Source: Ensifer adhaerens
GTDB taxonomy: Bacteria > Pseudomonadota > Alphaproteobacteria > Rhizobiales > Rhizobiaceae
Direction: 5' to 3'
Assembly: GCF_002007205.1 (NCBI RefSeq)
Contig: NZ_LAZS01000006.1
Location: 310,001 to 374,000 of the forward strand
DNA length: 64,000 nt
Positions 1 through 64,000 of the stretch are shown here, piece after piece (positions within the stretch are counted from its first letter, which is position 1; every line of letters starts with the position of its first letter). The notes beneath the pieces were generated by a model. That model made no database searches and was not told where the DNA came from. It saw only the letters and a list, made by a program, of their open reading frames with translations. The position numbers and the translations under genes are program-made.

Positions 1-1056
<1,056 letters not shown>

Positions 1057-1077
<21 letters not shown>

Positions 1078-1292
1078 TAAGGCGTTAGCCTTAATCGCAG
1101 CATCGTCCATAAAGCTTCGCCCATGCACCTAGAGCGGTTCAGCGCGTCAAGCGCGCTGAACCGGCGGCATGGACATGATGTGATAAGGCGTTAGCCTTAA
1201 TCGCAGCATCGTCCATAAAGCTTCGCCCATGCACCTAGAGCGGTTCAGCGCGTCAAGCGCGCTGAACGGGCGGCATGGACATGATGTGATAA
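1057..1292. repeat. 106-bp tandem duplication of the groEL 3' end
   Basis: Two complete copies (1057-1162 and 1163-1268) and the first part of a third (from 1269) follow one another with a period of exactly 106 bp. Each copy starts with the last codons and stop of groEL and then non-coding sequence. The two full copies differ only at their last base. After the third groEL tail the sequence diverges into the terminator region. Each unit contains a palindrome (1135-1163, and 1241-1269 with one mismatch). Confidence 0.95.
1135..1163. repeat. Palindromic element, AGAGCGGTTC type
   Basis: A perfect 12-bp inverted repeat (CGGTTCAGCGCG, 5-base loop, then its complement) preceded by CTAGAG. Short intergenic palindromes of the form CTAGAGCGGTTC are, from memory, common in Rhizobiaceae genomes. 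The same element recurs at 1241-1269 because of the tandem duplication. It may act as an mRNA-stabilising hairpin for groEL, which is inference. Confidence 0.7.
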
Positions 1293-1331
1293 AGGCGTCA
1301 GCCTTTCATAACAGATGATCCATCCGGATCG

Positions 1332-1367
1332 GAAAGGCGGCCCTCGGGTCGCCTTTCTTGTTTTTTA
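1332..1367 (+). terminator. Rho-independent terminator of groEL
   Basis: An 8-bp stem (GAAAGGCG / CGCCTTTC) with a 10-base loop is followed by TTGTTTTTTA. It lies beyond the duplicated groEL ends. Confidence 0.85.
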
Positions 1368-1817
1368 TCAACGCCATTCACCGCCGGTGAAGCATCTGCC
1401 GAACAGTCGGCGCAAAAAAATCCATCGGTTGTAGTCAGGCTTCAAAAAACCGTTGAAGTCGAAAAAAAACGAACTATAACAGCGCCCCAAGTGAGCGAAG
1501 ATTCAGGGGAGACTGGGCGGCAGACTTAAGGCAGGCGGGCAATCGCCAGGGCTTTTTCGTATTCGCTGCGCATCCGGAAATTCTTCGAGACCATACCTAA
1601 AGAATAAAAGTATTTAATCGCAAATTAAGCCGACACTCTCCTTCGAAATCAGTTCGTCGGCGAGACCCACTACTATCTATCGACCTTTCTACTTGAGGAA
1701 ACACCCATGTCATGTGGCGTGCGCTCTCGTATTGGTCATGTCGGGCCGGATTTGCACATTGGAACGCGTTTCCCTGGGGTGTCGAAGGCGGCTCCGGGAA
1801 CTCTGCTGGGGTAGACC
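1368..1817. other. Intergenic region, possible promoter
   Basis: No convincing gene is seen in this 450-bp stretch. TTGAAG (1453-1458) and TATAAC (1475-1480), 16 bp apart, form a plausible sigma-70 promoter on the + strand. It is about 340 bp ahead of the next start codon, so it could serve a long leader or an unannotated RNA. Further on the sequence is unusually AT-rich for the window (around 1600-1635). Confidence 0.3.
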
Positions 1818-2267
1818 GTGTTTAAGATCACCAGAGCAAATTCCGTTCCCCTCGGCTCTCCGGGACAGCCACACCCCGGCCTTTCGCATCATGAATTCCT
1901 GGAGCAGTTTTGCGTCTCGGAGGGGTGGTCCGGCGACCTGTCGACAGGCCTGTTCCGGCTCGGCGAGAAGGCGGCTGCCATCCATGGCCTGCGCGACGGC
2001 GAATGCGGCCTTCTGAATTTCGTGCGCTGCTACGATCCGGCCGATCGCAACCACGTGCTCGAACTGTTCGAGCAGGCGGCAACAAGCTGCTCGTCCTTCT
2101 GTTTTTCGACGACGATCGCACTGGAGGAATCCGGCCAGAAGCAGCCGCTGTTCTGCATCGGTGAATCCTCCGGCCTCGAACAGCGCTATTCCGGCATGAT
2201 CACCGGCATCTTTTTCTTTCCACGCTTCCTCGTGGAAGTCGCGGGCCGCGCACTGCTGCGCCAGTAG
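1818..2267 (+). CDS. Small PAS-like sensory protein, paralogue of the gene at 11366
   Basis: A 149-aa protein of unknown function. From the Trp at residue 37 it reads like a PAS fold of the PAS_3 kind: a W-x-x-D-L-S-T-G-L-F-x-L-G strand, a helix region, VRCYDPADRNHVLELFEQA (the usual 'DDR..V' segment), then SSFCFSTTI and FCIGES strands ending GIFFFPR. No output domain is attached. The GTG start has GGGG six bases upstream and gives the same Trp37 position as the paralogue at 11366. The two genes flank a block of unrelated genes on the opposite strand. The fold is inferred by eye; whether it binds a ligand is unknown. Confidence 0.7.
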   Translation: MFKITRANSVPLGSPGQPHPGLSHHEFLEQFCVSEGWSGDLSTGLFRLGEKAAAIHGLRDGECGLLNFVRCYDPADRNHVLELFEQAATSCSSFCFSTTIALEESGQKQPLFCIGESSGLEQRYSGMITGIFFFPRFLVEVAGRALLRQ

Positions 2268-2385
2268 AGCCTGTCTACGATCGCCCGCCACAGGTATGGG
2301 CTCTCGACGACAGATATCGCCGTTGCGCAACCGTCCCCAAGGGCGATTGCGCTGAACGCTGTTGGTGAAGACTTGGGCGTCAGGC

Positions 2386-5184
2386 TCAGGCAGCCGCCAC
2401 GTCGTCCTTGCCCGAGAAGAGAACCGTGATCGGCGCCGGGCGCCCGAGCAGATAGCCCTGCGCCTCGTCGCAGCCCTCGGCCAGCAGGATGTCGAGCTGC
2501 TTCTGCGTCTCGACGCCTTCGGCAAGAACCGGCACGGACAGGCTCTGGCCGAGCGCAAGAATAGCGCGCACGATCGCCTTGGCCTGGGGGCTGCCTTCCA
2601 CTTCCCACATGAAGCTGCGGTCGAGCTTGATCTTGTCGAAGGGGAAGGAGCGCAGCGTCTCAAGCGACGAGTAGCCCGTACCGAAGTCGTCGATCGCGAT
2701 CGTGACGCCGAGCTCCTTGATCTGCCGCAGCGTCAGCAGCGCCCGCTCCTTGTCGTCGATGATCGTCGATTCCGTGATTTCGAGTTCCAGCCGGTTCGGG
2801 TCGAGACCCGTTTCGGCAAGCACTTCCTGCACCAGGCTGACGATATCGCCATTGGCAAGCTGGACCGGCGAAAGATTGACGGCAATCTTGTGGCTGCTTT
2901 CCCACCCTGCAGCCTCGCGGCAGGCCTCGCGCAACACCCATTCGCCGATCGGCAGGATCGCGCCGCACTCCTCGGCAAGCGGGATAAACTCGCCCGGCGG
3001 CACCATGCCGCGGTCTGGATGGCGCCAGCGCAGGAGTACCTCGTAGCCGATGACAGCGCCGCTCATCACCGATTTCTGCACCTGATAGTGCAGGGCAAGT
3101 TGCTTCTTTTCAATCGCGTCCCAGAGATCGTTGGCAAGGGCGCGCCGCTGGCGGGCGGCCTCGTCCATCGACACCTCGTAGAAGCAGACGGTCTGGTTGA
3201 GCGCAGCCTTCGCCCGGTACATGGCAAGGTCCGCATTGTTGATCAGCGTATCGGCCGTCTCCGCATCCTGCGGATAGATAGCGACGCCCATGCTGCCGCC
3301 GGACTTGAGCTCGAAATCGCCAAAGCGCATTTCCTCGTGCAGGCTCTTCTCGATCCGGCGCAGGAAGTCGTTGAGCTCGGAAAGTTCCTCGAAGCGCTTG
3401 ACCGCCGCGAACTCGTCGCCACCAAAGCGCGCCACGAACTCGCCTTCCTGCAGCAGGCCCTTCATGCGCTGGGCGATCGTCACCAGCACGAAATCGCCGG
3501 CGGCGTGGCCGTGCAGGTCGTTGACTTCCTTGAACTTGTTGAGGTCGATGCCGATGACCGCGACCTTGCGGTTGAACCAGGCAGCCGCGTCCAGTTCCTC
3601 TTCGAGGTAGCTGCTGAACTGCAACCGGTTCGGCAGCCCCGTCAGGCTGTCGTGGCGGGCAAGGAAGGTAATCTGCTCCTCGGTGTCCAGTCGCTCGGTG
3701 ATGTCCTCGTAGGTGCTGACCCAGCCGCCGTCGGGCAGCGTGCGGTGCTTGGTCAGGATCGAGCGGCCGTTGACCAGCTTCTCGACGATATCGCCGCCGC
3801 CGTTGCCGACCATTTCGACCCGGTGCTTCTGATAGAGTTCCTCGGCCTTGGCCCGCGCCATCTCCGGATCGGTGTAGATGCGGGCAAAGACGATGTCGAG
3901 GATTTCGCGGAAGGTCAGCCCCTGGCCGGCGAGCGTCTCGGAGAAGCCGAAGATCTCGCGGCAGCGTCGGTTCGACAGCAACAGCCGGTCGCCGCTGTCG
4001 AACAGGCAGATACCCTGCGACATGTTTTCGAGCGCGACATCGAGATTGTTGCTGACCTCGGTGATGCGGTCGGCGTCCAGCTTCGCCTTGGTGATGTCCT
4101 TGACGATCTTGATGAAACCGGCGTGCTTGCCGTCGTCGTCCATGAACGGGTCGAGCACCACGTGAGCCCAGAAGCGCGACCCGTCCTTGCGGTAGCGCCA
4201 GCCTTCGTTTTCGAACTTTCCGTCTGCGAGCGCCACCTCGAGTGCCCGTTGCGGCACCCCGTCTCGCTGATCCTCCTGCGAGTAGAAGCAGGCGAAATTC
4301 TTGCCGACGATGTCCTCGGCGCTATAGCCCTTGTTGGCCTCGGCGCCGGCGTTCCAGCTCGCGACGCGGCCGTCGGTGTCGAGCATGTAGATCGCATAGT
4401 CCTTTACGCTGCGCACGAAGCGGGCGAATTCGCGTTCCGCCGCCGCGGCGGAAAGCTCGGCGTGATGAGCGAAGCCGGCGGCAATCAGCACCATCGACAG
4501 CAGGAAGAAGGCGGTCCCGGCAATGACGAAGGCAAGCAAGTGCGGCTGGATCATGCCGCTATCGGTCGTAGAGAGCAGGTCGGCCTCGATCGTTACTGCG
4601 CCCATGGCCGTGAAATGCAGCGCGACGATCCCGAGCGTCATCAGCAAGGTGGCCAGAACCTTCGCCTTCAGCGGTTTGCCGACGCGAGCGATCATGTGCA
4701 GGGCAGCGATATCGAACAACGAGCCGGCAACCACGGAGGTGACGACCAGCGTCGCATCCCAGCGGATGCTGCCGGGCACGTCGAGCGCCGCCATGCCAAG
4801 AAAATGCATGCAGGCGACGCCGCCGCCGAGAACGAACCCGCCAACAATCCAGCCGAGGCGGTCCTGGACATGGGTCGCGATCAACAGGGCTGTCGTGGTC
4901 AGGATGATGGCAACCGCCAGCGACAGGCCGGTGAGGTCCATCTGGTAACCGAGGACGACGCCGGGGTCATAGGCGAGCATGGCGATAAAGTGGGTCGCCC
5001 AGATGCCGAAGCCGCTGGCGATGCCCGCAGCCGTTGCCCAGATCGCCTTTGCCTTGCCGGAGGAACCGCGGGCACGCTGCAGAAGCGTAACCGCTCCGTA
5101 GCTCGCAAGGAAGCAGACAAGCGCTGCCAAAACGACCAGTCTGGGATTATGCTCCACCACCAGGCATGTAAGAACCTTGAACAT
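2386..5184 (-). CDS. MHYT-PAS-PAS-GGDEF-EAL cyclic-di-GMP signalling protein
   Basis: A 932-aa membrane-anchored protein predicted to make and/or break c-di-GMP. The N-terminal ~230 residues are an integral-membrane MHYT sensor with its repeats near residues 64 (THFIAM), 126 (MHFLGM) and 189 (LHFTAM); MHYT domains are proposed to bind a metal or diatomic gas. Two PAS regions follow (about 245-365 and 385-500). Next is a diguanylate cyclase domain with an intact RFGGDEF active site, then a phosphodiesterase domain carrying EVLLRW (the EAL variant EVL) and DDFGTGYSS, with catalytic carboxylates present. Both enzyme domains look active from sequence. ATG at 5184 is preferred over a TTG two codons earlier. 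The gene appears monocistronic. Confidence 0.93.
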   Translation of the reverse strand: MFKVLTCLVVEHNPRLVVLAALVCFLASYGAVTLLQRARGSSGKAKAIWATAAGIASGFGIWATHFIAMLAYDPGVVLGYQMDLTGLSLAVAIILTTTALLIATHVQDRLGWIVGGFVLGGGVACMHFLGMAALDVPGSIRWDATLVVTSVVAGSLFDIAALHMIARVGKPLKAKVLATLLMTLGIVALHFTAMGAVTIEADLLSTTDSGMIQPHLLAFVIAGTAFFLLSMVLIAAGFAHHAELSAAAAEREFARFVRSVKDYAIYMLDTDGRVASWNAGAEANKGYSAEDIVGKNFACFYSQEDQRDGVPQRALEVALADGKFENEGWRYRKDGSRFWAHVVLDPFMDDDGKHAGFIKIVKDITKAKLDADRITEVSNNLDVALENMSQGICLFDSGDRLLLSNRRCREIFGFSETLAGQGLTFREILDIVFARIYTDPEMARAKAEELYQKHRVEMVGNGGGDIVEKLVNGRSILTKHRTLPDGGWVSTYEDITERLDTEEQITFLARHDSLTGLPNRLQFSSYLEEELDAAAWFNRKVAVIGIDLNKFKEVNDLHGHAAGDFVLVTIAQRMKGLLQEGEFVARFGGDEFAAVKRFEELSELNDFLRRIEKSLHEEMRFGDFELKSGGSMGVAIYPQDAETADTLINNADLAMYRAKAALNQTVCFYEVSMDEAARQRRALANDLWDAIEKKQLALHYQVQKSVMSGAVIGYEVLLRWRHPDRGMVPPGEFIPLAEECGAILPIGEWVLREACREAAGWESSHKIAVNLSPVQLANGDIVSLVQEVLAETGLDPNRLELEITESTIIDDKERALLTLRQIKELGVTIAIDDFGTGYSSLETLRSFPFDKIKLDRSFMWEVEGSPQAKAIVRAILALGQSLSVPVLAEGVETQKQLDILLAEGCDEAQGYLLGRPAPITVLFSGKDDVAAA

Positions 5185-5399
5185 CGCCAATCGCCTAAAT
5201 AAAAACTGCCGGGAAACGAGACCTCTCGCCTCCAGTTAAGCGACCTGTGTTGGCGTCAGGTGACTTAAGGAAGTGATAAATCGTCGCTCCGCCGGGCAAT
5301 TGCCCGGCAAGACAGTGATTTCGTCGTTAATGAATTTTGAAGCGGCGCCACCTGCAAGTTGCAGTGGGCACGCAGCGCTGCCAGGCGTGGGTCGGCGGC

Positions 5400-6632
5400 T
5401 TAAGGCTGCGCCAGCAACGCCTTGAGGTCTGATTGCGGGTCGGCAATGACGGTGCGATCGGGATTGATGCCGGTTTCGAGCAGCTTCTTGCCGGTGACAT
5501 AGGCCTTGGCGTCATTGATCGCATCGACGGCCAGCAACCGCCCCTGCTTGAAGTACCAGACCGACACGCTGCCTTCGCGCTGCCCGGGCCTGACGATAGT
5601 TTCGTCATGACCGAGACCAAATCCGGCGATCTGCAGCTTGACGTCGTACTGGTCCGACCAGAACCACGGCTTGGGATCGTAAGGAGCGTCGCTGCCGGCA
5701 AGGATGGCGGCGACCGCTTCGGCCTGATCGACGGCATTCTGTACCGATTCCAGCCGGATGCGCAGGTCCCCCCAGGGAAGAACGGCACAATCGCCCATCG
5801 CGAAGACCGCCGGATCGGATGTGCGGCCATGCGCGTCGACGACGATCCCGCCGGCGGTATCCAGCCCGGCGTCGTGCGCAAGGCGATCATTGGCGGTGAC
5901 GCCGATGCCGACGATGACAACGTCGACCGGCAGGCTCGAGCCGTCGGAAAGTTCCGCTGCGGTCACGCGGCCATTTTCACCGACGAGACGATTGAGGCCT
6001 GTGCCCTCGCGGATATCGACGCCGCGGCTGCTGTGAATGTCCCGTACAAGACCTGAGGTGGCGGCGGAGGCAACGCGCTGCAGGATGCGGTCGGCCATTT
6101 CGATGACCGTGACTTCGAGGCCGCAAGTGCGCGCGACGGCGGCTGCTTCGAGACCGATGTAACCGCCGCCGATGACGAGGGCACGGCGGTCGGGCTTCAT
6201 CTCCTCGGCGAGGCGGTCGGCATCCCTAAAGTCGCGCACGACGAAGACGCCATTAAGATCGCCGCCGACGGAAGCCGGTAACCGCCGTGGCGTCGCGCCG
6301 GTGGCAAAGGCCAGCACCTCGTAATCGAGCGACGTGCCGTCGCTGAGCGAGACGCGCTTGCCGGCGCGATCAAGCCCGGTCACTGTCGTTTCGAGGCGCA
6401 CATCGACATAGTGCTCGCCGTACCAGGCTTCGGGCCGGTAGAGCAGCCGGTCGAGGCTCATCTCGCGCAACAGGTACTTCTTCGAGAGCGGCGGGCGCTG
6501 GTATGGCAGGCTTGCCTCGGAGGCGACGATCGTGATCGGCCGCTCGTCCTTCAGCGCGCGCAGCTTCGCAACCAGAGCAAAGGCGGCCTGACCGCCTCCA
6601 ACAACAACAAGCCTTCCCGACACGCTTCCCAC
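5400..6632 (-). CDS. FAD-dependent pyridine nucleotide-disulfide oxidoreductase (ferredoxin/rhodocoxin reductase type)
   Basis: A 410-aa flavoprotein of the class that passes electrons from NAD(P)H to a ferredoxin or rubredoxin. It shows the N-terminal FAD-binding G-x-G-x-x-A (VVVGGGQAAFA), the YQRPPLSKKYL segment typical of ferredoxin reductases, a second Rossmann motif for NAD(P)H (VIGGGYIGLEAAA) near the middle, and the FAD-contacting VFAMGDCA followed by the reductase C-terminal domain. No ferredoxin or P450 gene is adjacent, so its partner is unknown. The GTG at 6632 has a weak ribosome site; a second GTG three codons in is possible. Confidence 0.88.
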   Translation of the reverse strand: MGSVSGRLVVVGGGQAAFALVAKLRALKDERPITIVASEASLPYQRPPLSKKYLLREMSLDRLLYRPEAWYGEHYVDVRLETTVTGLDRAGKRVSLSDGTSLDYEVLAFATGATPRRLPASVGGDLNGVFVVRDFRDADRLAEEMKPDRRALVIGGGYIGLEAAAVARTCGLEVTVIEMADRILQRVASAATSGLVRDIHSSRGVDIREGTGLNRLVGENGRVTAAELSDGSSLPVDVVIVGIGVTANDRLAHDAGLDTAGGIVVDAHGRTSDPAVFAMGDCAVLPWGDLRIRLESVQNAVDQAEAVAAILAGSDAPYDPKPWFWSDQYDVKLQIAGFGLGHDETIVRPGQREGSVSVWYFKQGRLLAVDAINDAKAYVTGKKLLETGINPDRTVIADPQSDLKALLAQP

Positions 6633-6711
6633 CTGCTTTTAATCGTCTGTACAACAAGGCCTAGCCTTGCGCCTGCGCTTCGTCAACTCAGGCACAGGGC
6701 AACAAGGATTG

Positions 6712-7419
6712 CTATTCCTTGCACGGCACGTCCATGTCCTTTAGAGCCGCCGGACGCGACAGGCCGCGCTCGACCCAGGCCATCACGTTCGGAAAGCTCT
6801 TGTAGTCGAGCACCTCGGCGCCACCATAAAACCGGCGGGCGCCTTCGACCCAAGGGTAGGTGGCGATGTCGGCGATCGTGTAGTCGTCGCCCATCAGCCA
6901 TTGCCGTCCTTCGAGGCGCGCTTCGAGTACGCCAAGCAGACGCCTCGCCTCGTCGCGGTAGCGCTCGACGGGATAGGAATTGTTGGCGACCTTGTCGGCG
7001 GCAAACTTGAAGAAATGGCCAAACTGGCCGAACATCGGGCCGACGCCGCCCATCTGGAACATAACCCAGGAGATCGTCTCGTAGCGAGCCGCCGCATCGA
7101 CCGGCAGCAGCTTGCCGGTCTTTTCGGCCAGATAGATCAGGATCGCCCCGGACTCGAACAGACCGATCGGCTTTCCATCCGGACCGTTGGGGTCGATGAT
7201 CGCGGGAATGCGACCGTTCGGGTTGAGCGAGACGAACTCCGGCGATTTCTGATCATTGGTGTCAAAGGCGATGCGGTGCGGTTCGTAGGGCAGGCCCAGC
7301 TCTTCGAGCGCGATCGAAACCTTCACGCCGTTCGGCGTCGGCAGCGAATACAGCTGGATGATGTCAGGGTTTTTCGCCGGCCAACGCTTGGTGATCGGAA
7401 AGGCGGACAGATCGGCCAT
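6712..7419 (-). CDS. Glutathione S-transferase family protein (YghU/YfcG-like)
   Basis: A 235-aa cytosolic thiol transferase or disulfide reductase. The N-terminal thioredoxin-like domain contains LYSLPTPNGVKVSIALEELG and the glutathione-contact stretch NPNGRIPAI followed by LFESGAILIYLAEK. The helical C-terminal domain includes the N-capping box region DDYTIADIATYPW. The lead-in KNPDIIQLYSLPTPNG resembles the Nu-class, YghU-type enzymes that use two glutathiones. The ATG at 7419 follows CAGGAGACCTTC, a good ribosome site, so 17 upstream in-frame codons are excluded. Confidence 0.9.
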   Translation of the reverse strand: MADLSAFPITKRWPAKNPDIIQLYSLPTPNGVKVSIALEELGLPYEPHRIAFDTNDQKSPEFVSLNPNGRIPAIIDPNGPDGKPIGLFESGAILIYLAEKTGKLLPVDAAARYETISWVMFQMGGVGPMFGQFGHFFKFAADKVANNSYPVERYRDEARRLLGVLEARLEGRQWLMGDDYTIADIATYPWVEGARRFYGGAEVLDYKSFPNVMAWVERGLSRPAALKDMDVPCKE

Positions 7420-7574
7420 GAAGGTCTCCTGGAACGGAACAGCGGGATACGGCAAGGACGCCGTGCGCATGACTTACATAGGAGCGGAGGGCTCGCCTTT
7501 TGAGGGCCCTACTTTATTTTTGTAACCGCATGGCCACCAGACACGCCGAAACCTGCCCTGCCCCGTTCGCAGCG

Positions 7575-8270
7575 TCAGACAACGCCACGAACGGCCGCGA
7601 TAATCCTTGCCACGACCGGATCACCGTCATGGGCCGCCTTACGTGCCCGCACCAGGCAGGCCTCGGAACGCAGGATCACGCCGTCGGTCAGGATCTTCAG
7701 ATGATTTGCCTTCAGTGTCGAACCGGTCGAAGTGATGTCGACGATGATGTCGGCCGACCCGGACGCCGGTGCTCCCTCGGTGGCGCCGAGGCTCTCGACG
7801 ATGCGGTAGAGCTGGATGCCGTGGCTGCCCGAGAAATGGTTCTGCGTCAGCCGCCAGTATTTGGTGGCGATCGCCAGACGGCGGCCATGGCGGGCGCGGA
7901 AATCGGCGGCGACGTCGCCGAGGTCGGCCATGGTGTCGACGTCGTACCAGACCTCCGGCACGGCGACGACGACATCGGCATGGCCAAAGCCGAGGCGGGC
8001 ACAGAACTCGACGCGGGCATCCGCATTGGCAAGCCCTTCACGCACCAGATCCTCGCCGGTAACGCCGAAATCGATCGAGCCGTTGCCGAGTTCGCGCGAA
8101 ATTTCCGACGCCGAGAGGAACGCGATCTCCACATCGTCGGCGCCTTCGACCCGGCCGCGATAGGAACGGTCGTTGCCGACGGCGACGATCTTCATTCCGG
8201 CGCGTTCGAAAATCGCCGAAGCGTCATCCTTCATCCGCCCCTTGGACGGCAGCGCGATGGTGATGGTCAT
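7575..8270 (-). CDS. hisG: ATP phosphoribosyltransferase, short-form catalytic subunit
   Basis: A 231-aa enzyme for the first step of histidine synthesis, joining ATP and PRPP to phosphoribosyl-ATP. At this length it is the short form (HisGs), which lacks the C-terminal histidine-binding domain and needs HisZ. Family segments are ALPSKGRM at residue 6, [11 protein letters not shown], and the PRPP-binding [16 protein letters not shown]. Its ATG overlaps the hisZ stop by four bases (ATGA), so the two are translationally coupled, as expected for a hetero-octameric complex. Confidence 0.97.
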
Positions 8271-9409
8271 TGAGCGCCCCCTTCAGAGGCAATCGCCTTT
8301 TCGATGCGGTCGAGCCAGAGCGAGAAGCCGACGGCCGGGATATGCTCGCGGGCGCCGAGCAGGGTCAGCAGCCGGTCGAAGCGGCCGCCGCCGGCGAGAA
8401 CAGCATGCGAGCCGGCAAGCTCGACCTCGAAAACGAGGCCGGTGTAATAGTCGAGCGGACGACCGAAAGCCGAACGATAGCGAATGGCGCCGATCTCGGC
8501 ACCGGTCTTGGAAAGTGCCGAGACACGGGCATCGAAGCGGGTAAGCGCATCATCGATCTTGAGGCCGGATTTCTGCGCGAAGGCGAAGAGTGCGGCGGGT
8601 GCATCGGCAAGCGGTACGTCGAGCGCCAGGAACGCGGCGACGTGATCCAGCGTCCTGCGGTCGAGCCGCGTGTTCGCCAGTTCCATCTTCTCCTTCAGCC
8701 GGCGCGCGATGTCCTCAGGCGAGCGGCTGGCATTGGTCGAGTAGCCGGTCGCTTCCATCGTTGCGGCGACATGAGCGACGAGACGGTCCTCGTCCTCAAG
8801 CAGGCCATCCATCGACAGCCGTACCACTTCGGGACCGAAGACGCCGACCGTCCGCGGATGCGCCAGTTCGGTCAAGAGCTTCTGCAGATGCTTCTGGTCG
8901 CCGAAGGCGTGGATCAGCCGCTTCTGCCAGCCGGCGGGCAGACCGCAAGCGCCGACAACGGCTTCGAACACGGCTTGGTCGCCAAGCGTCACGCTGAGGT
9001 GCCGGCCCGGCAGCCGGTTGGCGACGATGCGCATCGCGTCTGAAACGGCGCGCGCATCGGCTGCCGCCGTGTCGGTATCGCCAAGGTCCTCGATGCCGGC
9101 CTGGTAGAACTCGTTGCCGCCTTCGCGGCGCTGGCGGAAGACCTCACCGAGATAGGCGTAGCGCTTGGGCGTGCCGGTGACCGCCTCGATATGGCGCAGG
9201 CAGACGGGAATGGTGAATTCGGGGCGCAGGCAGAGGCTCTCGCCGGTCTCGCTCTCGGTCATGAAGATCCGGCGCCGCAGATCCTCGCCGGCCATGGCGA
9301 GGAACGGCTCGGCCGGCTGGATCACCGGGGTGTCGACGCGCAGGGTGCCGAGGCTTTCGAAGTCGGCAAGCAGTTCGTCGGCAAAGACAGGCAGGTTGAT
9401 GAGGGCCAT
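8267..9409 (-). CDS. hisZ: ATP phosphoribosyltransferase regulatory subunit
   Basis: A 380-aa HisZ, a histidyl-tRNA synthetase paralogue without aminoacylation activity that activates the short HisG and carries its histidine feedback site. The class II synthetase fold is visible in [25 protein letters not shown] and the C-terminal [12 protein letters not shown] plus AGGGRFDRL, matching the true HisS next door. The anticodon-binding domain is absent. It starts five bases after hisS and overlaps hisG by four bases. Confidence 0.96.
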
Positions 9410-9414
9410 GACCG

Positions 9415-10926
9415 TCAGCCCCTTGCCCGATCCTCGGCCTGTGCGGCCAGCATCTCACGCACCTTCTCGACCAGTTCGGCCGTGGGCACGGAAACCTGGG
9501 CCACACGCGCTTCGCGCCAGGCCGCATTGTCCTCGATCTCACCCGACAGGCGCTTGCCCTCGATCAGATCCTTGATCTGCACGAGGCCGGCAGCGCGCTC
9601 ATCGCCGCCCTGGATGATGGCGAGCGGCGAGCCGCGGCGGTCGGCATATTTCAGCTGGTCGCCAAAGTTCTTCTTGTTGCCCTGGTACATTTCAGCGCGG
9701 ATGCCGGCATGGCGCAGCTGCTGCACGAAACGCTGGTAGTGGCCCATGCTGTCGATGTCGCGGTCCATGACGCAGACGACAACAGGGGCGAGCACATCCG
9801 AGGCACCGAGCTTGCCGAGATTTTTCAGCGCCGTCATCAGGCGGGAAACGCCGATCGAGAAGCCGGTTGCCGGCACCGGCTGACCCATGAAGCGCGAAAC
9901 GAGACCGTCGTAGCGTCCACCGCCGCCAACCGAACCGAAGACGACCTTCTCGCCCTTCTCGTTGGTGACGGCAAACTGCAGTTCGGCCTCGAAGACCGGG
10001 CCGGTGTAATACTCGAGACCACGAACGACCGAAGGATCGATCTTGATGCGGTCGGCCTCGTAGCCGGCGCTCAAGACGAGGCTGCGGATCGTGTTCAGTT
10101 CCTCGACGCCTTCGCCGCCCTTGGACGTACCGGTGACGAGGGCTGCGAGATCGGCGGCGCTTTCCGCATAGTCCTTGATGCCGACGAAGAAGAGCACCTT
10201 GTCGATCTGCTCGGGGCTGAGGCCAGCGCCCTTGGTGAAGTCGCCGCTCTCATCCTTGCGGCCTTCGCCGAGCAAGAGCCGGACGCCTTCTGGGCCGAAC
10301 TTGTCGAGCTTGTCGATGGCGCGCAGCACCGTCAGGCGGGCATTGACCTTGTCGTCGCCGCCAAGGCCGATCGCCTCCATGACGCCGTCGAGAACCTTGC
10401 GGTTGTTAACGCGGATCACGTAGTCACCACGCGCGATGCCAAGGGCTTCCATGGTGTCGGCCATCATCATGCACATTTCGGCATCCGCCTGGACGCCGGC
10501 GGCACCGACCGTATCGGCATCGAACTGCATGAACTGGCGGAAGCGGCCCGGTCCCGGCTTCTCGTTGCGGAAGACATGGCCGGCGCGATAGGTGCGGAAC
10601 GGCAGTTGGATCTCGTTGAAGTTCTCGGCGACGTGACGGGCGAGCGGCGCGGTCAGGTCGTAGCGCAGCGACATCCACTGGTCGTCGTCGTCCGTCAGCG
10701 AAAAGACGCCCTCGTTCGGCCGGTCGCTGTCGGGCAGGAACTTGCCGAGCGCGTCGGTATATTCGAACAGCGGCGTTTCGACCGGATCGAAACCATAGTG
10801 CTCGTAGACCGCCCGGATCTTGCCGATCATTTCGTCCGTCGCACGGATATCGGCGGCGGAGCGATCGACGAAGCCGCGCGGAAGACGCGCCTTGAGCTTC
10901 TGCGGTTTCTTCTGTTTCTCGGTCAT
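9415..10926 (-). CDS. hisS: Histidyl-tRNA synthetase
   Basis: A 503-aa class II synthetase that charges tRNA-His. Motif 2 region ([11 protein letters not shown] ... [22 protein letters not shown]), the histidine-specific [12 protein letters not shown], and GGGGRYDGL with motif 3 (GFSIGVSRL) are all present. The C-terminal anticodon-binding domain begins near residue 395. It is longer than the ~420-aa enterobacterial form. As first gene of hisS-hisZ-hisG it couples tRNA charging with the feedback-controlled first enzyme of histidine synthesis. No T-box or leader peptide was found upstream. Confidence 0.97.
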
Positions 10927-11365
10927 GGGAGCATTCCGGACTGTCTCGTGTTGGCTGCTTTCCCTATCGGATCAAGTGGGGGGCGGCAAGGGTTTGCACC
11001 GTGCAAACCGTTCGCCCGGGCCATACGCAGGAGCTTTGCGCTCAAGCCGGACGCGGATGGACTTCACGTCGTCGGGATCTACGCATCGCATCGCGACGCA
11101 CCAGCGAGGACTTGACCTCAACCATAAGACGCATTAGGCGATATACAATCACTAAAAGTTTATCACCTGCCCGATCGATGACGTTCCGCCCACACCGGTG
11201 ATCGGCTATCTTCGCGGCTAAGGACCGAATACCCGCAAACGAGTTCTCAATGCAATGACTGCATCCGGAAGCACTCCAATGGCAAACAACGCATCGAACC
11301 GCCTTGCGGCAGTGACGGACTCCGCCGACGAGACATCGCGTCCGTGCGGCGAGAAGAAGGGCATC
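10927..11365. other. Intergenic region between hisS and the small PAS-like gene
   Basis: It should hold the hisS promoter (minus strand) and that of the gene at 11366 (plus strand). In-frame ATGs at 11255 and 11279 would extend the latter gene, but paralogue comparison argues against them. No other coding sequence or structured RNA was recognised. Confidence 0.4.
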
Positions 11366-11794
11366 ATGTTGAGGTTCATGACACCTGGCTCGGGAGCCAT
11401 CCAACCCGGGCATCTCGGGGCGCATTCGGCCTGGATGGACCACCTCGATGAAAGCGACTATTTCGTCGAGACATGGCGCTGCGATCTGGCCAGCGGCGTC
11501 TTTCATCTCGGCCAGCGAACCGCCGCCCTGCTTGGCGCTTCCACCCAATCCTGCGGTATCGTCGATCTGGTGCGCGCCTATGACGGCCGGGATCGCGCGA
11601 CCGTGCTCAACATCCTCGAGCAGGCAACCGCGTCGCCATCGTCGTTCTGCTTCACGGCGCTCGTGCGGTCGCCAGCCTTGAAGGCGGCACAGCTCTTCTG
11701 CGTCGGCCGGTCGCTGCTCGACGCGTCCACCGGCGAAAACATGCTGCAGGGCATTTTCGCCTTTCCGCGCGAGCGTCCGGCGCTTGACGCCTGA
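11366..11794 (+). CDS. Small PAS-like sensory protein, paralogue of the gene at 1818
   Basis: A 142-aa protein with the same layout as the gene at 1818: W37, D-L-A-S-G-V-F-x-L-G, VRAYDGRDRATVL, EQA, SSFCF, LFCVGRS and GIFAFPRE occur in the same order and nearly the same spacing. The shared core suggests a stand-alone PAS fold. Two upstream in-frame ATGs (11255, 11279) exist, and the one at 11279 has a fair ribosome site. The start at 11366 (AGAAGAAGG upstream) is chosen because it puts the first conserved Trp at residue 37 in both proteins. Function is unknown. Confidence 0.68.
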   Translation: MLRFMTPGSGAIQPGHLGAHSAWMDHLDESDYFVETWRCDLASGVFHLGQRTAALLGASTQSCGIVDLVRAYDGRDRATVLNILEQATASPSSFCFTALVRSPALKAAQLFCVGRSLLDASTGENMLQGIFAFPRERPALDA

Positions 11795-11902
11795 ACGGAC
11801 GGGTTGAATCCGCAGCCACCCCTTCCCTAGATTGATGGAGTGCCAAGGAGCCGGCCACGGCCGGCCTCTTGGCGCGAGACATCAGATAAGGAAGGAAACA
11901 CC

Positions 11903-12289
11903 ATGTCGCTGAAACCGCTGATCGCCGCACTCGCGCTTTCCGCCTGCCTCGGCTTTCCCGCAATGGCCGAAGACACCGGGCACGGCAGCATGCACCATGG
12001 GGCGACCGAGGCCGCGGCGCCGAAAGGCGACAGCTCGGCTTCGAGCAAGGCCTTTGCCGAAGCCAATGCCCGCATGCACAAGGACATGGACATCACCTAC
12101 ACCGGCAAGGCGGATATCGACTTCGTGCGCGGCATGATCGCCCACCATCAGGGCGCGATCGACATGGCCAAGGTGGAACTCGAATACGGCAAGGATGAAA
12201 CCCTGCGCAAGCTGGCTGAGGACGTCATCAAGGCGCAGGAAGGCGAGATCAGGACGATGAAGGAGTGGCTCGCCAAGAACGGCGGCTAA
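11903..12289 (+). CDS. Periplasmic DUF305 (CopM-like) protein
   Basis: A 128-aa exported protein. Residues 1-21 are a Sec signal peptide ending AMA. A His/Met-rich linker (HGSMHHG) follows, then a DUF305 four-helix segment with the signature FVRGMIAHHQGAIDMAKVEL. DUF305 proteins such as cyanobacterial CopM bind copper or silver in the periplasm through Met and His residues. The motif M-I-x-H-H-x-x-A-I-x-M is intact here. Copper binding is therefore likely but not shown. The start has AAGGAAGGAAA upstream. No copper exporter or oxidase lies beside it. Confidence 0.85.
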   Translation: MSLKPLIAALALSACLGFPAMAEDTGHGSMHHGATEAAAPKGDSSASSKAFAEANARMHKDMDITYTGKADIDFVRGMIAHHQGAIDMAKVELEYGKDETLRKLAEDVIKAQEGEIRTMKEWLAKNGG

Positions 12290-12346
12290 ACCGCAATCTC
12301 TCCGCCGCCAGGAAACACCGTCGCCAAGCCGGCGACGGATCGCCCA

Positions 12347-12991
12347 TCAGGCAACGCGAGCCCGGGGCCTTGCAAGCTTGCCGCGCAGTTCCTCGACGAC
12401 CGCCCGGCAATGGCAGCCTTCGATGTGATCGTTGACGAGGCCCATGGCCTGCATGAAGGCGTAGACCGTCGTCGGGCCGACGAAGGTCCAGCCGCGCTTC
12501 TTCAGATCCTTGGAGATGCGGGTCGAGGTCGGCGTCGTCGGATTGGCGACGATCGTCTCATAGGTCACCACATGCGGACGCTCGGCCGCCTGGGGCTCAA
12601 AGGACCAGAAATAGGCCGCCAGCGAACCGAACTCTTGCCTCAAGTCCTGGGCGCGACGGGCATTGTTGATCGTCGAGACGATCTTGCCGCAGTGGCGCAC
12701 GATGCCGGTATCGGCAAGGCAGCGTTCGATATCCGCGTCGCCGAACTTTGCGACCGCGTCGAAATCGAAGCCGGCAAAGGCGGCGCGAAACGCCTCCCGC
12801 TTGCGCAGGATCGTCAGCCACGACAGGCCGGACTGGAAGCCTTCCAGGCAGATCTTCTCGAAGAGCCGGCGGTCGTCGGTGACGGGACGCCCCCATTCCT
12901 CGTCGTGATAGCGACGATAATCGTCGAGATTGCCCTGCCAGGCGCAGCGCAGAAATCCGTCCTCACCGATCACAATGCCCTTGGCCGTCAT
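12347..12991 (-). CDS. tag: DNA-3-methyladenine glycosylase I
   Basis: A 214-aa base-excision repair enzyme that removes 3-methyladenine from alkylated DNA. The zinc-snap ligands of the Tag family can be placed as Cys16 (RCAW), His29 (YHDEEWG), His189 and Cys193 (NDHIEGC). The catalytic Glu is in LEGFQSGLSW near residue 50. The gene stands alone between unrelated genes. Confidence 0.95.
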   Translation of the reverse strand: MTAKGIVIGEDGFLRCAWQGNLDDYRRYHDEEWGRPVTDDRRLFEKICLEGFQSGLSWLTILRKREAFRAAFAGFDFDAVAKFGDADIERCLADTGIVRHCGKIVSTINNARRAQDLRQEFGSLAAYFWSFEPQAAERPHVVTYETIVANPTTPTSTRISKDLKKRGWTFVGPTTVYAFMQAMGLVNDHIEGCHCRAVVEELRGKLARPRARVA

Positions 12992-13246
12992 TGCCCTCTT
13001 TGCTCCATCCTGCTCATTTTCCTGCCTTTACCATTTGCAAACCAGATTCCTAAAGCAGCGGATAACCCTACCCAAAGCTTTATCGGCGCCGCCGCCTTTT
13101 AGCGAGGCGCCATTTACTATTCCGTCGCCCTCCAAATGACACGATCGCGCCATTGCCAAGGCGCAAACCGTCCGTTCGAGCGTTCCGCTCACCGGCAGAC
13201 TGCGCCCCCTTCAGTGATTTTCGGCGAAAGGTAGCGAGTCCGTCCG

Positions 13247-14020
13247 ATGTTGAAAAATTCTCTTCTTATAGCCGCCTCTCTTCTGACCCTCGTGGCCGGC
13301 CCGGCCGCAGCACAGGACCGGTATCAGAACAGGCCGCCCGTCGTCGTCAGTCCCGACCTCACCGCCCCCTGGGTGATGCAGCTCGGCGGGCAGCAGCCCC
13401 GGGCGCGGCAGGTGATCTACCGGCAGCAGATTCCGCAGGCCACCCGAAAACAGTATTATCAGCAGGGACAGGTCGCGAAACCCCAGGTCAAGCGCCGCGC
13501 CGTCAATCCGCTGATCCAGCCCGCCAATGCCATGCGCGCCCAGCGGCCGGTGAAATCGAAATTCGACCCGCAGTACCTGCCGCAGACGGTCGCCTATGAG
13601 AGCAAGGAAAAGCCGGGCACGATCGTCATCGATACCAACAACCGCTTCCTCTATCTGGTGACCGGCAACGGTGAGGCACGGCGCTATGGCGTCGGTGTCG
13701 GCAAGCCGGGCTTCGAATGGGCCGGCGCCCACAAGGTCACCCGCAAGGCGGAATGGCCGAGCTGGACGCCGCCGCAGGAGATGATCACCCGCGAGGCGGC
13801 CAAGGGCCATTACCTGCCGGCGCGCATGGACGGCGGCCCGGAAAATCCGCTCGGCGCACGCGCCATGTATCTCGGCTCGACGCTCTACCGCATCCACGGC
13901 ACCAACGCGCCCTGGACGATCGGCTATGCCGTTTCCTCCGGCTGCATCCGCATGCGCAACGAAGACGTTGTCGATCTTTACGAGCGCGTGAAAGTGGGCA
14001 CGAAGGTTATCGTCATCTAA
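13247..14020 (+). CDS. L,D-transpeptidase (YkuD/ErfK family), first of a tandem pair
   Basis: A 257-aa periplasmic enzyme expected to make 3-3 peptidoglycan cross-links or to attach proteins to the wall. A Sec signal peptide covers residues 1-22 (ending AAAQ). A Gln/Arg-rich linker of about 90 residues follows. The YkuD domain starts near residue 120 (GTIVIDTNNRFLYLV). The catalytic motif is complete, with His217 in YRIHGTN and Cys233 in SSGCIRM. A second, related gene starts 191 bp downstream. Rhizobiales use L,D-transpeptidases heavily during polar growth, so both are probably wall enzymes. Confidence 0.93.
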   Translation: MLKNSLLIAASLLTLVAGPAAAQDRYQNRPPVVVSPDLTAPWVMQLGGQQPRARQVIYRQQIPQATRKQYYQQGQVAKPQVKRRAVNPLIQPANAMRAQRPVKSKFDPQYLPQTVAYESKEKPGTIVIDTNNRFLYLVTGNGEARRYGVGVGKPGFEWAGAHKVTRKAEWPSWTPPQEMITREAAKGHYLPARMDGGPENPLGARAMYLGSTLYRIHGTNAPWTIGYAVSSGCIRMRNEDVVDLYERVKVGTKVIVI

Positions 14021-14211
14021 TTGCAGCACTGCATAGAATATTCCCCTCTCCTCACCCGTGTTGCTGTTGCCTATGCGTGATTTTCAGGCAACAGCAGCGT
14101 AAGGACAGGCAAGTTTTGTGATCACGTTTGATCTACCGGATGTATCGCGGGCTTGAACTTCGATGCGTTTTGCATAGCCTGCCTGCAACGAGGGTTTAGA
14201 GGGAATCGTAA

Positions 14212-14907
14212 ATGAAGCGTCATGCCAGCAAAGTGGTCGCAATCGCGCTTGCGACCAGCACTATTCTTGTGGCCGCCAGCGCCTCGGCTTTCACGCCGGC
14301 ACCGGTCGCAGGCCCCAAGGTCCAGTCGTCAGACATTGTACTCGTGGCCACTCCGAAGAAGCCGGCAAAACAATACTGGCGCACCAAGGTTCGCTTCCGC
14401 ACCGACGAAGCCCCCGGCACGATCATCGTCGATACCAACAACAAGTTTCTCTACTACATCGACGGCCCGAACCGCGCGACGCGCTACGGCATCGGCGTCG
14501 GCCGTGACGGCTTCGGCTGGTCGGGTGTCGTGAAGGTTGGCCGCAAGGCCGAATGGCCGACCTGGACGCCGCCGGCGGAAATGCGCCGCCGCGAGGCCGC
14601 CAAGGGCCGCATCCTGCCGATCACCCAGGAAGGCGGCATCGACAACCCGCTCGGCGCCCGCGCCATGTATCTCTACAAGGGCGGCCGCGACACGATCTTC
14701 CGTATCCACGGCACCAACCAGCCCTGGACCATCGGCCAGAACATGTCGTCCGGCTGCATCCGCATGATGAACGAGGACGTGGAGCATCTCTACGACCGCG
14801 CCGACGTCGGCACCAAGGTCATCGTCATCGGCCCCGGCAGCAAGGCCGGCGATACCTATTTCGACGATCGCGGCGTCGATATTTTCCGCCAGATCTTTGG
14901 CGGCTGA
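14212..14907 (+). CDS. L,D-transpeptidase (YkuD family), second of a tandem pair
   Basis: A 231-aa paralogue of the preceding gene. It has a signal peptide (residues 1-26, ending ASAF), a shorter linker, and a YkuD domain from about residue 66 (GTIIVDTNNKFLYYI). The catalytic His166 and Cys182 lie in FRIHGTN and SSGCIRM. It adds a C-terminal tail of some 25 residues after the domain. Strong identity between the two domains (for example EWP-WTPP-EM and NPLGARAMYL) points to local gene duplication. It is followed by a strong terminator. Confidence 0.93.
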   Translation: MKRHASKVVAIALATSTILVAASASAFTPAPVAGPKVQSSDIVLVATPKKPAKQYWRTKVRFRTDEAPGTIIVDTNNKFLYYIDGPNRATRYGIGVGRDGFGWSGVVKVGRKAEWPTWTPPAEMRRREAAKGRILPITQEGGIDNPLGARAMYLYKGGRDTIFRIHGTNQPWTIGQNMSSGCIRMMNEDVEHLYDRADVGTKVIVIGPGSKAGDTYFDDRGVDIFRQIFGG

Positions 14908-14931
14908 TACGCTGGAATACCGATCCAATGA

Positions 14932-14969
14932 AAAAGGCCGGCTCCCGAAAGGTGGCCGGCCTTTTCGTT
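14932..14969. terminator. Bidirectional terminator between an L,D-transpeptidase gene and glcF
   Basis: An 11-bp stem (AAAAGGCCGGC / GCCGGCCTTTT) has A-runs on one side and T-runs on the other. It can end transcripts from both convergent genes. Confidence 0.85.
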
Positions 14970-14973
14970 TGCT

Positions 14974-16269
14974 TCAGAGCCCCTCAGGCTTCGCCCCGCC
15001 ATAGGCCCAGTCGAGCAATTCGACCGTATGCAGGATGGGGATTTTGGTGCCGCTGGCGATCTGGGTGATGCAGCCGATATTGCCGGTCGCGATCGCATCG
15101 GGCTTGGTCGCCTCGATATTCCTGACCTTGCGGGCCTTCAGCTTCGCCGAGATTTCCGGCTGCAGGATGTTGTAGGTTCCGGCCGAACCGCAACAGAGGT
15201 GCCCTTCGGCCGGATCGCGGACAAGAAAACCGGCACGCTTCAGAAGCTGCTTCGGCGCTGTTGTGATCTTCTGGCCGTGCTGCATCGAGCAGGCGGAATG
15301 ATAGGCGAGCGTCATGCCCCGCGCCTCCTGTTCGGGCAGGTCGAGGGTCGCCAGATACTCGGTGATGTCTTTTGCCAGTGCAGAGACCCGCGCAGCCTTT
15401 TCCGCATAGTCAGGATCGAGCCTGAGCATGTGGCCGTAGTCCTTGATCGTCGTGCCGCAGCCCGAAGCGGTAATGACGATGGCATCCAGCCCACCCTCGT
15501 CGGCAACCTTGAGCCAGGCATCGACATTGCGGCGGGCGGCTTCGAGCGCCTGGTTCTCGCGCCCCATGTGATGCACCAGGGCGCCACAGCAGCCTTCCCC
15601 GCTCGAGACGACCACCTCGACGCCGAAGCGCGTCAGCAGTCTGATCGTCGCCTCGTTGATCTCCGGCTTCAGCACCGGCTGGGCACAGCCGGAAAGAAGC
15701 GCCACCCGGCCGACACGTTTGTTCTTGGGCGAATGAACGCCGGGGATGGCCGAAGCCGAGGGCTCCGGCACCGAGCCCGGCGCCAGATCGAGCATCACGC
15801 CAAAGGTTTTCAGCAGCGGCATGCGCTTCATCAGCCCCGCGAAGGGCCGGGCAAGACCGGCCGCCTTCAGCGACAGGCGGAACCGCTGGGGATAGGGCAG
15901 CACTGCCGCGAGCACCGAACGCACCAGCCGGTCCTTGAACGGCCGCCTATAGGTCTTTTCGATATGCACGCGCGCATGGTCGACGAGGTGCATGTAATCG
16001 ACCCCGGAGGGACAGGTGGTGGTGCAGGCCAGGCACGACAGACAGCGGTCGATATGGGTGACCGTTTCCTTGTCGGCCGCCCTGTCGTTCTCCAGCATGT
16101 CCTTGATGAGGTAGATGCGCCCGCGCGGGCTATCGAGCTCGTCGCCGAGCGTCACATAGGTGGGACAGGTCGCGGTGCAGAAGCCGCAATGCACGCACTT
16201 GCGCAGGATGGCCTCGGATTCGGCCACATGCGGATCGGCGAGCTGCGCGGGGGTGAAATTGGTCTGCAA
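14974..16269 (-). CDS. glcF: Glycolate oxidase iron-sulfur subunit
   Basis: A 431-aa membrane-associated electron-transfer subunit of the GlcDEF glycolate oxidase. Two 4Fe-4S clusters are bound by C25-x2-C-x2-C-x3-C-P (CVHCGFCTATCP) and C76-x2-C-x2-C-x3-C-P (CLSCLACTTTCP). Two CCG-type domains with Cys-Cys (GEGCCGALVHH and HLCCGSAGTY) follow. The TTG at 16269 is chosen as start. It has GGAG eight bases upstream and gives MQTNFTPAQ, the usual GlcF beginning. An upstream ATG at 16329 would add 20 residues unlike the family. Confidence 0.95.
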   Translation of the reverse strand: MQTNFTPAQLADPHVAESEAILRKCVHCGFCTATCPTYVTLGDELDSPRGRIYLIKDMLENDRAADKETVTHIDRCLSCLACTTTCPSGVDYMHLVDHARVHIEKTYRRPFKDRLVRSVLAAVLPYPQRFRLSLKAAGLARPFAGLMKRMPLLKTFGVMLDLAPGSVPEPSASAIPGVHSPKNKRVGRVALLSGCAQPVLKPEINEATIRLLTRFGVEVVVSSGEGCCGALVHHMGRENQALEAARRNVDAWLKVADEGGLDAIVITASGCGTTIKDYGHMLRLDPDYAEKAARVSALAKDITEYLATLDLPEQEARGMTLAYHSACSMQHGQKITTAPKQLLKRAGFLVRDPAEGHLCCGSAGTYNILQPEISAKLKARKVRNIEATKPDAIATGNIGCITQIASGTKIPILHTVELLDWAYGGAKPEGL

Positions 16270-16368
16270 GTGCGAACTCCACTCTTCGTCTGCGGAACCG
16301 GGCGCAGCGCGCCTCGGTCGATGCAACATTCTGATTTCGACTTCCGCCGTCTCCTGCTACCTGGCGGC

Positions 16369-16749
16369 CTAGACCATCCAGCTTTCAGGGTTGGTGATCG
16401 GCTCTTCGCGCGCCGCCCTCTGCAGGCCGACGACGCAGCGCACGACGATCCAGACGGCGGTGGCGATGAAGCCAAGGATGCCGACCAGCACCACCGTCAG
16501 CAACAGCGAGATCAACAGGAACAACAGCGAGATCCAAAAGGTCCGGATCGCCCAGACATAGTGCGTCTGGACCCAGGGCGCGCCCTTGCCGCGATTGAGA
16601 TAGGCCATGACCACGCCGATGATCGGCGTGATCCCCACGGCAAAGCCGACGAGATAAAGGACATAGATCACCTGCACATTGATCTTGCCCGGTTCCAGCC
16701 AGCGATCGGTCTCCCGGGAGAACGGCGTCTGCGGACCTTTGTCGCTCAT
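16369..16749 (-). CDS. DUF4870-like small membrane protein
   Basis: A 126-aa inner-membrane protein with about three hydrophobic segments (roughly residues 25-48, 68-92 and 92-108) and a short charged N-terminus. The layout and YLNRGKG-x-x-x-WVQTHY resemble DUF4870 proteins, whose function is unknown. It lies between glcE and glcF on the same strand, with 31 bp to glcE and 99 bp to glcF, so it is probably co-transcribed with the glycolate oxidase genes. Whether it helps anchor the complex is only a guess. Confidence 0.75.
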   Translation of the reverse strand: MSDKGPQTPFSRETDRWLEPGKINVQVIYVLYLVGFAVGITPIIGVVMAYLNRGKGAPWVQTHYVWAIRTFWISLLFLLISLLLTVVLVGILGFIATAVWIVVRCVVGLQRAAREEPITNPESWMV

Positions 16750-16780
16750 GCTTGTTTCTCCTGTTCCCTTGCGCAGGCGC

Positions 16781-17992
16781 TCAGGAAATCGCGGCCATGC
16801 GGCCGGGATTGAAGATCCGGTGCGGATCGAACTTCGCGCGGACGCGCTCGCTCAATTGTGCCACGGCCAAGGGTTGTGGTTCAAACGAAGGAATGGCGGC
16901 GCGATAGGCGTCCTCCGCCCTGACGAGGGTCGCGTGGCCGCCGCCGAGAACCTTGATGTAGCGGCGCACGAGCTCCGCTTCGGGATCGGCCTCCATGCGC
17001 AGCCAGACGAGGCCACCCTGCCAGTCGTAGAAGGCGTCGACCCCGGTCTGCAGCCGGAGCGCCGCCACCAGCTGATGGCCGAGCGACGGGGCGACGGACA
17101 CGCGCCAGAGCGGCTTCTTCGTACCGTCGGCATAGGGTTTGACGTCGCGAATTTCAGCCCAGAGCGTCGATGTCTGCGACGCATCGAGCCGCGTCACCGC
17201 ACCGAAGCGGCCGACCGCCTTCGCCAGCTTATCGGCCCGGAGCGCGACCGACGCCTCCAGCCCTTCGAGCCTGAGGACCGTCGCGGCGCCGTCCGGAAGA
17301 CTGCCTTCGAGGAACCGTCCACGCACGCTTTCCGGCAGATGCGCGGCACCGGAAACTTCCACCGTCTGCGCCATCGCCTCGGCCATGACGGCCGCGGCTT
17401 CGGCATCGTTGAGGCCGGAGACCACAATGGTCTCGGCCGCCGGCGGCAGCGGCAGCACGCGGAAGGTGACTTCGGTGAGGATGCCGAGCGTGCCGTGCGA
17501 GCCGGCCAGAAGCTTGGCCAGATCGAGGCCGGTGACGTTCTTCATCACCCGACCGCCGGCCTTGATCGCCTCGCCCCCGCCGTTGACGAAGCGCACGCCG
17601 AGCAGGCTGTCGCGAGCGGCCCCTGAGACGTAGCGCCTGGGGCCGGACACATTGGCGGCAAAGACCCCGCCGATCGTCGGTTCTCCCGACGAGCCGAAAA
17701 TCGGCCGATGGTCCATGGGTTCGAAGGCGAGCATCTGCCGGTTTTCGGCGAGCGCCGCCTCGATCTCGCGCAGCGGCGTCCCCGCAAGCGCGGTGATCGT
17801 CATCTCGGCGGGATTGTAGCTGACGATGCCCGACAAGCGGCGCGTCGACAGCACCCGGTCGGCGCGCACGGGATTGCCGAGGCCGGCGCGCGTGTTGCCG
17901 CCGATCACCGCGAGCGAGGCCCTGTCTGCCGCCATCGCGCGAACGACGGTCGCAATCCCCTCTTCGCTGGCCGGTTCGAAATGCACGATCAT
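16781..17992 (-). CDS. glcE: Glycolate oxidase FAD-binding subunit
   Basis: A 403-aa second flavin-domain subunit of glycolate oxidase. The PCMH-type FAD-binding segment is visible in SLAVIGGNTRAGLG, FGSSGEPTIGGVFAANVSGPRR and LLAGSHGTLGILTEVTFRVLP. The C-terminus ends RVRAKFDPHRIFNPGRM, as in the family. The ATG at 17992 overlaps the glcD stop by four bases (17989-17992), so the reading frame upstream of it, which is antisense-free but lies inside glcD, is not used. The pair is translationally coupled. Confidence 0.95.
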   Translation of the reverse strand: MIVHFEPASEEGIATVVRAMAADRASLAVIGGNTRAGLGNPVRADRVLSTRRLSGIVSYNPAEMTITALAGTPLREIEAALAENRQMLAFEPMDHRPIFGSSGEPTIGGVFAANVSGPRRYVSGAARDSLLGVRFVNGGGEAIKAGGRVMKNVTGLDLAKLLAGSHGTLGILTEVTFRVLPLPPAAETIVVSGLNDAEAAAVMAEAMAQTVEVSGAAHLPESVRGRFLEGSLPDGAATVLRLEGLEASVALRADKLAKAVGRFGAVTRLDASQTSTLWAEIRDVKPYADGTKKPLWRVSVAPSLGHQLVAALRLQTGVDAFYDWQGGLVWLRMEADPEAELVRRYIKVLGGGHATLVRAEDAYRAAIPSFEPQPLAVAQLSERVRAKFDPHRIFNPGRMAAIS

Positions 17993-19428
17993 GCGGCGGG
18001 ACGCCCTTCGAGCGGGAAGACCTTGGACGGGTTCAGGATCCATTGCGGATCGAAGGCGGCACGCGCCGCCATCTGCTGGTCGAGGTCGGTCTGTGTGTAT
18101 TGATGCAGCATGAGGTCGCGCTTTTCGATACCGACGCCGTGTTCGCCGGTCAGGCAGCCGCCGGCATCGACGCAGAGCTTCAGGATATCGTTGCCGGCGG
18201 CCTCGGCGCGCGCCGCATCGTCGGGGTCGTTGATGTTGTAGAGGATCAGCGGATGCATGTTGCCGTCGCCAGCGTGGAACACATTGGCGACGCGAAGGCC
18301 GTAGCTGGCGACGATCTCGCCGGTGCGGGCGAGCACATGCGACAGCTGGCTGAGAGGCACGGTGCCATCCATGCAGATATAGTCGGCGATGCGACCGGTG
18401 GCGCCGAAGGCGGATTTCCGGCCCTTCCAGATCGCCGCCGCTTCCATGGCCGTCTGGCATTCCTTGATCGTCGCCACCCCATGGCGGCGTGCGACCGCGA
18501 CGATGCTGGCGAGCATCGCATCCATCTCCGGCTCGGAGCCCTCGACCTCGACGATCAAGAGCGCCTCGACATCGAGCGGGTAGCCGGCATGGGCGAAGGC
18601 TTCGCAGATCTCGATCGCCGGCTTGTCCATGAACTCGATCGCGACCGGGATGATGCCGGAACCGATGACATCGGCGACGCAGGCGCCGGCCGCTTCCGAA
18701 GAGGAAAAACCGAAAAGCACCGGACGGGCTCCCTCCGGCTTGGCGATCAGCCGCACCGTCGCCTCGGCAACGATGCCGAGCTGGCCCTCGGAGCCGCAGA
18801 CGAGACCGAGCAGATCATAGCCCGCCGCATCCAGCGCCTTGCCGCCGAGCTCGACGACGGTGCCGTCGAACAGCACCATCTTCACGCCGAGCAGATTGTT
18901 GGTGGTGACGCCATATTTCAGGCAATGGGCGCCGCCGGAATTCATGCCGATGTTGCCGCCGATCGTGCAGGCAAGCTGCGAGCTCGGGTCGGGCGCATAA
19001 AAGAAGCCGTCGGCGGAAACGGCCTCGGATATGTTGAGGTTGGTAACGCCCGCCTGGACGGTGGCCGTGCGGTTGAAAAGGTCGATGTCGAGAATGCGCG
19101 ACATTTTCGAGAGACCGATGACGACCGCGTCCTCCTGCGGGATGGCTCCACCCGAAAGCGAGGTGCCGGCGCCGCGCGGCACGACCGGAACGCCGTAGCG
19201 GCTGCAATATCTGAGAAGGGCGGCCACCTGCTCTGTCGTCTCCGGCAGGGCGACGGCGAGCGGCATGCGGCGATAGGCGATGAAGGCATCGGTCTCGAAG
19301 GGCTTCAAGCCGCGCTCGTCGCTGATCAGGCAGCCCTCGGGCAAGAGGTCCGAGAGGTCGGCGACGATCTCGCGGCGCCGGGTGATAACAGCCTGTTTCG
19401 GTTGCAGAAAACCGATTGTCTCCGCCAT
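17989..19428 (-). CDS. glcD: Glycolate oxidase catalytic FAD subunit
   Basis: A 479-aa flavoprotein that oxidises glycolate (or D-lactate) to glyoxylate, feeding the glyoxylate pathway. The FAD domain shows VPRGAGTSLSGGA and PSSQLACTIGGNIGMNSGG, then LVCGSEGQLGIV. The C-terminal cap contains ANVFHAGDGNMHP with the metal-binding histidines, and CLTGEHGVGIEKR. The ATG at 19428 follows GGGAGGGACTG, an excellent ribosome site; a longer in-frame start is not supported. This is the first gene of glcD-glcE-(DUF4870)-glcF, and a LysR gene diverges from it. Confidence 0.96.
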   Translation of the reverse strand: MAETIGFLQPKQAVITRRREIVADLSDLLPEGCLISDERGLKPFETDAFIAYRRMPLAVALPETTEQVAALLRYCSRYGVPVVPRGAGTSLSGGAIPQEDAVVIGLSKMSRILDIDLFNRTATVQAGVTNLNISEAVSADGFFYAPDPSSQLACTIGGNIGMNSGGAHCLKYGVTTNNLLGVKMVLFDGTVVELGGKALDAAGYDLLGLVCGSEGQLGIVAEATVRLIAKPEGARPVLFGFSSSEAAGACVADVIGSGIIPVAIEFMDKPAIEICEAFAHAGYPLDVEALLIVEVEGSEPEMDAMLASIVAVARRHGVATIKECQTAMEAAAIWKGRKSAFGATGRIADYICMDGTVPLSQLSHVLARTGEIVASYGLRVANVFHAGDGNMHPLILYNINDPDDAARAEAAGNDILKLCVDAGGCLTGEHGVGIEKRDLMLHQYTQTDLDQQMAARAAFDPQWILNPSKVFPLEGRPAA

Positions 19429-19534
19429 CAGTCCCTCCCGCCGCGCATGGATTGGTTCATTTTCTTTACCACTAGGACAGAGCCCTCGCAAATGCTATTG
19501 AGCTTTTCCGTTTTGGAAACAATGGCAACGATTG

Positions 19535-20431
19535 ATGACGAATTTAGGCGATCTTGAGATTTTTGCACGGGTCGTTTCCACCGGCAGTATGTCGGCAGCG
19601 GGGCGGGCGCTGGGGTTTTCCCCAGCTGTGATCTCCAAGCGTATCAAGAGGCTCGAAGATCGCCTCGGCACGCGGCTTTTGCAGCGCACGACACGCCAGA
19701 TCTCGCTGACGGAAGCGGGTCAGGGCTTCTACGATCGGGTGCTCGGCATTCTGACCGGAATCGAGGAGGCCGAGGCCTATGCCTCGGGCCGGTCCTCCCA
19801 TGCCATGGGGGTTTTGCGCATATCCGCCCCCACCTCCTTCGGCCGCATGCATATCGCACCGCATCTGACGAAATTCATGAAGGACCATCCGGACCTGAAG
19901 CTGCACATCGTGCTGACGGACGAGTTCACCGACATCGTCGCCGACGGGTTCGACATGGCGGTTCGGATCGGCGAACTGGTGGACTCGTCGCTCGTAGCAA
20001 GGAAGCTGGCACCCGTGCGCCGTCTGCTCTGCGCCTCGCCGGATTACATCGCCCGCAACGGCGCGCCGAAGGAGATCGGCGACCTCGCCAACCACCTCTG
20101 CCTGCCGGCGCACAACAACGACAACTGGAAGCTCGAAGGACCGGAGGGCGCACTGGTGTGGCACCCGGAGGGGCCGCTCGTTACCAACTCCTCGGAGATC
20201 GTGCGCGCCGCCGTCATCGCCGGGGCCGGCATTGCGCTGCGCTCCACCTGGGACATCGGCCCGGAACTGCGCAGCGGCCAACTGGTACAGGTGCTGCCGC
20301 AATGGGAGGGCTCCAAGCAGCTAACGCTTTCGGCGGTCTATCCGAGCCGCCAGTTCCTGCCGGCCAAGGTGCGCCTCTTCATCGACTACCTGGCCGGACT
20401 CTACGGGCCGATCCCCTACTGGGAGCAGTAG
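19535..20431 (+). CDS. LysR-type transcriptional regulator, divergent from glcD
   Basis: A 298-aa regulator with an N-terminal winged helix-turn-helix (about residues 5-62: GSMSAAGRALGFSPAVISKRIKRLE) and a LysR substrate-binding domain from about residue 90. It lies head to head with glcD across about 105 bp. LysR proteins usually control such a divergent neighbour, so it may regulate glycolate oxidase; E. coli uses a GntR protein (GlcC) instead. The ATG at 19535 is preceded by an in-frame TTG at 19532; neither has a strong ribosome site. Confidence 0.9.
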   Translation: MTNLGDLEIFARVVSTGSMSAAGRALGFSPAVISKRIKRLEDRLGTRLLQRTTRQISLTEAGQGFYDRVLGILTGIEEAEAYASGRSSHAMGVLRISAPTSFGRMHIAPHLTKFMKDHPDLKLHIVLTDEFTDIVADGFDMAVRIGELVDSSLVARKLAPVRRLLCASPDYIARNGAPKEIGDLANHLCLPAHNNDNWKLEGPEGALVWHPEGPLVTNSSEIVRAAVIAGAGIALRSTWDIGPELRSGQLVQVLPQWEGSKQLTLSAVYPSRQFLPAKVRLFIDYLAGLYGPIPYWEQ

Positions 20432-20455
20432 GCGGATCGAGATCCGCGCTCAGAG

Positions 20456-21730
20456 TTACTTGTGTTCGCCTTCCTCATGATGGCGGCGGATACGGCGCAC
20501 GATCAACCACACGCCGGCAACGGCAAAGGGGACCGCGAGCCCGGTCAAAAGTCCTGGATCGATCGGCAGCTCATGGCTGACCGCCTTGGCGAGATAACCG
20601 AACAGTCCGACGACATAGTAGGAGATCGCCGCGACCGACAGGCCTTCGACCGTCTGCTGCAGGCGTAGCTGCAGCTTGGCGCGCCGGTCCATCGAATTCA
20701 AAAGCGCACTGTTCTGCCGCTCCAGTTCGACATCGACCCAGCTTCGAAGAAGTGCGGTGGCGCGAGCGAGCTTGCGCGACAGGTTGGCCTGGCGCTCCTC
20801 CACCGACTGGCAGGTGCGCATGGCCGGCGCCAGGCGCCGTTCGAGGAAGGTGCCGATGGTCTCGTAGCCCGGCTGCGGCGTTTCGGAGAGCGTGCGAATG
20901 CGCTCCTGGACGATGCCGTAATAGGCGCGGCTCGCGCCGAAGCGATAGAGGCTGAGCGCCGCACCGGCCTCGAGATCGGCGGCAAGCCGGGTGATTTCGG
21001 CCAGCATGTCGTCGGCTTCCTCGCGCACGTTCTCCTTCATGCGCTGCGTGATCCCTGTCAGGCCGTCCTCGGTCCGGCGGATTTCCGGCGACAGCGATTG
21101 CGCGAGCGGCAGGCCCATCATCGCCAGCGTGCGGTAGGTTTCGATATCGAGCAGGCGCTGGACGAGCGCGCCAGTACCGGCTTCGGTCATGCCGCGGTCG
21201 ATCACCAGGATCTGGGTCAGGCCGTCGCCGTTCTGGCGGAAGTCGGTGACGATCACCGCCTGGCCGTTCTTGGTCTCGCTGTAACAGAGGCTGGTCGGGT
21301 CGAAGAGCTTGATCGCCTCGCGGGTGTCCGGCGTATCCGGCCTGATTTCGAGCCGGATGCCCGAGATCAGCGAGCCCGGCGGCGAGAAGCCGTCGCCGAA
21401 GGGATGGATCGGCACCTCGCCGCCGAACCGCTCCGGAGGCGGCGCGTCCCAGAAATAGGTGGAGAATTCGGTATGGCGCTCCCAACGCAGCGTACCCTGC
21501 CCCCAGGGCATGGCGTGATGGTTGGCGTCACGCCCGGGCGGGGCGATGCCGCGTGCGCGTGTCAGCTCCGACAGCACGGCGTGATCGACGATCGAGCCGC
21601 CGTCCGTCAGGAAGGCAAGCTGAAAGATCACCCGCGGCGTGGTCACCAGCGCGTAAGGGCGGGAATGGACCTCGCCCAAGGCCACGGCGCGCATCGGCGC
21701 CACCGGAAATGCAAAACTACCCTTTGCCAC
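20456..21730 (-). CDS. DUF3422 family membrane protein
   Basis: A 424-aa protein of a proteobacterial family of unknown function. The N-terminal region contains the family-like LGEVHSRPY and RHTEFSTYFWD segments. The middle (about 215-345) is helical and charged, likely coiled coil. Two transmembrane segments are near the C-terminus (about 361-380 and 391-410), followed by a basic His-rich tail. The start is GTG. It diverges from the FadR-type regulator gene, with a palindrome in the shared 287-bp gap. Confidence 0.85.
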   Translation of the reverse strand: MAKGSFAFPVAPMRAVALGEVHSRPYALVTTPRVIFQLAFLTDGGSIVDHAVLSELTRARGIAPPGRDANHHAMPWGQGTLRWERHTEFSTYFWDAPPPERFGGEVPIHPFGDGFSPPGSLISGIRLEIRPDTPDTREAIKLFDPTSLCYSETKNGQAVIVTDFRQNGDGLTQILVIDRGMTEAGTGALVQRLLDIETYRTLAMMGLPLAQSLSPEIRRTEDGLTGITQRMKENVREEADDMLAEITRLAADLEAGAALSLYRFGASRAYYGIVQERIRTLSETPQPGYETIGTFLERRLAPAMRTCQSVEERQANLSRKLARATALLRSWVDVELERQNSALLNSMDRRAKLQLRLQQTVEGLSVAAISYYVVGLFGYLAKAVSHELPIDPGLLTGLAVPFAVAGVWLIVRRIRRHHEEGEHK

Positions 21731-21850
21731 GAAGCGCTTGTCCCCCTCACGCGTTCATCACGACTTTCTTATCAACCGAAAGAGCAAAAGAACAAAGGAC
21801 GCATTGCCGCAGTTTGACTTTTGTCAGTCGTATCCAATCGGGCGCCGCCG

Positions 21851-21873
21851 AGTGGACAATCAAATTGACCACT
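21851..21873. promoter_or_regulatory. Imperfect palindrome in the DUF3422/FadR-type divergent region
   Basis: AGTGG-AC-AAT-CAA-ATT-GA-CCACT is symmetric apart from its centre and one outer pair. It lies about 145 bp upstream of the GntR gene and 120 bp upstream of the DUF3422 gene. It is a candidate operator for the regulator encoded alongside. Assignment is by position only. Confidence 0.4.
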
Positions 21874-22017
21874 TGGCGCGACCTGCCTAGATTGCGGCCC
21901 TGATGGGATGAGACGCTGCGTTCGCTCCCCTTTCCACCGCTCTTGCCGCAGGCAACCCGACCACAGCGACGATTTCGGAGGAACCCGGCCGAAATCCTCG
22001 GGATCTGGAGACCAGAC

Positions 22018-22806
22018 GTGACCGAAGACCAGATCGACCTTTTCGCCCGGATCAGCCACAGCCGCACGGCCGACGAGGTGGTGCAGCAGATCGAGCTTTT
22101 GATCCTCGAAGGCGTCTTGCGCGACGGCGACCGGCTGCCCGGCGAACGGGAACTCTCCAAGCGTTTCGACGTGTCGCGGCCGATTCTGCGCGAGGCGCTC
22201 AAGGAGCTTGAGGGGCGTGGCCTTGTCGAAAGCCGCCATGGCGGCGGGACCTTCGTTGCCGACGTCGTCGGGCAGATTTTTTCCAGGCCGCTGATCGATC
22301 TCATCGCCCGCCATCACAAGGCGACCCAGGATTATCTCGAGTACCGACGCGAGCTCGAGGGGCTGACCGCGGAACTGGCCGCCACCCGCGCCACGGATTA
22401 CGACCGGGACATCCTGACGAGGATCATCGAGCGCATGCGCAAGGCGCATGCCGCCGGCGATTTCGACGCCGAACTCGAAGCCGATATCGAGCTGCACCAG
22501 GCGATCGGCGAAAGCGCCCACAACATCATTCTGCTGCACACGCTGCGCGCCTGCTACCGGCTGCTGCATCAGGGCATATTCTTCCATCGCAATTCGGTGT
22601 TCGACGCGCCGGGGGCCCGCGACCGGCTGCTTACCCAGCACGAAGCGATCTATGAGGCGATCATGGCAAGGGATCCGGCGCAGGCGAAGGCCGCTTCGCA
22701 GAGCCATATTGACTTCGTCGCCGCCGCTACCCGCGAGGCGGAACGCACCGGCGAATGGAACCGCATCGCCCGTTTGCGCATGCAGCAGCGCGACCGCGCG
22801 AGCTGA
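22018..22806 (+). CDS. GntR family (FadR subfamily) transcriptional regulator
   Basis: A 262-aa regulator. The winged helix domain is at about residues 10-80 (RLPGERELSKRFDVSRPILREALKELEGRGLVES, then HGGGTFV). An all-helical FCD ligand-binding domain follows, with D/H residues (ELHQAIGESAHN, HEAIYEAI, SHIDFV) in positions that usually bind a metal and a small carboxylate. Related proteins sense lactate, pyruvate or glycolate. The GTG start at 22018 has GGAG seven bases upstream; an in-frame TTG 25 codons earlier is less likely. The effector is unknown. Confidence 0.9.
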   Translation: MTEDQIDLFARISHSRTADEVVQQIELLILEGVLRDGDRLPGERELSKRFDVSRPILREALKELEGRGLVESRHGGGTFVADVVGQIFSRPLIDLIARHHKATQDYLEYRRELEGLTAELAATRATDYDRDILTRIIERMRKAHAAGDFDAELEADIELHQAIGESAHNIILLHTLRACYRLLHQGIFFHRNSVFDAPGARDRLLTQHEAIYEAIMARDPAQAKAASQSHIDFVAAATREAERTGEWNRIARLRMQQRDRAS

Positions 22807-23117
22807 CACGACGCGCCTGCGCCCCGCTGCGGCACCACTTCATAGCCGGCTCCCCGTCGCAACCGATCGCCTTTGTGATCTCGGTCTGTTCCAGGCGGCA
22901 ACCAATCGTGATCTGAAACCAACGCACGGTTGTCATACGGTTTGTAAACGTGCCGCGAAAACACCATATCCTGTCGTATCCGGACCACAGTTCTGCCGAA
23001 AGCAGGCTGCATATCCGGCTGCCGCATGGCCGCGACATTTACACGCTACAGGACGCTGCCATACTGGCTTGAACAGCAAATAAGATCACTGATTCGCCGA
23101 GAGGAGCACAGACGACC
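22807..23117. other. Intergenic region ahead of the Nudix gene
   Basis: No gene was found in this 311-bp gap. A weak sigma-70-like pair, TTGTAA (22942-22947) and CATATC (22965-22970) spaced by 17 bp, could drive the Nudix-PiT genes. Confidence 0.3.
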
Positions 23118-23624
23118 TTGAACTTCTTGAACAGGCTCGCATCCGATGTCCAATTGATGCTGCGTCGCCCGGCGCGCATGCAGTATGCCGCACTCTGCTA
23201 TCGGATCCGCAAGAAGACCAAGGCCCTCGAAATCCTCCTGATCACCAGCCGCGATACCGGCCGCTGGGTCATCCCCAAGGGATGGCCGATGCAGGGCAAG
23301 CGCGCCCATGAAGTGGCGGAGCGCGAAGCCTACGAGGAAGCCGGCGTCAAGGGGCATGTGCAGAAGGCGACTGCCGGCTACTATCTCTATCAGAAACGCA
23401 TGGACCACGGCCTCAAGATTTCGGTCAAGGTGCAGGTCCACGCGCTGGAAGTCGACGATCTCTGCAAGCACTTCCCCGAGGAAGGGCGCCGGCAGCTCGA
23501 ATGGGTCGACTACAAGGAAGCGGCCTCGCGGGTCGACGAGCCTTCGCTGAAAGACCTCATCATGGCCTTCGGCGAGCGCATGAATGTGCCGTCGGGTCCG
23601 ATGCCAAAGGCCGCGAACGGCTAG
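23118..23624 (+). CDS. Nudix hydrolase (DIPP-like)
   Basis: A 168-aa hydrolase of nucleoside diphosphates linked to another group, possibly diadenosine or diphosphoinositol polyphosphates. The Nudix box is recognised at residues 56-79 as GWPMQGKRAHEVAEREAYEE followed by AGV. The metal-binding R-E-x-x-E-E is intact, but the box position usually held by the first Glu is Lys. The lead-in PKGWPM resembles the diphosphoinositol polyphosphate phosphohydrolase group. The start is a TTG with AGGAG 11 bases upstream. Confidence 0.87.
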   Translation: MNFLNRLASDVQLMLRRPARMQYAALCYRIRKKTKALEILLITSRDTGRWVIPKGWPMQGKRAHEVAEREAYEEAGVKGHVQKATAGYYLYQKRMDHGLKISVKVQVHALEVDDLCKHFPEEGRRQLEWVDYKEAASRVDEPSLKDLIMAFGERMNVPSGPMPKAANG

Positions 23625-23761
23625 TCTTCCCAAGCAATTGTCGATGCCATCGGGAGCCTGAACGCGAGTTCCCGCCACGTTCGGCACCGATGCTCATCAA
23701 ATCCCCTTGAATGCGTGTTGCTGTGGCCTTAGTGGCCGTGGTGACAATGGAGTTCCCGGCA

Positions 23762-25267
23762 GTGGCCAATCCGCGCGCACGCCTCGCGAAGCAAACGATC
23801 GACAAAGACCTCGACAAGCTCAGCCTTGCCGAGGAAGCCTCGCAGCATGTGCGGCGGAGCCTCGCGGCACCGGCGCTTGCCGGGTTGTTCCTGCTTTTGA
23901 GCATGGCCTTTGCCGCGAGCTTCGTGACGAGTTCCGCAAGCGCGCCGATCATCATCGCCGCAGCTGCAATCGCCGGCTACATGGCCATGAACATCGGCGC
24001 CAACGACGTGACCAACAACGTTGGCGCGGCCGTCGGCGCCAAGGCGATGTCGATGGCAACCGCGCTTGCGATTGCGGCGGTCTTCGAGATTGCCGGCGCG
24101 ATGCTTGCCGGCCGGCAGGTCGCATTGACCATCGAAGCGGGCATCGTCTACGGCGAAGACGTGCTCGGTCCGCAGGCAATCGTCTGGATCATGATGTCGG
24201 CCCTCGCCTCCGCTGCCGCCTGGATCAATATCGCCACCTATTCCGGCGCGCCGGTCTCGACCACGCACTCGATCATTGGTGGCATCGTCGGCGCCGGCAT
24301 CGCCGCCGCCGGCTTTTCCAGCGTCCAATGGTGGTCGCTCGCCGGCATCACGCTCAGCTGGTCGGTCTCGCCGCTGCTCGGCGGCGCTATCGCCGCCGCC
24401 TTCCTCGCCTTCCTCAAGGAATTCATCATCTACCGCGAGGACAAGATCGCCGCCGCAAGACGATGGATGCCTGTCATTCTCGGAGTGACCGCCGGTTGTT
24501 TTACCGCCTACCTCGCCGTTATCGGACTGGTGCAGGTGGCCGCGATCAGCCTGCCGACGAGTCTTGCGGCCGGCCTTGTCGCTGGCGTGGCAGTCTATCT
24601 GCAGGCGAAACCATGGATCTACCGGCAATCGGAAGGTCTCGACAACCGCAACCAGTCGCTGCGCAAGCTCTTCCGGCTGCCGTTGATCGTGGCCGCCGCC
24701 CTGCTCTCTTTCGCGCACGGCGCCAACGACGTCTCGAACGCGATCGGTCCCCTGTCGGCGATCGTTTCGGCACTCGACGGGGTGATCACGACGGAAAAGT
24801 CACCGGCCCCGCTCTGGGAACTGGCGATCGGTGCGCTCGGCATTTCGATCGGCCTTCTGCTCTACGGTCCGAAGCTCATCCGCGTCGTCGGCCAGGAGAT
24901 CACCAAGCTCAATCCGATGCGCGCCTTCTGCGTGGCGCTCGCAACCGCGGTCACCGTGCTGCTCGCATCGGCGCTCGGCCTGCCGATCAGCTCGACGCAC
25001 ACGGCCGTGGGCGCCGTCTTCGGCGTCGGCTTCTTCCGCGAATGGTACATCCGCAATTCCAAGCGGCGGCTCGAATATGTCCGGCAACGGACAGGACAAA
25101 CCGATTTCATGGAATCGGCGGAAACGAATTTTGCCGAGGTGCGCCGTCGGCGCCTCGTCCGCCGCTCGCATTTCCTGACGATCGTCGGCGCCTGGGTCAT
25201 CACCGTCCCGGCCTCGGCGGCGCTGTCGGCCGTGCTCTATTTCATCCTCTCCGGCATTTTCATGTGA
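23762..25267 (+). CDS. PiT family inorganic phosphate transporter
   Basis: A 501-aa polytopic membrane protein predicted to import phosphate driven by cation symport. The two inverted signature repeats are present as [13 protein letters not shown] in the first half and [14 protein letters not shown] in the second. About ten to twelve hydrophobic segments are evident. A ~45-residue charged N-terminal region ([15 protein letters not shown]) precedes the first membrane segment, as in longer PiT proteins. The GTG at 23762 has GGAG nine bases upstream and is preferred; ATGs at 23711 and 23747 in the same frame cannot be excluded. No PhoU-like gene is adjacent. Confidence 0.93.
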
Positions 25268-25277
25268 AGGTTTCTCT

Positions 25278-26015
25278 GTGCGCGCCAATTTTCGCATGCA
25301 GCGACTGTTTGTCGAACATCCCCTCAAGACGGGCTTGGCTCACGAAGCGAGCAAGGAACAGTTCAATTACCTGGTGAACGTGCTGCGCTACGAAGAGGGT
25401 GCCTCGATCCTCGTCTTCAACGGGCGCGACGGCGAGTGGCGGGCCGAGCTTTCCTTCGCAGCCAAGAAGAAGCTGGTTCTGACATCCGTCGAGCAGACGC
25501 GCCCGCAGCCGCAGCCCTGCGATCTCGTCTATCTCTTTGCGCCGCTCAAGGTCGGGCGGCTCGACTATCTGGTGCAGAAGGCCGTCGAGATGGGCGCCGG
25601 CGTGCTGCAGCCGGTCATGACCCAGCATGTACAGGGCAAGCTCGGCAACATCGAGCGGGTTCGGGCCAACGTCATCGAGGCCGCCGAACAATGCGGCGTG
25701 CTCGGCATTCCCGATGTCGAGGAACCGCGCCGGCTCGAGGACGTGCTTGCGACCTGGCAGGGCGACCGGCGCATCATCTTCTGCGACGAAGGCAGCGACA
25801 GCCAGAATCCTCTTCCGATCCTTGCCGGCATCAAGGAAAAGAAACTCGCTCTGCTGATCGGCCCGGAAGGCGGCTTTTCCGAAGCCGAGCGCACGCTGCT
25901 CGGCAGCCTCGATTTCGTCACCGCCATTCCGCTCGGGCCCCGTATCCTCAGGGCCGACACCGCAGCCGTCGCCGCCATGGCGGTCATCCAGGCCACTGTC
26001 GGCGACTGGCGATAG
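25278..26015 (+). CDS. rsmE: 16S rRNA (uracil-1498-N3)-methyltransferase
   Basis: A 245-aa SPOUT-class RNA methyltransferase that modifies U1498 of 16S rRNA using S-adenosylmethionine. The N-terminal PUA-like domain contains HYLVNVLR-like [13 protein letters not shown]. The C-terminal knot has the SAM-binding [11 protein letters not shown] and [11 protein letters not shown]. The GTG start has GAAGG seven bases upstream. It begins ten bases after the phosphate transporter stop, so the two are probably co-transcribed. Confidence 0.95.
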
Positions 26016-26214
26016 CCGGTCGCTCCGGGGCAAATCAAGCGTCGCGCGCTCCCCTAGAAGAAGAGAACCGGTGAAACAAGGCAGGGTTGGGTCGACGATA
26101 GCCACTTCCACGGTGCTTGCTCCAACGCAAGCAAATGTCCTACTTTTTTTGATGAGATCTTGAAAGAAATTGACTTGCACCGCACCTGATTACGGTTCAA
26201 GCAGCCTCCATCAA

Positions 26215-26234
26215 CTCCCGCTGACCTGCGGGAG
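26215..26234 (+). promoter_or_regulatory. Perfect hairpin in the gshA leader
   Basis: CTCCCGC-TGACCT-GCGGGAG forms a 7-bp perfect stem with a 6-base loop, ending 24 bases before the gshA ATG. It has no T-run. Such a structure could affect translation or mRNA stability; no known riboswitch was recognised. Confidence 0.45.
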
Positions 26235-26258
26235 CCGCCCAAACAAAAGAAGACGCTC

Positions 26259-27632
26259 ATGGCCCGAGATACCACCGACCAGACGCCGGTAACCTCTGTC
26301 GCTGACCTGACCGCCTACCTGGCAGAAGGTTCGAAACCGGAGGAGCGGTTCCGGATCGGCACGGAGCACGAAAAGTTCGCCTTCTTTAAGGCGGACAACA
26401 GCCCCGTCCCCTATTTCGGCGAGGCGAGCATCCAGGCGCTTCTGAACGGCATGGCGGCGAAAAGCGGCTGGGAACCGATCGTCGACGAAGGCAACATCAT
26501 CGGCCTTGCCGAGCAGTCGGGCAACGGCGCAATCTCGCTGGAACCGGGTGGACAGTTCGAGCTTTCCGGCGCGCCACTCGAAAACCTGCACCAGACCTGC
26601 AAGGAATCGAACCAGCACCTGGCTGTGCTGCGCGAAGTCGCCGAGCCGCTCGGCATCCGTTTCCTCGGCATCGGCGGCAGCCCCAAGTGGACCTTTGATG
26701 AAACCCCGCGCATGCCGAAATCGCGCTACGGCATCATGAGCCGCTACATGCCCAAGGTCGGCACCCGGGGCCTCGACATGATGTATCGCACCTGCACAAT
26801 CCAGGTGAACCTCGACTTCTCCTCGGAAGAGGACATGCGTCGCAAGATGCAGGTGTCGTTGAAGCTGCAGCCGCTCTCGACCGCGCTGTTTGCAAGCTCG
26901 CCCTTTACCGACGGCAAGCCGAACGGGCTGCTCTCCTGGCGCGGCGACATCTGGCGCGACACCGACAACCAGCGCGCCGGCCTGCTGCCCTCCGCCTTCC
27001 GTCCGGATTTCGGCTTTGCCGACTACGTGGAATGGGCGCTTGACGTGCCGATGTACTTCGTCGTGCGCGACGGCCACTACCACGACTGCACCCACATCAC
27101 CTTCCGCCAGTTCATGGGCGGCGCGCTCAAGGGCGAGATCGCCGACTGGCAGCCGAACATGGGCGACTGGACCAACCATCTCTCGACGCTGTTCCCGGAC
27201 GTGCGGCTGAAGCGCTTCCTCGAAATGCGCGGCGCCGATGGCGGCCCGTGGCGGCGGATCTGCGCGCTGCCGGCCTTCTGGGTCGGCCTGCTCTACGACC
27301 GCGAGGCGCTCGACGCCGCCGACGCGCTGACGCGCGACTGGACCTTCGAAGAGGTGAGCGCCATGCGCGATCAGGTGCCCGTGCAGGCGCTTGCGACCAA
27401 GTTCCGCACTGGCACGCTTTACGACGTCGCCCGCGAGGTCATCGCCATTTCCCGTGGCGGCCTGAAGCGCCGCAACCGGTTGAACGGCGACGGCATCGAC
27501 GAGAGCCAGTTCCTGGCGCCGCTCGACGAGGTGCTCGCCAAGAAGGCGACGCTCGCGGAAGACCTCTTGGCGCTCTACAATGGCCGCTGGAAAGGCTCTG
27601 TGGATCCAGTCTTCGCCGAATACCAGTACTAA
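26259..27632 (+). CDS. gshA: Glutamate-cysteine ligase (plant/alphaproteobacterial type)
   Basis: A 457-aa enzyme that makes gamma-glutamylcysteine, the rate-limiting step of glutathione synthesis. It belongs to the class shared by plants and alphaproteobacteria rather than the E. coli form. Recognised segments are FRIGTEHEKFAF, ISLEPGGQFELSGAP, FLGIGGSPKW, MSRYMPKVGTRGLDMMYRTCTIQVNLDF and GLLSWRGDIW. Glutathione is used by the GST and MAPEG proteins encoded elsewhere in this window. In rhizobia it is needed for oxidative stress resistance and symbiosis. Confidence 0.96.
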   Translation: MARDTTDQTPVTSVADLTAYLAEGSKPEERFRIGTEHEKFAFFKADNSPVPYFGEASIQALLNGMAAKSGWEPIVDEGNIIGLAEQSGNGAISLEPGGQFELSGAPLENLHQTCKESNQHLAVLREVAEPLGIRFLGIGGSPKWTFDETPRMPKSRYGIMSRYMPKVGTRGLDMMYRTCTIQVNLDFSSEEDMRRKMQVSLKLQPLSTALFASSPFTDGKPNGLLSWRGDIWRDTDNQRAGLLPSAFRPDFGFADYVEWALDVPMYFVVRDGHYHDCTHITFRQFMGGALKGEIADWQPNMGDWTNHLSTLFPDVRLKRFLEMRGADGGPWRRICALPAFWVGLLYDREALDAADALTRDWTFEEVSAMRDQVPVQALATKFRTGTLYDVAREVIAISRGGLKRRNRLNGDGIDESQFLAPLDEVLAKKATLAEDLLALYNGRWKGSVDPVFAEYQY

Positions 27633-27757
27633 GGCCGGACAGGCGCGCGGCGGCTGTCGCGGCCCTCTCAAAAAGCGGTTCCCAGGTCCCGATTTCCCGT
27701 TATAGTGCAAGGATATGCGTCGCATTGAGCGCCGCGCGTCCATAAAGGGGAACTGGG

Positions 27758-28588
27758 ATGGCACCGCTTTTCGACATGTTCGCGCAGGCGCAGAACGGCA
27801 AGGCCATCGAGTTGATGGCGCAACAGTTCGGCATCGCCCAGGAGCAGATGACGAAGGCGACGGCGGCACTGCTGCCGGCCTTCTCGGCAGCCTTCAAGCG
27901 TAATACCGCCAACCCTTACGATTTCGGCGCCTTGCTGACGGCGCTCGGCAGCGGCAACTACGCCAAATACTTCGAAGACATGAGGCAGGCCTTCACGCCA
28001 CAAGGCATGGCCGACGGCAACGGCGTTCTCGGGCAACTCTTCGGCTCGAAGGAAATGTCGCGCGCGATCGCCGCGCAGGCGGCCCAGGTCACCGGCATCA
28101 GCCAGGAAATCTACAAGCAGATGCTGCCTGTCATGGCCGATACGCTGATGGGCGGGCTGTTCAAGCAGACGACCGGGCAGTTTGCAGCGGCAGGCGATGC
28201 CTTCGCCAACAATCCGATGGCTGCGGCCATGCGGCAGTGGATGGAGGCCGCCGGCTTTGCCAAGAAGCCGGAACCGCAGCCCAACCCATTCGACAATCCT
28301 TTCACCCAGGCGATGCAGGGCTTTTTCGGCATGGCTCCGAAGAAGGAAGAGAAGCCGAAGACAGCAGACGTCTTTGCCGACAACCCCTTCGTCAAGGCAT
28401 TCCAGGACATGATGCAGGCGGGTGCTGCCGGCGCGCAGAAGCCGCCAGCCGACAATCCAGCGACCGCCCAGTTTTCGCAGGTGATGAACAGCCTGTTCGA
28501 CACCGGGCTGGAGATGCAGAAGGAATACCAGAAGAACGTCGAGGCGCTGTTCGACATGTATAAGACGGGACCCGGCACGAAGGGCTGA
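27758..28588 (+). CDS. DUF937-like Ala/Gln-rich hypothetical protein
   Basis: A 276-aa soluble protein. The N-terminal part (MAQQFGIAQEQMTKATAALLPAF) and the later MLPVMADTLMGGLFKQ stretch resemble the short helical repeats of DUF937. The remainder is rich in Ala, Met, Phe and Asn-Pro (PFDNPFTQAMQGFFGM, ADNPFVKAFQDMM), a repeated D-N-P-F pattern. Function is unknown. The start has AGGGGAACTGGG upstream. Confidence 0.75.
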   Translation: MAPLFDMFAQAQNGKAIELMAQQFGIAQEQMTKATAALLPAFSAAFKRNTANPYDFGALLTALGSGNYAKYFEDMRQAFTPQGMADGNGVLGQLFGSKEMSRAIAAQAAQVTGISQEIYKQMLPVMADTLMGGLFKQTTGQFAAAGDAFANNPMAAAMRQWMEAAGFAKKPEPQPNPFDNPFTQAMQGFFGMAPKKEEKPKTADVFADNPFVKAFQDMMQAGAAGAQKPPADNPATAQFSQVMNSLFDTGLEMQKEYQKNVEALFDMYKTGPGTKG

Positions 28589-28691
28589 GGCTGCGGCCGA
28601 CGGTCAATCCCCGCTCACACTGTCCCGCGCCCTCGGCGGCGGCAGCAACGCCTGAGTGCGAGAGCTGCACGGTCTCTTTACCGTCTCTTCC

Positions 28692-28735
28692 GAAAAGAAA
28701 AAGGCCCGGTACATGTCTTGGTCATGCACCGGGCC
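28692..28735 (-). terminator. Rho-independent terminator, minus strand
   Basis: Read on the minus strand, GGCCCGGT pairs with ACCGGGCC (28703-28710 and 28728-28735), with an inner CATG/CATG pairing, and is followed by TTTTTCTTTTC. Confidence 0.85.
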
Positions 28736-28794
28736 AAGCGGCAGGGTCTATTGGCTCTACCCTGCGGGGAACGTTTGGGCGCGCGACGCGCTGG

Positions 28795-28875
28795 TCAGCA
28801 GCACCAAAACTCCGGATTTCGCAGCATGATCCGCGGCGGCGGCTGGCTTTCGCGGATCATGCTCGACTGGCACAT
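28795..28875 (-). CDS. Candidate 26-aa small ORF ending Phe-Trp-Cys-Cys
   Basis: ATG at 28875 and TGA at 28797-28795 define MCQSSMIRESQPPPRIMLRN plus PEFWCC. It contains a Pro-Pro-Pro run and ends Trp-Cys-Cys, features seen in stalling or leader peptides. It starts 32 bases after the DUF1127 stop on the same strand. No clear ribosome site is visible, and a perfect hairpin covers most of it. There is no gene after it to attenuate. It may be a real small protein, or coding by chance inside a structured RNA. Confidence 0.35.
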   Translation of the reverse strand: MCQSSMIRESQPPPRIMLRNPEFWCC

Positions 28876-28907
28876 CTCAAGCGGCGGGATGCGCCATTGG
28901 GGGACGA

Positions 28908-29204
28908 TCAATCGTGGCGGGCCCCTTTGAAGAAGAGGCTCGCCCGGTTCCGCGACGCGCGCGTCAGGTAGCTCGCCGGATTGTCGAAGAAGGGCGAGGT
29001 GATCGCCTCGCGCACGTCTTCTCGCTTCAGCCCCATGTCGAGGAGCTGGCGGTCATCCAGATCATTCAGACGGCCGATCGCGTAGCGATTGCGGAGTTGC
29101 TGCCATACGGACGTCAGCGTGCCTGTCACGCCGACGGCACGGGAGGCATAGGACTGCTTTCCTGCAACGAGGTCGAGATCGAGGGCGGGCTGGGTCGTGC
29201 GCAT
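28908..29204 (-). CDS. Small DUF1127 protein
   Basis: A 98-aa protein with an Arg-rich DUF1127 segment at about residues 34-66 (WQQLRNRYAIGRLNDLDDRQLLDMGLKREDVREA). Such proteins are abundant in alphaproteobacteria, respond to stress or nutrients, and at least some act with RNAs. The ATG at 29204 follows AAGGAGAATTGTC, so an ATG 11 codons upstream is rejected. It diverges from a LysR gene. In Brucella the LysR regulator VtlR activates small DUF1127 genes, so control by the neighbour is plausible. The 3' region is highly structured (see 28589-28907). Confidence 0.85.
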   Translation of the reverse strand: MRTTQPALDLDLVAGKQSYASRAVGVTGTLTSVWQQLRNRYAIGRLNDLDDRQLLDMGLKREDVREAITSPFFDNPASYLTRASRNRASLFFKGARHD

Positions 29205-29409
29205 GACAATTCTCCTTTCAGGCACGAAGAGGCCCATCCCCTGCGGGGGAGGTCAAACGCAGGGGCGGGCCAAAGAGTTTGGGATTCGCCGGCGAATTGC
29301 CGGCCGGGATCGATGAATTTGCCCCCAATTGATCGCAAATCCTTATTGATCAGTCCAACGAATGTTTTTAATGATATTCATCAAACAATCTTATGGATGC
29401 ATCACGGCC

Positions 29410-30360
29410 ATGTCCGCACCCCTTGATATCGACCAGCTCCAGACCTTTGTCGCGATCGCCGACACGGGCAGCTTCACCAAGGCGGCCGACCGGGTCTTCA
29501 AGACTCAATCCGCCGTTTCCATGCAGATGCGTCGCCTGGAAGAGCGCATCGGCAAGGCGCTCTTTATGAAGGACGGCCGCGGCAACCGGCTGACGGTCGA
29601 AGGCGACCGGCTACTCAATTTCGCCCGCCGCATGATCCGGCTCAACAACGAGGCGATCGCCTCCTTCGACGACAATCGCCTCGAAGGCACGCTCAGGATC
29701 GGCACGCCCGACGACTATGCCGACCGCTACATGCCAGAGATCATCATGCGGTTCGCGAAGACCCATCCGAACGTCGAGCTTTACATCGTCTGCGAGCCCT
29801 CCGTGGATCTCGCCGAGAAGATGGCCAAGGGCGACCTCGACATCGCGCTCGTCACCCATAATCCGCGTGCCCGCGCTTCGGACGTGGTGCGCACCGAGCC
29901 GCTCTGCTGGGTGGGCTCGATCAACCATCCGCTGCCCGAGAACGCGCCGATCCCGCTCGCCGTCGGCCGGCGCGACTGTCTGTGGCGGCAGGCGGCCTGC
30001 GCCGCCCTCGACGCCACCGGGCGCGAATACCAGATCCTGTTCACCAGCTGGTCGTCGACGGTCGTCGCGGCTGCCGTTCTTGCCGGCATGGCCGTGTCCG
30101 TCCTGCCGGAATCGGCTCTTCGTCCGGGCATGAAGGTACTGACGCTTGCCGACGGGTTCCCGGCGCTGGCGCCGGTGCAGATCGGCATCATGAAGCGGCC
30201 GGGGCTTTCGCCGTCGCTGTCGAATGCGATCAGCAACCACATCACCGCCTGCCTCGACAACATCACGCCGATCAGCGCCAATGACGACCTCGAGGCCGAC
30301 ATCAAGGGCTTCCCGCGTTATCCGCGCCTGAGGCAAAGCCACATGTTGCCGGGCTGGTAA
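29410..30360 (+). CDS. LysR-type transcriptional regulator, LsrB/VtlR-like
   Basis: A 316-aa LysR regulator with an N-terminal HTH (about residues 7-62: DTGSFTKAADRVFKTQSAVSMQMRRLEERIG) and a substrate-binding domain from about 90. The beginning MSAPLDIDQLQTF and the IGTPDDYADRYMPEI segment recall the LsrB/VtlR group of rhizobia and brucellae, but this is from memory and other LysR branches are possible. It is divergent from the DUF1127 gene across about 205 bp, where ATGATATTCAT (29371-29381) is a partly symmetric, LysR-box-like sequence. The ATG at 29410 is chosen from family alignment; the in-frame codon at 29362 would add 16 residues. Confidence 0.88.
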   Translation: MSAPLDIDQLQTFVAIADTGSFTKAADRVFKTQSAVSMQMRRLEERIGKALFMKDGRGNRLTVEGDRLLNFARRMIRLNNEAIASFDDNRLEGTLRIGTPDDYADRYMPEIIMRFAKTHPNVELYIVCEPSVDLAEKMAKGDLDIALVTHNPRARASDVVRTEPLCWVGSINHPLPENAPIPLAVGRRDCLWRQAACAALDATGREYQILFTSWSSTVVAAAVLAGMAVSVLPESALRPGMKVLTLADGFPALAPVQIGIMKRPGLSPSLSNAISNHITACLDNITPISANDDLEADIKGFPRYPRLRQSHMLPGW

Positions 30361-30382
30361 GAGCGAGATGCAGAGACCATAG

Positions 30383-30420
30383 AGGCCACGCACCGTGAGG
30401 TCCGTGGCCTTTTTCTTTTC
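30383..30420 (+). terminator. Terminator of the LysR gene
   Basis: The 8-bp stem AGGCCACG / CGTGGCCT with a 12-base loop is followed by TTTTCTTTTC on the + strand. Confidence 0.8.
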
Positions 30421-30447
30421 CGGGGGCGGGACGAGTACCCTCCCCGC

Positions 30448-31932
30448 CTATTCGGCAGCGGTGCTGACGGTCTCCGCCTCGTAGCCGTACGCCGCCTGAA
30501 GCGCCGCACGCACGCCGGCTTCATAATCCGGGTGGACGAGCTTGAAGTGCGCAAGCTGGCGCTCGACGATCAGGCCCGGTACGCCGCCCATCGCAGATGC
30601 GATGTTGGAAAACAGCCGCGCCTTCTGCCCGGCGTCGAACAGGTTGAACAACGCCCGCGGCTGGCTGTAGTCGTCGTTGCCGTCACGGTGATCAAAGCGG
30701 CCCATGTCGCCGCTGATGCGCAGCGGCGGCTCCATCGCGGACGGCTGCTCGACCGGACCGTTGAACGAATTCGGCTCGTAGTAGGCGTCCGGACTACCAG
30801 TCTGGATGCCGCCGAACGTGTTCATCTGGCCATCACGGTGATAGTGATGCACCGGGCATTTCGGCCGGTTGACCGGGATGTGCTCGTAGTGTGTGCCGAG
30901 CCGGTAGCGGTGAGCGTCGGCATAGGAGAAGAGCCGCGCCTGCAGCATCTTGTCCGGCGAAAAGCCGATGCCCGGCACGATGTTGGATGGCGAGAAGGCG
31001 GCGTTCTCGACCTCGGCAAAGTAGTTCTCCGGATTGCGGTTGAGTTCCAATACGCCGACCTCAATCGGCGGATAGTCCGCATGCGGCCACACCTTGGTGA
31101 CGTCGAAGGGATTGTAGGGGGTCTTTTCCGCCTCGAGTTCGGGCATGATCTGCACCTGAAGCGTCCAGCGCGGATAGTTGCCCTCCTCGATCGCGCCGTA
31201 GAGCGCTTCCTGATAGCTCTCGCGCGTCCGGCCGATCACGTCCGCAGCCTCGGCGTTCGTATAGTGCTTGTGGCCATGCTGGGTCTTGAAATGGAACTTG
31301 ACCCAATAGCGCTCGCCGGCATCTTTCCAGAGCGAGAAGGTGTGCGAGCCGTAGCCGTTCATGTGCAAGGGCGATACCGGACATCCGCGATCGGACATCA
31401 GGATCGTGACCTGATGCAGGCTCTCCGGCGAGAGCGACCAGAAATCCCACATGGCGGTTGCCGAGCGCAGGTTGGTCTTCGGGTGCCGTTTCTGGGTGTG
31501 GATGAAGTCCGGGAACTTGTAGGCATCGCGGACGAAGAAGATCGGTGTGTTGTTACCCACGAGGTCCCAGTTGCCCTCAGGCGTATAGAACTTCAGCGCG
31601 AAGCCGCGCACGTCGCGTTCGGCGTCGGCAGCGCCCAGTTCACCGGCAACGGTCGAGAAACGCGCCAGCATCGGCGTTTCGGCCCCCGGCTGCAAAACCT
31701 TGGCCTTGGTGTATTTCGAGATATCGCCTGTTATCTTCAGCGTGCCATAGGCGCCCCAGCCCTTGGCGTGCACGGCGCGCTCGGGAATGCGCTCGCGGTT
31801 TTGATGCGACAGCTTCTCGATAAGCTGGTAGTCCTGCATCATGACGCCGCCGCGCGGGCCGGCCGTCAGCGAGTTCTGGTTGTCCGGCACCGGCGCACCG
31901 GCGCTCGTCGTCAATATGGGTCGATCAGACAT
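30448..31932 (-). CDS. katA: Monofunctional haem catalase
   Basis: A 494-aa small-subunit catalase that dismutates hydrogen peroxide. The distal haem residues His55 (RAVHAKGWG) and Asn128 ([10 protein letters not shown]) and the proximal haem-ligand Tyr337 ([14 protein letters not shown]) are all present. The start has AGGAGGACACG upstream. It is divergent from oxyR with 188 bp between, the classic arrangement in Sinorhizobium, where OxyR controls katA in response to peroxide. Confidence 0.97.
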
Positions 31933-32104
31933 CGTGTCCTCCTGTCAAAAGATTTCGCGCCCGGGAGATCGGACAGGGCTGCCCGATCGCAGCTTGAGGC
32001 GCTGCCGGCCGCAAACTGCGCGGCGATCAAAGCCCGAACGCTCTGGCAAGAGGTTTTTCCCACAGCGCCTCGATAATCTCCAATTGCATAAAAATTAAAA
32101 ATCG

Positions 32105-32119
32105 ATAGGATTTTCCTAT
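32105..32119. promoter_or_regulatory. OxyR-type box ATAG-N7-CTAT in the katA/oxyR gap
   Basis: ATAG (32105-32108) and CTAT (32116-32119) are separated by seven bases, the OxyR half-operator. The box ends one base before the oxyR ATG and overlaps its ribosome site (AGGA), which fits autorepression. A second half-operator 7 bp away on either side was not found. Confidence 0.65.
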
Positions 32120-32120
32120 T

Positions 32121-33032
32121 ATGCTTACACTTCGACAGATGCGCTATTTCGAGGCGCTTGCCTCCGCTCGCCACTTCGGCAAGGCGGCCGAACTCGTCCA
32201 TGTCAGCCAGCCGGCGCTCTCCGCCCAGATCATGGAAATGGAGAACCACCTGGGCGTAAAGCTCGTCGAGCGCAGCCGCAGCGGCATCTTCCTCACGCGC
32301 AAGGGCGAGGAAGTGCTGGCCCGGACCCGCGCCATCCTCGCCGAGGTGGATCAACTGGAGCTCAGCGCACGCGCCAGTTCCGGCACGCTCGAAGGGCGGA
32401 TCCGCATCGGCGTCATCCCGACACTCGCCCCCTATCTCGTACCGCGGCTGGTGCCGCACCTGCGCCGCGTTTATCCGGCGATCGAGATCGAACTGAAGGA
32501 GTCGGTGACGTCAAGACTGGTCGCCGATCTCGGCGAGGGCCTGCTCGATGCCGTCGTCGCCGCCTTGCCGATCGAAACCGACGGGCTTTCGACGAAACCG
32601 CTCTTCTCCGACCGCTTCTACATGGCAATGGCGGATGACGAGCGAAACATCCTGATGTCGCCGCTGACCGAAGATCAGGTGGATGTCGAACAGTTGCTGC
32701 TGCTCGAGGAAGGCCATTGCTTGCGCGACCAGGCGCTCGCCGTCTGCAGCACCGCGGGCAAACGACGCCTCGTTTCGTTCGGCGCCACCTCGATGACGAC
32801 GCTGCTGCAGATGGTCGCCAACGGCATGGGCATGACGCTCATCCCCGAAATCGCCATTCCAACCGAGGCGGCCCGCAACTCCATCCGCATCGTGCCCTTC
32901 GCCGCACCCGAGCCGGCGCGCGAAATCGGCCTCGTCTGGCGGCGCAGCAGCGCGCGCGAGCGCGACATGGAAGCGCTCGCCGCGGCGATCAGCGGCTGCG
33001 CCGACGACATTCTCCAGGCAGCCGCGGCCTGA
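32121..33032 (+). CDS. oxyR: Hydrogen peroxide-sensing regulator OxyR
   Basis: A 303-aa LysR-family activator. The HTH is at about residues 5-60 (ARHFGKAAELVHVSQPALSAQIMEME). The two redox cysteines are Cys200 and Cys209 (GHCLRDQALAVC), matching Cys199/Cys208 of E. coli OxyR. Oxidation to a disulfide switches on peroxide defence genes; the divergent katA is the likely main target. The start codon lies directly after an OxyR-type box. Confidence 0.95.
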   Translation: MLTLRQMRYFEALASARHFGKAAELVHVSQPALSAQIMEMENHLGVKLVERSRSGIFLTRKGEEVLARTRAILAEVDQLELSARASSGTLEGRIRIGVIPTLAPYLVPRLVPHLRRVYPAIEIELKESVTSRLVADLGEGLLDAVVAALPIETDGLSTKPLFSDRFYMAMADDERNILMSPLTEDQVDVEQLLLLEEGHCLRDQALAVCSTAGKRRLVSFGATSMTTLLQMVANGMGMTLIPEIAIPTEAARNSIRIVPFAAPEPAREIGLVWRRSSARERDMEALAAAISGCADDILQAAAA

Positions 33033-33034
33033 GC

Positions 33035-33910
33035 TCAGGCGAGTTTGGTCTTCAGGAACTCCACCGTCCGGCTCCAGGCGAGGTCCGCTGCGGCCTTGTC
33101 GTAACGGGCAGCCGACGTGTCGTTGTTGAAGGCGTGGTTGACGCCGTCATAAACATAGATGGTCGCGTCCTTGCCATCGTCCTTCAACGCCTTCTGGTAG
33201 GCCTCGATACCGGCGTTGATGCGCTCGTCGAGCCCGGCATAGTGCAGCAGCAAGGCGGCCTTGATCTTTGGCACATCCTCGGCCTTGGGCTGGGCGCCGT
33301 AATAGGCAACGCCCGCCTTCAGGTCCGGCGAGCCGACTGCCAGCCGGTTGACGAGACCACCGCCCCAGCAGAAGCCGATGGCGCCGACCTTGCCGGTCGA
33401 TTGCGCGTGTCCTTCGAGAAACGCCACAGTCGCAGCCGCATTCGCCGTCGTTGCGGCGGCATCGAGCGCGCCGATCATCTCGCGTGCCTTATCCTCGTCC
33501 GTCGGTGTTCCGCCCGCAGGCGACAGGAAATCCGGGGCCAGCGCCAGGAAGCCTTCCAGCGCCATGCGCCGCGCGACGTCGCGGATATGCGGGTTCAGCC
33601 CGCGGTTCTCGTGAATGACGATGACGGCCGGTAGCTTGCCGCCCGCCTCGGCCGGGCGGACGAGATAACCTTTCATGTCGCCGCCGGCGCCGGGATAAGA
33701 GATATCCTCGCCCGTGACGCGGCTATCGGTCGGGGCGACGATTTCCGCCTTGGCGCCGTTGGCGGCCAGCAGTGGCGCGATCGCGGCGGCTGCAGCAGCC
33801 GAACCGGCCAGTCCGGTGAGCTTTTCCATGAAACGACGGCGGTCGAGGGTCAGATGCGTGTATTCGTCATAGGCATCGACCATCGCCTGGGTGATTTTCG
33901 GTTCCTGCAT
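33035..33910 (-). CDS. Exported dienelactone hydrolase family protein (YghX-like)
   Basis: A 291-aa alpha/beta hydrolase. Residues 1-55 include a twin-arginine-like signal (DRRRFMEKLTG then an Ala-rich hydrophobic stretch ending AKA). The catalytic triad of dienelactone hydrolases can be placed at Cys181 (GFCWGGG), Asp228 (YAGLDER) and His259 (GVNHAF), with the partner Glu101 (IHENRG). The substrate is not known; relatives cleave lactones or esters. It converges on oxyR with only two bases between the stop codons. Confidence 0.9.
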   Translation of the reverse strand: MQEPKITQAMVDAYDEYTHLTLDRRRFMEKLTGLAGSAAAAAAIAPLLAANGAKAEIVAPTDSRVTGEDISYPGAGGDMKGYLVRPAEAGGKLPAVIVIHENRGLNPHIRDVARRMALEGFLALAPDFLSPAGGTPTDEDKAREMIGALDAAATTANAAATVAFLEGHAQSTGKVGAIGFCWGGGLVNRLAVGSPDLKAGVAYYGAQPKAEDVPKIKAALLLHYAGLDERINAGIEAYQKALKDDGKDATIYVYDGVNHAFNNDTSAARYDKAAADLAWSRTVEFLKTKLA

Positions 33911-34032
33911 GTCGGCCTCCTTCGGTTCTTATCTCCCGCGGCGGCAGACAGAACCGCCCGCGACAGAATAAGTCGGCGGGCGGGATCGAACAGACAAACT
34001 TGCGTTACCGCTTCGTGTTTCCTCCTGAACGG

Positions 34033-35061
34033 TCAGCCGTTGAGGTCGAGCACGATGCGACCGTCGATCTTGCCCTCCTCCATACGTTTGAAGATCGCGT
34101 TGATGTTTTCGATCTTGTCCCAGGTGAAGTGCGAGGCGACCTTGCCCTCGCCGGCAAATTCCAGCGATTCCTCGAGATCCTGGCGCGTGCCGACGATCGA
34201 GCCGCGGATGGTGATGCGCTTCAGCACCGTGTCGAAGATCGGCAGGCACATCTGACCCGGCGGCAGGCCGACCAGCGCCATCGTCCCCTTGGAGCGCAGC
34301 ATGTTGAAGGCCTGCTCCATCGCCTTCGGTGCAACGGCCGTGACCAATGCGCCATGGACGCCGCCGGTCGCATCTCGCACCTGTTCGACCGCGTCCTTGT
34401 CGCGCGCGTCGACGACGAGGTCCGCGCCGAGTTTTCTTGCGAGTTCCAGCTTGTCCGGGAAGATGTCGACGGCGGCGACATGCATGCCCATCGCCTTGGC
34501 ATATTGCACGGCCATGTGGCCGAGGCCGCCGATACCGGAAACCAATGCCCATTCGCCCGGACGTACCTCGGTTTCCTTCAGGCCCTTATAGACGGTGACG
34601 CCGGCGCAGAGGATCGGGGCAGCCGGTCCAAATTCGAGTTTGTCCGGCAGGCGGCCGACGAAGTCCGGATCGGCGAGCCCGTACTGGGCAAAGGTACCGT
34701 TGACCGAATAGCCGGTATTCTGCTGGCTGCCGCAGAGCGTCTCCCAGCCGGTGCGGCAAGGCGTGCAGCCGCCGCAGGCCGTGTGCAGCCACGGCACGCC
34801 GACGCGGTCGCCTTCCTTCAGCCGCGCAACGCCGCTGCCGAGCTTGGCGACATAGCCGACACCTTCGTGTCCGGGAATGAATGGCGGCTTCGGCTTGACC
34901 GGCCAATCGCCGTTGGCGGCGTGCAGGTCCGTGTGGCACACGCCCGTCGCCTCGTATTTGATCAGCACCTGGCCGGGACCCGGCTCCGGTATCGGCACAT
35001 CCTCGATTACCAGCGGCTTGCCGAATTCGCGCACCACGGCGGCTTTCATCGTTGCGGTCAT
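34033..35061 (-). CDS. adhP: Zinc-dependent alcohol dehydrogenase
   Basis: A 342-aa NAD-dependent medium-chain dehydrogenase. The catalytic zinc ligands are Cys42 (GVCHTD) and His65 (PGHEGVG). The structural zinc is bound by Cys96, Cys99, Cys102 and Cys110 (CGGCTPCRTGWETLC). The NAD fold motif is GIGGLGHMAVQYAK. The pattern HAANGDWPVKPKPPFIPGHEG is typical of the AdhP/ethanol-type group. The ATG at 35061 follows GGAGGACGAG; an ATG nine codons earlier is not used. Confidence 0.94.
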   Translation of the reverse strand: MTATMKAAVVREFGKPLVIEDVPIPEPGPGQVLIKYEATGVCHTDLHAANGDWPVKPKPPFIPGHEGVGYVAKLGSGVARLKEGDRVGVPWLHTACGGCTPCRTGWETLCGSQQNTGYSVNGTFAQYGLADPDFVGRLPDKLEFGPAAPILCAGVTVYKGLKETEVRPGEWALVSGIGGLGHMAVQYAKAMGMHVAAVDIFPDKLELARKLGADLVVDARDKDAVEQVRDATGGVHGALVTAVAPKAMEQAFNMLRSKGTMALVGLPPGQMCLPIFDTVLKRITIRGSIVGTRQDLEESLEFAGEGKVASHFTWDKIENINAIFKRMEEGKIDGRIVLDLNG

Positions 35062-35247
35062 CTCGTCCTCCGATGCGTTGTTGCCCAACGTCGACGCAAG
35101 ACCGCCGCCTCGTTGCGAGGCCCACGGTCACGCTAACGGCAGCAAGATTACTCCCAAAAGCGATGGAGGGCATTTGACACGCATCAAGGCGCGACGATCG
35201 ATGTGAAAATTGTCTCAGATTTGAGTCAGATAGCGGGCCGCAACAGC

Positions 35248-35664
35248 TCAGCTCATCACCATCCAGACGGCAAGCCACACCCACATGGCAAACAGCGTCG
35301 CGACGCCGCCCATGAACAGCGGCCGACGATAGCGGATGCGGTTGCTGGTGACATGCACGAAGGCGTGCGCATAGCGCAAGAGGACGAAGAGCCAGGCGAG
35401 CGCAAGCGAGGCGATGTTGTCCGCTTCGGTGATATAGAGCAGCACGCAGCAGACGTAGAACAGAACCGGCAGCTCGAACTGGTTGGCGATGCTGTTCTTC
35501 ACCACCAGGCTTTCGCCCGGTTCGTCGCGGTTTTCGCGAAACTGGGCGGCGTTCGCCTTACCGGCGCGCACCAGCCCCATCCGGCGGAAGGAGAGAAGGG
35601 CGTAAAGGCAGAAGACGAGAAACACGTGGGCCACGATCGGCCAGAAGATCTCGAAACCCGTCAT
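35248..35664 (-). CDS. MAPEG family membrane protein
   Basis: A 138-aa inner-membrane protein with about four transmembrane helices. The MAPEG pattern is seen in NSIANQFELPVLFYV and RYAHAFVHVTSNRIRYR. Eukaryotic relatives are glutathione transferases or peroxidases; bacterial members are often of unknown activity. The start has GGGAGTAGGCG upstream. Confidence 0.88.
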   Translation of the reverse strand: MTGFEIFWPIVAHVFLVFCLYALLSFRRMGLVRAGKANAAQFRENRDEPGESLVVKNSIANQFELPVLFYVCCVLLYITEADNIASLALAWLFVLLRYAHAFVHVTSNRIRYRRPLFMGGVATLFAMWVWLAVWMVMS

Positions 35665-35691
35665 TACGCCTACTCCCTCAAATATGCCTAC

Positions 35692-35732
35692 GCTAAAAAG
35701 ACAGAGGGCGCCGCGAGATCACGCGGCGCCCT
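35692..35732 (-). terminator. Terminator of guaB
   Basis: A perfect 10-bp stem (GGGCGCCGCG / CGCGGCGCCC, 35706-35731) is followed on the minus strand by TCTGTCTTTTT. It lies 18 bp after the guaB stop. Confidence 0.75.
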
Positions 35733-35749
35733 TCGAAATGCAAGCGCGA

Positions 35750-37264
<1,515 letters not shown>

Positions 37265-37455
37265 TCAAATAGCGAAAACCCCCGGGGACGGGCTGCGATT
37301 TGTCCACCGGGCGACTTCAAAGCGTGTCTTGGAAGTTGGCGAGGGCTCGTAACACGGATATGTCAGGATGAAAATAGCCAAAGCCGGGAAATGTCCCGCC
37401 TTCGGCCGATATTTGTTGCAGAGCAGCATTTTCGCACGATTGGACCGGGAACCGT

Positions 37456-38442
37456 TCAGATATCGAGCTGGTAGCTGACGGGCACGAAGCGGTAACCCTC
37501 GCCCTGCTTCTCGACGAAACCGACGGCCGGAAACGGCATGTGGTAGCCGATGAAGGGCAACCGTTCGCTGGCGATCATGTCGAACACCCGACGGCGCGTT
37601 TCCGCGGCCTTCGCCTTGTCCATGTCGAAGCGCACTTCCCAGTCGGGGCGCTGCAGCGACAGCACATAATGGTTGGCGGTATCGGCCGTCAGCATCAGCG
37701 CCTTGCCGTCGGAATCCAGACGAAATACCATGTGCCCCGGCGAATGGCCGAAGGCGGCAATGGCTGATATGCCGGGCACGACCGCGGCGCCGTCGCCGAT
37801 GAAGGTGGTCTTTTCCGCCAGTGGCACGACCTTTTCCAGCACGGCCTTGTGGCCGTTTTCCGCCGGCGTTCCGGCGCGCGCCGGATCCTTCCAGAAGGCG
37901 TATTCGACTTCGCCCATCACAAAGCGGGCATTGGCGAAAGCCGGCTGACCGGCCTCCATGAGGCCGCCGATGTGATCGCCATGCATATGGGTCACCACGA
38001 CAACGGACACCTGTTCCGGCGAATAGCCGGCGGCGCGGATGCCGTCGAGCAGACGGCCAGCGCCAGCTTCGCGACCGCCCTCACCCATGCCCGTGTCGAA
38101 GAGCACGAGGTCCGATCCGGTATCGACGAGGACAGGCGAATAGCTGTTGAGCAGGACATCCGTCGGCAAAAAATTCTGCTGCAGCAGGTCGGCCACCGCC
38201 TGCTGCGGCTGGTTGGTGCCGTAGGTCTCGTGCGGCTTGTCGCTGACGCGCGTGCCGTCATTGATGGCGATGACCTTGAAGGCGCCAAGCTTGAGAGATC
38301 GGATCGGGGGAGCGTTTATCATTTCGCTGTTTTCCATTTTTTCCTGGGCCACCGCAACGCCCGTCAGCAGCGACGGCGCCGCAAGCACGCCAAGCGTGCC
38401 CGCCCCCATCAAGGTCCGACGCTTCATCGACATCTCACTCAT
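37456..38442 (-). CDS. Exported MBL-fold metallohydrolase
   Basis: A 328-aa metallo-beta-lactamase-fold protein. An N-terminal signal with KRRTLMGAGTLG and an Ala-rich segment ends VAVAQ near residue 33, possibly Tat-dependent. The metal site H-x-H-x-D-H is at 152-157 (HMHGDH), with further ligands in FGHSPGHM and near the C-terminal GYHMPF. Relatives include quorum-quenching lactonases, arylsulfatases and other hydrolases; the true substrate is unknown. The ATG at 38442 has AAGGGA upstream. It is divergent from an MFS exporter gene. Confidence 0.88.
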   Translation of the reverse strand: MSEMSMKRRTLMGAGTLGVLAAPSLLTGVAVAQEKMENSEMINAPPIRSLKLGAFKVIAINDGTRVSDKPHETYGTNQPQQAVADLLQQNFLPTDVLLNSYSPVLVDTGSDLVLFDTGMGEGGREAGAGRLLDGIRAAGYSPEQVSVVVVTHMHGDHIGGLMEAGQPAFANARFVMGEVEYAFWKDPARAGTPAENGHKAVLEKVVPLAEKTTFIGDGAAVVPGISAIAAFGHSPGHMVFRLDSDGKALMLTADTANHYVLSLQRPDWEVRFDMDKAKAAETRRRVFDMIASERLPFIGYHMPFPAVGFVEKQGEGYRFVPVSYQLDI

Positions 38443-38629
38443 GGTCCAATCCCTTTTCCCTGTTGGATCCGTTGCCGGGACAGGCAACTGGGCCAGAACT
38501 AGCGTCTTGACAGCAAAGGCCAGTCGGGATCACAGGCTTTTGATCCGCAATCACCGGTTTCGCCCCGACAAAAGCCATCACCGGCACTATTAGCTTCTGC
38601 CTATCGCCGACCGTCCGAAGCATCGATTC

Positions 38630-40039
38630 ATGAACCGTATCGTCCCGATGATCCTCGCCGTCGCTCTTTTCATGGAGCAGATGGATTCGACCGTGATTTC
38701 CACGTCGCTGCCGGCGATCGCCCGCGACATCGGCGTCGGGCCGATTACGCTGAAGCTGGCGCTGACCGCTTACATGGTGGCGCTGGCGATCTTCATCCCC
38801 TTGAGCGGCTGGATGGCCGACCGCTTCGGCGCCAAGAAGATTTTTCGCGCCGCGATCCTGGTCTTCATTGCCGGCTCTGTTCTCTGTGCCATGTCGAACA
38901 GCCTGCTCGCCTTCGTCTTCTCGCGCTTCCTGCAGGGCATGGGCGGAGCGATGATGACGCCGGTCGCCCGCCTCGTGCTGGTGCGCGGCACGCCGCGCAG
39001 CGAACTCGTCTCGGCCATGGCGCTGCTGACGATCCCGGCGCTCGTCGGGCCGCTCGCCGGACCGCCGCTCGGCGGCTTCATCACCACCTATTTCTCCTGG
39101 CACTGGATCTTCCTGATCAACGTGCCCGTCGGCATCGCCGGCTATATCCTCTCCGGCATCTACCTGCCGAAGATGGAGCCGCTCAACCCGCCGCCGGTCG
39201 ACGCTATCGGCTTCCTGCTCGGCGGTATCGCTGCCTCCGGCATCGTCTTCGGCCTGTCGGTGATCAGCCTGCCGGCGCTGCCCCCCATCGTCGGCATCGC
39301 CTCGGTATCGATCGGCCTCGTATCGGCGCTGCTCTACATCCGCCATGCGCGGCGGCATCCGGCCCCGGTTCTCGACCTCAAGCTCTTCCGCGACAACGCC
39401 TTTCGCGCCGCCTCGATCGGCGGCACGATCTTCCGCATTTCGGTCGGCGCCGTTCCTTTCCTGATGCCGCTGATGCTGCAGGTGGGCTTCGGGCTCAACC
39501 CGTTCCAGTCGGGCCTCATCACCTTCATCGGCGCCGTCGGCGCCATCACCACCAAGTTCTATGCCCGGCGCGTGCTCGCCTTTGCCGGCTTCCGAACCAC
39601 GCTGATCATCGCCGCCATCATTGCGGCGATCACCACGTTTGCCAACGGCTTCTTCACCCCGGAGACGCCCTATCTGGTGCTGATCACCATTCTGCTGATC
39701 GCCGGCTTCGCGCGGTCGTTCTTCTTCACCAGCGTCAACGCGCTGTCCTTCGCCGATATCGACGATGCCGACGCCAGCAAGGCGACCTCGATGAGCGCGG
39801 TGCTGCAGCAGATCAGCCTTGCCCTCGGCGTCGCGGTCGCCGGCGCAATCCTCGAGATCGAGACCAAGCTCAGCGGCGGGCCGCTGCAGCTCGACGATTT
39901 CCACATGGCCTTCATGATCATCGCCGGCGCCAATCTGATCGCGGCGATCCCGTTCCTCACCATGGCGAAGAATGCCGGATCGTCCGTATCGGGGCACCGG
40001 CTGCCGGCGCGCGAAGTCGAGACGGCGGCGGGCAAGTAG
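38630..40039 (+). CDS. MFS transporter, DHA2 drug:H+ antiporter type
   Basis: A 469-aa inner-membrane exporter with about 14 hydrophobic segments. Recognised features are the start MEQMDSTVISTSLPAIARDI (motif D1 of the DHA2 group), GWMADRFGAKKIF (motif A), RFLQGMGGAMMTPVARLVL (motif B) and PALVGPLAGPPLGGFI (motif C, antiporter signature). The substrate is unknown. It lies head to head with the MBL-fold gene, but a functional link is not evident. Confidence 0.92.
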   Translation: MNRIVPMILAVALFMEQMDSTVISTSLPAIARDIGVGPITLKLALTAYMVALAIFIPLSGWMADRFGAKKIFRAAILVFIAGSVLCAMSNSLLAFVFSRFLQGMGGAMMTPVARLVLVRGTPRSELVSAMALLTIPALVGPLAGPPLGGFITTYFSWHWIFLINVPVGIAGYILSGIYLPKMEPLNPPPVDAIGFLLGGIAASGIVFGLSVISLPALPPIVGIASVSIGLVSALLYIRHARRHPAPVLDLKLFRDNAFRAASIGGTIFRISVGAVPFLMPLMLQVGFGLNPFQSGLITFIGAVGAITTKFYARRVLAFAGFRTTLIIAAIIAAITTFANGFFTPETPYLVLITILLIAGFARSFFFTSVNALSFADIDDADASKATSMSAVLQQISLALGVAVAGAILEIETKLSGGPLQLDDFHMAFMIIAGANLIAAIPFLTMAKNAGSSVSGHRLPAREVETAAGK

Positions 40040-40186
40040 TTCGCGCGGGCAGCTCCTGCCCGCCGCGGCGCGCCGTTCGAAGAGCTTCCGTGGCTCGAAG
40101 ACGCCCGGGGCGCGTCGCGCTCTTTCACCTTCTGATATGTCGCGCGGCGGCGGCGCAAGACAGCCGCGCACCCTTGCACGACTAGC

Positions 40187-41953
40187 TCAGTAGTTGGCCA
40201 GCCACTGTTCGGCGCCCAGATCCCCGAACCGCGGCTTCACCCCGAGTAGGGGGGCTGCGCGACCGATGATCGCCTTGACCATCGGGGCGGCATTGGCGGC
40301 GGCCGTCCGCCCGCCGTTTTCTCCGGTTTTCGGCGCATCGATGATCGAGAGCACGATGTATTTGGGCTTGTCCATCGGGAAGGCGGCAAGGAAGGCGTTG
40401 AAGTTGATGTCCTTGGCATACTTGCCGTTGATGACCTTGTCGGCCGTGCCGGTCTTGCCGCCGACATGGAAGCCTTCCACCTGCGCTCGCCTGCCGGAAC
40501 CCTTCACGCCGTTCCAGTTGTAGAGGAAGCGCATGTCGGCGCTGGTCGTTTCCTTGATCACGCGTTGAGAAACGAACTTCGTTTCCTCCGGCGTGCGCGG
40601 CAGGAAGGTCGGCGGGAGCAGGTGACCGCCATTCATCAGCGCCGCGGCGGCGACGGCCGTCTGCAGAGGCGTGGTCGCCACGCCGTGCCCGAAGGAAATC
40701 GTCACCGAGTTGATCTTCTTCCAGGTGCGCGGCTGGGTCGGGATGGCGACCCCCGGCATTTCGGTTTGCATTTTCGACAGCAGGCCCAGTTTCGTCAGGA
40801 ACTGCTGATGGCCCTCGATCCCGACCATATCGGCGACCGCTGCCGTGCCTATGTTGGAGGAGAACTGGAACACCTCGGGGATCGACAGCGGCCGGTTCTT
40901 GCCCTTGAAGTCCTTGATGGTGAAGCCGCCCATGCGGATCGGCCGCGAGGCGTCGACCACCGAATTCAGGTTGACCTTGCCCGCATCCAGCCCCATCGCC
41001 AGCGTGAAGCTCTTGAAGGTCGAGCCCATTTCGAAGGTGGCATTGCTCATCCGGTTGAACCAGCCCTTCTCGTACTCCTTGTCGACGCCGCCGCCGGGCA
41101 AGGTTCGCGAGGGTTCGTTCGGATCGTAGTCAGGCACGGACGCCATGGCGAGCACCTCGCCGGTTTCGGCATCGAGAACCACCGCGCCGGCCGCTTCGGC
41201 CTCGTAGGCGGTCATCGCGTTCGCCACCACCTCGCGCACGATGTTCTGCACGCGCAGATCGATCGACAGCCGCACGGGCTCGAGCGAGGCATTGCTGGTG
41301 AGGCCGACCGCCCGCAGATCGGCAAAGCCCTGCTGGTCGAGATAGCGCTCTATGCCCGCCAGCCCCTGATTGTCGACATTGACGTGACCGAGAATGTGCG
41401 AAGCGGTGACACCGCCGGGATAGAAACGACGCTTTTCCGGGCGGAAACCGATGCCGGGAATGCCGAGCGCCAGAATGTCGGACTGCTGCTTCGGGGTGAG
41501 CTGGCGCCGCAGCCACTGGAACGCCGAACCGGACTGAAGCTTGCGGTGCGTGTCGCGCCAGTCGAGATTGGGGATCACCGTCGCGAGCTTCTCCACGACC
41601 TCGTCGGCGTCGACGATCTTGCGCGGCTCCGCATAGAGCGACATCGTGTTGAGATCGGTCGCCAGCAGGTGGCCGTTGCGGTCGACGATATCGGGCCGCG
41701 AGGCGATGACATGGCCGCTGCCACCGATCGATGCAGTATCGGCCGGTTCGGCAAAACCATATTGCACGAGACGCCCGCCGACCACGAGGAAGACGACGGC
41801 AAAACCGGCGATCAAGATTCCCACGCGCTGCCGCGCCTGGTTCCGGCGGCCGGCGCTGGTGCCGATGATGACCCCCGGCTTGCCGGCACCATTCCTCTTT
41901 ACAGAAAAATGCGCCCGGCTTCTGAGCCGAACGGCAAGCGAAATCATCGACAT
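40187..41953 (-). CDS. FtsI/PBP2-like class B penicillin-binding protein
   Basis: A 588-aa peptidoglycan transpeptidase. A cytoplasmic basic N-terminus precedes one transmembrane helix (about 44-64), then a PBP dimerisation domain and the transpeptidase domain. The active-site motifs are S311-T-F-K (GSTFK), S365-S-N and K501-T-G. The ATG at 41953 has GGAAG upstream; an in-frame start 46 codons earlier gives family-unlike residues. None of the usual dcw cluster genes (mraZ, rsmH, murE, ftsL) is beside it, so it is probably a paralogue of the division FtsI. Confidence 0.9.
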   Translation of the reverse strand: MSMISLAVRLRSRAHFSVKRNGAGKPGVIIGTSAGRRNQARQRVGILIAGFAVVFLVVGGRLVQYGFAEPADTASIGGSGHVIASRPDIVDRNGHLLATDLNTMSLYAEPRKIVDADEVVEKLATVIPNLDWRDTHRKLQSGSAFQWLRRQLTPKQQSDILALGIPGIGFRPEKRRFYPGGVTASHILGHVNVDNQGLAGIERYLDQQGFADLRAVGLTSNASLEPVRLSIDLRVQNIVREVVANAMTAYEAEAAGAVVLDAETGEVLAMASVPDYDPNEPSRTLPGGGVDKEYEKGWFNRMSNATFEMGSTFKSFTLAMGLDAGKVNLNSVVDASRPIRMGGFTIKDFKGKNRPLSIPEVFQFSSNIGTAAVADMVGIEGHQQFLTKLGLLSKMQTEMPGVAIPTQPRTWKKINSVTISFGHGVATTPLQTAVAAAALMNGGHLLPPTFLPRTPEETKFVSQRVIKETTSADMRFLYNWNGVKGSGRRAQVEGFHVGGKTGTADKVINGKYAKDINFNAFLAAFPMDKPKYIVLSIIDAPKTGENGGRTAAANAAPMVKAIIGRAAPLLGVKPRFGDLGAEQWLANY

Positions 41954-42242
41954 AAAGGTACTTCCACATGCAGGCCAACCGAGCACGTGCTCGACCCGTC
42001 GCCAATCGTCGATCGGCAGCCAGCGCTCGGTGGAATTTAAAACCTTAGGAGGTCCTAATGGACCAGAGAGTACCACCAGAGTTGCACCCAACTGGTTAAT
42101 GGCCGATTAACCACGATGCGCCGTCTTTTGGGGGGACGGGGTTTCGGAAGGCGATCAAAGGTGCGGCCGATCGGCACAGGCCGACCCGGCCCCGTCCTTC
42201 ATCATCAGGAAATCGCTGGAAACTCGGCGCCCGCGAGGGCAG
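41954..42242. other. Intergenic region with an SD-overlapping palindrome and 13-codon ORF
   Basis: On the + strand, TTAGGA-GG-TCCTAA (42045-42058) is a perfect palindrome that overlaps a very strong AGGAGG ribosome site. That site is followed five bases later by ATG (42058) and a 13-codon ORF to 42099. No + strand gene follows for kilobases. The region also contains the promoter of the FtsI-like gene on the minus strand. Confidence 0.4.
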
Positions 42243-42623
42243 TTACTCCGGCCGCTCGCAGACGGCGGCGATCTTGTTGCCGTCGTGATCGCGAACCCAG
42301 GCACCATAAAAACTTGCGTGAAACGGGCGCAGGCCCGGCGCACCCTCGTCCGTACCGCCATGGGCAAGGGCTGCCGCATGAAAAGCGTCGACAGCGGCGC
42401 GCGTCTCGGCTGCAAGCGCGATGCTCACGCCATTGCCATAGGTGGCGGGAGCGCGGTCGAAGGGCGTCACCACCCAGAAGCGGATGCGGTCGCCCTCAGC
42501 ACCATAGCCGATCTCGGTCTCATCCTGCCGCTGCCGATAGTAGCCGAGCGCCGGCATTACCGCATCATAGAACGCGCCGGCGCGTGTCAGATCGTTACTG
42601 CCGACGGTGACGTAAAGCAGCAT
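42243..42623 (-). CDS. VOC family (glyoxalase-like) protein
   Basis: A 126-aa protein of the vicinal oxygen chelate superfamily with two beta-alpha-beta-beta-beta units. The typical start MLLYVTVGSNDLTRAGAFYDAV and end GAWVRDHDGNKIAAVCE, including a metal-ligand-type Glu, are visible. Members include glyoxalases, dioxygenases and antibiotic-binding proteins, so the exact activity is open. It lies one base downstream of rlmE on the same strand and is probably in its operon. Confidence 0.87.
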   Translation of the reverse strand: MLLYVTVGSNDLTRAGAFYDAVMPALGYYRQRQDETEIGYGAEGDRIRFWVVTPFDRAPATYGNGVSIALAAETRAAVDAFHAAALAHGGTDEGAPGLRPFHASFYGAWVRDHDGNKIAAVCERPE

Positions 42624-42624
42624 G

Positions 42625-43362
42625 TTACTCGGCCGCCTCGTCTTCGGTTTCCGTCTCGCTGCCGGCCTTCTGACGTCCCTTGAAGCCCTTGGCGAGCAGG
42701 AACATCTCGACCGATTCGGCGCGCGACGAGGCCGGCTTCACGTGGATGACCTGGCGGAAATTCTGCTTGAGCATGTTGAGCAGGTCACGCTCGGTGCCGC
42801 CCTGGAAGGTCTTCGCCAGGAAGTGACCGCCCTCGGCAAGCACGTCGACGGCAAAGTAGGCAGCAACCTCGCAAAGATGCATGGTGCGCAGGTGATCGGT
42901 CTGGCGGTGGCCGGTCGTCGGCGCCGCCATGTCCGAAATCACCAGGTCGGGCGTCCCCCCGATCGCTTCCATCAGCTTGCCCGGCGCCTCAGGATCAAGA
43001 AAGTCCATCTGCAGGATGCGCACGCCCGGGAGGGGGTCGACCTCAAGGAAGTCGATGGCCGCGACCCGCGGGTCGGCGTCAGTCGAATTGGTGACCTTGG
43101 CGGCGATCTGCGACCAGCTTCCGGGGGCAGCGCCCAAGTCGATGATGCGGCGCGCGCCGTTGAGAATCTTGTGCTTCTCGTCGATCTCAAGAAGCTTGAA
43201 CGCCGCGCGGGCGCGGTAGCCCTCGAGCTGCGCACGCTGCACATAGGGATCGTTGATGTGACGCTCGATCCAGCGGCGGGAGGATGCCTTGAGCTTGCCC
43301 TTCTTCACCTTCTGGCCAAGCTTGCGGCCGCTGCGATTGCCGCCAACAGGGGGTTTCGTCAT
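42625..43362 (-). CDS. rlmE: 23S rRNA (uridine-2552-2'-O)-methyltransferase
   Basis: A 245-aa SAM-dependent methyltransferase that modifies U2552 in the ribosomal A-loop (also called RrmJ/FtsJ). The catalytic K-D-K-E tetrad is visible as Lys56 (RAAFKLLE), the Asp of VISDMAAP, the Lys of FLAKTFQGG and the Glu of [13 protein letters not shown]. The SAM motif is [12 protein letters not shown] basic N-terminus of about 30 residues is present. Its ATG overlaps the Ppx/GppA stop by four bases. Confidence 0.95.
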
Positions 43363-44960
43363 GGCTTGTTTCCTTCCTGGCTGCCGGAGGCGTTGGAGCC
43401 ACGCAGGTGGCGGCGCGGCCGCGAGCGGCGCCAGGCACCGTCGTCCGCCATCATATCGGTGAGCAGGCCTTCACGCAGGCCACGATCGGCAACGCGCATG
43501 CGCGTCGACGGCCAGCGCCGGCGGATCGCTTCGAGGATGGCGCAGCCAGCAAGCACCAGATCGGCGCGATCCGGGCCGATGCAGGGATTGGCGGCGCGCG
43601 CGTCGAAATCCCAGGAGAGAAGCCGCGCCTGCATGGCCGAGACTTCATCGTCGGTCAGCCACAGGCCATCGACACGGCGGCGATCATAGCGCGGCAGGTC
43701 GAGATGTACGCCGGCAAGGGTCGTCACCGTGCCTGAGGTGCCGATCAGGTGGAAACCACTGCCGGACGTGCCGTTCGCCAGAGCTTCGACAGGCGGGCTG
43801 TCGAAGCGGGAAAGCATGCCTTCCACTTCCTGCACCATCGCCTCGAAGCTTGTCGGCGTCACGTGCTGGCCGCCATGGCGCTCCGACAGCGTGACGACGC
43901 CGACCGGCAGCGAGGTCCAGTGGGTGATGTGGTTGGCGAGCCGGTTCGAGCGCGAATCACCGATGCGGATGACGGCGATCTCGGACGAACCACCGCCGAT
44001 ATCGAAGAGCACGACCGAGCGAGTCTCGCGGTCGACCAGCGACGAGCAGCCGGAGACGGCAAGCCGGGCCTCGGTTTCGCGGTTGATGATTTCGAGTTCG
44101 AGACCGGTTTCGCTCGCAACCCGCTGAAGGAAGCTTTCGCCGTTTTCAGCGGCACGCGCGGCCTCGGTCGCGATCAGGCGACTACGGCGGATCGTGCGGG
44201 CGCCGAGCTTCAAGGCGCAGACCCTCAGTGCCTCGACGGCGCGCTCCATCGCCTCGTCCGACAGCCGGCCGCTGGCGCCGAGCCCTTCGCCCAGGCGAAC
44301 GATGCGCGAGAAGGCATCAACCACTCGGAACTGGCCGGGACGCGTCGGCTGCGCGATCAGCAGACGGCAATTGTTGGTGCCGAGGTCGAGTGCCGCATAG
44401 AGCGGCGCCGGCGGCTCGCTGGCGGCGACATAGGGCGCGCGCGGCTGTTCGCGTTCGGAGCGGTTGCCCGGCCGTGGCTGCCCAGCCGCCTGGCTACCGC
44501 CGGCGGGAGAAGCCTGCCGTGCATGGCCGCCGCCATCGGCGACGCGCTGCGGCGCAGACTGGCGTTCGCCGCTGGTGAGCGGACGTCCCTGAAGCCCGCG
44601 GCGATGCCTGGCCTTCTTGCTGCGCTTGTGGCCCTTGCGTTCGCCAAGAGACGGATCGACGACCTGAACGCCGCCCTGCGCTGCGGATCCGGCCTGAGCC
44701 TGCTGTTTTGCTGATTTCGAACGCCGCCGCCGCTTGCGCTTGTGCGCCTGCTCCGGTTCGTTCGCTCCTGCGGGACGCCCTGCCTGGCCGGCTGCGCCGG
44801 GCTGGCTGGCAATTGCAGACGGCGAAGCAGACGACTTGCGTCGTTTGCGCTTGCCCTTGCCGTTGCGCGGACCGAGCTTCGATCCATCACCGCGGCCTGC
44901 TGCCGACGCCCCGGATTCGGACGGCTTATCGCCGTGATCGGGGTCTTTCACTTGTTTCAA
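43359..44960 (-). CDS. Ppx/GppA phosphatase family protein with long basic N-terminal extension
   Basis: A 533-aa protein. Residues 188-505 form the ASKHA-fold Ppx/GppA domain: [17 protein letters not shown] (phosphate 1), [10 protein letters not shown] (phosphate 2) and [12 protein letters not shown]. These enzymes hydrolyse polyphosphate or convert pppGpp to ppGpp. The first ~185 residues are low-complexity, Lys/Arg-rich ([36 protein letters not shown]) and likely disordered, suggesting contact with RNA or polyphosphate. It is translationally coupled to rlmE, which supports an RNA- or ribosome-related role. A start nearer residue 180 cannot be excluded. Confidence 0.88.
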
Positions 44961-45339
44961 CCATGGCGCCGCGCAAGCCCTTAAGGCCGCTCAAGGCGCT
45001 CTCTCGATTTTTCGTTGGCGCGACTGTACCAGCGCCAGCCCCAATCGCCAAACTGTTTTTGACAGCGCCGCCAAGGGCTAAGGCGACAGGCGCCGCACCT
45101 TCGCCTATCACGTTCCCCGCCTCCCCGCCGAGCCCACCCTCGCCGACTCGCCGCGGTCCCGCCTCACAGCCTCCGCCCCACAGCCCCCCCGCCTCACAGC
45201 AATGAAATCCGCAAACCGGTGCATAAAGCCCGGCCGCCACAACGAGATCGCATTTTTTTGCCAAAAGGTATTTGCATTGGCCGCGCTTTTGTTTATAAGC
45301 CCGCCAACCGACGCGACGGGCAGCGCCCGACAGCGACCT
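44961..45339. other. Intergenic region ahead of tRNA-Gln
   Basis: It holds the Ppx promoter on the minus strand, a strongly C-rich stretch (about 45100-45200) with no coding signal, and a candidate tRNA promoter (see 45272-45299). Nothing else was recognised. Confidence 0.4.
45272..45299 (+). promoter_or_regulatory. Candidate sigma-70 promoter of tRNA-Gln
   Basis: TTGCAT (45272-45277) and TATAAG (45294-45299) are spaced by 16 bp and end 40 bp upstream of the mature tRNA 5' end. Confidence 0.5.
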
Positions 45340-45413
45340 TGGGGAATAGGTTAACGGTAGACCAGCGGACTCTGACTCCGTTAGTCCTGGTTCGAATCCA
45401 GGTTCCCCAGCCA
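45340..45413 (+). tRNA. tRNA-Gln (anticodon CTG)
   Basis: A 74-nt cloverleaf. The acceptor stem is TGGGGAA / TTCCCCA with discriminator G and an encoded CCA at 45411-45413. The anticodon arm GCGGA-CTCTGAC-TCCGT places CUG at the anticodon, reading CAG codons. The T-arm is CCTGG-TTCGAAT-CCAGG. It stands alone, not in an rRNA or tRNA cluster. Confidence 0.95.
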
Positions 45414-45696
45414 ATTCTCTCGGCAAGTTTCGATAAAAACCCCAGCGATATGCGGAACACGCGCCGCCGGGCAGCTGCCAATACGATGTTCTGCCTGACG
45501 ATCCAGATGGTCGAACCGGCAAGCGATTCGTCCGGGCGAGATTTCCGTTGCCCAACCGGCCACGATGGCCTCCCGGCGGTAAAATCAGCTACAATACGGC
45601 CATAAAGACTGCCGCTTCCGTGTTTGCGGATATTCAGATCCCTTCGAGAGGCGCATAATCGTCGCTGCCCACAATCGATCAGGCGGAGACAGGCCG

Positions 45697-45939
45697 ATGC
45701 TTGAGACAAAAGCGGATGCGGCATATGCGATCGAGTACTTCCAGGAACATCCGGAAGCCGGGCTGTGCCGGGAAGGGCGGCGCTGGTGGATCACGCCCAA
45801 CGCAAACGAGACCGATCGACGGGTTCTGAGCCTCGACACCGCCGAAGCGGAACGGCTGAAGGAGGACGCCCGCCTTCAGGCAGTCGCTGATATCGCCCAT
45901 GCAGGCCGATCCCTTTGGGTCATGAGAGACATGACTTAG
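45697..45939 (+). CDS. Small hypothetical protein
   Basis: An 80-aa acidic protein of unknown function (MLETKADAAYAIEYFQEHPE start). It is rich in Ala, Glu and Arg, with no signal peptide or membrane segment, and probably has a C-terminal helix (AERLKEDARLQAVADIAHA). A GGAG lies ten bases before the ATG. It is not in an obvious operon. Protein-like composition supports reality; no family was recognised. Confidence 0.6.
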   Translation: MLETKADAAYAIEYFQEHPEAGLCREGRRWWITPNANETDRRVLSLDTAEAERLKEDARLQAVADIAHAGRSLWVMRDMT

Positions 45940-45969
45940 CGGACGCGTGCCGCCGGCAAGCGAACATTT

Positions 45970-47109
45970 CTAGAGCAGTCCCCTCCCCGCAAGGTTGCGC
46001 ATCAGCGCAGCCGCGCCAAAACTCCAGGGCGCACATTCCGTCGAAAGCCTGACGGTATTGGTCAGCGAGCCGAGTTCGACATTGGTGATCGTCACCTTGT
46101 CGCCGAGCTTGTGGGTGAAGCCCTGGCCCGGTTCGTCGCGGTCCTCGACGGGCGCAAAGAGCGTACCCAAGAACAACATCAGACCATCGGGATACTGATG
46201 ATGCGGGCCGATCGTCTGGGCGACGAGATCGAGCGGATCGCGGCTGATTTCGGCCATCGAACTGCGGCCTGCCAGCCGGTAGCCGTCTTCGCCTTCGACC
46301 AACAGGCTGAGCTCGGCCCGGCGGACGTCGTCGATCGTGTAGCTTTCGTCGAAGAGCCGGATGAAGGGGCCGATGGCGCAGGAGGCGTTGTTGTCCTTGG
46401 CCTTGCCGAGAAGCAGCGCCGAGCGCCCCTCGATGTCGCGCAGGTTGACGTCGTTGCCGAGGGTGGCACCCCTCACCTGGCCGTCCGATGCAACCGCAAG
46501 CACGATCTCCGGCTCCGGATTGTTCCAGCGCGAGGCCGGGTGCAGGCCGACATCGGCGCCCGGGCCAACCGCCGAGAGCGCTTGCGCCTTGGTGAAGACT
46601 TCCGCGTCCGGGCCGATGCCGACTTCCAGATATTGCGACCAGACGCCCTCCTCGACCAGCGCGGCCTTGACGCGGGCTGCTTCCGGCGAGCCCGGCTTCA
46701 GGTTCCGCAGGCTGTCGCCAAAGACATCGGTGACACGGGCGCGGATCGCTTCGGCGCGGGACGCATCGCCCGCCGCCCGCTCCTCGATCACCCGCTCGAT
46801 CATGGAGCGGGCGAAGGTGACGCCGCAGGCCTTCACCGCCTGGAGGTCGCAGGGCGCGATGAGATGGATATGCGCCGGATCCGTCTCTTGCGCATGGATA
46901 TCCTCAAGCGAGAGGAGGTGTTCACCCGGTGCGGCGCGGGCATGATGAACCGGATCCGAAAGTTCGAGCAGGTCGCGCATGGTCGGCGTCACCCTGGAGG
47001 TGATGTCGTAGAGCGCGCCGTCCCGCAGGACGACAAGCGACGGCCCCGCGACATCCGGCCGCCAGACACGGCCGACAAAGGTGCCAGTGCGAAATGCCGG
47101 ATCGGTCAT
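45970..47109 (-). CDS. Fumarylacetoacetate hydrolase family protein
   Basis: A 379-aa enzyme of the FAH superfamily, which cleaves or dehydrates 2-keto or diketo acids with a divalent metal. The metal-site region is recognisable as SRWNNPEPEIVLAV (Glu-x-Glu) and GNDVNLRDIEGRSALLLGKAKDN (the Asp). ITNVELGSLTN is near the end. The N-terminal domain of about 90 residues has VKACGVTFARSM. The particular substrate, perhaps a sugar-derived 2-keto-3-deoxy acid, is not known. The ATG at 47109 has GGAGG nine bases upstream; a longer in-frame start lacks support. Confidence 0.85.
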   Translation of the reverse strand: MTDPAFRTGTFVGRVWRPDVAGPSLVVLRDGALYDITSRVTPTMRDLLELSDPVHHARAAPGEHLLSLEDIHAQETDPAHIHLIAPCDLQAVKACGVTFARSMIERVIEERAAGDASRAEAIRARVTDVFGDSLRNLKPGSPEAARVKAALVEEGVWSQYLEVGIGPDAEVFTKAQALSAVGPGADVGLHPASRWNNPEPEIVLAVASDGQVRGATLGNDVNLRDIEGRSALLLGKAKDNNASCAIGPFIRLFDESYTIDDVRRAELSLLVEGEDGYRLAGRSSMAEISRDPLDLVAQTIGPHHQYPDGLMLFLGTLFAPVEDRDEPGQGFTHKLGDKVTITNVELGSLTNTVRLSTECAPWSFGAAALMRNLAGRGLL

Positions 47110-47205
47110 GCCTTCCATCCTCCCGTAAGCGCCTATTTCTTGCAGCGGAAGGCGGGGCTGTAAAGCCGGCGGCGGCGCTCGGGCTTCCCCAGGGTTGCAG
47201 CGGCC

Positions 47206-47230
47206 GGAACATTGCAAATCCTCATACGTT
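47206..47230 (+). promoter_or_regulatory. EcfG/RpoE2-type promoter match
   Basis: GGAAC (47206-47210), a 16-bp spacer and CGTT (47227-47230) match the alphaproteobacterial general-stress consensus exactly. The next + strand gene starts about 139 bp downstream (47369). Confidence 0.6.
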
Positions 47231-47368
47231 TATGCTTATGCCACGCGCCCTCCGGGCGCCCTTGTCGCACGTTGTCGCGACGGCGCGAAATCCGGTGCCT
47301 CGACTGCCGGGAAGGTTCAGGAGCAGTCGCATCGAGGCCAGGAGGACGCCAGGAAAAGGATGAACGCA

Positions 47369-47776
47369 ATGAACCAGCACGAAGAGTTCAAGGAAAAGCC
47401 CGTGATCGATCCGGTGACCGGGCAGCCCTTGCCGCAGACGCAAACGCAGATGAGCGACGTGCCGCCTCCCGCCCGATCGGGGCGCAGCAACTGGCCGATC
47501 GTCATCATCCTGCTCGCCGGCCTGGTGCTGGCGCTGATCGCCTGGCTGCCGGCCGAACTCAGCCGCGACACAGCCGACACGGCAGCGCCGCCGGCGACCA
47601 CTGACCAGCCGGCGACCGGCACGACCACGGCGCCCGCAGACACGGGCACGGCTCCCGCCGGTGGGACCACGACCCAGCCGGCACCCGAAGCGACACCGCA
47701 GGCTCCTGAGACGCAGGGTTCCGCCCCGAATTCAACTCCGGGCACGACGCCCGGCATGACGCAGCCGGCGCAGTAA
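47369..47776 (+). CDS. Single-pass membrane protein with Thr/Pro/Ala-rich exterior
   Basis: A 135-aa hypothetical protein. Residues 1-40 are a soluble cytoplasmic part containing PVIDPVTGQPLPQ. One transmembrane helix follows (about 43-60, NWPIVIILLAGLVLALIAWL). The rest, about 75 residues, is a low-complexity Thr/Pro/Ala/Gly tail that should lie in the periplasm. The ATG at 47369 has AAAAGG nine bases upstream; another ATG three codons earlier is very close to that site. An EcfG-type promoter lies upstream, which hints at stress induction. Function is unknown. Confidence 0.65.
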   Translation: MNQHEEFKEKPVIDPVTGQPLPQTQTQMSDVPPPARSGRSNWPIVIILLAGLVLALIAWLPAELSRDTADTAAPPATTDQPATGTTTAPADTGTAPAGGTTTQPAPEATPQAPETQGSAPNSTPGTTPGMTQPAQ

Positions 47777-47886
47777 ACGGAGCGAGTGTCGTTCCAGTGG
47801 GCCGGAGCTTCGCTCCGGCCTTCCGACCTTCCCATTTTCGTGACGCATCGCGAGCGACGAAGCAGCGGGTTCCGTCGAGCGTCCGG

Positions 47887-48504
47887 TCAGTGCGGCCGGA
47901 CGGTTGCTGCGATCATCGTATCCCAGCCGCCGGCGGCGCAGTCGGCGATCGCGAGCAAGGTCTCCCGTGTGGCGCCGTCGCGCGCGCCTATCGACATGCC
48001 GTGCTGCAGCGAGGCGACATAGGCGGCGATCGCCGCGCAATCGACGCCCGCAGGCATGTCGCCTTCATCGACCGCGCGCTCGAAACGCCGCTCGAGCGCT
48101 GTCTGCTTCTCCAGCCGACGCCGTTTCAGGGCGCCGCAGACCTCCGGATCCCCACCTGCCATTTGCGGTGCCGACAGGACCACCATGCAGCCTCTCGGCT
48201 CGCCACGCCGGGTAAAATTCTCGGCGGTACGCCGCAAAAGGTCGTGCACTGCCGCCTTTGCCGTCGGAACGGTTTCAAGCTCATCCCAGATGCCGGCGCC
48301 ATCGGTGCGGCCATAGAGGTCCACGGCCTCGATGAAGAGCTCGGCCTTGCTGCCGAAAGCCGCGTAGAGGCTCGGCGGGTTCAGCCCCATGGCCCGGGTG
48401 AGATCGGAGAGCGAGGTGTTGTCATAGCCTTTGTCCCAGAAGAGCTGCATGGCGCTCGCAAGCGCTTCGTCCCTGGAGAAGTTGCGTGGCCGCCCGCGGC
48501 TCAT
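47887..48504 (-). CDS. TetR family transcriptional repressor
   Basis: A 205-aa regulator with an N-terminal HTH (about residues 10-55: TSLSDLTRAMGLNPPSLYAAFGSKAELF) and a TetR C-terminal ligand domain containing GEPRGCMVV. It is divergent from an SDR gene across 104 bp that contains two near-identical 16-bp operator-like sequences, one near each gene. It very likely represses both itself and the SDR gene. The ATG at 48504 has AAGGA upstream. Confidence 0.92.
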   Translation of the reverse strand: MSRGRPRNFSRDEALASAMQLFWDKGYDNTSLSDLTRAMGLNPPSLYAAFGSKAELFIEAVDLYGRTDGAGIWDELETVPTAKAAVHDLLRRTAENFTRRGEPRGCMVVLSAPQMAGGDPEVCGALKRRRLEKQTALERRFERAVDEGDMPAGVDCAAIAAYVASLQHGMSIGARDGATRETLLAIADCAAGGWDTMIAATVRPH

Positions 48505-48520
48505 CGTGGCTGATCCTTTT

Positions 48521-48536
48521 TGTATCAATCAATACA
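48521..48536. promoter_or_regulatory. Operator-like repeat, copy 1 (TetR side)
   Basis: TGTATCAATCAATACA has inverted arms TGTAT / ATACA around a six-base centre. It differs from copy 2 at one base and lies 17 bp before the TetR start codon. Confidence 0.6.
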
Positions 48537-48544
48537 TAAATCGC

Positions 48545-48550
48545 TTGACA
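48545..48550 (+). promoter_or_regulatory. Possible -35 element (TTGACA) for the SDR gene
   Basis: A perfect TTGACA lies between the two operator-like repeats, 64 bp upstream of the SDR start. No clear -10 was found at 16-18 bp; CATATA further on is too distant. Confidence 0.35.
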
Positions 48551-48577
48551 GCAGGTGGCAAGTTGTTTCTCCATATA

Positions 48578-48593
48578 TGTATCAATCACTACA
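48578..48593. promoter_or_regulatory. Operator-like repeat, copy 2 (SDR side)
   Basis: TGTATCAATCACTACA is the same 16-mer as copy 1 except for one base. It lies 57 bp from copy 1 and 16 bp upstream of the chosen SDR start, where bound repressor would block initiation. Confidence 0.6.
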
Positions 48594-48608
48594 AATATGG
48601 AGAAACCA

Positions 48609-49349
48609 GTGACGAATTTGAAGGACAAGGTGGCCCTGGTGACAGGCGGCAGCCGCGGCATCGGCGCGGCAATCGCAAAGCGGCTGGCGGCCGACGGCGC
48701 GACGGTTGCGGTGACCTACAGCCAGTCGAAAGAAAAGGCCGAGGCACTGGTGGCAGAGATCAAGAGGGATGGCGGCAGCGCGCTGGCGATAAAGGCGGAC
48801 AACCGCGATCCGGGGGCGGTCGAGGCTGCCGTCAAGACGGTCGCGGATAAACACGGCCGCATCGACATTCTCGTCAACAATGCCGGCGTCTTCGACGCCG
48901 GAACGGTGAACGAAGTGACCTCCGACGATTTCGACCGAACGATCGACGTCAATGTAAAGGCAGTGTTCCTGGCGACCCGGGCGGCAGCCGCGCATATGCC
49001 CGAGGGCGGACGCGTCATCTCGATCGGCAGCAATCTCGCCGCCCGCGTGCCCTGGCCGGGCATGAGCCTCTATGTGCTGAGCAAGAGCGCGCTGATCGGT
49101 TTCACCAAGGCGGTGGCGCGCGATCTCGGGCCGAAGGGCATTACCGTCAACATCGTCCATCCGGGCTCCACGGACACGGACATGAACCCCGCCAACGGCG
49201 AACTCGCGGATCCCCAGCGCGGCCTGATGGCGATCCCCCGTTTCAACGAGGCGGGCGATGTGGCGGGCGTCGTCGCGTGGCTTGCGGGGCCTGACGGGCG
49301 CAGCGTGACGGGCGCCGAGTTCACCATCGACGGCGGCACCAACGCCTGA
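48609..49349 (+). CDS. Short-chain dehydrogenase/reductase
   Basis: A 246-aa NAD(P)-dependent oxidoreductase with the classical SDR set: TGGSRGIG cofactor motif near residue 12, NNAG, the catalytic Ser in ISIGSN, and the Y-x-x-x-K of LYVLSKSA. The C-terminus ends GAEFTIDGGTNA, usual for 3-oxoacyl-ACP-reductase-like members. The GTG at 48609 has GGAG six bases upstream; an ATG at 48597 contains that site and is less likely. The divergent TetR gene probably controls it. The substrate is unknown. Confidence 0.93.
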   Translation: MTNLKDKVALVTGGSRGIGAAIAKRLAADGATVAVTYSQSKEKAEALVAEIKRDGGSALAIKADNRDPGAVEAAVKTVADKHGRIDILVNNAGVFDAGTVNEVTSDDFDRTIDVNVKAVFLATRAAAAHMPEGGRVISIGSNLAARVPWPGMSLYVLSKSALIGFTKAVARDLGPKGITVNIVHPGSTDTDMNPANGELADPQRGLMAIPRFNEAGDVAGVVAWLAGPDGRSVTGAEFTIDGGTNA

Positions 49350-49360
49350 TCAAGCAAAAA

Positions 49361-49402
49361 AACAGGGCCGGAAACACAGCTTTCGGCCTTGTTCTTTCGT
49401 GA
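49361..49402. terminator. Terminator between the convergent SDR and DadA-like genes
   Basis: An imperfect inverted repeat (AACAGGGCCGGAAA / TTTCGGCCTTGTT) is flanked by an A-run on the left and CTTTC on the right, so it may serve both strands. Confidence 0.6.
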
Positions 49403-49422
49403 TGCGACGGCTGCGGACCTCG

Positions 49423-50676
49423 TCAGGCCAGGAAGCGCTCCGGCCGGTAGGGCGCGATATCGATGACCGTCTTTTCTCCGGTCATTGCTTCCGCCAAAGC
49501 CCGGCCGGTCACCGGCCCGAGCGTCATGCCGTGATGCGCGTGGCCGAAGGCAAACCACAGGCCCTCGTGGCGCGGCGCCTTGCCGATAAGCGGCATCATG
49601 TCCGGCGTGCAGGGGCGCGCGCCCATCCACGGCTCTTCGTCGCGGCGTTCGGCAAGCGGGAAGAATTCGCGCGCCACCCGCTCGGCCCGCGTCAGCTGCA
49701 CCGGCGTTTTCGGCGCGTCGCGCCACGCAAATTCCGCACCGGTCGTCAAACGGATGCCACGCAGCATCGGCGCCAGGAAATAGCCCTTCTCGGCATCAAG
49801 TACCCAGTTGTTGAGCTGCGCGCCCTCCTCAGTGCCGTAGTGCATGTGGTAGCCGCGCTTGACCGCAAGCGGGAAATGATAGCCGAGCTTGCGGGTGACC
49901 GTGTCGGCCCAGGGGCCGAGCGCCACAACCACTTCGCGGGTCTCCAGCGGGCCCTCCGGGGTGGCGACGCGCCAACCGGGGCCTTCAAGAATATGTTCCG
50001 TCGTCGCCGCATCGCCGGAAACGAGCCGGCCGCCCAGCGACTGGAAGTAGGCGAGATAGGCCTTGTTGAGGCTGTGCGGATCGCGGATCGACCAGGGATC
50101 GCTCCAGCGCAGACCGCCGACGAGATCGGCCTTGATCGAGGGTTCCAGCGTCTTCAGTTCGCTCGTCGAAAGCTTCTGGTGGTTGACGCCGAAGCCGGCG
50201 GAAAGCTTTTCCGCCTCCTTGTAGGCAGCGTCGCGTTCCTTCTCCGTGCGGAACACCTTCATCCAGCCGTCCTTGCGGATGAGATCGCCGGCGCCGGAGG
50301 CCTCGATCAGATCCTGGTGCTCGGTGATCGAGTGCTCGATCAGCGGCGCATAGAGCTGGGCGATGCGTCGGTGCTGGGTAAAACCGGAGTGCCACCAGTA
50401 GCGCGCGAGGAACGGCACCAGGCCCGGAAGGGCGCGGAAATGGTAATGGGCGTCGATGGTGTTGTTGAGCGCATAGCGAAAGAGCGCGCCGAAATCATGC
50501 GGGAAGCCATAGGGAAAGACGCCTTCGCGCTGGATCAGGCCGGCGTTACCGTAGGAGGTTTCCTCGCCGGGACCGCGGCGGTCGAGTAGCACCACCGACT
50601 TGCCGCGGCGGGCGAGATGGATGGCGGTGGAAATGCCTACGATGCCGGCGCCCAGAACCACTACGTCAGTCTTCAT
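49423..50676 (-). CDS. D-amino-acid dehydrogenase-like FAD oxidoreductase
   Basis: A 417-aa flavoprotein of the DAO/DadA family that would oxidise D-amino acids (or a related amine) to 2-keto acids, passing electrons to the respiratory chain. The FAD motif is VVVLGAGIVGISTAIHLARRG near the N-terminus, and the DadA-like SYGNAGLIQREG follows. The C-terminal flavin contact is PDMMPLIGKAPRHEGLWFAFGHAHHGMTLGP. ATG at 50676 is preferred to one five codons earlier on family grounds. No racemase is adjacent. Confidence 0.9.
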   Translation of the reverse strand: MKTDVVVLGAGIVGISTAIHLARRGKSVVLLDRRGPGEETSYGNAGLIQREGVFPYGFPHDFGALFRYALNNTIDAHYHFRALPGLVPFLARYWWHSGFTQHRRIAQLYAPLIEHSITEHQDLIEASGAGDLIRKDGWMKVFRTEKERDAAYKEAEKLSAGFGVNHQKLSTSELKTLEPSIKADLVGGLRWSDPWSIRDPHSLNKAYLAYFQSLGGRLVSGDAATTEHILEGPGWRVATPEGPLETREVVVALGPWADTVTRKLGYHFPLAVKRGYHMHYGTEEGAQLNNWVLDAEKGYFLAPMLRGIRLTTGAEFAWRDAPKTPVQLTRAERVAREFFPLAERRDEEPWMGARPCTPDMMPLIGKAPRHEGLWFAFGHAHHGMTLGPVTGRALAEAMTGEKTVIDIAPYRPERFLA

Positions 50677-50702
50677 CTCAGGCTGCCCCATTGCTCGATC
50701 AA

Positions 50703-50732
50703 GACAAACCGCGGCTTTGCGTGAAGCCGCGG
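50703..50732 (-). terminator. Terminator downstream of the YqhA-like gene
   Basis: A 9-bp stem (CCGCGGCTT / AAGCCGCGG) read on the minus strand is followed by TTTGTCTT. Confidence 0.7.
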
Positions 50733-50740
50733 CACCAATA

Positions 50741-51244
50741 TCACTTCTTCTTCAGCGCATTCATGATCTGCTCGAGATAGCCGAGCAGTAAGGCCGAGAC
50801 GACAAAGGCAAGATGTATGATCGTCGCCCACATCAACTGCTCGCTCGAATATTGCTGCGCGTTTAAGAAGATCTGCAGCAGGTGGATCGAGGAAATGGCC
50901 ACGATCGACGACGCAACCTTGATCTTCAGGCTACCGGAATCGAGCTTGCCGAGGAAGGAGACCTCCGCATCGCCCTCGTCGAAGCGGCTGACGAAGTTCT
51001 CGTAACCGGAAATCATCACCATCACGATCAGGCTGGCCACGAGCGCTGCATCGATCAGGCCGAGCATTGCCAGAATCATCTGGGCATCGTCATAGACGAA
51101 CACCATGCTGGCGATCTTCAGCAGCTTGAAGGCGAACGAGATGCCGTAGAGGGCAAGTGCCGCGACCAGGCCTAGGTAGAAGATGACGAGAAGCCAGCGG
51201 CTGGACAGGATGATCCGCTCGACGAGCAGTTCCAGCGATTTCAT
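50741..51244 (-). CDS. UPF0114 (YqhA) family inner-membrane protein
   Basis: A 167-aa protein with about three to four transmembrane segments (roughly 14-38, 52-78, 104-126 and 138-158). Family-typical segments are SSRWLLVIFYLGL, MVMISGYENFVSR and KLDSGSLKIKVASSIVAISSIHLLQ. Function is not established. It is monocistronic, with its own terminator. Confidence 0.9.
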   Translation of the reverse strand: MKSLELLVERIILSSRWLLVIFYLGLVAALALYGISFAFKLLKIASMVFVYDDAQMILAMLGLIDAALVASLIVMVMISGYENFVSRFDEGDAEVSFLGKLDSGSLKIKVASSIVAISSIHLLQIFLNAQQYSSEQLMWATIIHLAFVVSALLLGYLEQIMNALKKK

Positions 51245-51400
51245 GATGTTCGATACCCCGGGGCGAAAACGACAATTGCGGCATCAATAGCCAAGCGGGC
51301 CAGCAAGGGCAAGCAAGACGATCCTGCCACCAAACACACCGAGGGCGGCTGTGACGCCGCCCGTTTCCTGTTTATGCCTATCAACTCAAATAGGGTCCGG

Positions 51401-51565
51401 TCAGCCGCGGCGCACCAGGCCAGCGACGAGCGAAATCACCAGGAAGACCAGGAACAGGAAGAAGAGGATCTGCGCGATGCCCGCGGACGTCCCGGCAATA
51501 CCCCCAAACCCAAGTACACCCGCTATGATTGCCACAACGAGGAAGACAAGCGCGTAGTATAGCAT
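51401..51565 (-). CDS. DUF1328 small membrane protein, copy 1
   Basis: A 54-aa membrane peptide of the DUF1328/YtjA family ([20 protein letters not shown] start, then a Gly-Ala turn [12 protein letters not shown] and a second hydrophobic helix ending GLVRRG). It spans the membrane twice. GGAGAATTGCT precedes the ATG. An exact EcfG-type promoter (51599-51623) lies 34 bp upstream, so it is probably a general stress gene. A related copy is at 55949-56119, also behind an EcfG-type box. Confidence 0.88.
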
Positions 51566-51598
51566 AGCAATTCTCCTTGCTTAAATCACTGCAATGCA

Positions 51599-51623
51599 AA
51601 CGCCAGAACTTTCACTTTGTTCC
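51599..51623 (-). promoter_or_regulatory. EcfG/RpoE2-type promoter of DUF1328 copy 1
   Basis: On the minus strand: GGAAC, 16 bp, CGTT. The -10 element ends 34 bp before the DUF1328 ATG. Confidence 0.75.
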
Positions 51624-51739
51624 AGTTATCGATCAAAAACCGCAGCGTAGAAATCCAGAGCTCCGCTCGACATTAGTATTTTGTTTACGATGAAAGACGA
51701 AAGAGTCCCAAATCGGCACGGTTTGCACCGGAAATGCCC

Positions 51740-51764
51740 GGAACCTTCGCAATACTCTGACGTT
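51740..51764 (+). promoter_or_regulatory. EcfG/RpoE2-type promoter of the 64-aa basic protein gene
   Basis: GGAAC (51740-51744), 16 bp, CGTT (51761-51764). The ATG at 51793 follows 28 bp later, ideal for a short leader. Confidence 0.75.
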
Positions 51765-51792
51765 CTCCATCCATGCAACACGCAGGGTCGAA

Positions 51793-51987
51793 ATGAAGAT
51801 GCCGACAGCACATATCTGGAAAACGGCGGTTGAGGCCGGACGGGAGCGGACGCATCTCTCCGATAGAAATCTTCATATCGGGAAGACGATGCGCGACCTA
51901 TACACCGACGGCGAAGAACAAAGCGCCAAGCTCCAGTCTCTGCTTGAAGAGCTTCGCAAGCGCGAGGCGATGGCAAAGAAGAAGTAA
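51793..51987 (+). CDS. Small basic hypothetical protein, likely stress-induced
   Basis: A 64-aa soluble protein (MKMPTAHIWKTAVEAGRERT start) with a Lys/Arg/Glu-rich C-terminal helix (LQSLLEELRKREAMAKKK). No family was recognised. It is supported as a real gene by AGGG before the ATG, an exact EcfG-type promoter just upstream, and a strong terminator just downstream, which together make a compact single-gene unit. Confidence 0.75.
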   Translation: MKMPTAHIWKTAVEAGRERTHLSDRNLHIGKTMRDLYTDGEEQSAKLQSLLEELRKREAMAKKK

Positions 51988-52007
51988 GCGCAATGTGCAT
52001 TGCAGAC

Positions 52008-52046
52008 AAAAGCCGCGGGCACATGCCACGCGGCTTTTGTTTTTTG
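52008..52046 (+). terminator. Terminator of the 64-aa protein gene
   Basis: A perfect 10-bp stem (AAAAGCCGCG / CGCGGCTTTT) is followed by GTTTTTTGG. It starts 20 bases after the stop codon. Confidence 0.9.
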
Positions 52047-52058
52047 GTATCGCCATTG

Positions 52059-52082
52059 ACGGAAGGAAGACCTTCCTTCCGT
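52059..52082. repeat. Inverted repeat at the end of the csbD-like gene
   Basis: ACGGAAGGAAG and its complement are separated by two to three bases. There is no T-run on either side, so it is more likely an mRNA 3'-end stabiliser than a terminator. Confidence 0.5.
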
Positions 52083-52089
52083 GAGCCGT

Positions 52090-52287
52090 CTAGCGGCGGG
52101 ACATCCAGTCTTCGATCTGCCGCTCCGCTTCATCCTGCGCAACGCCATATCGCGCCTGGATCCGGCCGGCGAGTTCTTCCCTGCGGCCATCGATGACGTC
52201 GAGGTCGTCATTGGTCAGCTTGCCCCATTGCGCCTGGACCTTACCCTTCAGCTCGTGCCATTTGCCTTCAACAATGTCCCAGTTCAT
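52090..52287 (-). CDS. CsbD family stress protein
   Basis: A 65-aa hydrophilic protein matching CsbD/YjbJ along its whole length ([20 protein letters not shown] start, [21 protein letters not shown], then ERQIEDW near the end). CsbD-type proteins are general-stress-induced in many bacteria, but their molecular role is unknown. It is 45 bp downstream of the gene at 52333 on the same strand and probably shares that gene's EcfG-type promoter. Confidence 0.92.
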
Positions 52288-52332
52288 TTGATACCCTTTC
52301 CGTAGATGCGGTCGCCTTGGGCAACCGTGAAA

Positions 52333-52656
52333 TCAGTTGCGAGCCTTGGCGCCGCTGTCATGACGCGCAGCAACGGCGTAGCTGCCATCATCGACCTTGA
52401 CCTCGACATGCAGCCGGCCGGGTGCCGTCACCTGCCACTCGATGATCGCGTCTTCCACGAACAGGGCCGGATCGACTTCCGCACAGGCACCATAGGCATG
52501 CTTGAAGGTCTCAGCCGTCGCCTCGATCGCGGGCGAGAGCAGTTCGCGACATTCGTCTGCGGTCTCGAAAGCCACAGTCGGCGCCGGGACTTCGCGGCAG
52601 GCCTCTGTCGTCTGCATGCAGCCGACCAGGACCATGATGGCGGCAATGTGTTCCAT
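52333..52656 (-). CDS. Hypothetical secreted or lipid-anchored protein
   Basis: A 107-aa protein. A short hydrophobic N-terminus (MEHIAAIMVLVGCMQT) resembles a signal with a weak lipobox (LVGC). Four more Cys follow (in TEACREV, DECRELL, GACAEV), and the C-terminal part is beta-like (IIEWQVTAPGRLHVEVKVDDG). GGGAG lies eight bases before the ATG at 52656. An exact EcfG-type promoter is at 52692-52717. Its probable operon partner is the CsbD-family gene. No family was recognised. Confidence 0.65.
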   Translation of the reverse strand: MEHIAAIMVLVGCMQTTEACREVPAPTVAFETADECRELLSPAIEATAETFKHAYGACAEVDPALFVEDAIIEWQVTAPGRLHVEVKVDDGSYAVAARHDSGAKARN

Positions 52657-52691
52657 TCGCATGCTCCCTCTTCAGTCAAACTCCAACTGCA

Positions 52692-52717
52692 AACGGCAAT
52701 GCATGACCTGAGGTTCC
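52692..52717 (-). promoter_or_regulatory. EcfG/RpoE2-type promoter of the hypothetical-csbD operon
   Basis: On the minus strand: GGAAC, 17 bp, CGTT, ending 36 bp before the ATG at 52656. Confidence 0.75.
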
Positions 52718-52741
52718 GCGAGCGGACGCGAAATATTTCCT

Positions 52742-52767
52742 GGAACCTTGGTGCCGGCTTGCGCGTT
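52742..52767 (+). promoter_or_regulatory. EcfG/RpoE2-type promoter match, rightward 1
   Basis: GGAAC (52742-52746), 17 bp, CGTT (52764-52767). It lies only 25 bp from the leftward box. Confidence 0.55.
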
Positions 52768-52799
52768 TGCGCCGCCCACCTGCAGATGTAGATCGGTCG

Positions 52800-52824
52800 G
52801 GAACCTGCGTTCGTCGGAAGCGTT
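52800..52824 (+). promoter_or_regulatory. EcfG/RpoE2-type promoter match, rightward 2
   Basis: GGAAC (52800-52804), 16 bp, CGTT (52821-52824). Confidence 0.55.
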
Positions 52825-52883
52825 TGGCGGGCATCCACAACGCACAACCGCAGCCGCCATGAGACGCCAACCTCTCAGGCGAT

Positions 52884-52908
52884 GGAACAAAAACGCCCCG
52901 TTGTCGTT
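52884..52908 (+). promoter_or_regulatory. EcfG/RpoE2-type promoter match, rightward 3
   Basis: GGAAC (52884-52888), 16 bp, CGTT (52905-52908). It overlaps a GTTGTCGTT hairpin arm. Confidence 0.55.
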
Positions 52909-52994
52909 TTCGCAACGATAACAAGCGCTGCGACCGCGGCCGAGCGACGGAGGAGATACTCGCCAGGCAAGGACACACCACAGGGGCTCGCTCG

Positions 52995-53159
52995 ATGCGA
53001 GCGCTGAAGCTGGTTAAGGTAACATCGAAGATCGATCAGGATCGCATGGCATCGGGCAAGGGCTATGCCTCATTGTCGTCATTCTGTTCGTCACCAGTCG
53101 CGGGCAAATCGATTTCACCGAAAATTGATTCTCAGTTCAACAAAGCAACCTTCGGATAG
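52995..53159 (+). CDS. Possible 54-aa small ORF
   Basis: ATG at 52995 (GGGG eight bases upstream) to TAG at 53157-53159 encodes a Ser/Lys-rich 54-aa peptide without a recognised domain. It is the only ORF of this size between the rightward EcfG-type boxes and the lipoprotein gene, and ends nine bases before that gene. It may be coding, or the region may be an untranslated leader. Confidence 0.25.
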   Translation: MRALKLVKVTSKIDQDRMASGKGYASLSSFCSSPVAGKSISPKIDSQFNKATFG

Positions 53160-53168
53160 GAACGCGTC

Positions 53169-53417
53169 ATGAAGAAGATACTTATCGTAGCAAGCCTGAT
53201 CCTCCCCCTCGCGGCATGCACGCAGACAGAAAAGGGCGCCGCGATCGGCGCAACCGGCGGTGCCATCGTCGGCGGTGCGGCGACGGGCAACGTCAGGGGT
53301 GCGGCCGTGGGCGCGGCCATCGGCGGCGTCGCCGGTGCGCTCATCGGCAACGCCAACGAACCGGGCCGCTGCATCTATCGCGACCGTTACGGCCGCCGCT
53401 ACGAAGCCGCCTGCTGA
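53169..53417 (+). CDS. Glycine-zipper lipoprotein
   Basis: An 82-aa outer-membrane-type lipoprotein. The signal peptide ends in the lipobox LAAC, with Cys17 the lipidated residue. The mature part is a Gly/Ala-rich zipper (GAAIGATGGAIVGGAATG, then AAIGGVAGALIG), as in the Rick_17kDa/SlyB-like family, and ends with RCIYRDRYGRRYEAAC. Such proteins are often envelope-stress-induced. GGATAGGAACGCGTC lies before the ATG. The three rightward EcfG-type boxes 260-430 bp upstream may drive it. Confidence 0.88.
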   Translation: MKKILIVASLILPLAACTQTEKGAAIGATGGAIVGGAATGNVRGAAVGAAIGGVAGALIGNANEPGRCIYRDRYGRRYEAAC

Positions 53418-53432
53418 TCGGCCAATCTATGA

Positions 53433-53456
53433 GGAAACGGGCAACCGCCCGTTTCC
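53433..53456. terminator. Hairpin between the lipoprotein gene and nepR
   Basis: A perfect 10-bp stem GGAAACGGGC / GCCCGTTTCC with a 4-base loop is followed by TTCCTTCC on the + strand. It lies in the 48-bp gap between two convergent genes. Confidence 0.65.
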
Positions 53457-53465
53457 TTCCTTCCC

Positions 53466-53684
53466 TCAGAGCGGACCTCGCCCCTTCGACGAGCCTTCGG
53501 CCGCAGCTTCCGCTTGATCCAGTTTTTCAAGAAGATTGAGAAAGAGTTCCGGGACGGGCTCCTGCTCCAGCGACCGATAGAGCGCCTTCAAGCTGGCGCC
53601 GATCGAGCCGCCGAAATCGAGCGCTTCGGCAGTGCCTCCGCGCTGTTGGCCTACGCCGCCGTGCTTTCCGGTTTCTTCATCCAT
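53466..53684 (-). CDS. nepR: NepR-type anti-sigma factor
   Basis: A 72-aa protein whose C-terminal half carries the NepR domain (IGASLKALYRSLEQEPVPEL, then FLNLLEKLD). NepR holds the EcfG sigma factor inactive until phosphorylated PhyR takes its place. It is divergent from phyR, as is usual. No EcfG sigma gene lies next to it, so it may be the second pair of the kind called RsiA2/RsiB2 in S. meliloti. The ATG at 53684 has GGGA six bases upstream. Only a degenerate EcfG-like box (GGAAT-N18-CGTT, 53786-53812 minus strand) is seen ahead of it. Confidence 0.88.
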   Translation of the reverse strand: MDEETGKHGGVGQQRGGTAEALDFGGSIGASLKALYRSLEQEPVPELFLNLLEKLDQAEAAAEGSSKGRGPL

Positions 53685-53872
53685 GCTGCGTCCCACCACC
53701 GCTTAGTCCTTCACGGCTTTTGCTGCCCTTGCGAAATCGCCGGCACACCGTTTCGAACACGTCCCCCATTTGCTCTAAGCCGAAAAACGTGTTCAAAACA
53801 TCCATCTATTCCGCCCCATACCCCCTATCCTCAGAAATCAAACGAATCGCATTGCACGTAAGGAAGTCGTTG

Positions 53873-54670
53873 ATGTCACTTTCGACCCGGATTGCGCCAC
53901 ACCTGCCCTTTCTGCGCCGCTACGCGCGGGCCGTTACCGGCTCGCAGGCCGCAGGCGACGGTTATGTGGCCGCTGTTCTCGAGGCCCTGATCGAGGATAT
54001 CAGCCTCTTTCCAGAGGCCTCGAACGACCGGATCAGCCTCTACAAGCTGTTCTGCTCGCAGTTCGAGAAGGTCTCGATCGATCGCGGCGAAAACGCCTCG
54101 CCGTTCGCATGGGAGCAGCAGGCGGCCGCCAATCTCTCGCTGATCGCGCCGGCCCCGCGCCAGGCCTTTCTGCTCGTCTCGGTCGAAGGCTTCTCGATCG
54201 CCGATGCGGCCGAGGTCATGGGCCAGAGCCAGGCCGAATTTTCGAAGCTGCTGACGCTCGCGTCGGAGGACATTTCGCGCCAGGTCGCAACCGACGTCCT
54301 GATCATCGAGGACGAGCCGCTGATCGCGCTCGATATCGAGGACATGGTGACAAGTCTCGGCCACCGCGTCACGGGGATTGCGCGTACCCATGGCGAGGCG
54401 CTAGATCTCTACCGCAAGACCTCTCCGAAGATGGTTCTGGCCGACATCCAGCTTGCCGACGGCAGTTCGGGGATCGATGCCGTCAACGAGATCCTCACGC
54501 AGGCTGCCGTGCCGGTGATCTTCATCACCGCCTTCCCCGAGCGGCTCCTGACCGGCAAACGGCCGGAACCGGCCTTCCTCGTGACCAAGCCTTTCAATCC
54601 GGACATGGTGAAAGCGCTGATCAGCCAGGCGCTGTTCTTCGACGAGCACGCGCGCTCGGCCCGCCGCTAG
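53873..54670 (+). CDS. phyR: General stress response regulator PhyR
   Basis: A 265-aa response regulator with an inverted layout. Residues 1-130 form a sigma-factor-like domain (sigma2- and sigma4-like helices; SVEGFSIADAAEVMGQSQAEF is the sigma4 HTH mimic). Residues 140-260 form a receiver with the acidic pocket IIEDEP, the phosphorylated Asp in VLADIQLADG and the Lys in VTKPFNPD. Phosphorylated PhyR binds NepR by sigma mimicry and frees EcfG. The ATG at 53873 has AAGGAAG upstream; 51 earlier in-frame codons are not family-like. Confidence 0.95.
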   Translation: MSLSTRIAPHLPFLRRYARAVTGSQAAGDGYVAAVLEALIEDISLFPEASNDRISLYKLFCSQFEKVSIDRGENASPFAWEQQAAANLSLIAPAPRQAFLLVSVEGFSIADAAEVMGQSQAEFSKLLTLASEDISRQVATDVLIIEDEPLIALDIEDMVTSLGHRVTGIARTHGEALDLYRKTSPKMVLADIQLADGSSGIDAVNEILTQAAVPVIFITAFPERLLTGKRPEPAFLVTKPFNPDMVKALISQALFFDEHARSARR

Positions 54671-54680
54671 GCAGGCACAG

Positions 54681-55946
54681 CTATCCGGGTAGCTGGCGTT
54701 CCGGCGGCTGCTCGCTGATTTCCTCGACGATGGCAAGAACGATGAGGGAGAGCGGCAGCGCCAGCATGGCGCCGACCGCACCCCACATCCAGGTCCAGAA
54801 GACGATGGCGATGAACACCAGGAACGGGTTGACTTCCAGCTCGTTGCCGAGGATGGCCGGAATGGCGAGGTTCTCCATCGCCAGGTGGACGACGAAGAAG
54901 GCAATAGCCGGCGCCAGGGCCAGCCACAGGACCTCATGCGTCATCAGCCCGCCCACGAGCAGGCTGAAGGTCATGACCGTCACGCCGAGATAGGGAATGA
55001 AGCTCGAGACGAAGGCGAACAACCCCCAGAGCGGGGGCATGGCGAGCCCGCCAACGAGCGCAATGATCATGGTCATGGTTCCGAGCGCCAGATAGATCAG
55101 GCTGGCGATCGAGAAGTATCGCGCCAACGCGTCCTCGATGCCGTTCATGATGCGAATGGCGCTGAGCCGCCGCTCACGGCTGCCAAAGGCAAGGATGACC
55201 GCCTTGCGCAGTTGCAGCCGCCCGAGCAGGAACAGGCCGAGCGCCGCCAGAAAAATCAGCGTCTGCACCAGGGCGGGCGTCAGCCCGGCTGCGGTGGCGG
55301 CGAGCATCGGGCCGGCATTCTTCATGACGGAGTCGGCGATCGCGTCATTGCCGACGCTGCGCGCGACCGCCAGCCGTAACCACTCATACCGCTCGATAAA
55401 CGGCATGACGCGGGCCACCACGCTTTCAGCGAGTTTCGGCGCCTCGGAGGCGAGCGCCGTCAGGGGACCGAGCAACGCGTTGACGAGCCATGACAGCCCG
55501 GTGACGAAAATCATCGCCAGCAGCAGCCCCCCGAAAATCGGCGGCAGACCATAGCGTGCCAGTCCGTCGGCCGTTCGGCCGAGCACGACGCCGACGACGA
55601 TCGCAAACGTGATCGGCAGAAGGATCGTTTCCATGGCGTAGATCGCCGCGCATGCGGCAATGGCAAAGAGGCCGATGATGCTCCAGGCGACCATGAGGTC
55701 GATGCCGTCACGCCGCGGTGTGGACGATGGCGCTGCCGTCGCGACCGCCGCCTCCTCCTCGACGATCCGCCTTGCGCGCTTGCGCTGCTGGGCGACACTG
55801 GCCCGCTTTAGCGTAGCCGCGATCACGCCCCGCTTCCCTTCAGAAAGGGCCGCGTGCGTTTCGTCCGTGTTTCCTTTTAGCAAGTCAGGCCGCCCTGCCG
55901 TCTGCTCCGGTCCGGCTTGCGGCGCATCGCGTGGATGATCATGCAC
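54681..55946 (-). CDS. AI-2E family (PerM-like) transporter
   Basis: A 421-aa membrane protein with about eight helices, of the family once linked to autoinducer-2 export and also including Na+/H+ antiporters and PerM. A charged ~75-residue N-terminus precedes the first helix. Typical segments are ITFAIVVGVVLGR, FVTGLSWLVNALLGPL, SFIPYLGVTVMTFSLLVGGL and the C-terminal PAILGNELEVNPFLVFIAIVFW. The GTG at 55946 starts two bases after the DUF1328 stop; the in-frame stretch farther upstream lies inside that gene and is rejected. The operon has an EcfG-type promoter. Confidence 0.88.
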   Translation of the reverse strand: MHDHPRDAPQAGPEQTAGRPDLLKGNTDETHAALSEGKRGVIAATLKRASVAQQRKRARRIVEEEAAVATAAPSSTPRRDGIDLMVAWSIIGLFAIAACAAIYAMETILLPITFAIVVGVVLGRTADGLARYGLPPIFGGLLLAMIFVTGLSWLVNALLGPLTALASEAPKLAESVVARVMPFIERYEWLRLAVARSVGNDAIADSVMKNAGPMLAATAAGLTPALVQTLIFLAALGLFLLGRLQLRKAVILAFGSRERRLSAIRIMNGIEDALARYFSIASLIYLALGTMTMIIALVGGLAMPPLWGLFAFVSSFIPYLGVTVMTFSLLVGGLMTHEVLWLALAPAIAFFVVHLAMENLAIPAILGNELEVNPFLVFIAIVFWTWMWGAVGAMLALPLSLIVLAIVEEISEQPPERQLPG

Positions 55947-55948
55947 GG

Positions 55949-56119
55949 TCAGTGGTGTTCCGGCGGGAAGATGTGCAGCGTCAGCGACAAGAGGCCGAGA
56001 CCCAGGATGATGACGAGCAAGGTATGGGCGACACCTGCGGCGGTGTAGGGAACGAGACCGAAACCGATCATGACACCCGCCAGAAGAAGGACGCAGACCC
56101 GGGGCAGCCAGTAAAGCAT
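55949..56119 (-). CDS. DUF1328-like small membrane protein, copy 2
   Basis: A 56-aa membrane peptide (MLYWLPRVCVLLLAGVMIGF start, then a TAAGVAH turn and a second helix). It aligns with the DUF1328 peptide at 51401-51565 through MLY, AGV-x-x-GFG, the Ala-Gly turn and the SL segment. GGAGG six bases before the ATG is a strong ribosome site. It is translationally coupled to the AI-2E transporter (two-base gap) and has an exact EcfG-type promoter 58 bp upstream. Confidence 0.8.
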   Translation of the reverse strand: MLYWLPRVCVLLLAGVMIGFGLVPYTAAGVAHTLLVIILGLGLLSLTLHIFPPEHH

Positions 56120-56176
56120 AACAGTCCTCCCAATCGTGGCGGCCGGTTTTGGCCATTTTATTTGGATCGGACAATT

Positions 56177-56201
56177 AACGGCCCAAGCGCCGTTTGGTTC
56201 C
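56177..56201 (-). promoter_or_regulatory. EcfG/RpoE2-type promoter of the DUF1328-AI-2E operon
   Basis: On the minus strand: GGAAC, 16 bp, CGTT, with the -10 ending 58 bp before the ATG at 56119. Confidence 0.72.
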
Positions 56202-56221
56202 GCGCAGGGAGCTCAAATGCG

Positions 56222-56260
56222 AAATGAAAACGCCGCCGGACGACCAGGTCCGGCGGCGTT
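56222..56260 (-). terminator. Terminator of ridA
   Basis: A perfect 13-bp stem (AACGCCGCCGGAC / GTCCGGCGGCGTT, 56229-56260) is followed on the minus strand by TTTTCATTTC. Confidence 0.88.
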
Positions 56261-56294
56261 GAAGTAAGCAACGGAAAAACTCGTGGCGCCGGCC

Positions 56295-56642
56295 TTAGGC
56301 GGCAGCGGCGACGACGATGACCTCGACGAGGTATTCCGGGGTCGCGAGCTTGGCTTCGCCGGTGGCGCGCGCCGGGGTGTTGCCCTGCGGTGCCCAGGCG
56401 TCCCAGACCGAGTTCATCTTCGGGAAGTCAGCCATGTCGGCGAGCCAGATGGTGGCCGAGAGGATGCGGGTCTTGTCGGTGCCGGCGAGCGCCAGAAGAC
56501 GGTCGACTTCGGCAAGCGCCTGCTTCGTCTGCGTCACGACATCGTCACCGGCATTGCCGACCTGGCCGGCGAGGTAAACGGTGTTGTTGTAGACCACGGC
56601 CTGGCTCATACGGGGGCCGGTTTCGAAACGCTTGATTTCCAT
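56295..56642 (-). CDS. RidA family protein (enamine/imine deaminase)
   Basis: A 115-aa YjgF/YER057c/UK114-type protein, which typically hydrolyses reactive 2-aminoacrylate-like enamines. The start MEIKRFETGPRMSQAVVYNN and the middle VYLAGQVGNAGDDVVTQTKQAL are characteristic. The C-terminal catalytic-Arg region reads NTPARATGEAKLATPEYLVEV, with the Arg present. The ATG at 56642 has AGGAAC upstream; 54 further in-frame codons upstream are not family-like. It lies after the dpp operon behind a terminator. Confidence 0.9.
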   Translation of the reverse strand: MEIKRFETGPRMSQAVVYNNTVYLAGQVGNAGDDVVTQTKQALAEVDRLLALAGTDKTRILSATIWLADMADFPKMNSVWDAWAPQGNTPARATGEAKLATPEYLVEVIVVAAAA

Positions 56643-56758
56643 GAACGTGTTCCTGAGGTTGGGCCGAACGGTCGTCCGGCCAAAAAGCGGCTGCCCGCCG
56701 CCCAGAGGCGAGAAAAGAAGACGGCGCGACACCTCTACACCATCATGTCTCCGAGTCA

Positions 56759-56789
56759 AAGAAGCCGGGCATTGGCTGCCCGGCTTCTT
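56759..56789. terminator. Terminator of the dpp operon
   Basis: A perfect 13-bp stem (AAGAAGCCGGGCA / TGCCCGGCTTCTT) with a 5-base loop, 33 bp beyond the dppF stop. T-richness is modest on both sides. Confidence 0.75.
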
Positions 56790-56821
56790 CTGTTTCTTCA
56801 GCAAAAATCAGCGGTGACGGA

Positions 56822-57652
56822 TCAGGCCGCCTGCTTCTTCCTGGCAAGGCGCGCCTTGATGCTTTCGACGTCGGCGCGCGGCGTCGCCGCAAACAGCGTC
56901 TTGGTATAGCTGTGTTTCGGGTCGGCGAAGACCTCGTCACGGCTACCGTATTCGACGGCCTCGCCGAAATACATCACCATGACGTCGTCGGCGATGTAGC
57001 GCACGACCGAGAGGTCGTGGCTGATGAAGACGTAGGTGAGCTTCAGTTCGTCCTGCAGGTCGGCGAGCAGGTTCAACACCTGTGCCTGAACCGACAGGTC
57101 GAGCGCCGATACCGGCTCGTCCAGCACCAGGAGCTTCGGGTTCAGCATCAGCGCGCGCGCAATGGCGATACGCTGGCGCTGGCCGCCGGAGAACATGTGC
57201 GGGTAGCGATTGAAGTGCAGCTCGGTGAGACCGACCTTCTTCAGCATCGTCATCGCCCGGTCGCGACGCTCGTCGGCGGGGGTATTGGTGTTGATGATCA
57301 GCGGCTCCATCAGGATGTCGCCGATCTTCTGGCGCGGGTTGAGCGAGCCATAGGGGTTCTGGAAGACAATCTGCACCTTGCGGCGCATCTCCGGCGTCAT
57401 GTCGCCCTTGGCGATGTCGATCTTCTTGCCTTCGATCAGCAGTTCGCCCGAGGTCGCCGGGTCGATCAGAGTGAGGATGCGGCCAAGCGTTGACTTGCCG
57501 CAGCCGCTTTCGCCGACGATCGCCAGCGTTTTGCCCTCTTCGACGTTGAAGCTCACGCCTTTCAGGGCGTGAACGGTCTTCGCCTTTTTGATGAGGCCGC
57601 CGGGGATATGGTAGTCACGCACCAGATTGCGCGCTTCGAGGATCACGCTCAT
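56822..57652 (-). CDS. dppF: Dipeptide ABC transporter ATP-binding protein DppF
   Basis: A 276-aa ABC ATPase. Walker A is GESGCGKST, the signature is FSGGQRQRIAIARAL, and Walker B is LLVLDEPVSALD, followed by the His switch (SHDLSVV). The N-terminus HIPGGLIKKAKTVHALKGVSF is typical of the second ATPase of oligo/dipeptide systems. It overlaps dppD by four bases. Together with DppD it powers peptide uptake. Confidence 0.93.
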   Translation of the reverse strand: MSVILEARNLVRDYHIPGGLIKKAKTVHALKGVSFNVEEGKTLAIVGESGCGKSTLGRILTLIDPATSGELLIEGKKIDIAKGDMTPEMRRKVQIVFQNPYGSLNPRQKIGDILMEPLIINTNTPADERRDRAMTMLKKVGLTELHFNRYPHMFSGGQRQRIAIARALMLNPKLLVLDEPVSALDLSVQAQVLNLLADLQDELKLTYVFISHDLSVVRYIADDVMVMYFGEAVEYGSRDEVFADPKHSYTKTLFAATPRADVESIKARLARKKQAA

Positions 57653-58491
57653 TGGGCCGCTCCTTCATCGACGAAGAGTTCGGAGATCGTCGGCAGACGA
57701 TCGCCGGTCGCGTTGTCAGGCAGCGCGGCCAGAAGTGCGCGCGTGTAGTTGCTCTTCGGGTTTTCAAAGAGCGTCAGCACGTCGGCCTCTTCCATCTTGC
57801 GGCCCTTGTACTGCACGACCACCCGGTCGGCGGTTTCGGCGACCACGCCCATGTTGTGCGTGATCATGATCAGGCCCATCTTGTGCTCGGCCTGCAGCTT
57901 CATCAGCAGGTCGAGGATTTGCTTCTGGATCGTTACGTCAAGCGCCGTCGTCGGCTCATCGGCGATGAGCAGCTTCGGATTGCAGGCGATCGCGATCGCG
58001 ATCATCACGCGCTGGCACTGGCCGCCCGACATCTGGTGCGGGAAGTGGCCGAGCCGCTCGGCCGGATCGGGGATGCCGACCGCCTCGAACAGTTCGATCG
58101 CCCGCTTGCGACGACCGGCCTTGTCGAGACCCATGTGGATGCGCAGCACTTCCTCGATCTGGAAGCCGACCGTAAAGCACGGGTTGAGGCTGGCGATCGG
58201 CTCCTGGAAGATCATGGCAATGTCCTTGCCGACGATCTTGCGACGTTCGTTCGCCGACATGCCGAGCAGGTCGCGGCCGTTGAAGGCGAGCTTGTCGGCG
58301 GTGACCTTGGCCGTCCATGGCAGAAGCCCCATGGCAGCCAGCATCGACACGGACTTGCCCGAGCCGCTTTCGCCGACGATCGCGAGCACTTCGCCTTCAT
58401 GGACCTTCATCGACACGCCGTTGACGGCGCGGAAGGGACCGGAGGCCGTCTGGAATTCGACGACCAGGTTTTCGATTTCGAGAAGCGCCAT
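57649..58491 (-). CDS. dppD: Dipeptide ABC transporter ATP-binding protein DppD
   Basis: A 280-aa ABC ATPase with Walker A GESGSGKS, the signature MSGGQCQRVMIAIA, Walker B LLIADEPTTALD and switch His (ITHNMGVV). It is shorter than E. coli DppD (about 330 aa), lacking much of the C-terminal oligopeptide extension and its cluster-binding cysteines. It starts two bases after dppC. Confidence 0.93.
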   Translation of the reverse strand: MALLEIENLVVEFQTASGPFRAVNGVSMKVHEGEVLAIVGESGSGKSVSMLAAMGLLPWTAKVTADKLAFNGRDLLGMSANERRKIVGKDIAMIFQEPIASLNPCFTVGFQIEEVLRIHMGLDKAGRRKRAIELFEAVGIPDPAERLGHFPHQMSGGQCQRVMIAIAIACNPKLLIADEPTTALDVTIQKQILDLLMKLQAEHKMGLIMITHNMGVVAETADRVVVQYKGRKMEEADVLTLFENPKSNYTRALLAALPDNATGDRLPTISELFVDEGAAQ

Positions 58492-58493
58492 GA

Positions 58494-59402
58494 TCAGGAC
58501 CTCTTCAGCTTGGGATCGAGAGCATCGCGCAGGCCATCACCCATCAGGTTGATTGCCAGCACCGTGATCAGGATCGCGATGCCCGGGAGCGTGACCACCC
58601 ACCAGTGGCTGCTGATGAACTCGCGGGCTTCGGCGAGCATCGTGCCCCATTCCGGTGTCGGCGGCTGGGCCCCCATGCCGAGGAAGCCGAGGGCCGCAGC
58701 GTCGAGAATGGCGCTCGAGAAGGAGAGCGTCGCCTGGACGATCAGCGGCGCCATGCAGTTCGGCAGGATCGTCTTGAACATCAGGCGACCATGGCCGGCA
58801 CCGGCAACCTTGGCGGCGACGACATAGTCACGGGTCTTTTCGCTCATGACGGCGGCGCGCGTCAGGCGCACGAAGTGCGGCTGGAAGACGAGCGCGATCG
58901 CGATCATGGCGTTGACGAGGCCCGGGCCGAGGACTGCGACGAGCACGAGGGCGAGCAGCAGCGACGGGAAGGCAAGGATGATGTCCATCACGCGCATGAT
59001 GACGGTATCGACCCAGCCACGGAAATAGCCGGCGATAACGCCGAGCGCGATGCCGCCGACGAGCGACAGCGTGGTGACGATGACGCCGACGAACAGCGAG
59101 AAGCGCGTGCCGTAGATCAGGCGCGAAAGCATGTCGCGACCGACGGCGTCGGTGCCGAGCAGGAAGCCGGCGCGGCCGCCCTCCTGCCAGACCGGCGGAA
59201 CCAGAACCGCATCGCGGTACTGTGCCACCGGATCATGCGGCGCGATCCACGGCGCGAAGACCGCGAGCAGAACGAGGAACAGGAAGAACACGAGGCCGAT
59301 GACGGCTCCACGGTTCTCGGAGAAGTAATACCAGAACTCGGCCAGCCGCGCCCGACGGGACGGATCTGTCGAAACGGTGCTTGTTGCAGCAGCTTGAGAC
59401 AT
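58494..59402 (-). CDS. dppC: Dipeptide ABC transporter permease DppC
   Basis: A 302-aa inner-membrane permease with about six helices. The OppC N-terminal extension (RARLAEFWYYFSENRGAVIGLVF) is present. The EAA loop region reads VVAAKVAGAGHGRLMFKTILPN. The periplasmic HDPVAQYRD segment is family-typical. It starts ten bases after... dppB's stop and pairs with DppB to form the channel. Confidence 0.93.
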   Translation of the reverse strand: MSQAAATSTVSTDPSRRARLAEFWYYFSENRGAVIGLVFFLFLVLLAVFAPWIAPHDPVAQYRDAVLVPPVWQEGGRAGFLLGTDAVGRDMLSRLIYGTRFSLFVGVIVTTLSLVGGIALGVIAGYFRGWVDTVIMRVMDIILAFPSLLLALVLVAVLGPGLVNAMIAIALVFQPHFVRLTRAAVMSEKTRDYVVAAKVAGAGHGRLMFKTILPNCMAPLIVQATLSFSSAILDAAALGFLGMGAQPPTPEWGTMLAEAREFISSHWWVVTLPGIAILITVLAINLMGDGLRDALDPKLKRS

Positions 59403-59412
59403 GACGCCCTCC

Positions 59413-60417
59413 TTAGTGCCGGATGCGCGGATTGATGAGACCGTAGAGCAGGTCGACGATGAGGTTGACCAGCATGATCACCGCAGCGATGACCAGGAGG
59501 CCGCCCTGGATGACGGCGTAGTCGCGACGCGAGACCGAATCCACCATCCACTTGCCGATGCCCGGCCAGGAGAAGATCGTTTCGGTGAGGATCGCGCCGG
59601 CGAGCATGACGCCCACCTGCAGGCCGATGGTGGTGACCACCGGGATCATCGCATTGCGCAGCGCATGGACGCCGACGACCCGGAAGGTCGAAAGACCCTT
59701 GGCGCGTGCGGTGCGTACGTAGTCTTCGGAGAGAACCTCAAGCATGGCCGAGCGCGTCTGCCGCGCGATGACCGCGAGCGGAATGGTACCGAGCACGATC
59801 GTCGGCAGGATCAGGTGGCTGACCGCAGACTTGAAGGCGCCGGCCTGACCAGACAGCAGCGAGTCCACCAGCATGAAGCCGGTGACCGGCGGGAAGAAGT
59901 ACATCAGCGAGATGCGACCGGAAACCGGCGTCCACTGCAGCATGCCGGAAACCAGCATGATCAGCAGCAGGCCCCACCAGAAGATCGGCATCGAGAAGCC
60001 AACGAGTGCGGTACCCATCATCGCCTGGTCGACGGCCGAACCGCGCTTGATCGCCGCGATCACGCCGGCGGGAATGCCGAGGATGACAGCAAACAGGATC
60101 GCGCAGAGCGAAAGCTCGACGGTTGCCGGGAACAGATCGAAGAACTGGTCGATGACCGGCTTCTTGGTCACGATCGACGTGCCGAAATCACCGTGGAGCA
60201 CGCCCCAGAGGTAATCGAGGTACTGGACCACGATCGGCCGGTCGAAACCAAGCGCATGTGAAATTTCCGCATGTCGCTCCGGCGACATGACGCGCTCGCC
60301 CGAAAGCAGCGCAACCGGATCGCCCGGAAGCAGGCGAATGAAGGAGAAGGCGATGATGGAGACGCCGACGAATGTCGGTATCAGGACAGCCAATCGCCCC
60401 AAGAGAAATCGGAACAT
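59413..60417 (-). CDS. dppB: Dipeptide ABC transporter permease DppB
   Basis: A 334-aa permease starting MFRFLLGRLAVLIPTFVGVS, the usual OppB/DppB first helix, then FIRLLPGDPV. The EAA loop is EDYVRTARAKGLSTFRVVGVHALRNA. About six transmembrane segments are seen. The ATG at 60417 has GGGG upstream; 34 preceding in-frame codons are not family-like. A stable hairpin separates it from dppA. Confidence 0.94.
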   Translation of the reverse strand: MFRFLLGRLAVLIPTFVGVSIIAFSFIRLLPGDPVALLSGERVMSPERHAEISHALGFDRPIVVQYLDYLWGVLHGDFGTSIVTKKPVIDQFFDLFPATVELSLCAILFAVILGIPAGVIAAIKRGSAVDQAMMGTALVGFSMPIFWWGLLLIMLVSGMLQWTPVSGRISLMYFFPPVTGFMLVDSLLSGQAGAFKSAVSHLILPTIVLGTIPLAVIARQTRSAMLEVLSEDYVRTARAKGLSTFRVVGVHALRNAMIPVVTTIGLQVGVMLAGAILTETIFSWPGIGKWMVDSVSRRDYAVIQGGLLVIAAVIMLVNLIVDLLYGLINPRIRH

Positions 60418-60571
60418 TTTAAACCCCGCGCCATGTTGCCGCGGCATTGTATCCCGCCGCTGGCACCACTGCATGCTTTCCCACTTGTCGGCGAAGCATA
60501 CAGCAAGTCGAAATGCCACAGCGACCTTTTGCGCTCCAGGAGGAACGCGGGTCGCTATAGTGGATGCAAAG

Positions 60572-60600
60572 AGGGGCGCTTGCCCTTGGCAAACGCCCCC
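60572..60600 (-). promoter_or_regulatory. Hairpin between dppA and dppB
   Basis: GGGGCG-x-TTGCC pairs with GGCAA-x-CGCCCC around a short loop. There is only a weak T-run on the minus strand. In binding-protein transport operons such hairpins stabilise the upstream mRNA or cause partial termination, giving more binding protein than permease. Confidence 0.6.
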
Positions 60601-60620
60601 TTAAGGATCAGTTAACTAAA

Positions 60621-62216
60621 TTACTCGGTGATGTCCACGCCGTCGAAGGCAAAATCGCCGAGCGGGCTCTGAACGAAGCCTTCAACGTTCTTGCGCATCG
60701 GCACGACCGAGAGCGAGTGGTCGATCGTGGCCCACGGTGCTTCGCGCTTGAAGACGGCCTGAGCTTCTTCGTAGAGCTTGGTGCGCTCTGCCAGATCGGA
60801 GGTTTCCTTCGCCTTCTTCACGAGGGCGTCGAATTCCTGGTTGCACCACTGTGCGCGGTTGTTGCCGCCGACGGCATTGCAACCGAGCAGCGTGTCGAGG
60901 AAGTTGTCCGGGTCGCCATTGTCGCCGGTCCAGCCGAGGATGACGGCACCGTCACGATCCTTGGCCTTGGACTTGTCGAGGTATTCGGCCCATTCGTAGG
61001 ACACGATCTCGACCTTGACGCCGACCTTGGCGAAGTCCGACTGCATCAGTTCAGCCGCACGACGAGCGTTCAGCATGTACGGACGCGATACCGGCATTGC
61101 CCAGAGCTTCATCGACAGGTCCTTGACGCCTGCGTCCTCAAGCATCTTCTTGGCGACTTCCGGCTCGTAGGTATCGTCTTCGAGCTTGTCGTTGTAGGAC
61201 CACATCGTCGGCGGGATCGGGTTGACGGCCGGCTGGGCAGCGCCCTGGAAGACGGCGTCGACGATTGCCTGCTTGTTGATCGCCTTGTTCAGCGCCTTGC
61301 GCACTTCCGGCTTGTCGAACGGAGCCTGGGTCGTGTTGTAGGCGAGGTAGGAGACGTTGAGGCCAGCCTGTTCCATGACCTTCAGGTTCGGGTCAGCCTT
61401 CATCTTTGCGACGTCGGCAGCGTTCGGGAACGGCATCAGGTGGCATTCGCCGGCCTGCAGCTTCTGGTAGCGGACCGAAGCGTCTGACGTGATCGCGAAG
61501 ACGAGGTCGTCGATCTTCTGCTTGCCACCCCAGTAGTCCGGGTTCGCCTTGTAGCGGATGACGGCGTCCTGCTGGTAGGCGACGAAAGCGAACGGACCGG
61601 TGCCGAGCGGCATCTGGTTCATCTGTTCCATCTTGCCGTCAGCCTGCAGCTTGTCGGCGTATTCCTTCGACAGGATCGAAGCGAACGGCATCGCGATGTT
61701 GGCGAGGAACGGAGCTTCCTTGCGCGTCAGGGTGAACTTGACCGTCAGGTCGTCAACCTTCTCAACCGACTTGATGACTTCCGGGAAGCCCATGCCGGCT
61801 GCATATTCCCACGAAGTGCCGGCGATGTACTTGTTCCAGGGGTTATCAGCCTTCAGCTGGCGCTCATAGGAGAACACCACGTCATCTGCGGTGAGCTCGC
61901 GGGTCGGCGTGAAGAACTCGGTCGTCTGGAACTTGACGCCCGGACGCAGCTTGAACGTGTACTCGAGACCGTCGTCGGAGATCGTCCAGCTTTCGGCGAG
62001 GCCCGGCTCGACTTCGGTCGTGCCCTTCTTGAACTCGAGCAGGCGGTTGTAGACCGTGTGCGCAGCCGCGTCGAAGGTCGTGCCGGCGGTGTACAGGCCC
62101 GGGTCAAAACCCTCTGGCGAACCTTCCGAGCAATAAACGAACGTCTTCGACCAGGCGGAACCGGCCATCAGCGTGGCAAGCGCCGTCGCTGCAAAGAGAG
62201 TAGTGAGCTTTTTCAT
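60621..62216 (-). CDS. dppA: Periplasmic dipeptide-binding protein DppA
   Basis: A 531-aa cluster C solute-binding protein. A Sec signal peptide covers residues 1-23 (ending SAWSK). The SBP_bac_5 pattern is clear: CSEGSPEGFDPGLYT, NRLLEFKKGTTEVEPGLAESW, TFKLRPGVKFQ and LGWTGDNGDPDNFLDTLLGCNA. The last matches DppA rather than OppA. Likely ligands are dipeptides, and in some bacteria haem or 5-aminolevulinate. It is the first gene of dppABCDF. Confidence 0.95.
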   Translation of the reverse strand: MKKLTTLFAATALATLMAGSAWSKTFVYCSEGSPEGFDPGLYTAGTTFDAAAHTVYNRLLEFKKGTTEVEPGLAESWTISDDGLEYTFKLRPGVKFQTTEFFTPTRELTADDVVFSYERQLKADNPWNKYIAGTSWEYAAGMGFPEVIKSVEKVDDLTVKFTLTRKEAPFLANIAMPFASILSKEYADKLQADGKMEQMNQMPLGTGPFAFVAYQQDAVIRYKANPDYWGGKQKIDDLVFAITSDASVRYQKLQAGECHLMPFPNAADVAKMKADPNLKVMEQAGLNVSYLAYNTTQAPFDKPEVRKALNKAINKQAIVDAVFQGAAQPAVNPIPPTMWSYNDKLEDDTYEPEVAKKMLEDAGVKDLSMKLWAMPVSRPYMLNARRAAELMQSDFAKVGVKVEIVSYEWAEYLDKSKAKDRDGAVILGWTGDNGDPDNFLDTLLGCNAVGGNNRAQWCNQEFDALVKKAKETSDLAERTKLYEEAQAVFKREAPWATIDHSLSVVPMRKNVEGFVQSPLGDFAFDGVDITE

Positions 62217-62863
62217 GAGCTTTGCTTCCCAGATTTGTTTTTGTTCTCGTGTTTTCCTGACGCGGAATGCCGTTGCCCCCCGTCAAGGCCGGATGGAACG
62301 ACATTTGGCGTCGCATTGCAATAAGTCGCCGCAGAAATTTGTCTATGCGAAAAATTCGTCCGCAGGTAGAGCCGGGATGTTCGTCCACTGTTTTAGAATC
62401 GACTGACAAATCAACGCGGCGCGACACATTGAAGCAAGGCTTCCCGGCCGCTTGCGCAGGGATTGCGGCGCGCCATGCCCGCGCCTTGATCCACGCAATT
62501 TCGACCCGGGCGCTCGCCCCTATTATCGCGCGAAAACCCGTGCGGAGAAAGACGCGATCATTGGCCCGCATGACCGCGCGATTCGATTTCGGCAGGTTTC
62601 CGTCAATCCCAAGATACTATGGTAGAAATCCCGAACAGGATTGTGCAATAAAATGTATACAAAACTCGGGGGAGACATTCGACGTGCCCAGTCGTCCTTG
62701 GGAGGGACCGGCAGCCGCCTTTTGCAGCTTTCAGTCGTTCGGTGAACTTGCCGAGGGACGGGCATGACGCTGCCTGTCGGCAATACCGGCGATGCAGTTT
62801 GCCGATTGATCGCTGCGGCTCGCGGGATAAACTGCCGCAGGACGATAAGGGGATAGCCATTCC
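62217..62863. other. Intergenic region between dppA and the LuxR-type gene
   Basis: A 647-bp gap of divergent genes that must hold the promoters of both. On the minus strand TAGACA and a TATTGC-like hexamer about 16 bp apart (near 62330-62350) could be the dppA promoter, weakly. No coding sequence, known riboswitch or LuxR (lux-box) palindrome was recognised. Confidence 0.35.
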
Positions 62864-63577
62864 GTGGCGGCTTTGCTGGAAAATCACAGGCGATACGACC
62901 TTCGCGACGAGCTAGAGAAAGCGCTGAACCGCGTCGATTTCTTCCGCATTTTTCATACCATGGCGCTCCGGTTCGGCTTCAGCCATTTCGGCATTCTTCA
63001 GCTCGGCAACGAGAACGACGCCTGCATGCTGTCCACCCGCCTAGTGTTGCACGATCTTCCCTCGGGGCTTGCGGAAGAATACGACAAGCGCCACCGCTTC
63101 GGCGACTCCGTGTTCTACAAGACCCTGCACCGGTCGGCGATTTCATCGGTCTGGCGGACGGACGATCCCGGCTGCGACGCCAATCAGAACCTGCTGGTGC
63201 AACTCGGCTTCGAACTGCTCGTCAGCGTACCGGTGCACGCGGCCTCCACGGGCGCACGCTATGCCGTGCTCTTTCTCGGAGATGGGGAGGATATCGACAG
63301 GGCCGAGCATGTCGCGCTTGCCTATGACGCGATTGCCGCCTTCGACTACTTCTATCGCGTTGCGCTCGCCAACAAGGCCGGGATGGGGTTGACGCCGCGC
63401 GAAACTGAAATCCTCAAGTGGATCTCGCACGGCAAGACCGCAAGCGAGATTGCGCTCATCGTTTCGGTGTCGGAGCACACTGTGAACTCGCACACCGCAA
63501 CGATCCTCAAGAAACTCGACGTCGTCAATCGCACCCAGATGGTGGCGAAGGCGATCCGGGAACAGATCATCCAATGA
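62864..63577 (+). CDS. LuxR-type regulator with autoinducer-binding-like domain (LuxR solo)
   Basis: A 237-aa protein. The N-terminal 160 residues look like an autoinducer-binding domain, and the C-terminal LuxR HTH (LTPRETEILKWISHGKTASEIALIVSVSEHTVNSHTATILKKLDV) is complete. No LuxI-type synthase gene is in the window. In the ligand pocket, the positions usually held by Trp57 and Pro71 appear to be Leu and Ser (LAEEY, GDSVF), whereas the Tyr, Asp and Trp are kept. It may sense another ligand or none. The GTG start has AGGGGA ten bases upstream. Confidence 0.85.
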   Translation: MAALLENHRRYDLRDELEKALNRVDFFRIFHTMALRFGFSHFGILQLGNENDACMLSTRLVLHDLPSGLAEEYDKRHRFGDSVFYKTLHRSAISSVWRTDDPGCDANQNLLVQLGFELLVSVPVHAASTGARYAVLFLGDGEDIDRAEHVALAYDAIAAFDYFYRVALANKAGMGLTPRETEILKWISHGKTASEIALIVSVSEHTVNSHTATILKKLDVVNRTQMVAKAIREQIIQ

Positions 63578-63656
63578 AAGCCGATGTGCGGGCTTTGTTT
63601 TTCAGCATCGCTCGACCAACGAACGGGACGCCCGCCATCAGCAAGGGTATTCGGTC

Positions 63657-64000
63657 ATGACGCGAAAAGCACACATCCTGCTTGTTGACGACGACCCGGC
63701 AGAAAACCTGATCCTGCGCGCGCTCATCCGCAAGATGAGCAACATCGATATCGAGCTGCATTATTGCCAGACGATGGACGACGCGCTTGCATTCCTGCGC
63801 TCGGGTAAGCCGGTGTCGATGATCCTCCTCGACAACCGCCTGCAACCGCAGCTGGATTTCCGCGAAACGGTGCCGGCACTGCGGCACCAGGGCTATATCG
63901 GGCCCATCGGCGTGATCTCGGCGTCGCTCGCCGATGCCTATTTTCAGAACTTGGAGGAGTACGGCGCCGATTTCCGCATCGACAAGGCCGAGATCGACGC
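63657..64000 (+). CDS. Response regulator receiver protein, 3' truncated by window edge
   Basis: The first 114 residues of a receiver domain: MTRKAHILLVDDDPAENLIL start (acidic pocket), the phosphorylatable Asp in MILLDNR near residue 60, a Ser/Thr switch in GVISASL, and the conserved Lys in RIDKAEI. The rest and any output domain lie outside the window. It starts 79 bp after the LuxR-type gene on the same strand and may be co-transcribed. AAGGG precedes the ATG. Confidence 0.9.
   Translation, partial: MTRKAHILLVDDDPAENLILRALIRKMSNIDIELHYCQTMDDALAFLRSGKPVSMILLDNRLQPQLDFRETVPALRHQGYIGPIGVISASLADAYFQNLEEYGADFRIDKAEID

Follow-up and report, generated by a model that had tools for sequence, protein, structure and literature searches.

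A probable diverged NepR homologue in a putative EcfG promoter island around a second NepR/PhyR pair of Ensifer adhaerens

Several small NepR-like proteins have been linked to feedback control of the PhyR-NepR switch. In Methylobacterium extorquens, the NepR homologue MexAM1_META2p0735 is reported to have an EcfG-dependent promoter, to co-precipitate PhyR and to lower the response when overexpressed, and has been proposed to act as an anti-anti-anti-sigma factor (PMC4814048). For NepR2 (#1448) of Sphingomonas melonis Fr1, a small NepR-like member of the EcfG regulon, a negative feedback role and co-precipitation of PhyR have been described; the protein was recognised from its residues and predicted helices rather than through BLAST, and residues L31 and F35 matter (PMC6599016). 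In Sinorhizobium meliloti, an unannotated ORF antisense to SMb21687 and downstream of rpoE5 represents an earlier instance in this group of a further RsiA-like protein (PMC6180224). The same species has a second NepR/PhyR pair without an ecfG gene of its own, RsiA2/RsiB2, and rsiA2 is reported not to be rpoE2-dependent (PMC3616915).

Here, we describe a region within a 64,000-nucleotide window of Ensifer adhaerens (contig NZ_LAZS01000006.1, positions 310,001-374,000), whose coordinates are used throughout. It contains a gene for a 64-amino acid protein, which we refer to as small64 (51793..51987, + strand), and exact matches on both strands to GGAAC-N16/17-CGTT, hereafter boxes. A sequence-only reading of the region had treated this motif as an established EcfG consensus and indeed GGAAC-N16-CGTT has been published as the consensus of R. 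etli EcfG1 (PMC3892343). Similar to S. melonis NepR2 and META2p0735, small64 appears to be a NepR-like protein with an EcfG-type box, likenesses that, as for the RsiA-like ORF, are drawn from the published descriptions. META2p0735 belongs to another genus and another locus, and the RsiA-like ORF lies downstream of rpoE5, unlike the island-borne small64. Whereas S. melonis NepR2 adjoins ecfG, small64 sits in the island of an ecfG-less second pair; in addition, the N-terminal segment of small64 is conserved, and the position corresponding to Y36/F35 is not always aromatic. The NepR/PhyR pair of the window is most likely the counterpart of S. meliloti rsiA2/rsiB2, with small64 as a further NepR homologue beside it, a comparison based on the published description.

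Descent of the 64-residue protein

When an alignment of small64 proteins was compared with a NepR alignment using hhalign, a probability of 90.7 and a score of 34.5 were obtained; 600 column-shuffled controls scored at most 19.6 and reversed NepR 12.0. An alignment of 14 non-Ensifer small64 orthologues matched the NepR alignment with a probability of 95.6 and an E value of 1.1e-8. As a search profile, the small64 alignment retrieved canonical nepR in one genome alongside 21 small64 genes, and the orthologue profile found canonical nepR in the window's own genome at E 1.7e-6, while all 29 further loci inspected in an order-wide search turned out to be nepR between phyR and ecfG. Small64 and NepR have a common core, I-G-x-T-[LMI]-[RK] ... 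L-L-x-x-L. At the position equivalent to NepR L32, all 35 small64 proteins have L, M or I. The dN/dS ratio ranged from 0.05 to 0.32 in 11/11 pairs, showing that small64 is under purifying selection.

The Pfam NepR family matched one of 19 small64 members (E 0.1) and 10 of the 14 orthologues (best E 0.029), all under the curated cut-off, and we therefore file small64 as a diverged homologue rather than as a member of Pfam NepR. The window's own small64 reached only 5.8 bits against the NepR profile and was not listed at E 10 when its genome was searched with the NepR alignment. In two PDB searches, NepR ranked first but with weak E values, which were 0.22 and 0.33 in one and 0.0078 and 0.012 in the other, the last value being shared by an unrelated GCN4 construct. 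Confidence in the two AlphaFold monomer models of small64 was low, with mean pLDDT values of 69.8 and 70.0 and a pTM of 0.33-0.35. Assignments to Spore_III_AB, DarP/YjgA or other families were rejected, as the matches were weak and confined to 1-4 of 19 members, that to Spore_III_AB falling under its cut-off. Taken together, the profile comparisons argue strongly that small64 is a diverged NepR homologue, which the family libraries searched leave unnamed. The sequence-only reading had seen the island as a store of uncharacterised stress peptides; however, as the 64-amino acid protein is most probably a NepR homologue, the island would harbour a probable regulator in addition to such peptides.

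A candidate brake within the PhyR-NepR switch

We propose that EcfG, which is encoded elsewhere in the genome, would upon activation by stress read approximately six transcription units of the island, one of which would produce the NepR descendant small64. Small64 would then bind activated PhyR in place of NepR, and the true NepR, thus released, would recapture EcfG, so that the response is damped by a stress-induced brake. We infer from the sequences that EcfG transcribes the island units and that small64 binds PhyR and lowers EcfG activity. Binding to PhyR seems the most likely activity because the only evident promoter of small64 is an EcfG box, the NepR core is kept and the E-P-x-P linker is mostly missing. 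Overall, we assign a probability of roughly 60% to small64 being an EcfG-induced negative-feedback partner within the PhyR-NepR switch. More tentatively, and at slightly below even odds, small64 and its kin may be stress-induced, NepR-derived PhyR decoys, or anti-anti-anti-sigma factors, which Ensifer, Sinorhizobium and a number of related genera have kept with the island as a built-in off switch and in which a rebuilt interface replaces the E-P-x-P linker.

Small64 could also bind EcfG directly as a third true anti-sigma factor, in which case the target of the feedback would be the sigma factor rather than PhyR. Its homology to NepR would agree with such a role, as would findings in S. meliloti, where each of the two NepR proteins is reported to bind RpoE2 as well as both PhyR proteins (PMC4814048). 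Yet the linker pattern E-[PG]-x-P, with Q allowed for E, is found in 22/22 NepR2-type proteins, whereas E-[PG]-x-P is present in only 3/35 small64 proteins. Moreover, in published tests META1p1275 and META2p0735, two diverged paralogues, were seen to bind PhyR but not EcfG (PMC4814048), and we consider a third anti-sigma factor unlikely. One might further speculate that small64, although of NepR descent, has left the switch and serves as a stress-response effector with another partner, for instance a different ECF sigma factor or something targeted by its N-terminal H-I-W-K segment. This segment, together with N-L-H-I-G, is conserved in the family and has no counterpart in NepR, and the position of NepR Y36, a residue needed in S. 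melonis, is aromatic (Y or F) in only 20/35 proteins. Both features would suit a function outside the switch, and the second also speaks against the proposed brake. On the other hand, the two-part NepR core is still present and small64 shares one island with PhyR2 and NepR2 in the loci examined, and we regard a departure from the switch as quite improbable.

The promoter island around the second NepR/PhyR pair

The candidate PhyR-binding brake almost certainly lies in an EcfG (RpoE2) regulon island that is conserved and surrounds a second PhyR2/NepR2 pair without an EcfG box of its own. All seven boxes that the sequence-only reading had listed are exact in position and strand, and the window contains two more (47206..47230 and 54821..54845, both +). 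The resulting total of nine compares with a mean of 1.13 and a maximum of 5 in 100 dinucleotide-preserving shuffles of the window. In the genome as a whole, the motif does not exceed background, as 131 matches in 6,874,104 bases (79 on the + and 52 on the - strand) stand against 160 for the reversed pattern used as a control. A background density equal to that of the region, which would have spoken against the island, was not observed: the densest 5 kb of the genome is the island itself, with 8 boxes versus 0.0895 expected from the rest-of-genome rate (Poisson P 9.5e-14, uncorrected for the choice of place), and the runner-up separate 5-kb window has 4. At the 20-kb scale, C4:513-533 kb equals the island with 9 boxes each. 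Box positions are kept among relatives, where 35 homologous loci contain 202 boxes versus 9 reversed-pattern matches with a fixed spacing to the same small genes, bearing out the idea that nepR/phyR are accompanied by an EcfG-type promoter island comprising a number of small, uncharacterised genes. Clustering through an accident of base composition has a negligible probability, for although the motif is no commoner in the genome than its reversal, position and conservation rule out a chance origin for all main boxes and leave it possible for 52800 and 54821.

NepR2 (53466..53699, -; Pfam E 1.9e-11, start codon uncertain) and the 265-amino acid PhyR2 (53873..54670, +), which consists of a sigma-like domain (PhyR_sigma2, E 2.5e-25) and a receiver (Response_reg, E 2.4e-11), belong to the same protein families as those of the canonical phyR-nepR-ecfG locus. 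The latter sits on contig C17, where ecfG comes after nepR1 and boxes are found at C17:5945 and 5975, whereas nepR2 is followed by a convergent lipoprotein gene. The window pair is thus the second, ecfG-less pair of the genome, a point missed in the sequence-only reading along with conserved box 47206 and the genes that relatives carry at boxes 52742 and 52884. Unlike the canonical locus, it lacks a box ahead of nepR2 as well as of phyR2 and is accompanied by a set of box-driven small genes. As a box was found upstream of nepR2 in 0/35 loci and upstream of phyR2 in 0/35 loci, the boxes can be ruled out as drivers of these two genes.

Four small genes had been placed 28-58 bp behind a box, and the distances measured from the end of the -10 element to the start codon are 33, 28, 29 and 57 bp. 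The first encodes a 54-amino acid DUF1328 membrane protein (51401..51565, -; Pfam E 7.6e-17), the sole DUF1328 protein of the genome at E 0.001; its box (51599..51623, -, N16) lies within 100 bp in 31/34 loci and within 300 bp in 33/34. The small64 box (51740..51764, +, N16) is found within 100 bp upstream in 35/35 loci. A box with N17 (52692..52717, -) precedes the gene for a 109-amino acid protein without a Pfam match (52333..52662, -), as it does within 100 bp in 22/22 loci, and behind it lies the gene for a CsbD-like protein of 65 amino acids (52090..52287, -; Pfam E 9.1e-19), which has its own box in only 3/16 loci. The fourth box (56177..56201, -, N16) belongs to the gene for a 56-amino acid membrane-type protein (55949..56119, -) and is conserved within 100 bp in 23/23 loci. 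This protein had been counted as a second DUF1328 protein, but only the first assignment stood: the 56-amino acid protein does not match Pfam DUF1328 and shows a weak likeness to its 54-amino acid neighbour (BLASTP of the two sequences, E 3e-5). Judged by order and strand, the gene for an AI-2E family permease (scanned part 54681..55829, -; Pfam E 1.8e-31) is probably transcribed behind it. Box 54821..54845 lies within the permease coding frame and recurs on the + strand at the matching place in only one (L035) of 25 loci listed. Box 47206..47230 (N16) precedes a 154-codon proline-rich ORF (47312-47776) outside the range of the sequence-only reading and has a counterpart no more than 100 bp ahead of the gene, at 7-96 bp, in 5/5 scorable loci.

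Two boxes seem to have been orphaned by gene loss, as they mark places where relatives have genes not found in Ensifer. Box 52742..52767 (+, N17), with no obvious gene, has counterparts in loci L033-L035 and L150, and in L139 a 315-amino acid ORF follows the corresponding place. Box 52884..52908 (+, N16) lies 260 bp ahead of the gene for an 82-amino acid glycine-zipper lipoprotein (53169..53417, +; Gly-zipper_Omp, E 1e-8), and a box is found within 300 bp of this gene in 33/35 loci. In non-Ensifer loci, the corresponding box heads a DUF3309 gene; such a gene is present in 14/35 loci, and all 14 non-Ensifer loci have it at the leader position. The window leader contains only a possible 20-residue DUF3309 remnant (E 0.58), and loss of the gene at this box is likely. 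Box 52800..52824 (+, N16), possibly a chance match, has no counterpart in the closest loci L033-L037 or in L150. For the stretch from box 52884 to the lipoprotein gene, we rejected a small RNA as well as a leader peptide, as Rfam gave no match at the gathering score in 46000-58000 and the longest leader ORFs vary among Ensifer loci. A 24-base block is identical across six jointly aligned Ensifer leaders. By eye, we also spotted a perfect 10-bp hairpin at 53433-53456, which is missing from the terminator-scan list; the lipoprotein transcript may read through antisense to nepR2.

Implications for the general stress response

Loss of rsiA1 in S. meliloti is reported to be lethal through overactivation (PMC4814048). 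Beside the second NepR/PhyR pair, small64 combines probable NepR ancestry with a conserved EcfG-type promoter, providing a concrete candidate brake that is easy to test in well-studied plant symbionts. A further yield of the island is a large orthologous set of putative EcfG promoters (202 boxes in 35 loci), some of which seem to have survived the loss of their genes. If the decoy proposal is true, the small64 family would constitute an inbuilt off switch for the general stress response of Ensifer, Sinorhizobium and related genera.

A conserved cluster of EcfG-type promoters

The sequence-only reading had listed seven GGAAC-N16/17-CGTT boxes of the EcfG (RpoE2) type, and each is exact at its place (51599-51623 (-), 51740-51764 (+), 52692-52717 (-), 52742-52767 (+), 52800-52824 (+), 52884-52908 (+) and 56177-56201 (-)). 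Two extra boxes lie at 47206 (+) and 54821 (+), and shuffles of the window held a mean of 1.13 boxes and a maximum of 5. The exact box at 54821-54845 (+), which lies within the AI-2E permease gene and antisense to it, is probably a chance match. Across the whole genome (6,874,104 bases; the window is G000:C19:310001-374000), the full set of 131 boxes, assembled from a split pattern (74 + 57), was outnumbered by 160 matches to the reversed control pattern, and single box matches therefore carry little meaning. No other separate 5-kb window of the genome is as rich in boxes as the island (8 versus 0.09 expected); the runner-up has 4. At the 20-kb scale, contig C4 (513-533 kb) ties with the island at 9 boxes. 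This second cluster, outside the window, has nine exact boxes in 20 kb (G000 C4:513246-533115; L114, L182), one of them 39 bp upstream of a 68-aa ORF (C4:529441) that is CsbD-like by eye. The sole DUF3309 gene of the genome (C4:536242-536391) lies near it, with no exact box at hand.

With PhyR2, the PhyR protein of the window, as query, 80 loci were fetched, including 17 Ensifer/Sinorhizobium loci (L033-L049) with the same island and lineage-specific losses; for instance, L038-L041, L046 and L047 all lack csbD together with the 109-aa gene and the box of the two. Further genomes carrying small64, a gene for a 64-aa protein, were located by a profile of that protein. Boxes were counted in 35 small64-bearing loci (window 45-60 kb, L033-L049, L051, L052, L123, L124 and L138-L150). 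Left out in advance were shorter or duplicate records (L116-L122, L125-L136 and L050, which L149 replaces) and L137, a canonical nepR locus. The boxes proved to be conserved in these relatives, with 202 boxes versus 9 reversed-pattern matches in 366,674 bases, the 35 loci being kin and hence non-independent. The spacer alternates between 16 and 17 among clades while the two hexamers stay constant, and exact boxes alone were counted.

A box is found within 100 bp upstream of small64 in 35/35 loci, of the 109-aa gene in 22/22, of the 56-aa gene in 23/23, of the proline-rich gene in 5/5 and of DUF1328 in 31/34 (33/34 within 300 bp). For the lipoprotein, 33/35 loci have one within 300 bp, 30 of these at 205-278 bp. 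csbD has its own box in 3/16 loci. For the AI-2E gene, 15/29 loci have a box no more than 300 bp away, in part that of the 56-aa gene. None was found within 300 bp upstream of nepR2, phyR2 or the DAO-type oxidase (0/35 each), UPF0114 (0/18), Rid (0/23) or the ABC gene (0/19). The reversed pattern occurred within 300 bp of 5/34 DUF1328 genes and of no other scored gene. We are almost certain (probability about 0.97) that the region is a conserved EcfG-type promoter island.

Gene content and the second NepR/PhyR pair

Pfam assigned DUF1328 (51401-51565 (-)), CsbD (52090-52287 (-)), a glycine-zipper lipoprotein (53169-53417 (+)), NepR (53466-53699 (-)), PhyR (53873-54670 (+)) and an AI-2E permease (54681-55829 (-)). 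No Pfam match at E 0.01 was obtained for the 109-aa or the 56-aa protein; the 64-aa protein had a single one, under its cut-off. The proposal of two DUF1328 genes was not supported by Pfam, which finds one in the genome at E 0.001 and does not assign the 56-aa gene to this family. The 56-aa protein weakly resembles the DUF1328 protein (E 3e-5, two-sequence BLASTP), and two genes named DUF1328 are listed for E. adhaerens OV14 (PMC6637203). Where the lipoprotein and nepR2 genes converge, a perfect inverted repeat of 10 bp with a loop of 4 bases (53433-53456) was seen by eye. The terminator scan does not list it; it is perhaps a terminator common to both genes.

In the 14 non-Ensifer loci, a DUF3309 gene encoding 50-51 aa comes after the lipoprotein-facing box (one protein gave Pfam E 5.2e-24; tblastn E 2e-25 or better in 14/35 loci). 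tblastn did not find this gene at that place in the 21 Ensifer/Sinorhizobium loci, 20 of which still have the lipoprotein box within 300 bp. In L139, the box matching 52742 has a 315-aa ORF downstream, alpha/beta-hydrolase-like by eye. The simplest account would be that genes were lost and promoters kept, with the first, lipoprotein-facing box now serving the lipoprotein. Between box 52884 and the lipoprotein, the leader (52909-53168) contains a 24-base block identical in 6 aligned Ensifer leaders, the remainder being gapped.

The genome has two NepR genes. As the other one, the canonical nepR1 on C17, is flanked by phyR1 and ecfG (box on each strand, C17:5945 and 5975), the window pair nepR2/phyR2 is the second pair. 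Based on gene content and the DUF1328 neighbour SMc00796 (PMC6637203), it is most likely the counterpart of S. meliloti rsiA2/rsiB2. There, rsiA2 was reported to be independent of RpoE2 (PMC3616915; PMC4814048), and rsiB2 (SMc00794) showed an rpoE2-dependent signal in its 5' intergenic region that did not parallel its coding region (PMC3616915). In 17/29 canonical phyR-nepR-ecfG loci of other genomes (L151-L179), phyR has a DUF1328 gene nearby, in many cases with a box; this neighbourhood may predate the second pair. All four Shinella loci inspected (L053, L054, L055 and L057) have a PhyR2-like gene adjoining a box-driven DUF1328 gene, with no nepR2 or small64 match.

The 64-aa protein as a probable NepR homologue

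Profile comparisons make it very likely that small64 (51793-51987 (+)) encodes a NepR homologue. An alignment of 19 small64 sequences (A1) matched one of 22 NepR2-type sequences (A2) with an hhalign probability of 90.7 and a score of 34.5 over 49 columns; 600 column-shuffled controls reached a maximum of 19.6 and reversed NepR 12.0. For 14 orthologues from outside Ensifer (A3), the probability was 95.6 (E 1.1e-8). Of 297 genomes in the family, the A1 profile found a match in 22 at E 0.001, namely 21 small64 (own included) and one canonical nepR. Of 397 genomes in the order, the A3 profile found a match in 69 at E 0.01; phyR and ecfG flank the best 29 of the further matches, those with loci, in 29/29 cases, and its second match in the own genome is nepR1 (E 1.7e-6). 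The NepR profile alone gave 29.2 bits for the L052 protein and just 5.8 for that of the window (search space set to 35). With the A2 profile, small64 was unlisted in the own genome at E 10, Pfam NepR matched 1/19 (A1) and 10/14 (A3) members, all under the cut-off, and an NCBIfam search with A1 only gave no convincing name. NepR matches ranked first and second in one PDB search (E 0.22 and 0.33) and first and third in another (E 0.0078 and 0.012, a GCN4 construct also at 0.012), all weak in themselves, and AlphaFold monomers had low confidence. dN/dS was 0.05-0.32 in 11/11 close pairs (some trimmed to common length, unaligned), indicating that the frame encodes a protein under constraint.

A possible feedback loop

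In the open-access literature searched, neither this protein nor the island was found described; subscription papers and supplements could hold an earlier notice. Precedents in print are S. melonis NepR2 (PMC6599016) and M. extorquens META2p0735 (PMC4814048), and an RsiA-like ORF is described beside rpoE5 in S. meliloti (PMC6180224). NepR2 of S. melonis resembles NepR and is regulated by EcfG; EcfG activity rises when it is knocked out and falls when it is overexpressed. PhyR co-precipitated with it, its residues L31 and F35 are required, and its stress induction was slightly under the authors' cut-off (PMC6599016). META2p0735 has an EcfG-dependent promoter and PhyR co-precipitated with it, EcfG binding not being detected; its authors suggested anti-anti-anti-sigma factors (PMC4814048).

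A feedback role for small64 is favoured by its conserved promoter and neighbourhood, and by L, M or I at the position of NepR L32 in 35/35 small64 proteins. Against it, the position of NepR Y36 is Y or F in just 20/35, and the linker E-[PG]-x-P occurs in 3/35 versus 22/22 NepR2-type proteins (Q allowed). Direct binding to EcfG and action on a new partner are less likely alternatives. On balance, and by analogy with NepR2 and META2p0735, we lean towards a feedback role, in which EcfG would switch on small64 and its product would compete with NepR for PhyR.
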